Source of the DNA: Acholoe squamosa
Lineage: Eukaryota > Annelida > Polychaeta > Phyllodocida > Polynoidae
Assembly: GCA_949317995.1 (NCBI GenBank)
Contig: OX439038.1
Span: forward strand, 2,126,001 to 2,190,000
Reading direction: 5' to 3'
Length of the DNA: 64,000 nt
Shown here: piece after piece, positions 1-64,000 of the stretch
How positions within the stretch are numbered: the first letter of the stretch is position 1
Layout of the letters: every line of letters starts with the position of its first letter
Notes under the pieces: model-generated
Database searches by the model: none
What the model saw: only the letters and a program-made list of their open reading frames with translations
What the model was told of the DNA's origin: nothing
Translations under genes and position numbers: made by a program

Positions 1-2274
1 AGAGTTTGGTAGGGCAGTCGGTATGTGCTGTAGCTTCTATAGCACCAATACTGCATATAGAGTATGGTAGGGCAGTCAGTGTGTGCTGTAGCTTCTATAG
101 CACCAATAGTGCATATAGAGTATGGTAGGGCAGTCAGTGTGCTGTAGCTTCTATAGCACCAATACTGCATATAGAGTATGGTAGGGCAGTCAGTGTGCTG
201 TAGCTTCTATAGCACCAATACTGCATATAGAGTATGGTAGGGCAGTCAGTGTGGGCTGTAGCTTCTATAGCACCAATAGTGCATATAGAGTATGGTAGGG
301 CAGTCAGTGTGCTGTAGCTTCTATAGCACCAATACTGCATATAGAGTGCTGTAGCTTCTATAGCACCAATACTGCATATAGAGTATGGTAGGGCAGTCGG
401 TGTGCTGTAGCTTCTATAGCACCAATACTGCAGAGTATGGTAGGGCAGTCAGTGTACTGTAGCTTCTATAACAACAATATTGCATATAGAGTATGGTAGG
501 GCAGTCGGTGTGTGCTGTAGCTTCTATAGCACCAATACTGCATATAGAGTGCTGTAGCTTCTATAGCGCCAATACTGCATATAGAGTATGGTAGGGCAGT
601 CAGTGTGCTGTAGCTTCTATAACACCAATACTGCATATAGAGTGCTGTAGCTTCTATAACACCAATACTGCATATAGAGTATGGTAGGGCAGTCGGTGTG
701 CTGTAGCTTCTATAGCACCAATACAACATATAGAGTATGGTAGGGCATCAGTGTGCTGTAGCTTCTATATCACCAATACTGCATATAGAGTGCTGTAGCT
801 TGTATAACACCAATACTGCATATAGAGTATGATAGGGCAGCCAGTGTGTGCTGTAGCTTCTATAGCACCAATACTGCATATAGAGTATGGTAGGCCAGTC
901 AGTGTGCTGTAGCTTCTATAGCACCAATACTGCATATAGAGTATGATAGGGCAGGCAGTGTGTGCTGTAGCTTCTATAGCACCAATACTGCATATAGAGT
1001 ATAGTAGGGCAGTCAGTGTGCTGTAGCTTCTATAGCACCAATACTGCACATAGAGTGCTGTAGCTTCTATAGCATCAATACTGCACATAGAGTGCTGTAG
1101 CTTCTATAGCACCAATACTGCATATAGAGTGTGGTAGGGGAGTCAGTGTGCTGTAGCTTCGATAGCACCAATACTGCATATAGAGTATGGTAGGGCAGTC
1201 AGTGTGCTGTAGCTTCTATAGTACCAATACTGCATATAGAGTGCTGTAGCTTCTATAGCACCAATACTGCATATAGAGTATGGTAGGGCAGTCATTGTGC
1301 TGTAGCTTCTATAGCACCAATACTGCATATAGAGTGTGGTAGGGCAGTCAGTGTGCTGTAGCTTCTATAGCACCAATACTGCATATAGAGTATGGTAGGG
1401 CAGTCAGTGTGCTGTAGCTTCTATAGTACCAATACTGCATATAGAGTGCTGTAGCTTCTATAGCACCAATACTGCATATAGAGTATGGTAGGGCAGTCAG
1501 TGTGCTGTAGCTTCTATAGTACCAATACTGCATATAGAGTGCTGTAGCTTCTATAGCACCAATACTGCATATAGAGTATGGTAGGGCAGTCATTGTGCTG
1601 TAGCTTCTATAGCACCAATACTGCATATAGAGTATGGTAGGGCAGTCAGTGTGCTGTAGCTTCTGTAGCACCAATACTGCATATAGAGTGTGGTAGGGCA
1701 GTCAGTGTGCTGTAGCTTCTGTAGCACCAATACTGCATATAGATTATGGTAGGGCAGTCGGTGTGGTGTAGTTTCTATAGCACCAATACTGCATATAGAG
1801 TATGGTAGGGCAGTCAGTGTGGTGTAGTTTCTATAGCACCAATACTGCATATAGAGTGCTCTAGCTTCTATAGCATCAATACTGCATATGCAGTATGGTA
1901 GGGCAGTCGATGTGCTGTAGCTTCTATAGCACCAATACTGCATATAGAGTATGGTAGGGCAGTCAGTGTGCTGTAGTGCTGTAGCTTCTATAGCACCGAT
2001 ATTGCATATAGAGTGTGGTAGGGCAGTCAGTGTGCTGTAGCTTCTATAACACCAATACTGCATATAGAGTATGGTAGGGCAGTCGGTATGTGCTGTAGCT
2101 TCTATAGCACCAATACTGCATATAGAGTATGGTAGGGCAGTCAGTGTGTGGTGTAGCTTGTAGAGCACCAATACTGCATATAGAGTATGGTAGGGCAGTC
2201 AGTGTGCTGTAGCTTCTATAGCACCAATACTGCATATAGAGTGCTGTAGCTTCTATAACACCAATACTGCATAT

Positions 2275-5200
2275 AGAGTATGGTAGGGCAGTCGGTATGT
2301 GCTGTAGCTTCTATAGCACCAATACTGCATATAGAGTATGGTAGGGCAGTCAGTGTGGGCTGTAGCTTCTTTAGCACCAATATTGCATATAGAGTATGGT
2401 AGGGCAGTCAGTGTGCTGTAGCTTCTATAGCACCAATATTGCATATAGAGTATGGTAGGGCAGTCGGTATGTGCTGTAGCTTCTATAGCACCAATACTGC
2501 ATATAGAGTATGGTAGGGCAGTCAGTGTGTGGTGTAGCTTCTATAGCACCAATAGTGCATATAGAGTATGGTAGGGCAGTCAGTGTGTGCTGTAGCTTCT
2601 ATAGCACCAATACTGCATATAGAGTATGGTAGGACAGTCGGTGTGTGCTGTAGCTTCTATAGCACCAATACTGCATATAGAGTATGGTAGGGCAGTCGGT
2701 GTGTGCTGTAGCTTCTATAGCACCAACACTGCATATAGAGTATGGTAGGGCAGTCGGTATGTGCTGTAGCTTCTATAGCACTAATACTGCATATAGAGTG
2801 CTGTAGCTCCTATAGCACCAATACTGCATATAGAGTATGGTAGGGCAGTCAGTGTGCTGTAGCTTCTGTAGCACCAATACTGCATATAGAGTGTGGTAGG
2901 GCAGTCGGTGTGCTGTAGCTTCTATAGCACCAATACTGCATATAGAATATGGTAGAGCAGTCGGTGTGTGCTGTAGCTTCTATAGCACCAATACTGCATA
3001 TAGACTTTGGTAGGGCAGTGAGTGTGTGCTGTAGCTTCTATAGCACCAATACTGCATATAGAGTATGGTAGGGCAGTCAGTGTGCTGTAGCTTCTATAGC
3101 ACCAATACTGCATATAGAGTATGGTAGGGCAGTAGGTGTGTGCTGTAGCTTCTATAGCAACAATACTGCATATACAGTATGGTAGGGCAGTCAGTGTGCT
3201 GTAGCTTCTATAGCACCAATACTGCATATAGTGTATGGGAGGGCAGTCGGTGTGCTGTAGCTTCTATAGCACCAATACTGCATATAGAGTATGGGAGGGC
3301 AGTCGGTGTGCTGTAGCTTCTATAGCACCAATACTGCATATAGAGTATGGGAGGGCAGTCGGTGTGCTGTAGCTTCTATAGCACCAATACTGCATATAGA
3401 GTATGGGAGGGCAGTCAGTGTGCTGTAGCTTCTGTAGCACCAATACTGGATATAGAGTATGGTAGGGCAGTCGGTGTGGTGTAGTTTCTATAGCACCAAT
3501 ACTGCATATAGATTATGGTAGGGCAGTCGGTGTGTGCTGTAGCTTCTATAGCACCAATACTGCATATAGAGTATGGTAGGGCAGTCAGTGTGCTGTAGCT
3601 TCTATAACACCAATACTGCATATAGAGTATGGTAGGGCAGTCAGTGTGTGCTGTAGCTTCTATAACACCAATACTGCATATAGAGTGCTGTAGCTTCTAT
3701 AGCACCAATACTGCAAATAGAGTATGGTAGGGCAGTCAGTGTGCTGTAGCTTCTATAGCACCAATACTGCATATAGAGTATGGTAGGGCAGTCGGTGTGT
3801 GCTGTAGCTTCTATAGAACCAATACTGCATATAGAGTATGGTAGGCAGTCAGTGTGTGCTGTAGCTTCTATAGCACCAATACTGCATATAGAGTATGGTA
3901 GGGCAGTCAGTGTGTGCTGTAGCTTCTATAGCACCAATACTGCATATAGAGTATGGTAGGGCAGTCAGTGTGCTGTAGCTTCTATAGCACCAATACTGCA
4001 TATAGAGTATGGTAGGGCAGTCAGTGTGCTGTAGCTTCTATAGTACCAATACTGCATATAGAGTGTGGTAGGGCAGTCGGTGTGTGCTGTAGCTTCTATA
4101 ACACCAATACTGCATATAGAGTGCTGTAGCTTCTATAGCACCAATACTGCAAATAGAGTATGGTAGGGCAGTCAGTGTGCTGTAGCTTCTATAGCACCAA
4201 TACTGCATATAGAGTATGGTAGGGCAGTCGGTGTGTGCTGTAGCTTCTATAGAACCAATACTGCATATAGAGTATGGTAGGCAGTCAGTGTGTGCTGTAG
4301 CTTCTATAGCACCAATACTGCATATAGAGTATGGTAGGGCAGTCAGTGTGTGCTGTAGCTTCTATAGCACCAATACTGCATATAGAGTATGGTAGGGCAG
4401 TCGGTATGTGCTGTAGCTTCTATAGCACCAATACTGCATATAGAGTATGGTAGGGCAGTCAGTGTGGGCTGTAGCTTCTTTAGCACCAATATTGCATATA
4501 GAGTATGGTAGGGCAGTCAGTGTGCTGTAGCTTCTATAGCACCAATATTGCATATAGAGTATGGTAGGGCAGTCGGTATGTGCTGTAGCTTCTATAGCAC
4601 CAATACTGCATATAGAGTATGGTAGGGCAGTCAGTGTGTGGTGTAGCTTCTATAGCACCAATACTGCATATAGAGTATGGTAGGACAGTCGGTGTGTGCT
4701 GTAGCTTCTATAGCACCAATACTGCATATAGAGTATGGTAGGGCAGTCGGTGTGTGCTGTAGCTTCTATAGCACCAACACTGCATATAGAGTATGGTAGG
4801 GCAGTCGGTATGTGCTGTAGCTTCTATAGCACTAATACTGCATATAGAGTGCTGTAGCTCCTATAGCACCAATACTGCATATAGAGTATGGTAGGGCAGT
4901 CAGTGTGCTGTAGCTTCTGTAGCACCAATACTGCATATAGAGTGTGGTAGGGCAGTCGGTGTGCTGTAGCTTCTATAGCACCAATACTGCATATAGAATA
5001 TGGTAGGGCAGTCGGTGTGTGCTGTAGCTTCTATAGCACCAATACTGCATATAGACTTTGGTAGGGCAGTGAGTGTGTGCTGTAGCTTCTATAGCACCAA
5101 TACTGCATATAGAGTATGGTAGGGCAGTCAGTGTGCTGTAGCTTCTATAGCACCAATACTGCATATAGAGTATGGTAGGGCAGTAGGTGTGTGCTGTAGC

Positions 5201-6420
5201 TTCTATAGCAACAATACTGCATATACAGTATGGTAGGGCAGTCAGTGTGCTGTAGCTTCTATAGCACCAATACTGCATATAGTGTATGGGAGGGCAGTCG
5301 GTGTGCTGTAGCTTCTATAGCACCAATACTGCATATAGAGTATGGGAGGGCAGTCGGTGTGCTGTAGCTTCTATAGCACCAATACTGCATATAGAGTATG
5401 GGAGGGCAGTCGGTGTGCTGTAGCTTCTATAGCACCAATACTGCATATAGAGTATGGGAGGGCAGTCAGTGTGCTGTAGCTTCTGTAGCACCAACACTGG
5501 ATATAGAGTATGGTAGGGCAGTCGGTGTGGTGTAGTTTCTATAGCACCAATACTGCATATAGATTATGGTAGGGCAGTCGGTGTGTGCTGTAGCTTCTAT
5601 AGCACCAATACTGCATATAGAGTATGGTAGGGCAGTCAGTGTGCTGTAGCTTCTATAACACCAATACTGCATATAGAGTATGGTAGGGCAGTCAGTGTGT
5701 GCTGTAGCTTCTATAACACCAATACTGCATATAGAGTGCTGTAGCTTCTATAGCACCAATACTGCAAATAGAGTATGGTAGGGCAGTCAGTGTGCTGTAG
5801 CTTCTATAGCACCAATACTGCATATAGAGTATGGTAGGGCAGTCGGTGTGTGCTGTAGCTTCTATAGAACCAATACTGCATATAGAGTATGGTAGGCAGT
5901 CAGTGTGTGCTGTAGCTTCTATAGCACCAATACTGCATATAGAGTATGGTAGGGCAGTCAGTGTGTGCTGTAGCTTCTATAGCACCAATACTGCATATAG
6001 AGTATGGTAGGGCAGTCAGTGTGCTGTAGCTTCTATAGCACCAATACTGCATATAGAGTATGGTAGGGCAGTCAGTGTGCTGTAGCTTCTATAGTACCAA
6101 TACTGCATATAGAGTGTGGTAGGGCAGTCGGTGTGTGCTGTAGCTTCTATAACACCAATACTGCATATAGAGTGCTGTAGCTTCTATAGCACCAATACTG
6201 CAAATAGAGTATGGTAGGGCAGTCAGTGTGCTGTAGCTTCTATAGCACCAATACTGCATATAGAGTATGGTAGGGCAGTCGGTGTGTGCTGTAGCTTCTA
6301 TAGAACCAATACTGCATATAGAGTATGGTAGGCAGTCAGTGTGTGCTGTAGCTTCTATAGCACCAATACTGCATATAGAGTATGGTAGGGCAGTCAGTGT
6401 GTGCTGTAGCTTCTATAGCA
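2275..6420. repeat. Higher-order tandem duplication (about 2.05-2.1 kb) inside the array
   Basis: Rare unit variants recur in the same order at about 2275-4370 and 4380-6420. Examples are the TTTAGCACC unit at about 2370 and 4479, the ATAGACTTTGG unit at about 3001 and 5052, and the CTGGATATAG unit at about 3447 and 5498. The offset falls from about 2109 to 2051 because one 58 bp unit is missing from the second copy. This shows block amplification of many units at once. Confidence 0.85.
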
Positions 6421-6716
6421 CCAATAGTGCATATAGAGTATGGTAGGGCAGTCAGTGTGCTGTAGCTTCTATAGCACCAATACTGCATATAGAGTATGGT
6501 AGGGCAGTCAGTGTGCTGTAGCTTCTATAGCACCAATATTGCATATAGAGTGTGGTAGGGCAGTCGGTGTTCTGTAGCTTCTATAGCACCAATATTGCAT
6601 ATAGAGTATGGTAGGGCAGTCAGTGTGCTGTAGCTTCTGTAGCACCAATACTGCATATAGAGTATGGTAGGCAGTCAGTGTGTGCTGTAGCTTCTATAGC
6701 AACAATACTGCATATA

Positions 6717-6850
6717 GGGCATTAGCACATTAGGCTATGGAGGCCGCCATTAGACCCCGACTGCACTATGACTAACACCTTCAGCCCCCGTCTCCGCAGT
6801 AAATGCCAGGGATGCTTCCCATTGGTCAATAATACAATAGCCATGTGCCG
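6717..6850. repeat. 134 bp non-satellite insert in the array, copy 1
   Basis: A unique segment beginning GGGCATTAGCACATTAGGC and ending CATGTGCCG interrupts the array. It is identical in sequence and flanks to 8721-8854, offset 2004 bp, so it was duplicated with surrounding units. On the minus strand it is open through its whole length, but I recognise no protein family and see no TIR or target duplication. Confidence 0.85.
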
Positions 6851-8720
6851 TATAGAGTATGGTAGGGCAGTCAGTGTGCTGTAGCTTCTATAGCACCAAT
6901 ACTGCATATAGAGTGCTGTAGCTTCTATCGCACCAATACTGCATATAGAGTATGGTAGGGCAGTCAGTGTGATGTAGCTTCTATAGCACCAATACTGTAT
7001 ATAGAGTATGGTAGGGCAGTCAGTGTGCTGTAGCTTCTATAGCACCAATACTGTATATAGAGTATGGTAGGGCAGTCAGTGTGGTGTAGCTTCTATAGCA
7101 CCAATACTGTATATAGAGTATGGTAGGGCAGTCAGTGTGTGCTGTAGCTTCTATACCACCAATACTGCATATAGAGTATGGGAGGGCAGTCAGTGTGCTG
7201 TAGCTTCTATAGCACCAATACTGCATATAGAGTATGGTAGGCAGTCAGTGTGTGCTGTAGCTTCTATAGCACCAATACTGCATATAGAGTATGGTAGGGC
7301 AGTCAGTGTGTGCTGTAGCTTCTATAGCACCAATACTGCATATAGAGTATGGTAGGGCAGTCAGTGTGGGCTGTAGCTTCTATAGCACCAATACTGCATA
7401 TAGAGTGCTGTAGCTTCTATAGCACCAATACTGCATATAGAGTATGGTAGGGCAGTCAGTGTGGGCTGTAGCTTCTATAGCACCAATACTGCATATAGAG
7501 TATGGTAGGGCAGTCGGTGTGTGCTGTAGCTTCTATACCACCAATACTGCATATAGAGTATGGTAGGGCAGTCAGTGTGCTGTAGCTTCTATAGCACCAA
7601 TACTGCATATAGAGTGCTGTAGCTTCTATAGCACCAATACTGCATATAGAGTGCTGTAGCTTCTATAGCACCAATACTGCATATAGAGTGCTGTAGCTTC
7701 TATAGCACCAATACTGCATATAGAGTATGGTAGGGCAGTCAGTGTGTGCTGTAGCTTCTATAACACCAATACTGCATATAGAGTGCTGTAGCTTCTATAG
7801 CACCAATACTGCATATAGAGTATGGTAGGGCAGTCAGTGTGCTGTAGCTTCTATAGCACCAATACTGCATATAGAGTATGGTAGGCAGTCAGTGTGTGCT
7901 GTAGCTTCTATAGCACCAATACTGCATATAGAGTATGGTAGGGCAGTCAGTGTGCTGTAGCTTCTATACCACCAATACTGCATATAGAGTATGGTAGGCA
8001 GTCAGTGTGTGCTGTAGCTTCTATAGCACCAATACTGCATATAGAGTATGGTAGGGCAGTCAGTGTGCTGTAGCTTCTATAGCACCAATACTGCATATAG
8101 AGCATGGTAGGGCAGTCAGTGTGCTGTAGCTTCTATAGCACCAATACTGCATATAGAGTATGGTAGGGCAGTCAGTGTGCTGTAGCTTCTATACCACCAA
8201 TACTGCATATAGAGTATGGTAGGCAGTCAGTGTGTGCTGTAGCTTCTATAGCACCAATACTGCATATAGAGTATGGTAGGGCAGTCAGTGTGTGCTGTAG
8301 CTTCTAAAGCACCAATACTGCATATAGAGTATGGTAGGGCAGTCAGTGTGCTGTAGCTTCTATACCACCAATACTGCATATAGAGTATGGTAGGCAGTCA
8401 GTGTGTGCTGTAGCTTCTGTAGCACCAATACTGCATATAGAGTATGGTAGGGCAGTCAGTGTGCTGTAGCTTCTATAGCACCAATACTGCATATAGAGTA
8501 TGGTAGGGCAGTCAGTGTGCTGTAGCTTCTATAGCACCAATATTGCATATAGAGTGTGGTAGGGCAGTCGGTGTTCTGTAGCTTCTATAGCACCAATATT
8601 GCATATAGAGTATGGTAGGGCAGTCAGTGTGCTGTAGCTTCTATAGCACCAATACTGCATATAGAGTATGGTAGGCAGTCAGTGTGTGCTGTAGCTTCTA
8701 TAGCAACAATACTGCATATA

Positions 8721-8854
8721 GGGCATTAGCACATTAGGCTATGGAGGCCGCCATTAGACCCCGACTGCACTATGACTAACACCTTCAGCCCCCGTCTCCG
8801 CAGTAAATGCCAGGGATGCTTCCCATTGGTCAATAATACAATAGCCATGTGCCG
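8721..8854. repeat. 134 bp non-satellite insert in the array, copy 2
   Basis: Second copy of the insert at 6717-6850, in the same context (preceded by an AGCAACAATACTG unit, followed by a TATCGCACC unit). The duplicated block extends several hundred bases on both sides. Confidence 0.85.
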
Positions 8855-9298
8855 TATAGAGTATGGTAGGGCAGTCAGTGTGCTGTAGCTTCTATAGCAC
8901 CAATACTGCATATAGAGTGCTGTAGCTTCTATCGCACCAATACTGCATATAGAGTATGGTAGGGCAGTCGGTGTGTGCTGTAGCTTCTATAGCACCAATA
9001 CTGCATATAGAGTATGGGAGGGCAGTCAATGTGCTGTAGCTTATATAGCACCAATACTGCATATAGAGTGTGCTAGGGCAGTTGGTGTTCTGTAGCTTCT
9101 ATAGCACCAATATTGCATATAGAGTATGGTAGGGCAGTCGGTGTGCTGTAGCTTCTATAGCACTAATACTGCATATAGAGTATGGTAGGGCAGTCAGTGT
9201 GGTGTAGTTTCTATAGCACCAATACTGCATATAGAGTATGGTAGGGCAGTCAGTGTGCTGTAGCTTCTATAGCACCAATACTGCATATAGAGTGCTGT

Positions 9299-11198
9299 AT
9301 TAGGGCTACATTCGAGTATCATGCTGACTTTTAGGTTTGTTCGGGCTTCATTCGAGCATCATGCTGACCTTTTAACACCTAAACATAATTATTGTATTGC
9401 TGGATAACAATAATGGCCTGTTTAAGCCCTGGATCTTTAAATGAGGGCCCATCTCAAATAATCAAAGGGGTATAGTAGTATTGGAATTGAACATTTTTTT
9501 TTGTAAACTATATTATGGCGAGCACTGGTCTTGTACAAGTGCCTGGTTGCTTCAACAGGCGACTATGGTATGCCCATTCATGATGCATGAATACAGTGCT
9601 GGAGAGTTCTTCACCAGGGCTACATTCATGATGATCAATCATTGCTCTATAGGTCTTTACAAGTTTAAAGCAGCATACATCATAAAAATGTAAAACAACA
9701 CCAAACACCGCTAATGGAATAAGGCATCATGCCCATCATCCATCATGGTACATCAATGCAGTTCTGGTGGGTAATTGAAGCTACATTCAAGCATCCGCTC
9801 ACCCTACGGGATAAATACACTCCCAGAGGGTTGGCATAATGCACCAATGAAGTGCTCAGGGGTGTAGGAAAAGTGGGGGCAGGGGGGGCCCGGGCCCCCC
9901 CAATCACAAAGCAGGTGGGGCCTGAGTATGTCTGGGCCCCCCCCAAAATTTGTCAAGACCTCATAATAAAATTCATAAGCATCAAAAATACTGCATTTCA
10001 GGATAGATTTGTATGGTAATGGGATAGGGAAATGGAGGCTAGAGCTTCAAATCAGACCTAAAAGTAATAAAAAATAACACTTTTTATACAAAATCTACAT
10101 ATATATATGTATAGGTGTAATCGCGATTATGCCGACAATACAAGGTGGTCACGCTGGGGTCCCAGCTGGAACCCCCACTGGGCCCCTCCAATGAAGATTT
10201 GCTTCCTACGCCTCTGGTGCTGGTGAGCAGTGTCACCAGCTCTTCATTGGTGCATCATCACAACCAATGGGTATGATGCACTCCTGCATCAGCAGGCCTT
10301 AAAGGGATTCTCCACCATCTATTCCATTGCCACCGGGTGGCCAAAACTAAAACCCCCTAAGTTTACCTAAACTCATGATATATGCTTATATCCCTTTTGT
10401 ATATGCCCTAACTTATTACCATCAAGCTGTTGAATATCAGACTTTTGAATTTTTCCTGACAAAACATTAAGATTCAGTATTGGCCAACTTCATAGATTTC
10501 TGTAATTGAAGAAAAAAGATTTTTTTTTTTCATAAATTTGTATCTTCTAGATTCTGGCTGTAACCTTTGCTCATAAAATGTTCATAATGATTGTATCTTA
10601 ATGCCTGCAAAGTCTGGTGAACTATTTCCCGCCAGATGTTTTTCCAGTAATGAGAAATGTAAGAAATTCCAACACTTTTCAATATTTGAGCAAATGATGA
10701 AAAATGGGGGGTTTCTCCCATAAGCAGCCATAGTTAAGGATTCCACATCTTCAGAAGTCAATAAATCTGAAACTAGCACAATGAACCAGGGTTTTTATTG
10801 CTTCAGCTACCTCATAATACATAAAACTAATATGATCCCAAGTAGCGAATAGTGAAAAATCCCTTTAAAGGGTGAGAGAGAGAAAATAACACCATTTATC
10901 CCAAGTTGAATAGGTTAAATCAAGAACCTCTGTATGACACACCCCAATGTGATAACTTTCCCTTATCACACTGCCAGGTAGATCATTGCAAATGGTCACA
11001 TAACTAATGATGAAATGATTACTAATGCCAAATAAATGAGTTTTTGAACATTTCTGACAAAAATGACTTGAGATCAACACAAAGGAGCACTGAGTTTGGT
11101 CACCACTGAGGGTTATCATACTCAGCTTTGCCTTGTGTCATAATCCTCAGTGGGGACTAAATCTTGTGCACCTTTGTCTATGTAGTGTATATACTTAC
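9299..11198. other. Intergenic or intronic DNA with dispersed repeat fragments, no gene seen
   Basis: No exon with recognisable protein content is visible. Fragments rich in GCATCATGC/ATGATGCATC motifs occur at about 9310-9380 and 9570-9790. A better copy of the same family is at about 10211-10310. A G/C-rich stretch at about 9865-9945 and A/T-rich DNA complete it. If the receptor gene continues on the minus strand, this is part of its first intron. Confidence 0.5.
10211..10310 (-). repeat. Dispersed GCATCA-type repeat (copy A)
   Basis: Read on the minus strand this segment (AATCCCTTTAAGGCCTGCTG, later GGAGTGCATCAT, CATTGGTTG, CACCAATGAAGAGCTGG) aligns almost base for base with the two halves flanking the LTR element at 14135-14167 and 28068-28160. 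It defines a family of short non-coding repeats in this window. Confidence 0.7.
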
Positions 11199-11877
11199 TT
11201 CTGACCTGGTTTTTGAGCGTCCTTACGACCTGTTTCTGTAAAGTGAGTAGGTCGTCCACCACCTCATCCCCCTCAAACACGCTCTGCATGGCATGGAAGA
11301 ACACCTCCTTACCGCTCCGCTCCAGTTCTCCCGCTATGGCCTTACAGGTTAGATGGTTAATGTTCTGGTCTGTGGTGACCACCCCGACCCGCTGCCAGCC
11401 ATTGAGGTCTACCCACTGGTTAAACATGGGGGCTAGTGTGAGCCATGTACCGACCGTCCGGGAAAAGGTCGGGTAGGTGAACTTGTTACTGAGGCTTTCT
11501 GAGGTACAGCCGAAGGATACAAACGGGATGTTCAGTGCGTCGGCCATATTAGCCACCGGCTCGCAGACCACGCTACATCCGCTACCCACAATGCCATGTA
11601 ACTCAGACTGGAAGTAGGACCACATGTCCATGGTCATCCGCATACCTTGTCGTGAGCGGCAGTGGTCATCCCGCCACTGCCAACACAGGGTCAGGTTATC
11701 AGGGAGGAGAGAGAGTTCTTTTACTTTTTTCACCCCAAGGACGGCGCCCCCAGCCATGTACGGCCCCAGCTCCCACTCCTGCGTCCATGGGATGAGAATA
11801 CCAAGGTTAATGTCTTCTCCTGCCACCAGGGGCACCAGGCAGTTAGTGACAAGAACCACCACCAGGGGGTGTGCCAT
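11199..11877 (-). CDS. First coding exon of a receptor guanylate cyclase / natriuretic peptide receptor-like protein (partial)
   Basis: This exon encodes the N-terminus of a membrane receptor of the ANF-receptor (type I periplasmic-binding fold) class. The chosen ATG at 11877 starts a clean signal peptide (MAHPLVVVLV..CLVPLVAG) followed by mature EDINLGILIPW. Family hallmarks follow: a GSGCSVVCEPVANMADALN block close to the IGPGCS..C.P.A..A motif, IPFVSFGC, and YPTFSRTVG. A further ATG lies 17 codons upstream at 11928 but would bury the signal peptide. The exon ends at a strong donor (AA|GTAAGTAT, intron from 11198) after 226 codons plus one base; translation would run into a stop soon after, supporting splicing. 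Transmembrane, kinase-homology and cyclase exons are not visible, so membership in the cyclase rather than the NPR-C-like group is inferred. The remaining exons should lie at lower coordinates, probably beyond the satellite array. Confidence 0.8.
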
Positions 11878-11928
11878 GTCCTCAACTAATATTTCCAGCT
11901 GTTTGTGTGAAAAGGAGGCTCTACACAC

Positions 11929-14163
11929 TCAGTGCATTCAATACCCGCTAAAATGACCATAGGTTAGTCCACTATGATTCTCCATCCTCTATCGGGTCAA
12001 TATTGATCCTGTAGTCAGTTACCCACATTCCAAAGCGTAGTGAGGTACTGGTACCTACCCAGATATGGCTGGGGTGGAAGAGGATTGGGGCAACCAGCTA
12101 CGGTAGATAGCGTTCCATGATAGCATTTAATAGGGGTAATTCACAAACTTTTCGCTTTTCTGCCACGGCTTTTCCACTGCCTAAATGCATCTGATTTGGC
12201 AAAGTCTTGGTCTGGATCATATGATTTTGATGTTCATTTCTACTCATGTAGGGGACTGTTCTTTCTTCTTCTTTAAGAATTTTCAACCCCTTCTCTAGAT
12301 CTAAACATAGGGAAAGTAGGCCCTACTTTAAGGGCATATATGTAATAGTGCATATATGGTTTCAAACCACTAGGCTATTTGGTCAATTGTTCAATCTCAT
12401 CTGTACTGGGTTCATCACTGGGCCTTGTCCAATCCATCCTGAGAGGATATAGGCTTGGGCCTGAGGATCTTAATCGCAGCTGGTTCCTCAAAGTATTGTG
12501 TTTGTAGGCAGGTACAAGCAGTCACTTATTCCAGTGCTGACCAATTGGAAGCTGAGCACAGGCAGCCTATGGATACCGTTTTTGGTGGAGATGGTAACCA
12601 AGTGAAGAAGGTCAATTTTGCTACAAAAGTGGGTAACTGAAGACGTTAGATGAGGTTAATTGTTTGACAGGTCAGCCTGATGCATCAATGCAGACCTTTC
12701 AAAGTTTACCTGAAAGTGCTGCATGCATGCATCATACTGCGCAGTCAGTGACTGTCAGCGTCAGCATGATGCATTAATGCAGCACTGGTGAGTGGACTGT
12801 CAGTTCTGCATTCCTGCATCATAATGCATTATTGCATAAAAACACCATTAGAGTGTTGAGATGATCAAAAAGGTGCTTGGTTGACATGTATATGTGGTGG
12901 CCCAGCCAATGTCACTCACCTCAACCTTACACTTTTGTTTCATGGTGGAGCAAGCTTCTTAATACAGCTGTAACATTGTATACAAACTGGTCCATAACTA
13001 TATCGGCCCTTTAGGTGGAAGACATACACAGCGCATAGGTTGCACACAGGTGGCAGTTGCCATGTCAACGTCCACATTAGGAGATCAGAAATTCCCCATG
13101 ATTAAAACACATGGTAAATATGGAAAATCAGCATATTCTCTTGCTATCTCATTACATATCATAATAGTCCATGGGAAGTTCTGATAGTGGCTCAGCCATG
13201 ACACTGGTGGCCACTACTGAATTATTATTTTAGGGATTTATATAGGTTTGAGAAGAGAAATGTTGGCAGAGTTATTTACATTTTTAGTCAACATGTACAC
13301 CGACCTACTAGTAGGTTGCAGGACACCAATTGACGGGAGGTGACAGCAGGAGACACTTTGTAACTCCGCACTGAAGGGTGTTGTACAATGATTATTGGTC
13401 TAAAATCTGACAGTGGGTAGGCAAACCAGGTATCAAATTAATCCTTAGGGTGTATATTAATCGATTTGAGTGTGATTTAGGCTGATATTTGATGGTAAGT
13501 TGAGGGGGATGCACTCTATTTAATTAAAGAATTTATTTAAATCATTCACTGCAAAACCCCCAAATCTGGGTATGTCCGCACTCTAAGGCCTATAGCACAA
13601 AAGTTAATCACATTGCACCACATGCCATGGCCCTAAATTATTGGGTAACCACGGTCAGCAATGGTCAGCAGTGTCACAACCTCCACATACTATAAACTCC
13701 AGGTCTCAGTGAGGTAGGCCCTGACCCATCTTTGATATGCTGTGTAGTACTTAGACAGGTTACCTCACAAGTTGTGCAATGTGTACCTCAAGGTGAGAAC
13801 ATGCACCTGTCTATAGTGATAGAACTTATATAGAGGTCTTCTGATACACCGACCGCTGTTTCTTAATGTTCTACAACATCTACAGCTGTAGAAGAAAACA
13901 TGTTGGAAAATGTTGAAAGGACATTATAAAAAAGTCTTTTACAATTTCCTTTGACCTCAACCTTTCCCACAAGGTTCTCAAACACCAGGTGAACTGGGGG
14001 GGGGGGGGCTTCTGGCTGTTTGTAGTCAGACCATGTTTAGAATTAACCTGCTCCTGAGTTCTTTGATGTCCATTTTATTGGCTGCAGACTGGAGCCTTCA
14101 GTCTTGTATTTCCTATGTATAGTCATAGCATGTTCACCCTCTAAGGGCCTCTGGTGTAGGAGT
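11929..14163. other. Intergenic DNA upstream of the receptor exon, no gene seen
   Basis: Only short unsupported reading frames. Contains ATGATGCATC-rich repeat fragments at about 12670-12840, a short palindrome near 13300 and a G-tract at about 13999. The end (from about 14135) is the left half of a dispersed repeat split by the LTR element. Confidence 0.5.
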
Positions 14164-14167
14164 GCAT
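14135..14167 (+). repeat. Left half of the dispersed repeat interrupted by the LTR element
   Basis: The sequence CCCTCTAAGGGCCTCTGG followed by GTAGGAGTGCAT matches the minus strand of copy A (10211-10310). The match resumes at 28068 after removal of the element and one GCAT. Confidence 0.7.
14164..14167. repeat. Target site duplication GCAT, left
   Basis: GCAT directly precedes the left LTR and is repeated directly after the right LTR (28064-28067). A 4 bp duplication fits the stagger of several Ty3/gypsy and errantivirus integrases. Confidence 0.85.
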
Positions 14168-14282
14168 TATCATATACCATTTTATTATTCCATAAATTCT
14201 AACATATTTTGTATTAATCAAAGAATATCTATGAAATTAATACATAGGTTGGTTTCTAAGAGCTATAAGAGCACTCAAACTT

Positions 14283-14290
14283 TATATAAG
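14283..14290 (+). promoter_or_regulatory. Candidate TATA box of the 5' LTR
   Basis: TATATAAG lies about 115 bp into the LTR, followed by a GAGCGTTCATGG segment where transcription could begin about 25-30 bp later. No initiator was verified. Confidence 0.45.
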
Positions 14291-15392
14291 AGCGTTCATG
14301 GCCCACTGCACACCAAACCAAGTCAGTTAGACAGAGTTTATGACATCAAAGGCTCCGACCTAATGGTTCACTGCACAATATAACAAAAATGAGGGTCTCA
14401 GTGTGCGACCTCATGGTTCAGTGCACAAACTAATAACTTGTAAGTGAATGCAAACGGCCGTTAGGGGTGCCTGGGCACCACAGACGCCGTCATGAGTGTC
14501 TGAGCACTCTAAGGACTGAACAATGGGTTACATAAGAACGACGCCATAACCTTCCGGTCGCTCTAGCGTCGCTCCTGAGCAAGCTAGGTCAAATATCAAA
14601 GCATTTATGGAAAGCCCATAATTAGACGGTCAAAATGAGCCCAAGATCAAGGCGGAACTCCCATTATTAAGGAAGTTATGCCATGGAGACTGAAAGGAGC
14701 TCCGAGTTCCCTACAGACAAACCGGCGGGAGTTACGCGCCTATCCAGCGGGCATTATAAACTTGGCATATTCAACTCTGCCCATGCGCAAAATGGCGGTT
14801 ATAAACGCATAAACAACCGAGTTATGAGGGTCTGAAGTTGCAGAACCGACCAAGACAATGGGGGACACAGCGGCGCCCATGGGGGTCCTTTGTCCCCCTG
14901 TGACACTTGAAAGACTCCCCTCAAACAATTGTAGAGTTAGGCAGATGCTGCTGGCTCCAGTCAGTCTGGAGGTGCTTTTCCAAGATTTGCTACAAATAGC
15001 CTGTCTGCACCTCCAGGAGGACAGATCACCAAGAACCGCTCTAGAGGTAACATCTCCAGTCATCTCCTGCTACCTGCTATACCACTGCACTATGGTGAAA
15101 CTATGCTAGACAGGCATTGGTTTCTATCATTAGTGGTCAGGGGCTATCTCCTTCAAGACTTCCACCAGAGGGTAAAGTTATTCATTATTACATTATTCCT
15201 CTAAGCAGCAGGTCAGGAGCTAGGTGTGGGAACCCACCTAGAACTATGCTGGACACTGTATTATTAATACCTCACAGGTGGAGTGGAACAGAACATTGTA
15301 CTTTATAAATTACTGTATGTTTACTGTATGTACAAATTACCTACATACTAACTACTGTATGATTGATATTTCTTACATGTTGCCTAAAGCTG

Positions 15393-15398
15393 AATAAA
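15393..15398 (+). terminator. AATAAA polyadenylation signal in the 5' LTR
   Basis: AATAAA within GCTGAATAAACCAGTG, about 120 bp before the LTR end. Its twin in the 3' LTR (27940-27945) is the one expected to be used. Confidence 0.5.
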
Positions 15399-15519
15399 CC
15401 AGTGACAACTGGAAATAACACTATTTATTATGAGCCTGAAGTATTTACTCCATACACCACTAGCCATATGATATTTCTCATATGACAACTTGATCATGCC
15501 AATCACTAGTATGACAAAG

Positions 15520-15533
15520 TGGTGGAGAACATC
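15520..15533 (+). other. Putative primer binding site
   Basis: TGGTGGAGAACATC begins three bases after the LTR end. The leading TGG is complementary to the CCA end of a tRNA. I could not assign the tRNA. Confidence 0.65.
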
Positions 15534-15668
15534 CTACTAAGATCCCATCTCTCACAGGCTCATAAAAATTAAAGCTGGTACCGCAACTAAGAACAATCAT
15601 ACACACAGTAAGACCCACTCCACCCACCCAGTGACCTTGACCTTGACACCATACCCACCAAGGTCACC

Positions 15669-16470
15669 AGTGAGATCTCCCACACGTCAGTGAGGTCTCC
15701 CACACGTCAGTGAGGTCTCCCACACGTCAGTGAGGTCTCCCACACGTCAGTGAGGTCTCCCACACGTCAGAGAGGTCTCCCAAACGTCAGTGAGGTCTCC
15801 CACACGTCAGTGAGGTCTCCCACACGTCAGTGAGGTCTCCCACACGTCAGTGAGGTCTCCCACACGTCAGTGAGGTCTCCCACACATCAGTGAGATCTCC
15901 CACACATCAGTGAGATCTCCCACACATCAGTGAGATCTCCCACACATCAATGAGATCTCTCACACATCAATGAGATCTCCCCACATATCAGTGAGATCCC
16001 CCACACCTCAATGAGATCTCCCACACATCAGTGAGATCTCCCACACATCAGTGATATCTCCCACACATCAATGAGATCTCCCACACATCAGCGAGATCTC
16101 CCACACATCAGTGAGATCTCCCACACATCAATGAGATCTCTCACACATCAGTGAGATCTCCCACACACCAGTGAGATCCCCCACACATCAATGAGATCTC
16201 CCACACGATCAGTGAGATCTCTCACACAACAGTAAGATCTCCCACACATCAGTGAGATCTCCCACACATCAATGAGATCTCCCACACGATCAGTGAGATC
16301 TCCCACATATCAGTAAGGTCTCCCACACGTCAGTGAGGTCTCCCATACATCAATGAGATCTCCCACACGACAGTGAGATCTCCCACATATCAGTGAGATC
16401 TCCCACATACCAGTGAGATCTCCCACATACCAGTGTGATCTCCAACATGTCAGTGATACCTACAACACAC
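15669..16470 (+). repeat. 20 bp leader minisatellite in the retroelement
   Basis: About 40 copies of a 20 bp unit (CAGTGAGGTCTCCCACACGT drifting to CAGTGAGATCTCCCACACAT) fill the leader between primer binding site and gag. The first ten or so copies are nearly uniform, and later ones are diverged with a few 19-21 bp units. The array has no ATG and so leaves the gag start as the first good initiation context. It may act in RNA packaging or internal initiation, but nothing shows this. Confidence 0.95.
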
Positions 16471-16492
16471 CAGTGATCCCACACCTTCCACC

Positions 16493-18148
16493 ATGGCCGA
16501 CGCTGATGAAGGTCCTCAACCCAATCAGGCGGCTGAGAAGATAAGGGCCTATGAGAAGACCATCCAAGATGCAGTTACTGCCCTAGAAGCAAACAGAGCC
16601 CAACAAGATGCTCATGCCCTTGCCTCAAAGGAAAGGGAGAGGATCCTCAGTCAACAATTGGATGACCATCGGAAGGCCCTAGAACAGGCACAACAACAGA
16701 TCGCAGATCTCATGAAGATGGTATCATCCCAGACCTCACAGCCTCCCACACCCACCACCACACCTATTGTCACACCATCCGCCTCTGGATCCAAGGAGGA
16801 TGTCATGATCTCCATGATGTCCAACATGACCAGGATCCTAGACAGACAACAACACGACGACAGGAAGATCAGGCAACACGAGGTAACCAAACCCAAAACT
16901 TTTTCTCACCCATCACCACTCATGTCAACAGCACTATTTATTGATCACAAATTCCCAGAGTATCTGAAGGACAGGTACAAATTAACAGACAGTGACACCA
17001 TGGTAACATATTTACCCAAGTACCTTGAAGGAAAAGCATTGGCTTGGTTTGAAACCTTCAAGGAAAGTGCCACACCTGATAAGTTGACATGGTCCAATGT
17101 AGTACATGAACTAAAAGAGTATTTTGCTACTCAAGACAATATTATCTCCAGGACTGCACTCCGTGCACAAGAGATAGATGAACCTGTATCTGATTATGCA
17201 ATGTATCTCAGAAAAGCGTGTAATGCCCAATGCCTAAAGGACGACACCTTATTTAAAACATTCATCCAAGGCATGAGGCCCTGGATCTCTGTAGCTCTTG
17301 AGAACAAGAAAATAGACTCTTTTAACCAAGCCCTAGACCTAGCCTTAGAGGTTGAGACCCAAGAAAGATCTAGGAAAACAAGGGATGCAGAGTCTAACCC
17401 ACAGCCTACTAAGAAAAAGGTCCAGGAAATCACCACTAGTTCAGATGAAGATGTTAACCTAATGTCTAGTGCCAATGTAAGGCAACAGGAAGCTAAGGCT
17501 ATATCCAAAGACCCTACCGGTAGATATAGAGAAAATAACTATGACCCCAACTACCAATCCAATAGAGGTAGAGGTAGGGGGGGCAACAGCAACAACCGGG
17601 GGGGCCACAACAGTAGGAAAGACAACAGCTCTTCCAACTCCAACAATGGTAACTCTTCATACAGTGATAGGAGAGACAGAACCCCAAGTAATGGCAGATC
17701 CTATAATAATCAGGGATCCAACAGTAGGAGCCATAGTCCACATAGGAACTACGACTCTGGATCCTACAACAACAATGGTTCCTACAACAACAGCCAGGGT
17801 TCAAACAACTCCGGATCCTATAATCAAGGATCCAACAGTAGAAGCCAGAGTCCACATAGAAACTACAACAGTGGATCCTACAATAACAACAATGGTGCCT
17901 ACAACAAACAGGGATCCAACAACTCTGGATCCTACAGCAACCAGGGTTCAAATAACTCTGGGCAATACAGCAACTCTGGTCAATATAACCAGGGTTTCAA
18001 CCCACATCAGGAGGATCACAAACCTAACACAAGAGGCTACCAGGGGAACCAACACAGTAACCCCCAAACAATACCTCAAGTGATGGATCAACTCTCCAAG
18101 CTCCTGGTCGCAAGCATCGCAACCACCCCACAGAACCAGGAAAACTAG
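16493..18148 (+). CDS. Gag polyprotein of the LTR retroelement
   Basis: 551 residues starting at an ATG in a near-perfect Kozak context (CCACCATGG). Residues 1-85 are an acidic, Gln/Glu/Lys-rich coiled-coil-like region. Residues about 130-300 form the capsid-type domain of Ty3/gypsy Gag: FIDHKFPEYLKDRYKL, then a GKALAWFETF block typical of retrotransposon gag, ending near LALEVETQERSRK. After residue 350 the protein is low-complexity, with RGRGRGG followed by repeats of Asn, Ser, Gly, Tyr and Gln (about 355-520, with SRSHSPHRNY repeated). No CCHC zinc knuckle is present; the Arg/Gly and Asn-rich tail probably binds RNA instead. The stop is TAG at 18146-18148. The pol frame is -1 relative to gag. 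Role: capsid assembly and genome packaging. Confidence 0.93.
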   Translation: MADADEGPQPNQAAEKIRAYEKTIQDAVTALEANRAQQDAHALASKERERILSQQLDDHRKALEQAQQQIADLMKMVSSQTSQPPTPTTTPIVTPSASGSKEDVMISMMSNMTRILDRQQHDDRKIRQHEVTKPKTFSHPSPLMSTALFIDHKFPEYLKDRYKLTDSDTMVTYLPKYLEGKALAWFETFKESATPDKLTWSNVVHELKEYFATQDNIISRTALRAQEIDEPVSDYAMYLRKACNAQCLKDDTLFKTFIQGMRPWISVALENKKIDSFNQALDLALEVETQERSRKTRDAESNPQPTKKKVQEITTSSDEDVNLMSSANVRQQEAKAISKDPTGRYRENNYDPNYQSNRGRGRGGNSNNRGGHNSRKDNSSSNSNNGNSSYSDRRDRTPSNGRSYNNQGSNSRSHSPHRNYDSGSYNNNGSYNNSQGSNNSGSYNQGSNSRSQSPHRNYNSGSYNNNNGAYNKQGSNNSGSYSNQGSNNSGQYSNSGQYNQGFNPHQEDHKPNTRGYQGNQHSNPQTIPQVMDQLSKLLVASIATTPQNQEN

Positions 18149-18184
18149 GATGTCACAGTGCCGATGGGCCAGTGCACTGTGACA
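18139..18184 (+). promoter_or_regulatory. Candidate -1 programmed frameshift signal at the gag/pol junction
   Basis: The seven bases GGAAAAC (18139-18145), read G GAA AAC in the gag frame, directly precede the gag TAG. Five bases later begins a perfect 11 bp stem: TGTCACAGTGC (18151-18161) pairs with GCACTGTGACA (18174-18184) around a 12-base loop. Slippery site, 5-base spacer and hairpin match the geometry of retroviral -1 signals. The heptamer is not a canonical XXXYYYZ. The pol frame is open upstream of the stop and has no ATG until beyond the protease active site. Confidence 0.7.
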
Positions 18185-21100
18185 CCCCAAATACAAACAA
18201 TCAATCAGGATTAACAAAGATCCAACCAGAGACAATTGCTAGTGCCGATCTACCATCTAACAGACAGAGACGTCCATCAGTGATACACATCACCCCACCA
18301 GATTCATCATCAAAGGATACAGGTGAGAGTACCAAGCTTTCTATTGTACTTCTTCAAAATGGCTGTATCAATGCAAATCTATATGATGTTTCAGATGTAC
18401 AATGTTTGGTTGATACAGGTGCTACTATCACCTGTGTCAGACAATCATTCCTCATGGACCTCCAAAAGAGATTCCATATCCAACTGAGGAAATCTAAAAT
18501 CAACATCCACTTGGCAGATGGATCGGTGTGTCATGTTAGACATTCAGCTATGCTGAACTTTAGAATCCAAGGTGTCAGATTCCAATACCAATTTGCTGTA
18601 ATACCCAACCTCACACAGCCCGTTGTACTCGGCACAGATTTCTTAAGCACTACAAAATCTCAAATTGAATTTAATGTTGATCCTGAACAAATTCTCAAAC
18701 CCATTAGGGCAGTGAGGGATTTTACCATCCCTCCATTCTCTGAACTTGCAGTATTGGGTAAAGTCACATCTACTCAATCACTGCAAGGCAAAACTGGAGT
18801 AGTAGATAACCTCCAAAGAAATAACAATGCCCCATATCTAGTTCAAAGGGCAGCAGTAACCCCCAGGGAAAATAACAAACATCCCCTAGTGTTACTCAAC
18901 ACCAGCAGGCGCCCACATAAAATCAAAAAGGGTGCCATCATAGCTCTATTTCAGGAAGTCAAGGAATCTGATTTAGAAAAACCTCAACAGGTGTCAGACA
19001 CTACCCCACACACTGATCAATCCATCTCAGCCATACGGCCTGAGGATGTAACTCAATTCAGTGACACAGACTCAGACTGTGAGTCCACATATGCTGACCC
19101 TGAACCCAACTCAATCAGACTCTCTGAAATAGCTGCCATACATAGTGAGGCACATGACCTCGAGCCAGAATTGGAAGAGAATGTTCCACCAAAATCTGTG
19201 CTCACATCCAAAGATCAGCATGATAGATTAGAATCACTGCTGACCAAGTATGATGATATATTTGTAGGAAAAGATGGAGACATTGGTGCTACACACCTGT
19301 ATACCCACTCAATACATGTGAAACCTGAGGCAGTACCATGTCATTTCCTACCATATAGACAAACACCAGAAAAACAGGCCGCAATAGGGGAAGAGTGTGA
19401 AAGGCTAGTACAACAGGGCATTCTGAGAGAATGTGCTGAAGGCCCCTGGGCTTCCAGATCCTTTTTAGTACAAAAATCATCGGGAGGCCATAGGCTCGTC
19501 ACAGATTTTCGTTATTTGAACCAGAACACGATAAATCAAGCCTTATCTACACCCCGGGCCGATGACACTCTAGACATGATAGGGTCACTCAGACCAAGAG
19601 TATTCAGTAAGCTAGATGCCCAACAGGGATTTTTTCAAATTCCTATAAGACAGGAGGATCAGCATAAAACCGCATTCATAGCAAATGACAAAAAATATGT
19701 CTATGAAAGGATGCCGATGGGTTTAGCGACGGCACCGGCGGGATTCTGCCATCTAGTCACACTAATTCTGAACAAACTCAAGTACAAATGTGCCCTACCA
19801 TACCTAGATGACATACTGGTATTATCACCATCAATCGAACAACACTTCCATGACCTGGAAGATGTGTTCAACAGCCTAAGAGTTGGTAAACTCAAACTGA
19901 AGAAATCAAAATGTGAATACTTCATAGACAGAATAGACTTCTTGGGAATGAGAGTGACACCCATGGGACTGCAACCATCTCCCACAAAGGTGGAATCAAT
20001 CAAAACCTTCCCAACACCAAAATCAGTCAAGAATGTCCGATCCTTCACAGGCCTATGCCAATACTTCAAAAAGTTTATCAAAGGTTATGCCCAAATTGCT
20101 AGACCATTATATGATCTACAGACACATCTCAAAGCATTTGTCTGGACAGAAGAGGCAGATAATGCTTTCAAAACATTAAAGCATGCCCTCTGTACCAATG
20201 CTCTTCTCAGATATCCAAACTATGAGAAAGAGTTCAGTTTGGCAACTGATGCTTCCAATGTGAGTTTAGGAGCTGTACTCTCACAGAGAGATAATGAAGG
20301 AGTGCTCAGGCCAGTAGCCTTTGCAGGTAGAACCCTCTCAAAACATGAGAGAAATTACAATACCACAGAGAGAGAACTACTGGGAGTAGTGTATGGAGTA
20401 TTACACTTCAGACACTATCTAGAGACCAGACACTTCCAATTATACACAGACCATGCAGCCCTAATCCCACTGCTAACCAATACAGGACTCACACATAGAT
20501 GGGCCAGATGGGCTCTAGACATACAACAATTTTCATTCACCATCCAACACGTGAAAGGTGATGATAACACACCACCAGATGCTATGTCTAGAAGAGAATA
20601 CCCAGATTCTGGACCCATGACTAACCCTCCACCCCCACCAAGGAGAGTTAGAGCAGCCAGTAGAACCAAGTTTGCAAAAGTAACTAAGAAAGTACCATTC
20701 AAAAGGGATGATCCACCCAACACCATTGAAAGGCCAGAGACACCCATTAGGGGTATCTTGAAGCAATCTACACACTATGTGTTTTGCCACTGTGAGAGAG
20801 AATACTCACAACTCTTTCCAGATAATGACTTCGAGCCTATTGAATTCTCATCACTCAATCAGATGCTGAAGGCAACTCCTAAGGAGCCACCCTTCACCCC
20901 ACCTGACTCAGATGATGAAGATCCAGAAGACACAATATATGCTATTACTCAAGCAACTTCTAAATCAGTCAGATTCTTTGAACCAATGCAGGGAGAGGAA
21001 ACATCAAACCATTTGTGTCCTATGACCACACGCTCAAAGACTAGAGAAATGATTCAGGAGGGCACACCAAAACCCCCCACACAATCACAAACTATTCTAA

Positions 21101-22542
21101 ATGAGAAAAAGGTCACAGGAAACAAACCTACCAAAACCCCACCTGCCAGGAAAAATGTCACAAAAGACACTGCATCTACTAAGTCAAAGAACTCTGAGAC
21201 AAAGAAGAATGACAAAAAGCAAATTGTGCCTTTAAAGAAAAAGGTTGCCACTCCCACCAAGGCGAGAATAGGCCCTCCAAAGGAGCCTACACACCAAAAC
21301 AAGAGTGACACACCCCAACAAAAGGCACAAGATAGGCCAATAGTCGATGAGAAAGAAAAAGAAAGAGACAGAATAAAACAACATGTGCTAGATATAAATC
21401 AACTACTGGATCAGATTCCCGACACATCCATCTCAGGTACAAACCTTGGCTTGGAACAAAGGAAAGACAAGGACCTATTGCCCCTCATACAGTATCTTGA
21501 GGATGGGACCTTGCCTGCACCAAAAGCACAAGGAAATAGAATCATCAACCAAGGCCAGACATACACCTTGGTAAATGGTACATTAGTCCATATATGCCCC
21601 ATAAATTGGAGAAAAACCAATACTGTACCACTTCAAATTGTTATACCACAGCAATGGGTAACAAGTACACTACAGTATTTCCATGACTCACCTACTGGCG
21701 GCCATCTTGGTTCAAGTAGGATGCTGTCAGCACTCCGACCTAGGGTATATTGGAAGTCTATGCTAGCAGACACAACAAAATATGTTTCCACCTGCCACAC
21801 ATGCCTCACAGCAAAAAGGCAAGTACACTCACACAAAACACCAATGACAGTGAGAGAGTACATGACTTCACCAATGAAGTTCCTAAACCTAGACGCGGTG
21901 GGACCACTTCCCACAACTGCCAGGGGAAACAAACATATACAGGTCTGCATAGATTATGCTACCAGATATGCAACAGCTTGGGCTACTACTGACTTAAAAG
22001 CTGAAACAACAGCAGCAGAGTTCTACAAGAATATAATTTGTCATCATGGAACACCAGCCACTCTTCAAACAGACAATGGGACATGTTATACAGGTGCAAA
22101 GTTCACAAAGTTAACTAAACACCTCAAGATCAAACATAAATTCTCCTCACCATACAGGCCACAATCAAATGGGCTTGTAGAGAGATTCAATGCTAGCATA
22201 GGCACAGCGCTCAGAGCATTCTGCTCAAAGCACCAAAACAATTGGGATTCATTTATTGAACCCATAACCTTTGCATTAAACAACACTGAATCCCAAACCA
22301 CAGGATTCACCCCTTTCTTCCTACTCCATGGAAGAAACCCAGCCACCCCAATGGACTTAGGGCTGGGAATACAGGAAGACATATCCACCGTAGCAGACCA
22401 TGTAGCTAACATGATAACAAATCAAGATACCTCTAGGAGGAAAGCTATAGAAAGGGTCGCCAAGCTACAAAGGAAAGGAAGGATAGATATGATAAGAAAC
22501 TTACACCACAGGAAATCAAGGTCACCGACATGGTGTACCTAA
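18172..22542 (+). CDS. Pol polyprotein (protease, reverse transcriptase, RNase H, integrase)
   Basis: About 1456 codons, entered by -1 frameshift from gag since the frame starts without an ATG. Residues are numbered from 18172. The aspartic protease has VDTGAT with the catalytic Asp at 81. RT spans about 370-640, with FSKLDAQQGFFQIPI and the catalytic YLDD at 544-547. RNase H spans about 690-805 with ATDAS (Asp 693), TERELLGVV, YTDHAAL and DAMSRR. A Lys/Pro/Thr-rich linker of about 315 residues follows, unusually long. Integrase has the H-X6-H-X29-C-X2-C zinc module (His 1171, His 1178, Cys 1208, Cys 1211) and the DD35E core (Asp 1241, Asp 1301, Glu 1337). The frame closes at a stop at 22540-22542, before the expected C-terminal module, which continues in another frame. 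Role: processing, cDNA synthesis and integration. Confidence 0.95.
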   Translation: MHCDTPNTNNQSGLTKIQPETIASADLPSNRQRRPSVIHITPPDSSSKDTGESTKLSIVLLQNGCINANLYDVSDVQCLVDTGATITCVRQSFLMDLQKRFHIQLRKSKINIHLADGSVCHVRHSAMLNFRIQGVRFQYQFAVIPNLTQPVVLGTDFLSTTKSQIEFNVDPEQILKPIRAVRDFTIPPFSELAVLGKVTSTQSLQGKTGVVDNLQRNNNAPYLVQRAAVTPRENNKHPLVLLNTSRRPHKIKKGAIIALFQEVKESDLEKPQQVSDTTPHTDQSISAIRPEDVTQFSDTDSDCESTYADPEPNSIRLSEIAAIHSEAHDLEPELEENVPPKSVLTSKDQHDRLESLLTKYDDIFVGKDGDIGATHLYTHSIHVKPEAVPCHFLPYRQTPEKQAAIGEECERLVQQGILRECAEGPWASRSFLVQKSSGGHRLVTDFRYLNQNTINQALSTPRADDTLDMIGSLRPRVFSKLDAQQGFFQIPIRQEDQHKTAFIANDKKYVYERMPMGLATAPAGFCHLVTLILNKLKYKCALPYLDDILVLSPSIEQHFHDLEDVFNSLRVGKLKLKKSKCEYFIDRIDFLGMRVTPMGLQPSPTKVESIKTFPTPKSVKNVRSFTGLCQYFKKFIKGYAQIARPLYDLQTHLKAFVWTEEADNAFKTLKHALCTNALLRYPNYEKEFSLATDASNVSLGAVLSQRDNEGVLRPVAFAGRTLSKHERNYNTTERELLGVVYGVLHFRHYLETRHFQLYTDHAALIPLLTNTGLTHRWARWALDIQQFSFTIQHVKGDDNTPPDAMSRREYPDSGPMTNPPPPPRRVRAASRTKFAKVTKKVPFKRDDPPNTIERPETPIRGILKQSTHYVFCHCEREYSQLFPDNDFEPIEFSSLNQMLKATPKEPPFTPPDSDDEDPEDTIYAITQATSKSVRFFEPMQGEETSNHLCPMTTRSKTREMIQEGTPKPPTQSQTILNEKKVTGNKPTKTPPARKNVTKDTASTKSKNSETKKNDKKQIVPLKKKVATPTKARIGPPKEPTHQNKSDTPQQKAQDRPIVDEKEKERDRIKQHVLDINQLLDQIPDTSISGTNLGLEQRKDKDLLPLIQYLEDGTLPAPKAQGNRIINQGQTYTLVNGTLVHICPINWRKTNTVPLQIVIPQQWVTSTLQYFHDSPTGGHLGSSRMLSALRPRVYWKSMLADTTKYVSTCHTCLTAKRQVHSHKTPMTVREYMTSPMKFLNLDAVGPLPTTARGNKHIQVCIDYATRYATAWATTDLKAETTAAEFYKNIICHHGTPATLQTDNGTCYTGAKFTKLTKHLKIKHKFSSPYRPQSNGLVERFNASIGTALRAFCSKHQNNWDSFIEPITFALNNTESQTTGFTPFFLLHGRNPATPMDLGLGIQEDISTVADHVANMITNQDTSRRKAIERVAKLQRKGRIDMIRNLHHRKSRSPTWCT

Positions 22543-22781
22543 ACATACCAAGAATCCTGACCAACACAGAGTGTAAGAAACTTCAACCCCTTTTTGTGGG
22601 ACCATATGTTGTAGTAGACAGACCTAGTTTGACAAGTGCCAAACTCAAAAACTTGGCCACCAATCTATTGGTGGCCAGACCAGTGCACATAGACAGACTG
22701 AAAAGGTTGTGGCTGTCAGAAACAATGAATTTGCACACAGGCTTATTCCACATGAGGCCAAATACTACAGCAAAATTGTAA
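22530..22781 (+). CDS. Displaced C-terminal part of integrase (GPY/F-type module)
   Basis: This frame, shifted by one base from pol, carries the conserved tail of gypsy integrases: LFVGPYVVVDRPS and ARPVHIDRLKRL, a GPY/F-like module. Homology-like sequence is already visible upstream of the pol stop, from about 22488, so the frame change lies around 22465-22490 in an A/G-rich tract. The break is one base; it may be a mutation or a sequencing or assembly indel. No chromodomain is seen after it. Confidence 0.75.
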   Translation: MVYLNIPRILTNTECKKLQPLFVGPYVVVDRPSLTSAKLKNLATNLLVARPVHIDRLKRLWLSETMNLHTGLFHMRPNTTAKL

Positions 22782-23731
22782 GGAACAAAAATGATATCAC
22801 CCTTACAAGAGAAACCACAGGCATAGGCCCTATCAAGCCTAGGCCTGCACACCACATACTAAGAAAGACATCTAGGTGTGGTGCAGTTTCAAGAAGTTAG
22901 AAACAAGATTGAGATACCAAAAGAACATAAGATTTTCAAAATGTATTACAAATTCTCTTCATCCACACATAAGACATGTGTGACTGATAATGAATTACTT
23001 ATATGTATATAAAGCCAATCAAATTTGTAAATATATCAGTAGGTTATTGCCTCTGAAAGGGTCAAAGACTGGGACCCCCCAAGTAAAGCAGACATGAAGT
23101 CTAAGAAGAGTAAGGGTAACACAATGGAGTGTCTAAAGCCTAATCCCCACATGAAAGAGCGCGCTATGCCAACACAGCAGTCTATAGAGATCAATTGACC
23201 TTATAAGCTACACTCAGACAACTGTCTAGACGGTCATGAATGGCTGTCCTGGATGACAGGAGGAGCTAATTACCAGTACACAGATTATACAATAGAGCCC
23301 CACAGTTGCAGACACTGGAGATTAGGTGCACTGACTCCAGAGAAACAATACCATGCCCACAATGGATGTGGGTAGGGTAGGCTACATAAGAAGCACTGTG
23401 GACCATAGCCCACCATCAGTCTTCATCCAGCTGCAGTCTGGAACTCAAGTCTACAGGACCCCACTTGGGAATTAGCCAGCCCACTTCTCCATTAGGAGAG
23501 ACTGCACTAGGATAAAGAACACACCTACTTCACCTTCAACCTGACCTTACCATTTACTGGTCAATCTCTATAGACTCACCGGACATATTGCCAAGACAGC
23601 TCAATCTTGCAAAGGTACAGTTTGAACCATTTCATTTAAAGTGTTACACCATACACTTAGACTTTACCAGCACCAAATCACTACAAATTTGACAAGACTT
23701 TAGAACAGCAAACTTGCTTTACACAAGCACC
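22782..23731 (+). other. Retroelement spacer and env leader
   Basis: About 950 bases between pol and env with no supported coding region. A subgenomic env mRNA would need a splice acceptor here; CTTAGACTTTACCAG at about 23654-23668 is one candidate but is unproven. Confidence 0.4.
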
Positions 23732-24841
23732 ATGGGGAGACTGAGAGTTTCACCCATACTGCTAACTATGCTGTTATTATATACTATAAAACCACTTACT
23801 GCAGGCTATACACCTGTGGTGAGACAAAACATAGGAGTAGTATTCAAACCTAGCCCTCAACCATTGGTCAATGGACATACAACCACAACACTGTCGTTAG
23901 CTATCCCCTACAAGATACCTCGGGCACCCGTTACCCAAGGATCCATAAGGGATAGAATACTCCAGTTGACCACTCCTACTCTACAAGATCATACCTCTGG
24001 CCAAATTATCCAACAAGCTAAGGAGCTAGACACCTTGCTGAAAATTGCAGACAAGGAGATAAATGAAACACTAGCCTCCATCAAATTGTTCTTATCCAAC
24101 CCCATAAACACATTGGACAAGGCCAAAAGAGAGGCCATACTGGGTTTTCTAGCACCCCTGTTTCGCGGTGTGCTAGGTCTAGCCACAGTAGAAGATGTAA
24201 ACCAAGTAATGGGACAGCTCAAGAACATAGATGAAATACTAAGAAAATTTGCTAAACAGGATCAGGAAGCAGCTAGTCTCATTGAAAAGATCACAGACAG
24301 ACAAGATAAGTTTGTTAAAGCATACATCCAAGATAAGAAGGTACTGGACAGCACAATCAACACCATAGGTGACACCGTCAACCTGTGGGCCTCTAACATG
24401 TCCAGGTCACTTGACTCATATTCAAGGCACGAGAAAACTCAAAGGGAAAAAATGCAAGTATTAAATGATGCATTAATTATCATAGCAGCAAGAATGAATA
24501 CAGTTCAATCACTGCAAAGGACAAATGCAGCCCTGAGGATGCTATCATCAGGAATCCTAACCCCTGATATAGTACCACCCTCAGACCTTGCTAGATACTT
24601 AATTGACATTAATAACAAACTTAGGATTACACACCCTGGAGCACAAGTCGCAATTAATGACTTGGATTTCTATTATTCACAGAAGCTTACCTCATACACT
24701 TACTCAGCTCACCATATATATATTCATCTGGACATTATAATTCAATCTACCACCTCAACCTTCAAACTGTACCAAATGATTACATCACCCATGCCTATAG
24801 ACACACAGGAGACCCCCACCAGAGGAGTCACCTACCTATAA
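23732..24841 (+). CDS. Env-like fusion glycoprotein, baculovirus F / errantivirus type (frame-broken)
   Basis: 369 codons from an ATG in a strong context (CACCATGG). A hydrophobic signal peptide covers residues 1-25 (PILLTMLLLYTI core). Near residue 135 a basic KAKR site, possible furin cleavage, is followed by a hydrophobic Gly/Leu/Phe-rich segment that resembles the fusion peptide of F-type proteins. Next come a long heptad-like helical region (about 155-260) and a GILTPDIVPPSDLARYL block like the conserved motif after the helical region of insect errantivirus Env and baculovirus F. The frame closes at 24839-24841, and F-like sequence goes on in another frame. Position after pol fits an env gene. 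The family call rests on motif resemblance, not a search. Confidence 0.65.
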   Translation: MGRLRVSPILLTMLLLYTIKPLTAGYTPVVRQNIGVVFKPSPQPLVNGHTTTTLSLAIPYKIPRAPVTQGSIRDRILQLTTPTLQDHTSGQIIQQAKELDTLLKIADKEINETLASIKLFLSNPINTLDKAKREAILGFLAPLFRGVLGLATVEDVNQVMGQLKNIDEILRKFAKQDQEAASLIEKITDRQDKFVKAYIQDKKVLDSTINTIGDTVNLWASNMSRSLDSYSRHEKTQREKMQVLNDALIIIAARMNTVQSLQRTNAALRMLSSGILTPDIVPPSDLARYLIDINNKLRITHPGAQVAINDLDFYYSQKLTSYTYSAHHIYIHLDIIIQSTTSTFKLYQMITSPMPIDTQETPTRGVTYL

Positions 24842-24848
24842 GGATATA

Positions 24849-25244
24849 GTGGTTAAAACCTTCCCACTACCTAAGGTTATATTTACCTGGAATGGACCAG
24901 CAGTTATAACAACACAGAGAGGAGAATTTGCTTATCACCTCCCTCAGGTGATACACCTACCTTGGCGCACTAGGTTCAGTACTATACCAGCCCTTAAAAA
25001 CAAAGGACTGTACTACTCCATGCTTCTCCAGAATGATTGTGGCACCAGCCCGGTGACCATGACAGCACTGGAAAATACAACAGATATAATTATTGACGAA
25101 CACCAGGAGGAGACCGCAAGGTCAAACATGCAGACTATTGCTAATTTTCTAAAACCACCAGCCCTCCCCGGTGACTGTGGAAACAGCCTAGGCTGCCCAC
25201 AGCCTAGACTGCCCCCAGTCCACCACCAGGAAATACTGAGATGA
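24849..25244 (+). CDS. Displaced C-terminal part of the env-like gene
   Basis: A frame shifted by one base continues directly after the env stop; it is open from just after 24800. It has a few cysteines (NDCGTS, GDCGNSLGCP) and one NTT glycosylation sequon. It ends at 25244 without a clear transmembrane helix, unusual for an envelope protein; the anchor may be lost. The frame change lies between about 24801 and 24845. It cannot start independently with an ATG near 24849 (the codon is GTG). Confidence 0.5.
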   Translation: MVKTFPLPKVIFTWNGPAVITTQRGEFAYHLPQVIHLPWRTRFSTIPALKNKGLYYSMLLQNDCGTSPVTMTALENTTDIIIDEHQEETARSNMQTIANFLKPPALPGDCGNSLGCPQPRLPPVHHQEILR

Positions 25245-26696
25245 CACATCTCACACATGACACACACCTCCACTGTCAATGAAATTATCAAAGTATTAGA
25301 AAAAAAAATACATACACAGCCACTTGTTGATGTATAATATGAAAATCTATGGTATTCTCACAAAATCGATGATTAATGCGCGCATATACGCGCAAAGTTG
25401 CGAAATTGCAAATTACAAATTGTAAATTGTACAAATCTAACATTAATATACATGAATGCAGGTAGATAACTAAGACAGTTTTTGTACCCACTAGCACTTG
25501 TATACTATGCCAAGGTTTACTTAAAGTAACACACTTTAGGTATCCAAGAAAATTGTTGGAAAAATGAATGTAAAAAAAAAAAAAAAAAAACTGTTGAGAA
25601 AATTGTTGACATAAAACATGTTTACTTAAGATACTCACCAAATAAATCTCTTTCAGGGACACATACTCAAAAGGCTAGGGGAAAAGTCAATAAAGCAGCG
25701 GCCCACTGCCGAAATTGCCAATTAATACACCCATATAGCAAAATCAATGAGTAACTCAGAGACAAACAAGCCTATTGTACATGAAGTACTTTGTTTTTCC
25801 GGCCCTCGGAAAAATTTGTCTCAAATCCCAAAAATTGTATAGTGTAAACTAGATTGTACGTTTGTACCCAATTTGCACACTAAAATTGTATGTTTGCACA
25901 CTAGACTGTAAGTTGTATCCAATTTACATTTGAATTGTATGTTGCACATTTTACTGTATGTCTGTACCCAATTCATACACTAAAATCAGATTTTTCTTTA
26001 AAAATCAACATTTTTTATGTGTATCCAAGCTGTACGCAAAATTATATATGTACATACAGAAATTATCAATTGAACGCAAAATTATATATTGGTATACTAA
26101 AAATTGCCATTTGTACGCGAAATTATATATTTGCATACTAAAATTGCCAAATGTACGCGAAATTATATATTTGCATACTAAAATTGCCAAATATACGCGA
26201 AATTATATATTTGCACACTAAAATTGCCAAATATAGGCGAAAATTATATATTTGCATACTTAAATTGCCAAATGTATGCAAAAATTATATATTTGCATAC
26301 TGAAATTGTCAATTGAATGCAATTACACGCGAAATTGTAAATTTGCACACTAAAATTGTCATTTATGTTCAATTTGCACGCTAAATTGAACATTGAATGC
26401 CAAAATTGCACACTATTTGCCAAATTGTATGTTGTACATAAAAATGGAAAATTGTACCCAAAATTGATGTTACATAAGCAAATAAGCTCAGGTATGGTAA
26501 GATATAGAAACTCGGAAATGTACTTATACCCAGGAGAAAATTGTTTATACTGACAAAGCTCTACCACAAAAATTGCATTTGAAGCACTCCCCATTACTTC
26601 AAATCCTCTTACAAAGAGTATATAACTCCAAAATAAGGTAAAAATTGTATAAATTGTACATTCCCTCGGCGAAATGACGGAGTTTCGCATTCTCTC
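25245..26696. other. A/T-rich 3' non-coding region of the retroelement
   Basis: About 1.45 kb between env and the polypurine tract. It contains a long A-tract at about 25572 and many degenerate repeats of TTGTATGTTGCACA-like and GCGAAATTATATATTTGCA-like sequence. No supported gene. Confidence 0.6.
26030..26330. repeat. 40 bp A/T-rich tandem repeats in the retroelement 3' region
   Basis: Units of 40 bp containing ACGCGAAATTATATATTTGC and ATACTAAAATTGCCAAATGT repeat at 26113, 26153, 26193 and further, with degenerate units on both sides (about 25850-26460). Confidence 0.85.
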
Positions 26697-26709
26697 GGGG
26701 GAGAGGGAG
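26697..26709 (+). other. Polypurine tract
   Basis: A run of 13 purines (GGGGGAGAGGGAG) ends five bases before the right LTR. This is the expected plus-strand primer for reverse transcription. Confidence 0.8.
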
Positions 26710-26714
26710 TATTC

Positions 26715-28063
26715 TATCATATACCATTTTATTATTCCATAAATTCTAACATATTTTGTATTAATCAAAGAATATCTATGAAATTAATACATAGGTTGGT
26801 TTCTAAGAGCTATAAGAGCACTCAAACTTTATATAAGAGCGTTCATGGCCCACTGCACACCAAACCAAGTCAGTTAGACAGAGTTTATGACATCAAAGGC
26901 TCCGACCTTATGGTTCACTGCACAATATAACAAAAATGAGGGTCTCAGTGTGCGACCTCATGGTTCAGTGCACAAACTAATAACTTGTAAGTGAATGCAA
27001 ACGGCCGTTAGGGGTGCCTGGGCACCACAGACGCCGTCATGAGTGTCTGAGCACTCTAAGGACTGAACAATGGGTTACATAAGAACGACGCCATAACCTT
27101 CCGGTCGCTCTAGCGTCGCTCCTGAGCAAGCTAGGTCAAATATCAAAGCATTTATGGAAAGCCCATAATTAGACGGTCAAAATGAGCCCAAGATCAAGGC
27201 GGAACTCCCATTATTAAGGAAGTTATGCCATGGAGACTGAAAGGAGCTCCGAGTTCCCTACAGACAAACCGGCGGGAGTTACGCGCCTATCCAGCGGGCA
27301 TTATAAACTTGGCATATTCAACTCTGCCCATGCGCAAAATGGCGGTTATAAACGCATAAACAACCGAGTTATGAGGGTCTGAAGTTGCAGAACCGACCAA
27401 GACAATGGGGGACACAGCGGCGCCCATGGGGGTCCTTTGTCCCCCTGTGACACTTGAAAGACTCCCCTCAAACAATTGTAGAGTTAGGCAGATGCTGCTG
27501 GCTCCAGTCAGTCTGGAGGTGCTTTTCCAAGATTTGCTACAAATAGCCTGTCTGCACCTCCAGGAGGACAGATCACCAAGAACCGCTCTAGAGGTAACAT
27601 CTCCAGTCATCTCCTGCTACCTGCTATACCACTGCACTATGGTGAAACTATGCTAGACAGGCATTGGTTTCTATCATTAGTGGTCAGGGGCTATCTCCTT
27701 CAAGACTTCCACCAGAGGGTAAAGTTATTCATTATTACATTATTCCTCTAAGCAGCAGGTCAGGAGCTAGGTGTGGGAACCCACCTAGAACTATGCTGGA
27801 CACTGTATTATTAATACCTCACAGGTGGAGTGGAACAGAACATTGTACTTTATAAATTACTGTATGTTTACTGTATGTACAAATTACCTACATACTAACT
27901 ACTGTATGATTGATATTTCTTACATGTTGCCTAAAGCTGAATAAACCAGTGACAACTGGAAATAACACTATTTATTATGAGCCTGAAGTATTTACTCCAT
28001 ACACCACTAGCCATATGATATTTCTCATATGACAACTTGATCATGCCAATCACTAGTATGACA
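26715..28063 (+). repeat. 3' LTR (1349 bp)
   Basis: Collinear copy of 14168-15516. It carries the AATAAA signal at 27940-27945, likely the functional poly(A) signal of the element. Confidence 0.95.
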
Positions 28064-28067
28064 GCAT
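28064..28067. repeat. Target site duplication GCAT, right
   Basis: Matches 14164-14167 and confirms the outer ends of the element. Confidence 0.85.
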
Positions 28068-28160
28068 CATGCGCATTGGTTTTCATGATACACCAATGAA
28101 GTGCTGGCAAGTCTGCTTACCAGCACTTCATTTGAGCATCATGCCGAGCCTTTTAGGAAT
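28068..28160 (+). repeat. Right half of the dispersed repeat interrupted by the LTR element
   Basis: CATGCGCATTGG, CACCAATGAAGTGCTGG and CTGCTTACCAGCAC align with copy A (10211-10310, minus) exactly where the left half stops. Confidence 0.7.
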
Positions 28161-28382
28161 GTACCAACCCCATAGAATCACATGATGCATGAATGTACCC
28201 CAGATGAGTTACTCACCACGGCCGCATCAATGCAGCATGACGACAAATGGGCATAAAGCATTAGTGGCCATTGACTCACAAAGGTCAAGACATTTCCCAC
28301 CAGTAATGGTTCATATGGCTTGTTGGCAACAGGACTGGAGGCTTTCCAATACAGACCCCCCCCCCCATGTCCTGCAGCAGCA

Positions 28383-28592
28383 CACTTAACCCTTGATGCA
28401 TCAATGAAGCACCAATGAGGTGCTGGCAAGTCTGCTCGGCAGCACTTCATTGGAGCATCGTGATGACCCTCCGTAGTCCTGTAGGGTCAGTGTGATGCAG
28501 CCCTGGCAAGTTACCTACATTCATGCATTATGATGACCAATGAGCATGATGCATCAATGCATCAGCAGGCCTTAAAGGGTTCACTATTATAT
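28383..28592. repeat. Dispersed GCATCA-type repeat (copy C)
   Basis: Begins ACTTAACCCTTGATGCATCA and ends GCAGGCCTTAAAGGGTTCA. The two ends are roughly inverted repeats (TTAACCCTT / AAGGGTT) and the inside has palindromic CACTTCATTGG/CCAATGA motifs, so this may be a small non-autonomous DNA element. Confidence 0.55.
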
Positions 28593-28799
28593 GATGTGTA
28601 CATAGACCAAGGGAGGTGCTTTCCTGTAGTTATATAACATGTATAGGTACATAATGCGAAACCAAACATGGCCTATTGGTGTATATATAAGTAAGGCTTG
28701 GTTTTATACCCCCCTAGTAGATGGAACAAGGCATTCATCACCTTGTGAATGCTTATTTCCGAAACTCATTTCTAGCCCGGCTAGCGAGTCATCATTCTT

Positions 28800-29290
28800 C
28801 AACAATGGGGGGGGGGGACTGGTGGGTGGGGGTGCTTGCTTAGTAGCCCTACTGTAAATCTGTGCATATTAGCAGGATCTTGCGGATGACCCCAGGTGCG
28901 TCTTTTAGGATGTGGCTGAAGTCAGGGTGCATCTTATAGGATATCAAAGTGATGAAATTAGGATGCATCTTACAGCTGAGGATATTCTACTGTAGGAAGG
29001 CACTAAAATGACCAAAATACTACCCTGTCTTATAGCATTTCCGTAAACCCAGTTTACAAGTCTATAAGGCACACTTGCATCAGGCGCACCTGCTCCTGTC
29101 AATGTCCTTTAATGTGCGAGGTCACCATAACATTTACTGATTCCTGAGACTTCTGCAACCTACCACTTATTTCCTCAGACAACATCTTATTCCTCTACCA
29201 CCCTTTTAGGCCAAGAATAGATGTTTGGCAAAATCCCATGCAGTAGTCCTTCCACTGTGTCATGTTGATGTCCAACAATATATACACAGC
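28800..29290. repeat. Duplicated block, copy 1
   Basis: The order of landmarks (CCCCAGGTGCGTCTT, GCTGAAGTCA, TTCTACTGTAG, CTAAAATGACC, GTCTATAAGG, GCACCTGCTCC, AGATGTTTGGCAAAATCCCA) is repeated at 29810-30650. No coding content. Confidence 0.75.
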
Positions 29291-29700
29291 ATGAGGTGAC
29301 TGTTTGAGCCAGTAATATTCACTGGCCTGGTGAAATCCATTAGAGTTCTCCAAAAGAAGTCATTGGTGCAGTGTCTTAGTCCAAGTACAAAGGTGTCAGG
29401 TGCAGGTGTTCCCCTCCTACACAGCCTATTACTACAGGTAGTGGTCTATGATGTGTGCTCATATATCCACCACAGACTGTCCTACACTGAGCTACACTGA
29501 GTCACACAATCCTACAGAGCCTATTACTACAGGTAGAGGTCTATGTGTGTGCTCATTCATCCACCACTGTCCTGCCAACACTGATCAAGCTACTCTGAGT
29601 CTCTCACATGGTGTCTTAGTTCTACTATCCACTAATGGTGGCGCCACATCTACCAGCACTGATAAAGCTGCTCTACTTTCAGATAACTATTTCAAATGAA
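29290..29700. repeat. Dispersed block related to 31950-32200 and 32490-32570
   Basis: CACTGGCCTGGTGAAA, CAGGTGTTCCCCT, ACTACAGGTAGT and TAGTTCTACT..ACTAATGGTGGCGCCACATC recur, partly, at 31960-32200 and 32500-32560. These are three relatives of one non-coding repeat. Confidence 0.65.
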
Positions 29701-29809
29701 AATATCTTACCATGAATTATCTATATCAGTTTGAGAATAACTCTAAGCACCTGTTTCATATTCCCGACACCCCTTTCTTTGATTGGGAGTGATAACTTTT
29801 TTAACAAAG

Positions 29810-30650
29810 GGAGATGGGGTGGGGGGGGGGGTTGCTGAAAGATCAGCACAATGGATTTGCTAGATCTCGTAAAGCCTGACAAAAAAGCTAAATTAGGACT
29901 TGCTTAGTCGACCTACTGAAAATCCTCCTATACTAGCCACATATTTGGTATGACCCCAGGTGCGTCTTATAGGATAGCTGAAGTCACAGTGCACCATACA
30001 GGTGAGGCTTTTCTACTGTAGAAAAGTCCTAAAATGACCAAATTCACCTGATAGCATTTCCACAGAGAGAGAGGGCTTTTTATACATGAAGCACACCCTG
30101 TACATGAAGATTTCAGAGTGCTTTTTATATATGAAGCACGTCCTGTACATGAAGATTTCAGAGTGCCTTTTATACATGAAGCACACCCTGTACATGAAGT
30201 TTTCCGAGTGCTTTTTATACATGAAGCACACCCTGTACATGAAGTTTTCAGAGTGCTTTTTATATATGAACCACACCCTGTACATGAAGATTTCAGAGTG
30301 CCTTTTATACATGAAGCACACCCTGTACATGAAGATTTCAGAGTCCATTTTATACATGAAGCACGTCCTGTACATGAAGATTCAGAGTGCTATTTATACA
30401 TGAAGCACACCCTGTACATGAAGATTTATAATACACAAAGTTTACCGGTCTATAAGGTGTATCTGTGCAAGGTGCACCTGCTCCATTCAATATTCCTTTA
30501 TGTATGACGTCACTGTAACACTCACTAATTCCAGAGAGCTATGTTATTCCTCTACAACCCTTTTAGATCAAGAGTAGATGTTTGGCAAAATCCCATGCAG
30601 TAATGTTTTCCATTGTGTCATGTTGGCGTCCAACAGTATACTCAGCATAC
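29810..30650. repeat. Duplicated block, copy 2, with an internal 45 bp minisatellite
   Basis: Second copy of 28800-29290. Its extra length is a 45 bp tandem array inserted between GATAGCATTTCC and GTTTACCGGTCTATAAGG. Confidence 0.75.
30080..30425. repeat. 45 bp tandem array
   Basis: About eight copies of a 45 bp unit (ATGAAGCACACCCTGTACAT, GAAGATTTCAGAGTGC, TTTTTATAC). Spacing of the first ATGs is 30086, 30131, 30176. As 45 is divisible by three, frames stay open on both strands; I do not regard them as genes. Confidence 0.9.
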
Positions 30651-30752
30651 AATGACAATGACAATGATTGACAATGAATTTATTTCTCAAAACCTCATAG
30701 AGGTACACGAGATGTAAACATATATAAAAGATATTAAACAAAATCTGATGCT

Positions 30753-31278
30753 ACCATAATCTCCCGCATAGAAGGCGCAGCTCGCGTAGAAGGCGCACCC
30801 CCAACTCAGAGAAGGCCTTTTCACGTAGAAGGCGCACCTACCTCTTCTGGATCGACTTCTGAAAAAACCAGCGTATAAGGCGCCCCCCCATCTCACAGGG
30901 GGGCTGTTTTGCACAGAAAGCGCCTCACCCACCTCTATGAGTGCAAGCTGTCATCGGCACATGGTCGGCGTATTGTCCGCCAAGCGCCTGTACACCGACC
31001 AGGCTGCCGCGTTCAAGCTGTCATCGGCACACGGTCGGCGTATTGCCCGCCGAGCAAATCTACACCGACCGGGCTGCTGCAAAGCTGGCTCTATGAGTTC
31101 AACCTGTCATCGGCACACTGTCGGCGTATTGCCCACCGAGCACCTGTACACCGACCGCGCTGCCGCGGTGAGGGCTTTATGAGTTGATGCTGTCATCGGC
31201 GCATGGTGGGCCTTATTCCCGGCAAGACGTCGACACCTCCCAGTCTGCCGTGGTGCCTTCTACGTGGGAGATTACGGT
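30753..31278. mobile_element. CCRTAATCTCCCGCG-family TIR element (526 bp)
   Basis: Ends are ACCATAATCTCCCGCATAGA and the inverse of ACCGTAATCTCCCACGTAGA, bounded by TA. Inside are GCGTAGAAGGCGCACC iterations near both ends and four copies of a 76-87 bp repeat (AGCTGTCATCGGCACA, CGGCGTATTGCC, CTGTACACCGACC). No transposase. Confidence 0.8.
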
Positions 31279-32840
31279 ATTACATGTACTAACACTTAAA
31301 AAGGTACATTTACAGGAGATTCAGTTGGATAGCAGTGATGGCTATAGAAGATGAAATATATAAATAGTTAAACATAATGTTAATTTGCTGATCTATCAGA
31401 GTGGTTTCAGCAGCACCATTTATCATGTTAATACTGAAGTCACTTGTTCTACTATACTAACATAATATTTGATACACAAATAAGTATAGGACTTCTTTCT
31501 TTTTATACCTATGACTTAGATCCTTAGTTAGGGATACACCTGTTTACTAGCTTCATTAGCCAGACTAGTATGGAGAGTCACCATTGACAAGGATAATACA
31601 TGTGAGATTCTGCAATCAATGCTTGGGGATTTTGATTAGATGCGATCAGTTTCAGGAGCACCAGTTAGAGAGGTAGATGTTGGTATTTGCTTTGTAATGC
31701 TGACATTATATTCATGAGGTAAGTTTTGACCATTATGCACTGGACAAACTGTGACAGTTTTTGTATTTTTTCTGGTCTGCACTATTGAACAATTCAGCAC
31801 CCAGTCTCATTGTGAGGGGTGTTAGGAATTTACAACGTTCTTTATCAAAAGTCGGACATCTAAACAGGTAGTGCATTTCATCACCTATTTCTCCCCTAGT
31901 ACAAAGTGGGCAGAGCCTGTCTTTGTGACGGTTTAAGCTAAAGTAGGCCTAAACTTTCACTGGCCTGGTGAAACCCTTCAAGTTACTCCAAAATACGTAG
32001 GTAAACAGTTCTCAGGTACAGGTGTTCCCCTATTCCTACAGGTAGTTGTCTTTGATGTGTGTGTGCTCCTACACCCTTCCACCACCATCTCCTACAAACA
32101 CTGAGCTGCACCAGTCAGTCACACTGTGTTTTAGTTCCACTACCCACCAGTGGTGCTGCACCAACCACATCTATCAATACTGAGCGCAATTCTCAAATTG
32201 GGCAGCGCATTTTGCAAATTGTGCAAGAACGGGGCTGCGCAAAGCTCCAATTTTGTGCAAAGCACCAATATCGGCATTTCGGCAAGCATGTCAGACATGA
32301 GTTGTTTTACATGTTTACAGTTATAGAGAATTACATGCTCACACAATAGATTACAAACATAAAATACTTATAAATCTTCCAAAAAAACCAAAGTGATAGA
32401 TTTGATTAAATCTTTATAAAGTTTATTGGAAACTCGCACCATTTGTGCCTGGCGCAAAGCAAAATTGGCTATCAGCACAGATGAGCACACATATGGTATT
32501 TTAGTTCTACTCCCCACCAATGGTGGCGCCACATCTACAAGCACTGCTAACCGGCTCTCAGTCACTCATGTCACATGCAAATCATCAATTTGCACCTTTT
32601 TGCAAAAAGTGCAGCACAATTTGGGGAATGTGCAATAATTGGGCCACTCAAAGCTCAAAGCTTTCAAACAGGGAAAGATGCAAAAGCCTATGACACATGA
32701 ACAGATATCTTCCAAAAGTAGTTGAGAAATAGATTTAAGAAAATTGGCCGAGCTCCACTAGTGGTGCGGCTGCGACAGCATTACACGTAACACAGATTTT
32801 CTTATATTCTGTTTGTTATTGTTTACATTTAGGCATGGTG
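31279..32840. other. Non-coding stretch, no gene seen
   Basis: A/T-rich DNA with relatives of the 29290-29700 repeat at about 31950-32200 and 32490-32570, and GCGCAAAGC/TTGTGCAA-like motifs around 32190-32280 and 32440-32650. No exon is recognisable. Confidence 0.45.
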
Positions 32841-32946
32841 GGTCACAGCAGGAGTCCAGTGTACTATCAGATACTCTGGTACCCTGAGGGGTTCTATATA
32901 AACACTCAGGGAACTACTCTAGCAGGAAACCCAGTCATCTTGGGCC

Positions 32947-32981
32947 GCTAAAGTGTTGTAAAACACAAATCAATCAATCAA
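32947..32981 (+). mobile_element. 35 bp retroposed fragment with 16 bp target duplication
   Basis: The insert ends (ATCA)n-like (ACAAATCAATCAATCAA). It is flanked by perfect copies of CCAGTCATCTTGGGCC at 32931-32946 and 32982-32997. It looks like a severely 5'-truncated LINE or SINE 3' end. Confidence 0.7.
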
Positions 32982-33078
32982 CCAGTCATCTTGGGCCACA
33001 GCAGGAGTCCTGTAAACTACTCTGGTACCCTGAGGGTTTTTACATAAATACCCAGGGTACCACCTGGACAGGAAACCT

Positions 33079-33289
33079 ACCGTAACACCCCGGCTATAAG
33101 TGGACCCCACTTATAAGTCGACCTCCCTCTTTGAGAATCAAAATCGACCTATAGAAAAAATGCTAGAAAAAAATTAACACTATAATCTATTATATAAAAA
33201 ACCCTCCTATAAGTCGACCCCCTCCTTGGGGAAAAAATCGACTAAATAAATAAAAATAAAAAATCGACTTATAGCTGGGGTTTTACGGT
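33079..33289. mobile_element. TIR element related to the CCRTAA family (211 bp)
   Basis: Ends ACCGTAACACCCCGGCTATA and inverse AAAACCCCAGCTATAAGTCG, bounded by TA. Internal ATAAGTCGACC iterations sit where the main family has ATAAGGCGCACC. Confidence 0.7.
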
Positions 33290-33402
33290 AGGGGCATGGT
33301 GGGTTACCCCAGGAGACCAGTGTACTACCAGGTACTAATTTAAACACTCAGGGAGCCACTCTGACATAAAAAAAAAGCACTCTGGTATATTAATAAAGAC
33401 AA

Positions 33403-33533
33403 TGTGAGTTTGTACCCTGATCCAAGGCCCAAGGTAGGAGGCTTTGCCTGATCCCATTCGACGATCTTTGGAATGGGATCGTCGAATGGGATCAGGCAAA
33501 GCCCAAGGACCGAGGGCAGGGCACAAACTCACA
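33403..33533. repeat. 131 bp near-palindrome
   Basis: Outer arms TGTGAGTTTGT / ACAAACTCACA. An inner perfect 27 bp arm (33440-33466) pairs with 33477-33503 around a 10-base loop. Possibly a tiny hairpin-type element; no coding sense. Confidence 0.85.
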
Positions 33534-36500
33534 TCTGAGGGCTTTGTTTATGTTCTGATATCAATTTTCCTTGAAATATTCATACAAACAGACAGAAACA
33601 CCACAAACTGTGAGTGTCCCCTGACCCAGCACGAATTGGACCCAACTGCACTGTTAAATACCCAAAAGCATTGTGTTCAGAGGGAATAGTAACACCTTTC
33701 AAGATGATTTTACATTTTTCTGATCAAAAAGGCAAGCTGGGAGAGTGGGAAGTTGATGTTCAGAAAATGAAACATTGTGAATATTTTGTTTTATGTTTAT
33801 TGCTCACACAGATAATGACAATAGATACAGCGCATAATGATAATATGTCGACGTGTCTCTTTTTATCACCTTTCAACTGGGACGGACTGGCAAGAACTAT
33901 ATGATATATATACAGGACATCAGTGTGTAATTTGATGATTAGTTTTGTGGTAACTGGTTAATATCAGAAGGTGGTGGGGAAGTACTTTGTCATAAACAGG
34001 AATGTAGATCTTTGATAAATTACTGATAATATAATGGTAGAAGAGAAATCACAAAGTTCATGTGATATATGACAATTCATCAGACCAATGCCACACCATG
34101 GCCATCCTCCTATCCATGATAAAAATCTAAATCAAAATATAATGGAAAATGTGATATTGACATTGATATGGGAAAAAAGATTTTCAGTACCAAACATGGA
34201 TTCTAACATCTACTTGTGACTATGCAAAATATAAAAAAATGTGTTTAAGGAAAGCAAAATGAATTCAATTGGTAATTTTATACATTATAAATGTATCATT
34301 CACAATGAATGTCTATATCAATATCTAAGTTATCTTAAATTGCAGAAAACCTGATTTACTGGCTGATATAAAATTCTGAAATAATATACAATAAATTCAT
34401 GATTTATATATTGTACATGGATCACTTCTAGCTGTTTAAGGACATCAGTTTATACGGGTACAAGACATCTAACATAGACTGTACTACACACGGATCAACC
34501 ACGACATGTTGACTGTTTGTAAGACGTTCTAAGACTTCAGGTCCAGTTATTGGCACAGTGAAATACTGCTACAGGAGTGTCCGATACTACGCTAACATGG
34601 AGACAACGCTCATGGTGTGAAGAATACTCAGACGGAGGTAGATGTAGACAGAGTGTTTTCATCCAGGCATTTTCAGTCAAAGTACGGAATGTGATAACAA
34701 TATTCATTTTAAAGAGCACGTTTTTGATTCTCATAACACATAAGTACACACCCTAAACCCTAACATTATTTGTTTTTACCCTAACAATCTTTGCAGGGCT
34801 ATGAATTTAGGCCACCAAAAAGGGGTTTGTGCACTTAAAACATGTGAGCTCTTTAGAGTGAATAAGGTATACTCTTTTTCTTTGAAATGTAACAGAAAGA
34901 ATAACTCAGATAATGAAGTAAAAGTCACTTCTTATCACAACTGTACTAAAAAGATTACCTCAAGGACAATATCTATATCACCTGTGCTTTTGGTATTGAT
35001 TGACCACCTATTTGAAACATAAACTACACCAATAATTTATCATAAATTGTTGTGTAAAATTCAATGTTGCCTACTTCATGTGCTTTCTTGGGGAGAATAC
35101 AACATGAAAGGTAAATAGTTGAACCATGATTTAATGTCACTAGAGAGAGATAACCTTTGTGCATTATTTATATTATCTTTAAGACAACCACTGACTATGA
35201 TACCAAGTCCACCACCTTCTACCCCCCCCCCCCCAAAAAAAAAAAAAAAAAAAAAGGTCCACTAGCATGTCAACAGACAGCAAGAGTACATGCTACTGTT
35301 AGCTCAGCAATCATTTATATAATTTACTGGTCCTAATACACTTGTACATACTACTGATAGGTTACCAACCATATACATGGCTTTTAGATCCTCACACAGC
35401 CATTAGTGGTGTCCATACACTAGCAGCACACTATATTAATATAATATGTACTATGATAGTACTGTATACATTTACTCAGATGAGGTGCAGAAAACTGTAC
35501 AAAAGGCTGTCAGCTAAACATTCACAACCCTGGGTGAAAGGGTTAATTTGTGCCGTAAACTCCACATCTCTACAACTCTATAAATGCCGTACCAGTACGA
35601 CAGTCGTAGCTTTGGAAGCAGCTATAAACTGCACCTGGGTCTAAATGTTAGTACAGTACTCTTCTTTAAGGTTAAATAACTGCAGAGGGAACACTATATT
35701 CTAAGCCACAGGTGGCATTTGGTTCATGTTTGAGTCATAAATGGCTTATATGCGGGAGTTAATGGTACTATGTACAAGGTGGGAACGTATTCCTGAAATA
35801 TCACTGTGTATTTGGACGATTTCCTGACCTGACGGATAGATTTATCATAAATTGGACGGATAACATTTGCATGACGAGTAACTCAGCAGTAGGATAAGAC
35901 CAAGACTTCGCCTTCGTGGACAGTCTGTGTTTTTATGGACCTAACACGGAATGCCACACTATATGAAGACGATCCCTCATCCCCTCAGATGAAATAAAAT
36001 AACATAATAGCAAGCTTCTGGTGCAGCCTTGGACCATCACAGTGTCTCTGTATATGGTGCTACTCCCTGAATCCCTGCTGCAGCATCTGTACAGCCTTAT
36101 AAACAATTATCAATTTTGTCAATGTTTTCCTATTAAATACAATAGCATAACAGCAAGCCCCTGGTATAGAACTAACATCAGCCTTAGACCATTGCGGTGT
36201 TCCTGGCGCTATTCCCTGAATTCCTTCTCTAGCATGTGCAGAAAACTGTCATCTTGTGTACAGCCTAATTAACAGCATCATACTAGCCTTGTGCCTTCAT
36301 CATAAATAGCAGCTTAGCTTGGTTCTCCTCAGCAAAATTAAACACATATTTCAGCATATATACATCCATGCAAGGGTTACCACATCATAGTGATAAGCAG
36401 GCACTAGGAAATATTGCTTTTATCAACAAAGCAACCCAGAAATAACTGCATCACAATTGACCACAATGTTTCTTTGATGAAGATATAAGGTTTCAGCAAC

Positions 36501-36613
36501 AGGTATTCCTTTCACCTGCTGAAAGTATTCCCTTCATCTGATGTTGGTTTTCTGGACAGTAGTATAAACTAATTGTCTTATACAAGATAGACACTTATAC
36601 TATAATGTTGTAT
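33534..36613. other. Intergenic stretch, no supported gene
   Basis: A/T-rich single-copy-looking DNA. A C-tract joined to an A-tract lies at about 35223-35255. Reading frames up to about 100 codons (33614-33904, 35342-35644) show no recognisable domain or splice context. Confidence 0.45.
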
Positions 36614-36663
36614 ACCGTAATCTCCCGCGTATAAGGTGCGTCTTATACACGGGAGATTATGGT
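36614..36663. mobile_element. 50 bp hairpin made of CCRTAATCTCCC-family ends
   Basis: ACCGTAATCTCCCGCGTATA followed almost directly by its inverse, bounded by TA. It is a minimal member of the family with only the inverted ends. Confidence 0.75.
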
Positions 36664-37293
36664 ATGTACTTTCAGCTTAAACTGCTTTTACTTTTGGTTA
36701 GTCTACATAAAACACAAAGTGCTGAGTCATCATTCTGTACACTACTGACACTACACCACATGTGGACAGATCTATTCAGTGCTTCCAAATTCAGCAGCTC
36801 CACTACCAGCCCTAACACCTTTAATCTACTGGTGCCATGAATGCCCCTATGACACATCATAACTCATTCTGCTCTATGATATTATACCAGACATCATGTA
36901 CATCGTAAATCTTTCATACATCAAGAAACCTATGTTGATATTTCCAAACTTTCAACCTGTAAGACATCTGCCCCAAAAGACATACATCACAGAGCAGCCT
37001 TTTCTTGCTGTAAATCTGATCTGACAAAGTCTTTTGGCCCTCACCAACAGTCATTCAACTATGATGCACAGGACCTGGCATAGGTTTTCATCTCAAATAC
37101 AAAATTGAGTTTGGTTGGATGCATTGCATAAAAACGCAAAACCTATGGGGTCGAACATCTGTCTCACTTCACTGCTTCAACAAATACAGCTTTCAGCAAG
37201 AGCAAGTTCTACATCCTTGAACCAAATTCCCTCATTACGAAACCCGGGAAAGCCTATGTCCAATGCCCATGCATCTTGTTATTTGAGTCCCTT

Positions 37294-37537
37294 TCATGAC
37301 TCAAGGACCTCTTCTATTTCCTCCTCTCCTTCGTCATTGGGTGCAAGCTTGGCTTGCTCCTCCAAGAACAGCAGTTGGTCCACCATGAAGCAGTCATTAG
37401 GGTTCTGCACAATCTGTCTCAGGTCCCTCATAATGATGCTCTCATCGACCGGGCCCCCGTCCTCTCCAAACCTCGCCTTTTTCAGGTAGTCATATGCCTC
37501 GTCAAACTCCTCTGCACCAAGCTTCTTCTTACACTCA
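37294..37537 (-). CDS. NEK11-like exon 15 (last coding), C-terminus and stop
   Basis: Acceptor CCCCCTAG|T. Encodes [18 protein letters not shown] through [10 protein letters not shown] and TGA (37294-37296). Its frame joins only to the exon at 38055-38139. Confidence 0.85.
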
Positions 37538-39831
37538 CTAGGGGGCAGTTAAGGTGCCATCTGGTGTCATCAAAATGTACTAAATACTCTACTCTTATTC
37601 GTATCAAGCCTTAGGCACAGCAACAGATATCAAAGAGGTGTATTACTGAAATATTGATTAATAAGTACCATAATCTCCCGCGTATAAGGCGCAGCCCGCG
37701 TATAAGGCGCACCTAGAGTTTTGGAAAATTCTCAAAAAAATGAAACATTCATAACTTTGGTTCTACTGAATGAATTTTCAAAAATTAAAAAACCTATGGG
37801 TAGCTTGGGCCACCTTAGGCCCTCCTGGGCCCCATTTTGTCCTATTATGACCAAGGGGGCATGTAAGATATCAAAAGAAAGGTCTTGGTGTCCCCCTTGT
37901 GGATCCAATGAGAACTAAAACCCCCCGTATAAGACGCGCCTTATACGCGGGAGATTACGGTACATAAGTGATGATACGACTACATTAACGTCTAATAAAA
38001 CTTACTGTCTTTTTTAGTCGAAGAAACGCTTAGAATAACCATGTAAAAGGATACGCTCGGAGGTTGATAATCTTGATATGCCGTGCATGAGGCCCAAACG
38101 CACCCACAACTGTGTCATCATTGACTGTTTGTGCCTTTACTGTAGGGCAAAAAGGTATGTACATATATTTCAAGGTCTGTACACTATAATGAAGAATCAT
38201 AATTGTATTGTCAAATAATTGGCAGATCAAAACACTAAATACAAGAAAAGTTAAAAACGTGTCAGAAGCTTACTCTTTGAGACATTAAAGTTGTAAATTC
38301 TATTCATAAACCTATTAGAGACATCTTGCAAATTTTTACAACTCGCAAACCTGGGAAAATGCCTAAAACAATGGTTCTGCGAAGAGTTCCCCATTGGCTA
38401 TAACATTGTGTAACACCATCTGGGCTACAAGAGTCCTCCGAAGGAATTAGGGAGGGTCCCCACAATAATACTATGAGCACAGTATTCATTCTTTTTCTGA
38501 TATCAATAACCACCAGAATGGTTTAAAATTTCCCACACACATTTATAGGTATATTACCAGCATAAAACAATGGAAATCAATGGAAAATAGAAAGGGTTGA
38601 CTTACTTGTGTCAGACCTGTCGAGTGCATTCTGCATACAGTTAATGAGGTCACCGACCTCGTTGTCCTCTTCTTTATGAACTACAGTGGCCAGCAGCGTT
38701 CCTTCTGCCTCGTCTGAGTCTTCATCTGACATATCACTGCCCCCTTCTGGCACTTCTTCAAACTCATCCTCAAACTGTGAGTAATAGGTCTCCGCTAGAT
38801 CTGGCTTGTCAGGGATACCTAAAACAATGAGAAATGATGTGGTCTTACAACAAAGTATCTTGCAAAGGACTTGGAAAGTGATATGCTTGGTATGCTATTA
38901 CTTATTTAAAACTCATCACTAATTATGAATATGTCGCTTTTTAAGGAGCTTATACAAAAGAGCACAGGATACCCTTAATTAAGCAAAAATCACCATTGTT
39001 ATGCATGTATATCTTTGTAAATCATTAGTTCTCTCACACAGAGTAGACAAGAATGGACAGCAAACTTCCCAAAGATGTCACATCATTAAGACAGAGCAGA
39101 GACACTCAAACAGGAGGATAAACCCTCTCTCAGTTCACTGTATCTACACTTTGGTGTTTGGATCAGAAGAAGCCAAATATGGAGAGATATCAAAGAGAAG
39201 TGACATTTCACTTTGAACAGATTAGGGCCTGTGGAGTTGTACCTTATCTAATATAAGTGGATTAATAGTATGAGTGTACTATGTGTGTGCATGGCTTATT
39301 TAGGCAGTGATCAGGCAGCTACCAATCCAATCCACCTTCCCTATCCAAGTGTAGTATAACTAATGAATCAGTATCTAATCTATCCTTCTATTTCTGTCTG
39401 CTATCAAACAAACAAGAGAAACCGGTCCACGGTATGTCTATTTCTACTCCTTGCCACATCTTAAGACAACATTTACCATCTTTAAAATCTAGCGATGAAT
39501 ATGTGACATCATAGACCATGGTGTCCCTCATGGGTGTGATAGGTCGGTCGTCCCCAGACACAGTGATGTACTGAGGCGCCTGTAGGTGGTGCATCTGTGC
39601 AGGGTCTGTGTTAGAGTGACTATAACGCTGGAAGTCTCCCGGCACCGTATGTAACACGTCAGCTTCATCCTCTTCTTCCTCCTCCTCTTCTCTCTCTTGC
39701 CGCCGCCGGTGGCGGACTGCAGAGAGACCAGAATAGGCCCGGTTAGCTACTAGTTTATCTAGTGAGGTGTTATGGTATAATTTATATCTATGGTTAATGG
39801 ATAAGGGGCACCCATTATCATGACATTTGAC

Positions 39832-39869
<38 letters not shown>

Positions 39870-39882
39870 GTATATATATATG

Positions 39883-39916
<34 letters not shown>

Positions 39917-39992
39917 TATGTATATATATATAAGTATATATATATGTGTGTATATATATATGTATATATATGTGTGTATATAATATATATAT

Positions 39993-40028
<36 letters not shown>

Positions 40029-43000
40029 GCACTGAACTCTAGTGGATGAAAATTACTGCTACATTATTGTTTCTTTTAATTTTGCAAAATTATATGTCCT
40101 TTGCACTTTATTCAAATTTGCATCTTCATCTCAAAAGCATTTTAATCTTATTTCATCTGCAGCTTATGAACAAGGTTTCAACCATAGTTGTCATGGAAAC
40201 AAAGCCACTTTTCAACAACTATTATGAAACACAAAGATGTTGTTCTTTGGTTTGTGTACAAATTTGTTGTGTTCTGTGAATGGGTATTTTAACCACACAA
40301 TGGTGACTTATGGTGACTACACTAGGAACAATCTTTTCGGTATCGATGGGGTAACATGTTGTCCCTGTTTCAGGTCTTCTTATCTAACATGCATCTATTT
40401 ACATTTAATATCAGTGAGTGAGGAAAATGATTAGATTACAGATTACTTATTCAAAATGTGGTGCAAGGCTCTAATATTCTTTGAGTAATCTGGAGCATCT
40501 ATCTTTTTCTATGCAGGTGTTAACTCTAGGGATGATTTTTGAGTTGCATGATTCATTTCTGGATGTTTTGTTGCTTATATTGTACATAACAACTAAGAAC
40601 ATAAGGGTGGTGAAGGTGATCTGATCTATGTGTAATGGGGCAAGATATTCATGTGGTGTGGGATTTATTGCCTAATTCTATTCTCATCACAATGAATCAT
40701 TTAGTGAAGACTCCCTGACATTGTATCACTAACAGTGAGTAGAATCCTTAATTTCATTACGGTTACTTACGGTCTCGTCCTGTTTATATAGTGGCAAGTG
40801 TAAGTCTTTTAGTACTGCTCAAGTATTTCATACATCATATTTCATGACAAAGCATTCAAAAATACAAAAATATACATATCCTTTATAATATAAGGTTTAC
40901 AAATAAGAAAAAATAATTCTCAAAAGAGTAAAAGAAAAGGGGTCTAGTCAAGTATATTTTTGTCTGCCTACAACAGGCATTACTTTATGGCAAATATATT
41001 TGCCCTGGGGATGTAGAAACCATCAATCCTATTCCACATTATGTACATTGTCCAGCAGTTGGTTAATAACAAAGTTAGTAGGTGTTAGTACTTACACACT
41101 ACATATACAGATATAACATGTACTACTTACTGGGGGCAGTGAAGGGCCGACTGCCAAGTTCCTCAGGTTCTCTGTCAGGGTCGTCAAGCTGTAACCCAAA
41201 TAGGAAATAACTGACATAGTTTGAATCACTGCCTAATCTTACTAAACCAACTAATGTTCATGTCCAGTAAATAATTTGGCCACTTACTCTACCAAATTGA
41301 TATCAGCATGGATTTTATACCAATGGCTCACTTCCTCCTATGGCAAGCCGTTTAGGAAAACTTTCAACCTTTCAACCAAAAATCCTACCTTTCGACCTGA
41401 AATTATGCCTTTCAATCGAAAGGCATAGTTTACCTCCTGAAAAGCCGGGTTTCTCGAGTAACCTGGCCTTTCGGACAAAAGGCCTGGTGTTCTCCGACGA
41501 AAGGCAGGGTTTCATTTTCGAAAGGTAGGGTTATGAGAAAGGAAAGGCAGGGTTATCTGGTAACCCTGCCTTATGATTGGCTTAGTTATGGTCTGAAAGG
41601 CAGGGAAAAGACCGAAAGGCAGGGTTTTATTAGAAAAAAAAGGGCTTTTCAGTTGATTGGCATAGTTTTAGGGCGAAAGGCAGGGTTTCAAAACAAAAGG
41701 CATGGTTTGCTGGGCAAAAGGCATGGTTACATGGGTAAAAGGCATGGTTACGGAAACGAAAGGTAGGGTTTCTCATCAAAAAAGCAGGTTGGGTTTCTGG
41801 TCGAAAAAAAAACTGTTTTTTTGCACTTTTCCTAAATGGCTTGCCATATCCTTTAAAAGGTAACTCTCTTAGCTGGATCACTTCACATTAGCCTATTCAA
41901 TATTTACTTCTTCAAAATCAATAAATATAATGCCTTACCGCTGATTCATATGGGTTGTTGACTTGTCGAATACGCTCATATTTCTTTGTATTCAGGATGA
42001 GTTGTTTTTGTGTGGCAGCACTGAATATTGAAAGAAAAAAAAATTTAGCGTGTGATATACATCACATATGGCCCAGGATTTGGCACATATGAGTTGAAGT
42101 ACAATGCATAGAAAGAAAACATCAAAAATTCTGACAGGGCTAGTTGGAGCGTCCATGACCTACCGTAGGTGACTGGTACTATAGTGACAGTCTGTCAGTT
42201 GTCAATGGTTAAGCCTATGGAGAATAAACCCTTTATCGCTCGCATGTTTCATTGGCGAATAACTCCTCTCCTGGCGAGGTAAGCATTGCACAATATCAGC
42301 AGGTGTTAAATAAAGATCCAGATTAACCATATAAAGGCATGAGACAATGTAATTCTCCTCCATTTTGTTATTATCCAGCAGTTTCGATAGCACCGTAAGG
42401 CGATCGTCTCGCTGTCCGCCATTTTGGATTTTGATGTTCCGGGCGCGACCCCTCCTTGCTGGAAGTCGCATTTTCAACGGAGAAATGATAGATAATATTG
42501 ATTTAACTTGAAATTAATGGCTTTTTGAATATAATCCATGCATGTTTGGCAATATTAATCGAATTGAATCGAATACACCCCCTCAATTTACTGTTATAAA
42601 ATAAAATCTGACGACCGGTCACTCTGCGCGCATGTGCGAACTCGCACAAGGATGTCCTGGCTGGAGGGAGAGTGTAAAGACTAGTACATAAGGTACATAT
42701 ATATTATGTCAGAGGGCGCACGCAGTAGCTAAGAGATTGAAATCATAACAGCCTGCGTCTTCTGACTATACCATTACGTACATAGAGTCTCACACTCGCC
42801 CCGCCGGAAATGCAATAGGCATAACAAACTTATGGCGGTCTGATTTACAGGGTCGGTATATAAACGGTCTTATACCAACTTTTCCTCAAGCTATCGCGTT
42901 ACATGGACGGTCTTCCAGCCTTACCTGCGCCGCCAAAGACCCAGCAGGAGCTGGGCCAACAATGTTCTTATTTTCAATTGTGTTTTTCAAGTCTACACAT

Positions 43001-46000
43001 ATTGACCAGTAATTATTTTCCTTCTCACCTCACATATCAATGATAAGCCATGAAAAGGCTAAATAGATAAATTCAGCTTGATGACTCATTTTATCACATT
43101 GTATCTATATTGCCAAAGAAATGATATCTATCATATTTGTGAGTTTCTTTCCTAATTAAGACCTTAATGGACACTACCCACTATCATAGTCTGGTGCAGA
43201 AGTCAATCACTAAGTCTGTACCTGAGTCTTCTTGCCTCTTCGTCTGCCTTCATCTGTTTGCGGAGCCTCATCCGTTCCCGTGGTGACATGTTCTTCCACT
43301 TGGCCTCTTCTGACTCTCTCCTTAATTGTTCTACATTAGATTTCTGCTTGCTAAAACAAAAAAAAAAGGATAAACATTAATAAGTGTTTCAAAGTATCAA
43401 AGTATCAGATAAGAGAGGGTCAGGTCCAAAACAGACCAATTTTGATGTAAGAGTGACACTGTCCATCTGCTCCATGTTGATTACCTTCTTAAATCAATCT
43501 AGGATCTGCTCTGGTCATCTGTTATTATTATTTATTACACGATTTCCGTGACTCAGGGTGCTTTTCCTGGATATTCCCATCCTGATACCCGTTGATATTG
43601 CACACCATGATGCATGCATCATGACCTTTGTAAGGTGTGCTGATATCCATGGATATCAGGCACCCAGTGCCTGTTATCCATGGATATCAGGCACACCTTA
43701 CATGTCATATGTCACATGTTAAAACCTACGAGAATTTCATGGCCAGAGGTAGGGTTCGAACCCATACCCTACTGATCCCAAATCCAACTCCCTATGCAGT
43801 GCGCCACAGGGACTGACAAGAAACAGAGTGTGTTTGCCTGTATATATACAATGTACATAGTGAACAGAAAACAGGGGGGTCCCGGGCTAGTTTCCAAGAT
43901 ATATAATCTTGAAGTCTGAGTGACTTTGTCATAGGATTACATAGCGTTGGCACAAATGTTTAGAGCCATAAATATCTGCGGGGACTATCTGTTTTATTCT
44001 ACCTCTAACAAAGCATATGAAATTCATAATCAGCACTGAATCCCATATGCATGTAAGCGTGGTGTGTGGTGGCCACGTCCCCGTACACCATGCTCAAAAG
44101 AGAGCCTTCACAATTTTGTGACAACTTGCCCTACAACATTTAGCTCTAAAAAATTTCTTGGTCGATTTTCGAAATTCAAAAGCCAAAGTGATCACAACTT
44201 GAGACAAAGAACCTTATGATACCTAGATATTTAGATTTTATAATGGTCTAAATGACAACAATATATGGCAATTAACACTCCAGCGGCCAAAAATATATTA
44301 ATCTGACACTAAAACAGATTTTTCTCAGCCCAGGTTGTGAAAAAATGTTTTGCTGTTGTTATTATAGGTAACACCACTTCATGGGCATACCAGTAGCCAT
44401 ATGCCCACTGTAGTTTCAGGTTAGTAATACTTTAGGTTATTTAAGTAACTTACAGTGCCATAACAATCTGCTGACTCTCCCTGTTGATGCTGTCCTTCTG
44501 TTCCTTAGCCAGATGTTTGTCCATCATGGTATTTTTTAGAAGCTGCAAAATTATTTGAGATAATAATACTCTAATTCTTCTATATGGATCAGCAAAATTA
44601 TAACATAATATGTAGAGTTCAGATTGACTTTATCATATGTCATATGAAATGTGTTAATGAGTTTAACTCATTTCCAACAGTGTAAATCATACTCACTTCC
44701 ATTTGTTTTTCTATGAAGGGTAGTTTGAGCACCTCTGAAGCGGATGGTCGTTTGGAAGGATCTTTTTCAAGAATTCTTTAAGAAAAACAATGGAGAATAT
44801 GCTTAGTCAGAGAGGGTACAATGTGATTATACAATGGAAATTTAGTTAAGACATATTTTCTACAAAGGAAATACCTCTACAGGATAAGAAGGAAGAAGAC
44901 AAAGGTGCACTGAAATTGTGCACCACTGAGGGTTATCACACGAGGCAAAGAATATAGAGAGACTGGAAGCGTAGCTCAGAGGCCTGTGCACTACTGGTCT
45001 GTCTTATCTTCATTATCTGGGTCAACCTCTCCCCAAACTGCTACCTGACTTCCGGTTTTGAGATAACTGGTAGAATCCCCATAGGGAAGATTGTGAGGGT
45101 AAATAAAATGGCTTCTTTTCTGTATAAATTCTTTAACAACGAAATGCAAAATTTCAGTGAGTGTTCTAAAGGTATATAGGTGCACTGTGTTTGAATATTG
45201 AGGCATTTGACCCAGTAGATTCAGAGAATTTTTTGTTCTATGGACGTTCTATGTGACCAGGCATGGATATATGCAGTACAATGGATACACATTCCTCCAA
45301 TGACCTACCTTACTGTTTAATTCAAGAAATCCATGTAAGCCTTTGCATTGATGTATAGGCCTATAAAATTGGTTTCTGCAAATACAGTAGGCTATTCGAT
45401 GTGAATAAAATTGCCATTGGCACTGGTAATTAGTCTCCATGTGCTTAGTATTAGTATTGGCGAAATCCTCCTTTATTTTGATAATCCATGCAAAATATTT
45501 AATAGTAGTACATTGTATTCATTGGACTAGACTCTAATCCCTCTCTCCAGCTCAATGCATGTACAAAAACTGATTCCCAAGTGGTGCCAGTACATGGATA
45601 CATGTAGTTGTGGCCCAGTCTCTAGGCATCAGCCTCCACACCTGTGGGTGTGAACACTCCACACCTTGAGGTGTGATGAGTGATGCCCCAGGTTAATTGC
45701 CACCTTTGATGTCGACATCTAAGCCACACCTCTAAAGTACCTAATGTTTGTTGAAAGGGGGGGGGGGGTATTTTGGTGAAAAAAATTCCTAGGGATGTCA
45801 TCAATATTCTCAATATCTAAATATCAGTAACAATAAAATGTTGAATATCGTATAGACATTGCCAATATATCAATATAATTATAAATACCCATTTCTTTCA
45901 TTTTTCACAAAATGCTTAGTGCGAAAATGGACAGAAGTGACAAATCTGGGTATAGTTAGTATTAATTTAAAGCTTGGGATATAAGCACAGGACAAGAGGA

Positions 46001-49000
46001 CCCCCCACCCCCCTTAGACAGAGGACTGGTGGGAAGATCTCATTTTGCACCTTATAATTGTAGTTAGCAAAGACAATCTATCTTAGGCTTCTATTCTTTT
46101 CTACAGGTTCTATAACCAAGCCTGTGACTTGACCCATACATCATAGCCCCCTCTGACTCCTAGATTTATATACTAACTTATTTATGGTAAGATTTATGGC
46201 ACTTATCATACCTGCAAAATACAAGCCGTCTACAGATTAGAATGAAAACTAACCCCCCTCATTTTTTTAGCTCACATGGTAAATGGGGATAGAATGAGAT
46301 ATCATTGTATCTGGACGGATATGCCCAGAGAGAACCTGAGAAAATTGAGGAGTTGCAGGTATGACTTAAGCCATTTTTTAATGTGTTAAGATATCACAAT
46401 AAATCGTGATATCGAGACCAAAAATCGCAATAATTGCCATAGGAAAAAAGTGGATGTCAAGAAACAGGACAAAGAAACTCTTGGTTTGGGCTATGCATGA
46501 TGGGTTGGGGAGAGGGGAGTCCGGGGGGGGGGGGAGGAGACTTGACTTGCTACAAATCTAAAAACCTTTGGTCCAATATTTCCTGAGAAAACTGACATTT
46601 TCATTACCATTTATATCAGCCTGGGGGATTGCACTGCCAATCACAAAACCGGAAGTGGAGTAGCAGTTTGGAGCTGGGTTGACCTAGATAATGAACATAT
46701 TGACCTAGAAACGGTAGCACGCACTACAGATACTTCTATTCTCTCTGCACGAGGTAAAGCCAAGTGTGATAAACCTATTGTTTTTTTTTCTTCTTTTTTT
46801 TCTCTTAATTTTTCTGGGTGAGAGTAATGGATTTTCGAGAAATCAAACAGTAAAATAAGCCCTCGGCTTATATTAGTAACAGGACTACTGTTGTCCACCC
46901 GGAAAATCTTTTGTGGAGGGGCTGCCCCCCCCCCTAGAAATTAGTTTTTAATTATTTTATAAGATTCTCAATCTTATAAATATAATTTGAATTGATAATC
47001 TTTTATTAATTCTTCAATAGTACTTTTACACTGCACCAGGGTGGTATAACTGTACATATTTCCAGACCCCCTGGGGCCTGGGGCCACCAAAAGGCAATTT
47101 ACATTAATTATTCAGCACAAACAGATGCCTGATGGTTCCCCAAAGGAAGAAACTGCTCATTTGTGACTTTGAACCAGTTTCCAAGTCACAACCCATGGTA
47201 ACCAGTTACTATGGATGCTGTAACTACCTCCCCTTGGAGATAAATACACAACTGCCAGTTGCCTAGCAACAGTATTCCTGATGACAACACGTCCCCAGGG
47301 CAAAACTGTCATTCAGAGTGGTTGCATCGTGCCAGTCAGTCGCACCCACCCTAGCTTCGTCTTGAAGAAGAGTGATAAACCTTTGTGGTGGCAAATTTGA
47401 GTGCTCCGTTGTGTCTATCTCAAGTAAATTTAGTCATTTATTTGGCATTAGAAATGAAGTCACCATCAGCTAAGTGAGCATTTGGGATTCTGTAATTGGC
47501 ATAGGGCTATCACACAGGGGTTTGTGATACGGGACTACTTGGTTAAACCTATGGGGCCATCATACTCAACATGATATAGATTACGATATAGATATGTAAC
47601 ACTTAGGCTCACGCTTGGAAGACGCCGTGCAGTTCCTCACTGTAACCCTCAGGCCAGTCGGGTAAGTTTCCTTCTACAATTTTGTACATGACACCCATCA
47701 GGCTCTGCCCCTCAAAGGCATGCTTCAACGTTACCATCTCATACAGCATACATCCAATGGACCTGGAATTAGACAACCATGTCTCAGGAGGTTAATGTAT
47801 TACTTTAAATCTTTTTTTCATATTCTATGTAAATAATAGATTATACCCCTACTATTGGTGCAGGTATTACCTGGTATACTGGCTTTGGTCAATATCCTAG
47901 TCTCTACATCTCAACATAAAATTTATATTGTTTAAAAATGACATTGTTGGCTTTCAATACTAATTCTGGTACTATAGATATTTTAAATCAAGGTAGGAGA
48001 ACACCTTTTATTTGTACCTGTATTGCCAAAAAAAAAGGTACATAATTTATAACATAAATATTGGCAGTATTATAACTGTACCTACCAGACATCAGACTTT
48101 GAGTTATACCCCTCATGTTTCAGTACTTCAGGGCTCATGTAGTATGGCGTGCCTGTGAAGGTGGTCGCCATGTCAGTCGTACCCATCAAGATACGCGAAA
48201 TACCAAAGTCACCAATCTTTATCATGTTATTCCGCAAAAAGATGTTTCTGAAAAGGTAAGACCAATGAGGTTTAGGTGAATGTTTTTGATGCAGTATTGG
48301 TCCATTTTTAACACCACATCACTTACAGATTTTAACACCTGCGTAACCCTGGCCCTTGTTTGAGATATGTTTTTTAGTGTGTTTTTTTTATTTATTTCAT
48401 AACTGGTTACATTGTAAGATAACTGTTCAACCCATGTATTGAAGCCTCTCCTACCCCAAGCCCTTAATTTCACTTATTTGAGATCCTGGCACTTAAACAG
48501 TACTTTGTTTTATATGGTGTAACTTTGTTTAAATGGATATCTTTTGATTTTTCAAACCTCTTTTGAGGGATTCATAAATTTTTACCTTGTTTTGAGGTCC
48601 CTGTGCAACACGCGTCTGAAAGTAAAGGGCATAGTTCATCTATATTTTAGGAACTTACATAAGTAGAATATGCTTATTATAATGTAGTACAGCATACAAA
48701 ATATTTTCCACTCTTCTTTCTTGTCTACTATGGCTGAAATGTTTGTTGACAACCTAATATTTCACTATAACTTTTATCAATTATTGTTTAAAAGTTTATT
48801 GACAGCCTAATCAACAATAGCAGAAAGTAGATTAGTTTTCTTCATGAATTGCCCCTACCTGCTGTGCATGTACTGTACAGCGAGTAGCAGCTGTATGAGC
48901 CACTCGATGACGATGGCCTCCGGGAGGCGCTTCTTGGTCTTTTTACACTGCTGTATACGCATATCCAGGTCTCCACCCTTAAATCATAACCAGTGTTTTA

Positions 49001-52000
49001 ATATAATATTGATAATGAAAGTGATCTAATATATACATAAACCTTCTTCTGTGCTGATAGGTACAACATATATAGTGTCTCATCTGGATTTTAAACTGTA
49101 GAACAATATAAAAGTGACCAATATTTGACCTGACCTTGTTGGACCAGCCTGACATTGGGTGTGCCTTATATATGAGTTAATTGGTGAATATTATGGAATA
49201 ATAACTAACAGTATAACAACAAGACAATTTCTGTCATGAAAATATGATGGGATTCTACCCAGAAATATCAAGCAAGTTAGATATTATTGGATATGAATAC
49301 TTAGGGCCTAAAAATTTTAAAAAGAGTTACTAATATATCATTTTCATTTAGAGAACTATGCATGAGAGCCGCTTTAATCTAAAGAGTTCCCGGTTGTATA
49401 AAAACACCCCGGGTCTTACCTCACAGAACTCTCACAATACAGACCCCCCCCCACCATAAACACCCCCAGATCTTACCTTACAGAACTCTTTCACAATACA
49501 GACCCCCCCACCATAAACACCCCCAGGTCTTACCTTACAGAACTCTTTCACAATACAGACCCCCCACCATAAACACCCCCAGGTCTTACCTCACAGAACT
49601 CTTTCACAATACAGACCCCCCACCATAAACACCCCCCGGTCTTACCTCACAGAACTCTTTCACAATACAGACCCCCCCCCCACCATAAACACCCCCAGAT
49701 CTTACCTCACAGAACTCTGTCACAATACAGACCCCCCACCATAAACACCCCCAGATCTTACCTCACAGAACTCTTTCACAATACAGACCCCCCACCATAA
49801 ACACTCCCAGATCTCACCTCACAGAACTCTTTCACAATACAGACCCCCCACCATAAACACCCCCAGATCTTACCTCACAGAACTCTTTCACAATACAGAC
49901 CCCCCACCATAAACACTCCCAGATCTTACCTCACAGAACTCTTTCACAATACAGACCCCCCCCTCCATAAACACCCCCAGATCTTACCTCACAGAACTCT
50001 TTCACAATACAGACCTCCCCCCTCCATAAACACCCCCAGATCTTACCTCACAGAACTCTTTCACAATACAGACCCCCCCCCTCCATAAACACCCCCAGGT
50101 CTTACCTCACAGAACTCTTTCACAATACAGACCCCCCACCATAAACACCCCCAGATCTCACCTCACAGAACTCTTTCACAATACAGACCCCCCCACCATA
50201 AACACCCCCAGATCTTACGTCACAGAACTCTTTCACAATACAGACCCGCCACCATAAACACCCCCTGATCTTACCTCACAGAACTCTGTCACAATACAGA
50301 CCCCCCACCATAAACACCCCCAGATCTTACCTCACAGAACTCTTTCACAATACAGACCCCCCACCATAAACACTCCCAGATCTCACCTCACAGAACTCTT
50401 TCACAATACAGACCCCCCACCATAAACACCCCCAGATCTTACCTCACAGAACTCTTTCACAATACAGACCCCCCACCATAAACACTCCCAGATCTCACCT
50501 CACAGAACTCTTTCACAATACAGACCCCCCACCATAAACACCCCCAGATCTTACCTCACAGAACTCTTTCACAATACAGACCCCCCACCATAAACACCCC
50601 CAGATCTTACCTCACAGAACTCTTTCACAATACAGACCCCCCCACCATAAACACCCCCAGATCTCACCTCACAGAACTCTTTCAGAATACAGACCCCCCA
50701 CCATAAACACCCCCAGATCTTACCTCACAGAACTCTTTCACAATACAGACCCCCCACCATAAACACCCCCCGGTCTTACCTCACAGAACTCTTTCACAAT
50801 ACAGACCCCCCACCATAAACACCCCCAGATCTTACCTCACAGAACTCTTTCACAATACAGACCCCCCCACCATAAACACCCCAGGTCTTACCTTACAGAA
50901 CTCTTTCACAATACAGACCCCCGTCACCATAAACACCCCCAGATCTTACCTCACAGAACTCTTTCACAATACAGACCCCCCACCATAAACACCCCCAGAT
51001 CTTACCTCACAGAACTCTTTCACAATACAGACCCCCCCACCATAAACACTCCCAGATCCTACCTCACAGAACTCTTTCACAATACAGACCCCCCCACCAT
51101 AAACACCCCCAGATCCTACCTCACAGAACTCTTTCACAATACAGACCCCCCCACCATAAACACCCCCAGATCTTACCTCACAGAACTCTTTCACAATACA
51201 GACCCCTCCACCATAAACACCCCCAGATCTTACCTCACAGAACTCTTTCACAATACAGACCCCCCACCATAAACACTCCCAGATCTTACCTCACAGAACT
51301 CTTTCACAATATATACCCCCCACCATAAACACCCCCAGATCTTACCTCAAAGAACTCTTTCACAATACAGACCCCCCCCACCATAAACACTCCCAGATCC
51401 TACCTCACAGAACTCTTTCACAATACAGACCCCCCACCTTAAACACCCCCAGATCTTACCTCAAAGAACTCTTTCACAATACAGACCCCCCACCATAAAC
51501 ACCCCCAGATCTTACCTCACAGAACTCTTTCACAATACAGACCCCCCACCATAAACACCCCCAGGTCTTATCTCACAGAACTCTTTCACAATACAGACCC
51601 CCCCACCATAAACACCCCCAGATCTTACCTCACAGAACTCTTTCACAATACAGACCCCCCACCATAAACACCCCCCGGTCTTACCTCACAGAACTCTTTC
51701 ACAATACAGACCCCCCACCATAAATACCCCCAGATCTTACCTCACAGAACTCTGTCACAATACAGACCCCCCACCATAAACACCCCCAGATCTTACCTCA
51801 CAGAACTCTTTCACAATACAGACCCCCCACCATAAACACCCCCAGATCTTACCTCACAGAACTCTTTCACAATACAGACCCCCCACCATAAACACTCCCA
51901 GATCTTACCTCACAGAACTCTTTCACAATATATACCCCCCCACCATAAACACCCCCAGATCTTACCTCAAAGAACTCTTTCACAATACAGACCCCCCACC

Positions 52001-54158
52001 ATAAACACTCCCAGATCTTACCTCACAGAACTCTTTCACAATACAGACCCCCCCTCCATAAACACTCCCAGATCCTACCTCACAGAACTCTTTCACAATA
52101 CAGACCCCCCCCACCATAAACACTCCCAGATCTTACCTCACAGAACTCTGTCACAATACAGACCCCCCCACCATAAACACTCCCAGATCCTACCTCACAG
52201 AACTCTTTCACAATACAGACCACGCCCCCTCCATAAACACCTCCAGATCTTACCTCACAGAACTCTTTCACAATACAGACCCCCTCACCATAAACACCTC
52301 CAGATCTTACCTCACAGAACTCTTTCACAATACAGACCCCCCCCTCCATAAACACCCCTAGGTCTTACCTCACAGAACTCTTTCACAATACAGACCCCCC
52401 CACCATAAACACTCCCAGATCTTACCTCACAGAACTCTTTCACAATACAGACCCGCCCCCTCCATAAACACCCCCAGATCTTACCTCACAGAACTCTGTT
52501 ACAATACAGACCCCCCCCCACCATAAACATCCCCACCGTAATCTCTCGCGTAGAAGGCGAAGCCCGCGTAGAAGGCGCACCCCCAACTCAGGGAAGGCAG
52601 ATCCGCGTAGAAGGTGCATCTGCTGCTCCTGAGTCTAATATTTGAAAAACCCGCGTATAAGGCGCCCCCCCCCCACCAACTCACAGGGGGGCTGTTTCGC
52701 GTAGAAGGCGCCCCCTCCCCAACCCCCCCGCCCTCACCCTCACTATTGTACACCTCCCGGTATGCCGCGCTGCTGGCGCTATGAGCTCAAGCTGTCATCG
52801 GCACACGGTCGGTGTAATGCCCGCCGAGCGCCTGTACACCGACCGGGCTGCCGCGCTGCTGGGTCTATGAGTTCAAGCTGTCATCAGCGCATGGTGGGCC
52901 TTATTCCCGGCGAGCGTGTCGACACCTCCCGGTCTGCCGCGGTGCAGGCTCTATGAGTTCAAGCTGTCATCGGCACACGGTCGGCTTGAACCCGCCGAGC
53001 ATGTTGACACCTCCCGGTCTGCCGCAGTGCTAGCTCTATGAGTTCAAGCTGTCATCGGCGCATGGTGGGCGTACACCGACCGGCAATAAAAACGGACTTT
53101 TCAGTCCATTAGTGAGGGTATTGTTGCAATAAAAACTGAATCTTTAATTTTGGCCTATTTTTGGGGTGTTTTCCCAATTGAGATGTTGGAAAAACCCACG
53201 TATAAGGCGCACCCCCAACTCAAGGCAATTACCCTCCCGCGTATAAGACCCAGCAGCATTTTGTTTGGCGTAGAAGACGCGCCTTCTACGCGGGAGATTA
53301 TGGTAGGTCTTACCTCACAGAACTGTCACAGTACAGACCCCCCTCCATAAACACCCCCAGATCTCACCTCACAGAACTCTGTCACATTATATACCCCCCT
53401 CTATAAACACCCCCAGATCTTACCTCACAGAACTCTGTCACAATACAGAAAAACTCCCCCTCCATGAAGCTGTCGTGGAACTTGACGATACCTGGGTGGT
53501 CAAGGTTACGCAGTAGGTTAGCCTCATGCATAGCATCCACCGTCTCATCTGGCTGCAGTTCCCCCACCGAGATCTCCTTCAGCACTTTCCTACAGGTAAA
53601 GTTTGAACACAAGTTAATTATCTAAATCTAGACGATAAATCACATGCGATACAGACTTATAGACGAAAGAAGGCCAAAACCTGCAACATACAGGGCTTCT
53701 AGCAAGGTCTATTATGTGTCTTGTTACTGAAGTAGTTAAATATCTCAATACACTTGTCAAATACATATGTGTCAGAACAATTTACTTCCACATAGGATTG
53801 TCTTCTTGAAAACAGAATTTACATATTCACATGGCTTTGATTTTTTTTTTTTCAAACTCTTAGTGGCTTCTGTATTCTCCGGAAGTCAGAATGTGACTTT
53901 TATGCTTGGTGCTGCCTATACATGAAGTATTAGAGCAGTAATGACAATAATATACAAAAACCAATTACAACCTCTGTAATGATTAACTTACTGGGTTTCT
54001 TTGGGATCTTTGCATTTTAAGTCTGTCACAAGCCATGCTGTCCCAAAGTTGCCACTCCCAAGTCTTTTCTCCACCTGATACCGGTTAGCCAAGATTCGCT
54101 TACTGGAATCTTTCACCGGCTTGTCACGAGAACGAGGGATCTTTTTTGGTAGAGGCAT
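37294..54158 (-). CDS. NEK11-like serine/threonine protein kinase, complete coding region over 15 coding exons
   Basis: Exons joined in order from 54158 down to the stop at 37294-37296 give 2013 nt, 670 residues (human NEK11 is about 645), with consistent phases. The kinase domain has the glycine loop GSGNFG (34-39), catalytic Lys60 (VLKEI), Glu78, HRDLK with Asp157, DFG with Asp174 and GTPYYMSPE (193-201). Motifs typical of NEK11 follow, such as [21 protein letters not shown], an acidic Glu/Asp-rich region, [20 protein letters not shown] and a C-terminal [19 protein letters not shown] block. NEK11 acts in DNA-damage and cell-cycle checkpoint signalling in vertebrates; the role here is inferred. 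Odd points: a 30 nt exon holds the HRD motif, and a long minisatellite copies a splice junction. A non-coding first exon probably precedes it (about 56942-57100). ATTAAA on the minus strand at 36819-36824 could be a poly(A) signal. Confidence 0.93.
37667..37961. mobile_element. CCRTAATCTCCC-family TIR element (295 bp), in a NEK11-like intron
   Basis: Ends ACCATAATCTCCCGCGTATA and the inverse of ACCGTAATCTCCCGCGTATA with TA on both sides. GCGTATAAGGCGCA iterations lie near the ends. The interior is the same sequence as 54898-55190 in opposite orientation. Confidence 0.85.
38055..38139 (-). CDS. NEK11-like coding exon 14
   Basis: Acceptor CCTACAG|TAAAGG. Encodes [15 protein letters not shown] then [11 protein letters not shown]. 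The donor (CGAGC|GTATCC) is weak but is the only one that joins in frame to the last exon. If unspliced, the frame stops nine codons later. Confidence 0.75.
38606..38818 (-). CDS. NEK11-like coding exon 13
   Basis: Acceptor TTTTAG|GTATCC, donor ACAA|GTAAGT. Encodes [20 protein letters not shown] and the acidic [14 protein letters not shown] segment. Confidence 0.9.
39477..39716 (-). CDS. NEK11-like coding exon 12
   Basis: Acceptor CTCTGCAG|TCCGCC, donor GATG|GTAAAT. Encodes [20 protein letters not shown], then [20 protein letters not shown] and [20 protein letters not shown]. Confidence 0.88.
39833..40029. repeat. (TA)n microsatellite with TATG interruptions
   Basis: About 200 bases of TATATA with scattered G and C, within a NEK11-like intron. 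Confidence 0.95.
41131..41188 (-). CDS. NEK11-like coding exon 11
   Basis: Acceptor GGTTACAG|CTTGAC, donor CCCA|GTAAGT. Encodes [19 protein letters not shown]. Confidence 0.85.
41341..41846. mobile_element. 506 bp TIR element with GAAAGGCAGGGTT iterations
   Basis: Ends TGGCAAGCCGTTTAGGAAAA and inverse (TTTTCCTAAATGGCTTGCCA), flanked by TA. The inside repeats CGAAAGGCAGGGTT-like and inverted AACCTTTCGACC-like motifs. It lies in a NEK11-like intron between coding exons 10 and 11. No transposase. Confidence 0.8.
41939..42020 (-). CDS. NEK11-like coding exon 10
   Basis: Acceptor ATATTCAG|TGCTGC, donor AGCG|GTAAGG. Encodes [20 protein letters not shown] and VNNPYESA. Confidence 0.88.
42205..42477 (-). 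CDS. Unrecognised 90-residue reading frame in a NEK11-like intron (tentative)
   Basis: Starts [20 protein letters not shown] and ends at 42205. The start region is GC-richer than the surrounding intron and contains CAAAATGGCGGAC, like a YY1 site often found at promoters. On the plus strand GGCGAG|GTAAGC at about 42278 looks like a donor of an exon in the other direction. No domain recognised; it may be chance or a nested promoter or gene. Confidence 0.2.
43222..43350 (-). CDS. NEK11-like coding exon 9
   Basis: Acceptor GTTTTAG|CAAGCAG, donor CTCAG|GTACAG. Encodes [20 protein letters not shown] and [20 protein letters not shown], a block diagnostic of NEK11. Confidence 0.92.
43530..43830 (-). 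mobile_element. tRNA-derived SINE
   Basis: On the minus strand a tRNA-like head has an A-box (TGGCGCACTGC, 43797-43807) and a B-box (GGTTCGAACCC, about 43752-43762). A body with ATCCATGGATATCAGGCAC inverted motifs and a tail AATCGTGTAATAAATAATAA follow. The tail motif is shared with the element at 63862-64000. Confidence 0.7.
44454..44542 (-). CDS. NEK11-like coding exon 8
   Basis: Acceptor TTTTGCAG|CTTCTA, donor CACT|GTAAGT. Encodes [20 protein letters not shown] and [10 protein letters not shown]. Confidence 0.88.
44697..44775 (-). CDS. NEK11-like coding exon 7
   Basis: Acceptor TTCTTAAAG|AATTCT, donor GGAA|GTGAGT. Encodes [20 protein letters not shown] then IEKQME, the last part of the kinase C-lobe. 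Confidence 0.92.
44776..47612. other. NEK11-like intron 6, no nested gene seen
   Basis: 2.8 kb of A/T-rich intron. Contains a G-tract at 45757, a poly-pyrimidine run near 46785 and a CACCACTGAGGGTTATCA motif at about 44922 that also occurs near 11100. No exon is evident. Confidence 0.5.
47613..47762 (-). CDS. NEK11-like coding exon 6
   Basis: Acceptor AATTCCAG|GTCCAT, donor CAAGC|GTGAGC. Encodes [20 protein letters not shown] and the following C-lobe. Confidence 0.93.
48086..48247 (-). CDS. NEK11-like coding exon 5, DFG and activation loop
   Basis: Acceptor CTTTTCAG|AAACAT, donor GTCTG|GTAGGT. Encodes [20 protein letters not shown] and the [16 protein letters not shown] activation-loop end. 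Confidence 0.95.
48586..48615 (-). CDS. NEK11-like coding exon 4, 30 nt microexon with the HRD motif
   Basis: Acceptor CTTTCAG|ACGCGT, donor ACAAG|GTAAAA. Encodes RVLHRDLKT, the catalytic loop. Both splice phases fit its neighbours (phase 2 in, phase 2 out). Confidence 0.9.
48859..48977 (-). CDS. NEK11-like coding exon 3
   Basis: Acceptor GATTTAAG|GGTGGA, donor AGCAG|GTAGGG. Encodes [20 protein letters not shown] and [19 protein letters not shown]. Confidence 0.93.
49395..52534 (-). repeat. Splice-donor minisatellite: ~55 copies of the exon 2/intron 2 junction of the NEK11-like gene
   Basis: Units of 56-59 bp (length varies in C-tracts). On the gene strand each contains TCTGTATTGTGAAAGAGTTC, TGTGAG and GTAAGATCTGGGGG, that is the last ~26 nt of the exon at 53424-53589, its 5' splice site, and about 30 nt of intron (GTGTTTATGGTGGGG). 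Most copies read AAAGAG where the exon reads ACAGAG; a few keep the exon base. Spacing example: AGATCT at 49753 and 49809. The array lies entirely within the intron downstream of the true exon. Confidence 0.95.
52535..53304. mobile_element. CCRTAATCTCCC-family TIR element (770 bp) inserted in the minisatellite
   Basis: Left end ACCGTAATCTCTCGCGTAGA, right end inverse of ACCATAATCTCCCGCGTAGA. GCGTAGAAGGCGC iterations lie at the ends and four ~85 bp internal repeats (CAAGCTGTCATCGGC...) lie inside, as in 30753-31278. Minisatellite units continue on both sides, so it inserted after array growth began. Confidence 0.85.
53305..53423 (-). repeat. Exon-proximal units of the splice-donor minisatellite
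   Basis: Two diverged units (with GTCACAGTACAGAC and GTCACATTATATAC) lead directly into the true donor at 53423. They keep the exon-like TGACAGAGTT form and look like the oldest copies. Confidence 0.85.
53424..53589 (-). CDS. NEK11-like coding exon 2
   Basis: Acceptor CCTGTAG|GAAAGT, donor TGTGAG|GTAAGATCTGG. Encodes [39 protein letters not shown] and [11 protein letters not shown]. Carries the catalytic lysine and the helix-C glutamate. Confidence 0.95.
53992..54158 (-). CDS. NEK11-like coding exon 1 with start codon
   Basis: ATG at 54156-54158 begins [17 protein letters not shown] and runs to the glycine loop [11 protein letters not shown]. Donor CCCA|GTAAGT. The exon probably begins at 54212 (acceptor CAATTTCAG|AAAG), giving a 5' UTR part. 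Confidence 0.92.
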
Positions 54159-54897
54159 CTTCTCTTCTCAAAGAGTGTATTGCTTACTTCAAAACAGCAA
54201 GTCCATTTCTTTCTGAAATTGAAAAACAAAACAAAAATATCATTATGCGCTGGAATGTTTGCCTAGTGAGTACCTCACACAAAAGAATTTGGTGAATCAT
54301 GACGGACGTTGCTCACTGATCACTGAGGCCTAAAAAAAAGTTGTGTGTTCCAGGTAACATGCCGAAAAAATTAGGTAGGGTAGGTCGGATAACTTTTTTC
54401 ACTGCTTCAAAGCCTCGCGAGGAATCGCAGTGACTCTGGGGCAAGTCACAATGACTCAGAGATGACTAAATTGACTGAAAACTTGGCTAGAAACCTATAT
54501 TTTCTTCAAAAATGGAGAAAAAATAGTTAGGGTTGGCACTGTTTTGCTAGGTAGGGTTGGGTTACCTGAAACAAACAGTTTCTTTTTGGCCAGGTGGCAG
54601 TGGATCTACTACTGTTAACTTTTCTGTGTTCGGACACATCTGAGAAGAAATACAGCCTCTGTCAGAGTACTGGAGCAGTGGGTCCCAAGGAACGGTCCAT
54701 CCTGTCATATATATTACAGGCTGGGCACATACCTTACCTTGTATCTGTGTCACCCTGACTCTGACTGGAAATTGGAATACACATCCAATGGATTGGTTAA
54801 TATTTTCCCAGGCTACCTGCTAGAAGGATAAACATGGGCCGGGACAGACCTATAGGGCTATCAAACATTCATAAGTTTGGGATCCACTACTCTGACT

Positions 54898-55190
54898 ACC
54901 CTAATCTCCCGCGTATAAGGCGCGTCTTATACGGGGGTTTTTAGTTCTCATTGCATCCACAAGGGGGACTCCAAGACCTTTCTTTTGATATGTTACATGC
55001 CCCCTTAGCTATAACAGGATATATGGGGGCCCAGGGGGGTCCATGGGGCCCAAGTTACACATAGGTCTTTGAATTTTAAAAAATTCATTAAGTAGAACCA
55101 AAGTTATGAATTTTTCATTTTTTGAGATTTTTCCAAAACTCTAGGTGTGCCTTATACGCGGGCTGCGCCTTATACGCGGGAGATTATGGT
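54898..55190. mobile_element. CCRTAATCTCCC-family TIR element (293 bp)
   Basis: Left end TACCCTAATCTCCCGCGTAT, right end inverse of ACCATAATCTCCCGCGTATA. The interior matches 37667-37961 in reverse orientation. Confidence 0.85.
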
Positions 55191-55312
55191 ATGTTACTTG
55201 TCAGATGTGTGGAAATGGACAAAATATTGCAGTAGTAGATCCACTGCTCAGCAACAGATCAGCGATTCACCAGGTCTGAAAATTGGACAGAATTTGGTTT
55301 TCTAAACGACTA

Positions 55313-55487
55313 CAGTCAGCCCTTGCTTCCCCGAATTTGGAAAATGCAAGGAAAAATATCTGAGGAAGCAAAATATTCGAGGATTCAAGTCCAAATATAA
55401 TAGACTATATAGAAAAGTTGCAAAATTTTTGTCTGAGGTAGTGAGGGATCTGAGGAATTAAAGGGTCGAGGAAGTGAGGGCTGACTG
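55313..55487. mobile_element. 175 bp pogo/Tigger-like MITE
   Basis: Ends CAGTCAGCCCTTGCTTCC and GAAGTGAGGGCTGACTG, flanked by TA. The CAGT..CCCT..CC.CGAA end pattern is that of pogo-type elements. No transposase. Confidence 0.7.
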
Positions 55488-55821
55488 TATTTGACAGGAT
55501 GGTTCGACAGTTCCCCTCATCTGTTTTAATCTTGTATTTGCCCCCGCACCCCTTTGATTTGTTTCTGAGTTCATATTTCCTGTTAAATTCGGGGGCTGTG
55601 CCCCTAAATTCCCCCCGTGCATATTTTCTGTCATTACTCCTTTAATCTCAAAGTTTATGATACTTTCTGAAAACTTTCTTCTTTGCATTAATCATATTAC
55701 ATTATTCAAAATAAAAATGGGGTGAAAATCATATACCAAGATGACAGAAACAACCACATCTATGAAAAAGTAAATTCTGTCGAAACGTCCCAAAAATCTG
55801 TCCCATAGTCTTAATGGAACT

Positions 55822-56062
55822 ACCGTAATCTCCCACGTAGAAGCTGCGCTGCGTGTATAAGACGCACCCCAAACTTAGCACATGCATTTTCGCGTATAAG
55901 ACGCACCTCTTAGCCTTAGGTACCAATTTTGTAAATTCACTACATTTCTATAGTAAAAGTACCCCTCGTATAAGACGCACCCCCAATTTCAGTACATCCT
56001 ATAAGACTCCCCAGCATTTTGTTTGGCATAGAGGACGCGTCTTATATGCGGGAGATTACGGT
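55822..56062. mobile_element. CCRTAATCTCCC-family TIR element (241 bp)
   Basis: Left end ACCGTAATCTCCCACGTAGA, right end inverse of ACCGTAATCTCCCGCATATA, flanked by TA. Internal ATAAGACGCACC iterations. Confidence 0.85.
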
Positions 56063-56941
56063 AATGCACTTTAGCAGGTGCTGTAGCGAACACTTTACCT
56101 ACCGTAATAGTAATGCTAACCCTAACATGATGTAAGATGAGCGCCTGCTAAAGTGCATTCTACCCATCTTAACAAAAATCTGCTGAACTGTCCTGTTGAA
56201 TCAACAATCTGTTGAACTGTCTGTTCCCCAACACATCACCCAATGTGAGACGACTGACAGGATTTGCAAAATCAACAACTTTTGGTATTGCCAACACACG
56301 GTCAGACAGTCTGCCGTAGGTTGGCATTCAAAATTGGGGTAGAGTGAAGGAGACTGGGCAGCGATCCCAGTGCGTAATTTTTGACGCATATAGATCTAGA
56401 GGTAAGGGTTAGCACTTGGGTAAGGTAAAGGCTTCGCTACACCGCCCATCTTCTTCACTAGTTCCCAAAATTGGATCAAAGAATAGATCGCCCCCAACAT
56501 TAACCTGTATTACGTCATGTTATTCATACACTTATTCACTGGTACCTCACTAGTAGTAGTACTTCACTGGCACTGCAGTGGCCAGTACAGCCAGTTATTA
56601 GTCACTGGCACTACCTCAGTCTCAGAGAGTCAAGACGGAGTCAATGTGAATGTCTGTCTCAGTGTCTGTCTGCCTGTCACTCACAGTCACAGTGAGTGTT
56701 TTTCTTCACATTCAATTACATTCAACATTGGCGTAATTGCCATTGGTCCAATTTGGAGTACCGGTATTACATTACTATTTAATCTGAAATCATATCAAAC
56801 TGTCAATAAATTGAATATTGGCTTTGCAAGTAACAACAAAAACATTGCACAAATTGTGAGAGGGGAGAGATGTTGAAGTCAGCCATATAATATCTTATCA
56901 ACAACAGTCACTCACAGTGTCAGTGACGAGTCTGGGCCTAC

Positions 56942-57100
56942 CTTTGGACGTCCGTGTCCAAAGTACTCTGTGCTTATCAGATGTCCCTTTGAACTGGCTT
57001 AGCACCGAAAAGACAAGTAGATCCAAATAAACAGTATCCACAGACTCACAAAAGTACAGAATGTGTATTCACAGAGTGGCGGGTTTTTGTCCAAAATAGT
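56942..57100 (-). other. Candidate non-coding first exon of the NEK11-like gene
   Basis: A donor CCAAAG|GTAGGC on the minus strand ends at 56942. It would splice to the acceptor at 54212. The 5' limit is a guess. The intron would hold the elements at 54898, 55313 and 55822. Confidence 0.35.
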
Positions 57101-57593
57101 GGATTCGGAGCGGCATAAGTTCGCTTAGTTTACGGTCTCCTTAGCGCCAGGTGCATCATGGGGTTTGGAACGCCGGTCATGCGCGCTGGAATTCCATCTT
57201 AGAATACGTATTATTTTAGCTATTCAAAGTATAAAATAAATGATTCTCAATTAGAAGAATGTACAAAATTACCACACACCCGAATAGTTACATGTTACAA
57301 CAAACAAGTTTCCAATAATACAAAAATAATGAGAAAGTTTGCAGTTATGCTCACCGTTCGTGCACGGCATCATGTTGAGCTAACTTTGCTGGTTTCTGCG
57401 GTTTTCTCTTCATGCAAACTTCACCTTCGCTGGTCACCGGAAGTTTACAATTTCTTCTAAAAATCGACGACGTGCTGTTCCGCACTTTTGTTATCAAGCT
57501 TATCATTTATTGATTGTCTAGGTGCGATGTGCACAATGCTAGATAAGTAACTGGAAGGTTAGCTGCCATTCAGTACTTACATCTAGGACTGTC
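57101..57593. promoter_or_regulatory. Shared divergent promoter region of NEK11-like and LDHD genes
   Basis: About 500 bp between the two divergent starts, GC-richer than the surroundings in parts (57105-57200, 57355-57460). I see no clear TATA box for either gene. Bidirectionality is inferred from layout. Confidence 0.4.
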
Positions 57594-57674
57594 ATGGCGA
57601 GATTGTTGCGTTTCTCGGCGTCACGGTGGGTGGGTTTGCCGTCCAGGACGTCGTCGTTGTTGCCGAAGTCCGAG
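57594..57674 (+). CDS. LDHD exon 1, mitochondrial presequence
   Basis: 81 nt from ATG to donor CCGAG|GTGGGT. Phase 0, matching exon 2. Without splicing the frame ends a few codons later. Presequence sequences are poorly conserved, so this exon rests on its position, composition and phase. Confidence 0.65.
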
Positions 57675-60600
57675 GTGGGTGTGGCTGCCTGGCCCTAGAG
57701 TAGGCTACCCAGCTAACTTGCCCTAGATATGTTCATTCAGAGGCCCAGCAATTGATGTCCAAGTCCCATTGGTTTGAGGGCAGTTTGTGGCCAAATGTTG
57801 CCTGTGTGCATTAATTAAAGTAGACCCCTGTCTTGTTTTGACCTTTATGAAGCTGTCCTACTTACTGTGATAATTTATAATTGTCAATATATCCTCCCTG
57901 TGTAGGCACTTACCTAGTTTTCAAGACTTTGTCCCATGTAATTATCTTTTAAGCAATGGATAGATCTCATCAAAAGAAATGGATATGCTCTTTAAATGAA
58001 GTCTTTATGCCAAGTATAAGGGAAGTTATGAATGATCAAAGACCCCAAATCGAACCCAAAATTCTGCCACTATTAGGAGTTTAAATAGGGCCCAGATTTG
58101 TGATCAAGCATATCTGATACAGGAGTGGCTACATCTCTTAAATCATTATTTTTGACTATTTTCTTTTCATGTATGGAAGAGTTCCCCATAAAAGGTTGAA
58201 AATCAATGTATCATATCAAAATTTAACAATTTAAAGGGATTTTAGGGAGTGGTCATTATTTATCAACAGGGGGGGGTGGTGGGTTTTCGCGCCGACGCGC
58301 GGAAATTTTTTACGCCCCCCCTCGACGGCAGTCAAAATTTTTTGCGCCCCCCCGCGCCGGAGGCGCGGAGAGTTTTCGCGCCCCTCTTTGATCTATAGTA
58401 GCGCGCGGGCTTTTTTGCTATAAAGAGGGTGAATTTTTTTAGCCCTCCCCCTCAAGAGGGGTCAAAATTTTTTTAGCCCCCCCCTCGGGAGGGGTCTGAA
58501 AATTTTACGCCCCCCCTCAAACCCACCCTCCCCCCCTGTTGATAAATAATGACCACTCCCTTATCTTGACCTAATATCATCTGCGGTTTAGCGATCTCAC
58601 AGAATTGGCGCAAAATTATGGAGTTGATATGAGATCTTTAATCGGTCAGAATTTCCCTTTAAATTGATGTAAAGACTTCATTTAAAAAGGAAATCCACTT
58701 ATTTTTATCAGCTCTATCCATTGCTATATAAATGATATACATAGGATTGGATTCTAGCAAACAGACAAGGACCTAACATGGAGAAGCTGGTGGAAGGGTG
58801 ATAGCGAATGGCACGCTAAAATTTTGTTGGCGTCTGGCAAACATCCTGTTCCCCTATGAAATGAAAAATCCTTGACAGTTTCTAAACCATTTTTTTCCTG
58901 TAGAAGGTGTGGGAACTATTCTCTTTTATGTGAGATTTGGCCTTTATACCAAAAAATGATTTCAAAGTTATAGGGTAACTCCACTTGGGGAGAATGGGAT
59001 GTTTATCTGAATCAATTATTTCTCAAATAGATTCTTATTAAACCCCTAATCAATCCCTTTAAAATGAGCCCATGTTTGTTAAGATCCTCCAATAAATAGC
59101 TACACAATGAGCTTGCAAAAAAAGGAGAGTTTAGCACTCCCCAGTTTCAGCTTTATCACAGTTTCACACCTCCACTGCAGCAGAACCATGCACTGGGGGT
59201 AGGTAAGTGCCTACCCTGTGTGTTGGAATTGATCACACATGTCTCAAATGTCAACAAAACATCTCATCCAACAATTTGGGCTTGAACTTCCTGTCCCTAG
59301 ATGGTCCCTAGGTGGCAGGCCTTTACAGTTCATATTTTACTCACCAGAGGGACCTTGTGTCCCTCCCACCTGTACCACCACAAAGACAACAGTCAGACCG
59401 ACCAGGAACCAGCACTTGCCACCTTGCCCAACATGTCTGACTGAGTTCTAGATATCAGGTTACAAAAAACAAAGGCATGGATATGATTTCACATTTCAAA
59501 ACAATACACAACAAGTAGGTAGGTCCTAGAGTTAAGATATCAAAGACCAACCCCACATAAGACTAGAGTTTTCATTGGGGGCTTGGGAAACTACTCTGAA
59601 AGTTCCACCACCACAACACCAGTGCCACCGCTTACCATCGCTCCTTAAGCGATGGTTCCGTCTAGCCTGGCCCTAGAGTAGGCTAGACTGAGTTTCGTCT
59701 GTGTCACGGGTTGGCCGTTCACAGACTGACTGCGATGTATTGGCTTTTTGGGGGCAAGTAAGATGTTACTATGGCAACTAATAGTTACGTCATATGAAGT
59801 CAAAATGGCTGCCACTGTCTTTCCTACTGCAGGTATCATCAGAATTGTGATAATTACACTTTCGTAAAGTGTTATTCAGTGCTAATTTGATGTAATCCCC
59901 AAAGGTGAGACAAAGATCTATCCAAACATAGATCACTTATTGTGTAATAATGATACTCAATGTTCTCAATGTAATCCACCCTTTTGAAAAATTTCCCCTC
60001 AAAATGAATGGGGTTCGCCCAGTAGCCCTACTTTGGTAGGGCGTAGACGTATATCCTCACGGGATCGCCGACTTCGCCTGTGCTTTCTCTGCTCCCCGAG
60101 TACTTAGCCTAGAGCAGCGCACCAGTGTAGATTTTCTCATGTGATGAGCACAGTGGCGCCCCCACTGGCCGGGAGAGCAAGTGCTGCTTTCCTGTGGCCA
60201 CAATTGCGTTATGTACGGCCACCGTACGCGACGCAATCTTTGTCTTCCCACCACAGCTAAACAGTTGGCAATCCAAGAAAACAAACCTGGTAGGTGTTTT
60301 CTATGTCTTCCCCTACATGTCAGTCGTTTCCTGGCCCAATTCCAACATTTTTGACCGTGTGAGGGTGGTGGAAGTGAAGGGAAGTGCTTCAAAAGTTTGA
60401 GTTTCCCCATAGAAATAGTCCAGTGTTTTGCCGACCGCAGCTGCCGTGGTGGGCTGACGTTCCCTGACCCTCTGATAGTAAGTAGGGAGCACAACTCAAT
60501 TTGTGTGATCAGTAGGGATAACACTCCAAGCACTCCAGCCTATCTGTCACTTTAATAATAATTTCATGAAGCTGAGAAAGCCTTCCATTAACCCACTAAA

Positions 60601-63600
60601 GGCCACCTACATATATATACATGTACACATAAATATGATGACCCTTATTATATTAGGAGTTCTAAGTGGCATGGCATTGGTTTATTTGGAGTCTTGGGAC
60701 CGTAAACATGCGTGTCATTCCCATATTAGGAGCCCCAATCACGTAGCATCATTATATTTGGAGAAGTTATTGCGTCCAATTTCCTAAATCCCTCTGTGGC
60801 CCTTGAGGATGAATAGGCGTCCATACACGTGCCTGGGGAGTGTCCAGTCGGCTGCCTGCCCTTAATTAACCCACTAAAGGCCACCTACATATATACATTT
60901 ACACATAAGTATGATGCACCTTATTAGGATTAATGCGTTTATCACACTTATTCATCCATTTTGTATCAATTTCTTACCTTATAACCCCAGAATTAATCCG
61001 GGAGAAGACATTTTCTAAGTGCATGCGATCCGCACGGTTTGCCAAGCCGTCGTGGCCATGTTGTCACTCTGCCCGACATACTTCCACCTTTACACACATT
61101 TTTCAGGTAGAATCCAAGCATGTCAAGTCCTGTACTTCTAGCACTGCCAACTATACGATCTCTAGTTGGTGTTCGCCTACATTTTGTCTCCATTTTCTTA
61201 TAAATAAATGAGAATCCAATGATTTTACATAGCGATCCAACGCACACGGCCATTCCGTCTTGTTTACGAAACGGGGAGGTGCCCGGATGTACCTGACCTA
61301 CTTTTGGCTGAACCACTGGGTCAGTAAGACGCAATGGCTGGTGCTGAAGCGTATCGCTATGGAAAATCAATGGATTCTTATTCATTTCAAACAAAATGGA
61401 GAAATTAGGCTCCAAATAAACCAATGCCACGCCACTTAGAACTCCTAATATAATAAGGGTCATCATATTTATGTGTACATGTATATATATGTAGGTGGCC
61501 TTTAGTGGTTTAATGGAAGGCTTTCTCGGCTTCATGAAATAATTACTAAAGTGACAGATAGGCTGGAGTGCTTGGAGTGTTATCCCTACTGATCACACAA
61601 ATTGAGTTGTGCTCCCTACTATCAGAGGGTCAGGGAACGTCAGCTCACCACGTCGGCAAAACACTGGTCTAAACAGGTGGCAAAACAACAGATGCCAGAT
61701 GGGATTCCACCTAATATGGATGGCCAGGGGTCTTGGTATGCAGACTCATTACAGTAAGTGAGTTGACATAGTAAAAACAAGTATTTGAAAGTGGTTTTGG
61801 GGAACTTTCTATGAGTGATGATTGATGTATTTAGGCAGTGACAGCCTAGGCCTCTAGATCTATATACAGGGGCCCTATGCACACTTGGACACAGCTTTCT
61901 ACTGTCCAATGAAGTAGAAATAGGATACCATTGTTCCTGACCTTATTGCACAATAAATTCCTCATACAAGGGCACTATTTACATGGAGAATAGACTCAAG
62001 TTCATCCATATTCTGGGTTGGTTTTTTCCTTGTCTATGCTAAATCCTACTTTCGTGCATCAGTACGGTCGGTTGCTCTCCCGGCCGGTGGGGGCGCTGTG
62101 GTGCACGTCACATATTTCGCGCCGCTCGGGAGCAAGCTCTCCCTTGCTTGTATACCTCCCCGGGTAGGGCTACGAGAGTGGCTAGCCTGGCCCTGGCCCT
62201 GGCCCTGGGTCAGTGGTTGTGTTCGCTATCATCATGATATCTCTGCTATAATGCTATGTCTGTGAGTATGACTTATGTCTTGATAGTCTTTGCTGACTCG
62301 TCACCGTTGTCGACCTCACAATCCACATTAATTAGACAGTGGCACAAACTTTGGGAGTGTTTTTTTAAAAATCAGTTTTTGGAAGTGGAGGCCACTGCCC
62401 TGCACTTTGCTCTGTGCAGCCTAACATTAGGGAGTGGTCATCAACAGGGCTGGTGGAATTTCGCATGGATGTGCGAAAATTTTAATGCCCCCCCCCTCGA
62501 CGGCAGTCAAAATTTGTTGGGACCCTTCGCACCAGAGAAGTTCCGCGCCCCTATTTGATCTATAGTAGAACTCATATATAAGGCCCTCGCTGAGTTCAGG
62601 AGTTCCTATAGAGTCTTCAGAGGTGGGCCGATTCTGTATTATCGGGGGAGTCAAGTTTAATTTACAAACAATAGGTGTCTCTGACCTCCCTCTTTCTCTA
62701 TGTGTGGTAGTGGTGCCCTCTAGGGTGAGGCCTGTACACTAGGCAGACCGGAAACTGACTGTGCAAGGCATTATGGGATATCAGAGGTCCGACTATAACA
62801 ATTAACACGGGGTATCTGCATCTATTATATGTAAGGACTTACGGTACTACCGGCTTTATCTCCTCTTGTTTGTCCTCAGATGCGTGGCATCAGGACTGTG
62901 TCCAGCGGTGTGATACAAAGTCTCGAGGACATTGTCGGTAAAAAGAACGTGTCCACAGCAGAAGCTGTACGAGAACATCATGGACATGATGAGTCTTATT
63001 TCCCGTAAGTGATGACTTTATGTCACACTTTGAAGATCTATTGTTGATTGAAATTTTTTGCTGATGAAATCTTTTTGCTGAAAAGATTTATTCAAGTGAT
63101 ATGTTTCTCTCGTTATGTAGGCCTATTTACACAGAGTATCTGGATGTAAAAGTAGAGTAACTGGCAATGCCATCATGCTCTAATGTCCATACATTATGTT
63201 ACACAGATCTCGTCCAGCAGACGCTGTCCTCTTCCCACAATGCACTGCTCAGGTTAGCGAGTGTGCCCGTCTGTGTTATGAGAATGACATCCCGATGATA
63301 CCGTTTGGGACGGGGACTGGATTAGAGGGTGGTGTTACAGCAGTGATGGTAAGATAGGAATATATCGATTCAATATACTATGATAGCTGATCTTAAGGAA
63401 TATCTAATTACTCCCACTTCTCCCTCTGGGTAGATCATTTAAGAACCATTCAAGTAACATCTTATATGCAATAATTGAAATTGAAGAAAAGATGCATTGA
63501 GGATCCACGAACAGGCCTACTCATCCATATATTCTATAGAATTTTCAAAATTTGTTTCAAAGAAAACCTTATATGATATAAATCTGTGTTGTGCACAGGG

Positions 63601-64000
63601 TGGAGTATGTTTTGACCTCAGTCAGATGGACAGTGTGGTGTCAGTGAATGCGGAGGACTTTGACTGCAGTGTGCAGCCTGGCGTGACAAGGAAGTCACTC
63701 AACAGCTACCTCCGAGACACGGGACTGTGGTTCCCTGTAGGTGAGTGGCATTTTAGTAATCCTTCATCTTAATGTATAGTAAGAGAGTAATGAATGGGCT
63801 AACGGGCACCAAATTATTGAAGGTAAGATAGGAATAGCCCATTATTCCATTCCTTACTGTCTTTATTACACGATTAATCAATAAAAAATCAATAAATAAT
63901 CAATAGAATATCAATAAAAACAAGTTGAAAACAAGAGTCCTTCCCCGGGACTTGAAGCCTGCTATAGTGTGTGTACACACAGCTGGGCGCCCGGCAGCGG
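57594..64000 (+). CDS. D-lactate dehydrogenase, mitochondrial (5' part; continues beyond window)
   Basis: Four exons (57594-57674, 62880-63004, 63207-63348, 63599-63740) join with consistent phases to 163 codons. LDHD oxidises D-lactate (and related 2-hydroxyacids) with FAD in mitochondria, passing electrons to cytochrome c. The first exon encodes an Arg/Ser-rich, acid-free start ([20 protein letters not shown]) that suits a mitochondrial presequence. Then come [10 protein letters not shown], the PCMH-type FAD-binding segment [12 protein letters not shown], and [20 protein letters not shown] with a Pro-Val end, all hallmarks of the family. The catalytic C-terminal half lies past the window end. 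The long first intron (about 5.2 kb) carries inverted-repeat elements. Confidence 0.88.
57675..58244. other. LDHD intron 1, proximal part
   Basis: No repeat structure or exon is evident apart from a 21-base segment at 57687-57707 that recurs at 59665-59685. Confidence 0.4.
58245..58560. mobile_element. 316 bp PIF/Harbinger-like MITE
   Basis: TIRs of about 30 bp (GGGAGTGGTCATTATTTATC, then AACAGGGGGG, and the inverse), flanked by TTA at 58242-58244 and 58561-58563. The interior has CGCGCCGACGCGCGG-type palindromes and AATTTTTTACGCCCCCC repeats. The 3 bp TWA duplication is that of PIF/Harbinger. Confidence 0.75.
58561..60010. other. LDHD intron 1, middle part
   Basis: No exon recognised. Short frames here (e.g. 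59239-59451) have no recognisable domain. Confidence 0.4.
60015..62175. repeat. Large interrupted inverted repeat in LDHD intron 1
   Basis: Outer parts at 60018-60190 and 62060-62175 (GTAGCCCTAC; GCGCCCCCA..GGCCGGGAGAGCAA) are inversely related but diverged. Inner arms of about 240 bp at 60444-60694 and 61411-61650 are nearly identical in inverse orientation (CCCTGACCCTCTGATAGTA, GGGAGCACAACTCAATTTGT). A short direct copy of part of the arm is at 60865-60930. The centre holds a 180-codon minus-strand frame (60993-61535) with no recognisable domain. Possibly a fold-back element. Confidence 0.7.
62430..62650. mobile_element. Degenerate copy of the Harbinger-like MITE
   Basis: Starts TTAGGGAGTGGTCATCAACA and shares GCCCCCCCCCTCGACGGCAG and CAAAATTTGTTG motifs with 58245-58560; the right end is not clear. 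Confidence 0.55.
62880..63004 (+). CDS. LDHD exon 2
   Basis: Acceptor TGTCCTCAG|ATGCGT, donor TTTCCC|GTAAGT. Encodes [20 protein letters not shown] and [18 protein letters not shown]. Confidence 0.9.
63207..63348 (+). CDS. LDHD exon 3, FAD-binding segment
   Basis: Acceptor TTACACAG|ATCTCG, donor GTGATG|GTAAGA. Encodes [20 protein letters not shown] then [20 protein letters not shown]. Confidence 0.95.
63599..63740 (+). CDS. LDHD exon 4
   Basis: Acceptor GTGCACAG|GGTGGA, donor CTGTAG|GTGAGT. Encodes [20 protein letters not shown] and [20 protein letters not shown]. Ends one base into the next codon; the following exons are outside the window. Confidence 0.95.
63862..64000 (-). mobile_element. 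SINE, truncated by the window end
   Basis: On the minus strand GGGCGCCCAGCTGTGTGTAC and a B-box-like GGCTTCAAGTCCC are followed by a TATTGATT-rich tail ending AATCGTGTAATAAAG, the same tail motif as the SINE at 43530-43830. Confidence 0.5.

Follow-up and report, generated by a model that had tools for sequence, protein, structure and literature searches.

Judged by its sequence, the tandem array in intron 2 of this annelid NEK11 gene is a minisatellite of the 'mirage' type, built on an exon/intron junction. In the one assembly analysed the gene carries 58 exon-2 donor junctions, i.e., the real donor plus 57 copies. We consider it likely that the array grew by passive slippage and is tolerated, the most upstream donor presumably being chosen and the copies presumably being spliced out. 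The mirage architecture as such is already known; new are the annelid phylum, a second gene with such an array and, measured against the compared cases, the copy number.

The host gene and its junction array

The window, i.e., the whole stretch of DNA analysed (64,000 nt; G000:C4:2126001-2190000), belongs to a 1.48-Gb assembly of 63 contigs, which was the genome searched. It contains a NEK11 gene on the minus strand, extending from 54158 to about 37342. The features are:

53992..54158, minus strand: NEK11 coding exon 1, from the ATG; donor phase 2
53424..53589, minus strand: NEK11 coding exon 2 (166 nt); donor phase 0; the repeat probably derives from its last ~45 nt
48978..53423, minus strand: host intron, intron 2 (4446 nt), GT...AG, phase 0
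53313..53423, minus strand: two proximal repeat units beside the real donor; unit 1 contains an in-frame TGA
52532..53307, no strand assigned: 776-nt element (~0.8 kb) whose 28-nt ends are inverted copies of each other (89% complementary); 86-bp repeats inside
49402..52535, minus strand: main array, spacing mostly 56-60 nt, 55 donor-bearing copies
48859..48977, minus strand: NEK11 coding exon 3, in-frame continuation EFCE|GGDLD
37342..48615, minus strand: remaining NEK11 exons, i.e., seven exons and four C-terminal match blocks
48615-48586, 48247-48086, 47762-47613, 44775-44697, 44542-44454, 43350-43222 and 42020-41939, minus strand: these seven exons

In a sequence-based exon model, ten exons with GT/AG borders throughout join into one open frame of 391 codons; this marks exon 2 as real by sequence. 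The joined frame matches the protein kinase domain PF00069 at 8.7e-63, and four further C-terminal blocks align in order with Nek11 proteins. At the EFCE|GG junction 21 of 22 compared homologues have no insert; the sponge row did not match the search word. The best named matches are Lamellibrachia (72%) and Capitella (69%); B. belcheri has 61% identity. A tree of 23 rows (the window plus 22 hand-picked from 120 listed matches) unites the window with Lamellibrachia, Capitella and three further rows, a group of six supported at 100/99. Support within this group is weaker (91/89), and the annelid Owenia is placed elsewhere. Amphioxus as the host is ruled out by the tree, in which the gene groups among annelids. 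The NEK11-like identity proposed in the initial annotation is borne out. A further species check with a receptor-like ORF, whose hits carry the Pfam labels PF01094/PF13458, brought up six proteins. Scans of the window with Rfam (gathering threshold) and for tRNAs gave no matches.

The structure of the array is firmly established in this assembly. Of 59 sites returned by a junction pattern scan, AAA|TGAAAA lies outside the array and was discarded as spurious, so that 58 remain. The first intron base at the real donor is 53423, the adjoining copies are at 53367 and 53313, and the junctions of the main array run from 52484 down to 49419. The initial annotation had described about 55 junction copies, all with intact donors and directly downstream of the genuine one. 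The copies are real, 57 beyond the donor, yet GT is retained at 57 of the 58 junctions, and only two copies adjoin the donor while 55 follow past a 776-nt stretch. The unit length of 57 bp needs correction as well, because the commonest period is 56: among the 57 intervals between junctions, 56 nt occurs 31 times and 57 nt 14 times, and TRF reports period 56, 55.2 copies and 94% matches for 49402-52535.

Of the 58 donors, 42 are GAG|GTAAGA, 6 GAG|GTGAGA and 5 GAG|GTAGGA; the rarer forms are AAG|GTAAGA (3), GAG|ATAAGA (1) and GAC|GTAAGA (1). GTAAG is consequently present at 46/58 junctions (42 after GAG, 3 after AAG, 1 after GAC). The U1 duplex energy is -9.6 kcal/mol at 42/58 junctions, the real donor included, and -9.3 kcal/mol or better at 56/58. 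Nine other NEK11 donors range from -5.4 to -11.2 kcal/mol, a comparison which omits three further positions, i.e., rough block ends. A genome-wide search with 23 nt of the junction gives 22 exact matches. All of them are in the array and its source exon, so the array is not a dispersed satellite.

The 776-nt element interrupts one unit, without a clear target duplication by eye. Its end motif, CGCGTAGAAGGCGC, occurs 31 times in the window when up to 3 mismatches are allowed, versus 0.75 expected. A family with these ends is found in the window at 30765-31266, 36626-37949, 52532-53307 and 54910-56050; two copies have the 86-bp inner repeats.

Origin and history of the repeat unit

The derivation of the unit is most evident in the old-type units, i.e., the 9 of 56 full units with A at column 23. 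They read TTTATGGAGGGGG immediately before TCTGTATTG. The end of exon 2 reads TTCATGGAGGGGG, a few T-rich letters, and then TCTGTATTG; intron 2 begins with GTAAGATCT. Among 4007 other 30-nt windows of the gene none attains the local alignment score of the old-type unit, whereas 2 of 2000 shuffles do. The alignment of the majority-type (T) unit is weaker, its score being reached by 28/4007 windows and 48/2000 shuffles. From the old-type alignment to exon 2 it follows that the unit most likely combines about 40 nt of exon with about 16 nt of intron, the exonic part probably stemming from 45 nt of which 5 were lost. The earlier claim that the unit spans the exon/intron border agrees with junction scan and unit alignment; the partition given for it, with 26 nt exonic and 30 nt intronic, is probably wrong. 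We take TTTTTATACAACC, beyond the far end of the array, as old intron.

The exon form ACAGAG is present at 7/58 junctions, exon included, and AAAGAG at 49/58. The main array therefore grew mostly from a changed copy, as had been suggested. Mean unit similarity is flat with distance (0.885-0.903 at lags 1-25), and the array contains a single exact repeat of at least 200 nt (229 nt at lag 569). Both observations are what mixed-up slippage or exchange would be expected to give. Block-wise growth was rejected because there is no lag signal. The two proximal units have similarities of 0.74 and 0.75 to the others, versus 0.886 among the remaining units.

The history we propose would begin beside the donor with a tandem duplication of about 45 nt of the exon 2 end and about 16 nt of intron, during which some 5 nt were lost. 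The unit types show that the original was then outgrown by a form with AAAGAG and ATGGT, the units beside the exon staying old-style; the inverted-repeat element split the array.

Does selection act on the donors of the array? Over the 56 full units, gaps excluded, 16 changes are located in the 8 donor columns and 65 in the 48 others, i.e., 2.0 versus 1.35 changes per column (hand count from the column table). The donors are therefore not specially preserved. There is no sign that they are kept, nor strongly that they are purged.

A second junction array and the genomic background

A search of other genes of this species, which the initial annotation had advised, yielded one positive, the locus L074 with an ankyrin-type exon:

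C1:1699039-1699279: L074 ankyrin-type exon, 241 nt with one open frame; phase 0

The exon matches 49 proteins with E values of 1e-3 or lower; the best match has 91% over 83% of the query. It weakly matches ankyrin repeats (Ank_2 at 5.8e-4, below the Pfam cut-off; ankyrin chains in PDB). The repeat unit consists of the last 33 nt of the exon, matched at 30/33 letters, and the donor with 11 nt of intron. Behind the real donor 54 copies follow, spaced exactly 44 nt; GTAAGG is present at 54/55 junctions, and a stop 21 nt past the real donor precedes all copies. A second gene with the same architecture indicates that the process is recurrent in this genome.

Donor motifs were counted as closely spaced triples. 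AGGTRAG triples 30-60 nt apart number at least 17977 versus at least 4915 for the reversed motif (3.7-fold), and CAGGTRAGT triples 20-50 nt apart at least 2480 versus at least 333 (7.4-fold); these are clustered triples, not arrays, and the totals may be dominated by a few big arrays. Six donor arrays at the start of C1, among the matches listed, were examined on the upstream side. One is a mirage, L074; by eye no exon is evident at the other five, the L072 stretch beginning inside its array. Eight ORFs from L069, L070, L071 and L073 had no Pfam match except one at chance level (E 0.11). By eye, about 15 further donor arrays are among the matches listed. Distant donor-like arrays at C1:37158584, C1:119650810, C1:125725005 and C2:4859452 share CAGGTGAGTAA and most of them CAGGTGAGTAACTC; these are perhaps one dispersed family rather than separate mirages.

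As a counter-sample, kinase-exon loci of the same genome reaching about 500 nt past the match were surveyed by self-comparison (at least 22 nt at 80% or more) and TRF. A repeat crossing the exon border was found at 0/40. The stretches of L039, L045, L062, L067, L068, L029, L036, L043, L046, L052, L055, L057 and L060 were inspected, and L042 was judged from its TRF rows. TRF repeats are present in 12/40 loci; in L039, L045, L062 and L067 clear arrays lie within the intron, separated from the exon by about 130-205 nt. Thus, exons in general are not commonly affected by the process.

Such a background invites the view that coincidence is at work: in a minisatellite-rich genome an array would occasionally include an exon edge, exon ends being no special seeds. 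Minisatellites cover on average 3.8% of 20 10-kb stretches (18 with round coordinates plus the 2 window flanks, one of which is all N), and the kinase survey, with tandem repeats in 12/40 loci and none across a border, agrees with this view. Against it stand the unit, which is the exon end itself, the second gene built alike, and the excess of donor-motif triples over the reversed motif, though these are clustered in arrays. We regard coincidence as rather unlikely; it is compatible with tolerated slippage. The bolder notion that splice donors are preferred minisatellite seeds in this annelid lineage, with ~50-copy arrays in many genes, is likewise rather unlikely. The 57 copies in one gene and 54 in another, together with the 3.7-fold and 7.4-fold motif excesses, are compatible with it; the kinase-exon loci and the five of six donor arrays in which no exon was seen by eye argue against very common seeding. 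If true, an exonised copy could be a route to new introns or exons.

Donor choice, coding consequences and known parallels

How would a spliceosome cope with such a row of donors? Human F7 intron 7 provides a model. Excerpts of PMC6627357 describe 37-bp repeats with the real donor in the first and highly similar repeats following; according to experimental evidence given there, splicing normally takes the most upstream donor only. The copy number is given as variable, and no figure is stated for the exonic share of the unit. Both annelid arrays share this feature, a real donor in the first repeat ahead of its look-alikes. By analogy, tolerated slippage in NEK11 would imply that the most upstream donor closes the 166-nt exon and that the array leaves with the intron. 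Since the U1 pairing of the copies equals that of the real site, donor strength does not explain the choice.

Reading exon 2 past the real donor leads to a TGA after 13 codons, within unit 1. This in-frame TGA precedes 57/57 copies, i.e., any copy leads to the same protein cut after 124 residues and none (0/57) offers an open frame into exon 3. No copy can add codons for this reason. Use of a copy would place the stop inside the kinase domain and leave a message that is short or destroyed, which argues that the array is tolerated rather than used. The unit consensus has stop codons in all three frames; hence the stop in unit 1 need not be selected and may be of chance origin.

The same facts could be read as regulation. 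A cluster of 'poison' donors would, when a copy is used in some tissue or state, cause a premature stop and lower the NEK11 output, and the strength of 56/58 donors (-9.3 kcal/mol or better) together with the position of every copy behind one stop would suit this purpose. Yet the donor columns are no better preserved than other columns, and a stop is expected within a few units in any frame, which makes such regulation improbable.

Another proposal concerns the growth of the array. Instability driven by R-loops or G-quadruplexes is known from immunoglobulin switch regions, and a G-rich sense strand might act likewise here. The sense strand of the NEK11 array has a GC skew of 0.76 over 3.1 kb with 110 G-runs of at least 3; G4Hunter reaches 1.2 or more in 35.5% of 25-nt windows versus 0.9% in the rest of the gene, and the RNA fold z-score of a 301-nt piece is -3.8. 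The L074 array, however, has a skew of 0.10 and still 54 copies; therefore G-richness is not needed. The canonical G-quadruplex was rejected, as no four-run motif with loops up to 7 or 12 nt was found in the NEK11 array. We rate a driving role of such structures as highly improbable. Finally, the initial idea that shifted donors lengthen the protein with repeat-coded residues, about 19 codons per unit as in a coding VNTR, could appeal to the phase 0 junction and to donors after GAG in most units, but with every copy behind the stop and a commonest period, 56, that is not a multiple of 3, it is refuted on this assembly's sequence and deserves practically no credence.

The likeness to amphioxus mirages, pointed out in the initial annotation, is supported by excerpts of PMC3087553 and PMC3902484. 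These describe mirages in Adh3, the globins BflGb6 and BflGb9, troponin C and PGBD5, with units of 10-160 bp; boundary units of BflGb6 escape homogenisation, RT-PCR suggests normal splicing, and somatic instability is mentioned with reference to the Adh work. Both annelid arrays share with them tandem units comprising exon end, splice site and adjoining intron, and splice signals retained in many units (GT at 57/58 NEK11 junctions, GTAAGG at 54/55 in L074). The differences are as follows. The host is an annelid and not a cephalochordate, a matter of where mirages were reported and not of structure. The annelid arrays have 57 and 54 copies, whereas these excerpts give 3-6 units for BflGb6 and 2-7 for PGBD5. 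Both annelid arrays are on the donor side only, whereas amphioxus mirages are described on both sides. For amphioxus the same excerpts report work on splicing and on somatic change, while the annelid arrays are known from the sequence of one assembly.

Among the literature matches listed, no annelid precedent with a unit containing an exon end was found. The nearest are the minisatellites in intron 1 of earthworm metallothionein genes, with mean monomers of 178 and 181 bp near short exons (PMC12783039). They are annelid, large and intronic, but the excerpted text makes no mention of an exon end within them. In human segmental-duplication genes, tandem repeats at exon-intron boundaries were proposed to form new introns; in the excerpts of that source the units average 30 bp, four times repeated, half of them in coding sequence (PMC2812944).

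Two large annelid mirages suggest that the process is wider than lancelets, the main source of earlier descriptions. The arrays are natural tests of how the spliceosome chooses among dozens of near-identical donors in a row, and also of the proposed contribution of boundary duplications to intron gain.

The window holds further repetitive and coding elements. At 1-9293 a large array with some 150 copies of 56-bp and 37-bp units runs past the left end, where the flank L009 is N. A 45-bp array of 8 copies at 30070-30427 has several frames open on both strands. By eye, a Ty3/gypsy-looking retroelement occupies 16457-25244 on the plus strand with ORFs of 563, 1493, 382 and 147 aa; the 20-bp array beside it (15668-16476) and a 21-bp motif recur in L013. 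Elsewhere in the genome, a 316-aa kinase-like ORF occurs 19 times among the matches listed, many near contig ends (e.g., C1:127042068, C3:92949167, C6:57860, C7:588), and looks like a subtelomeric gene family.
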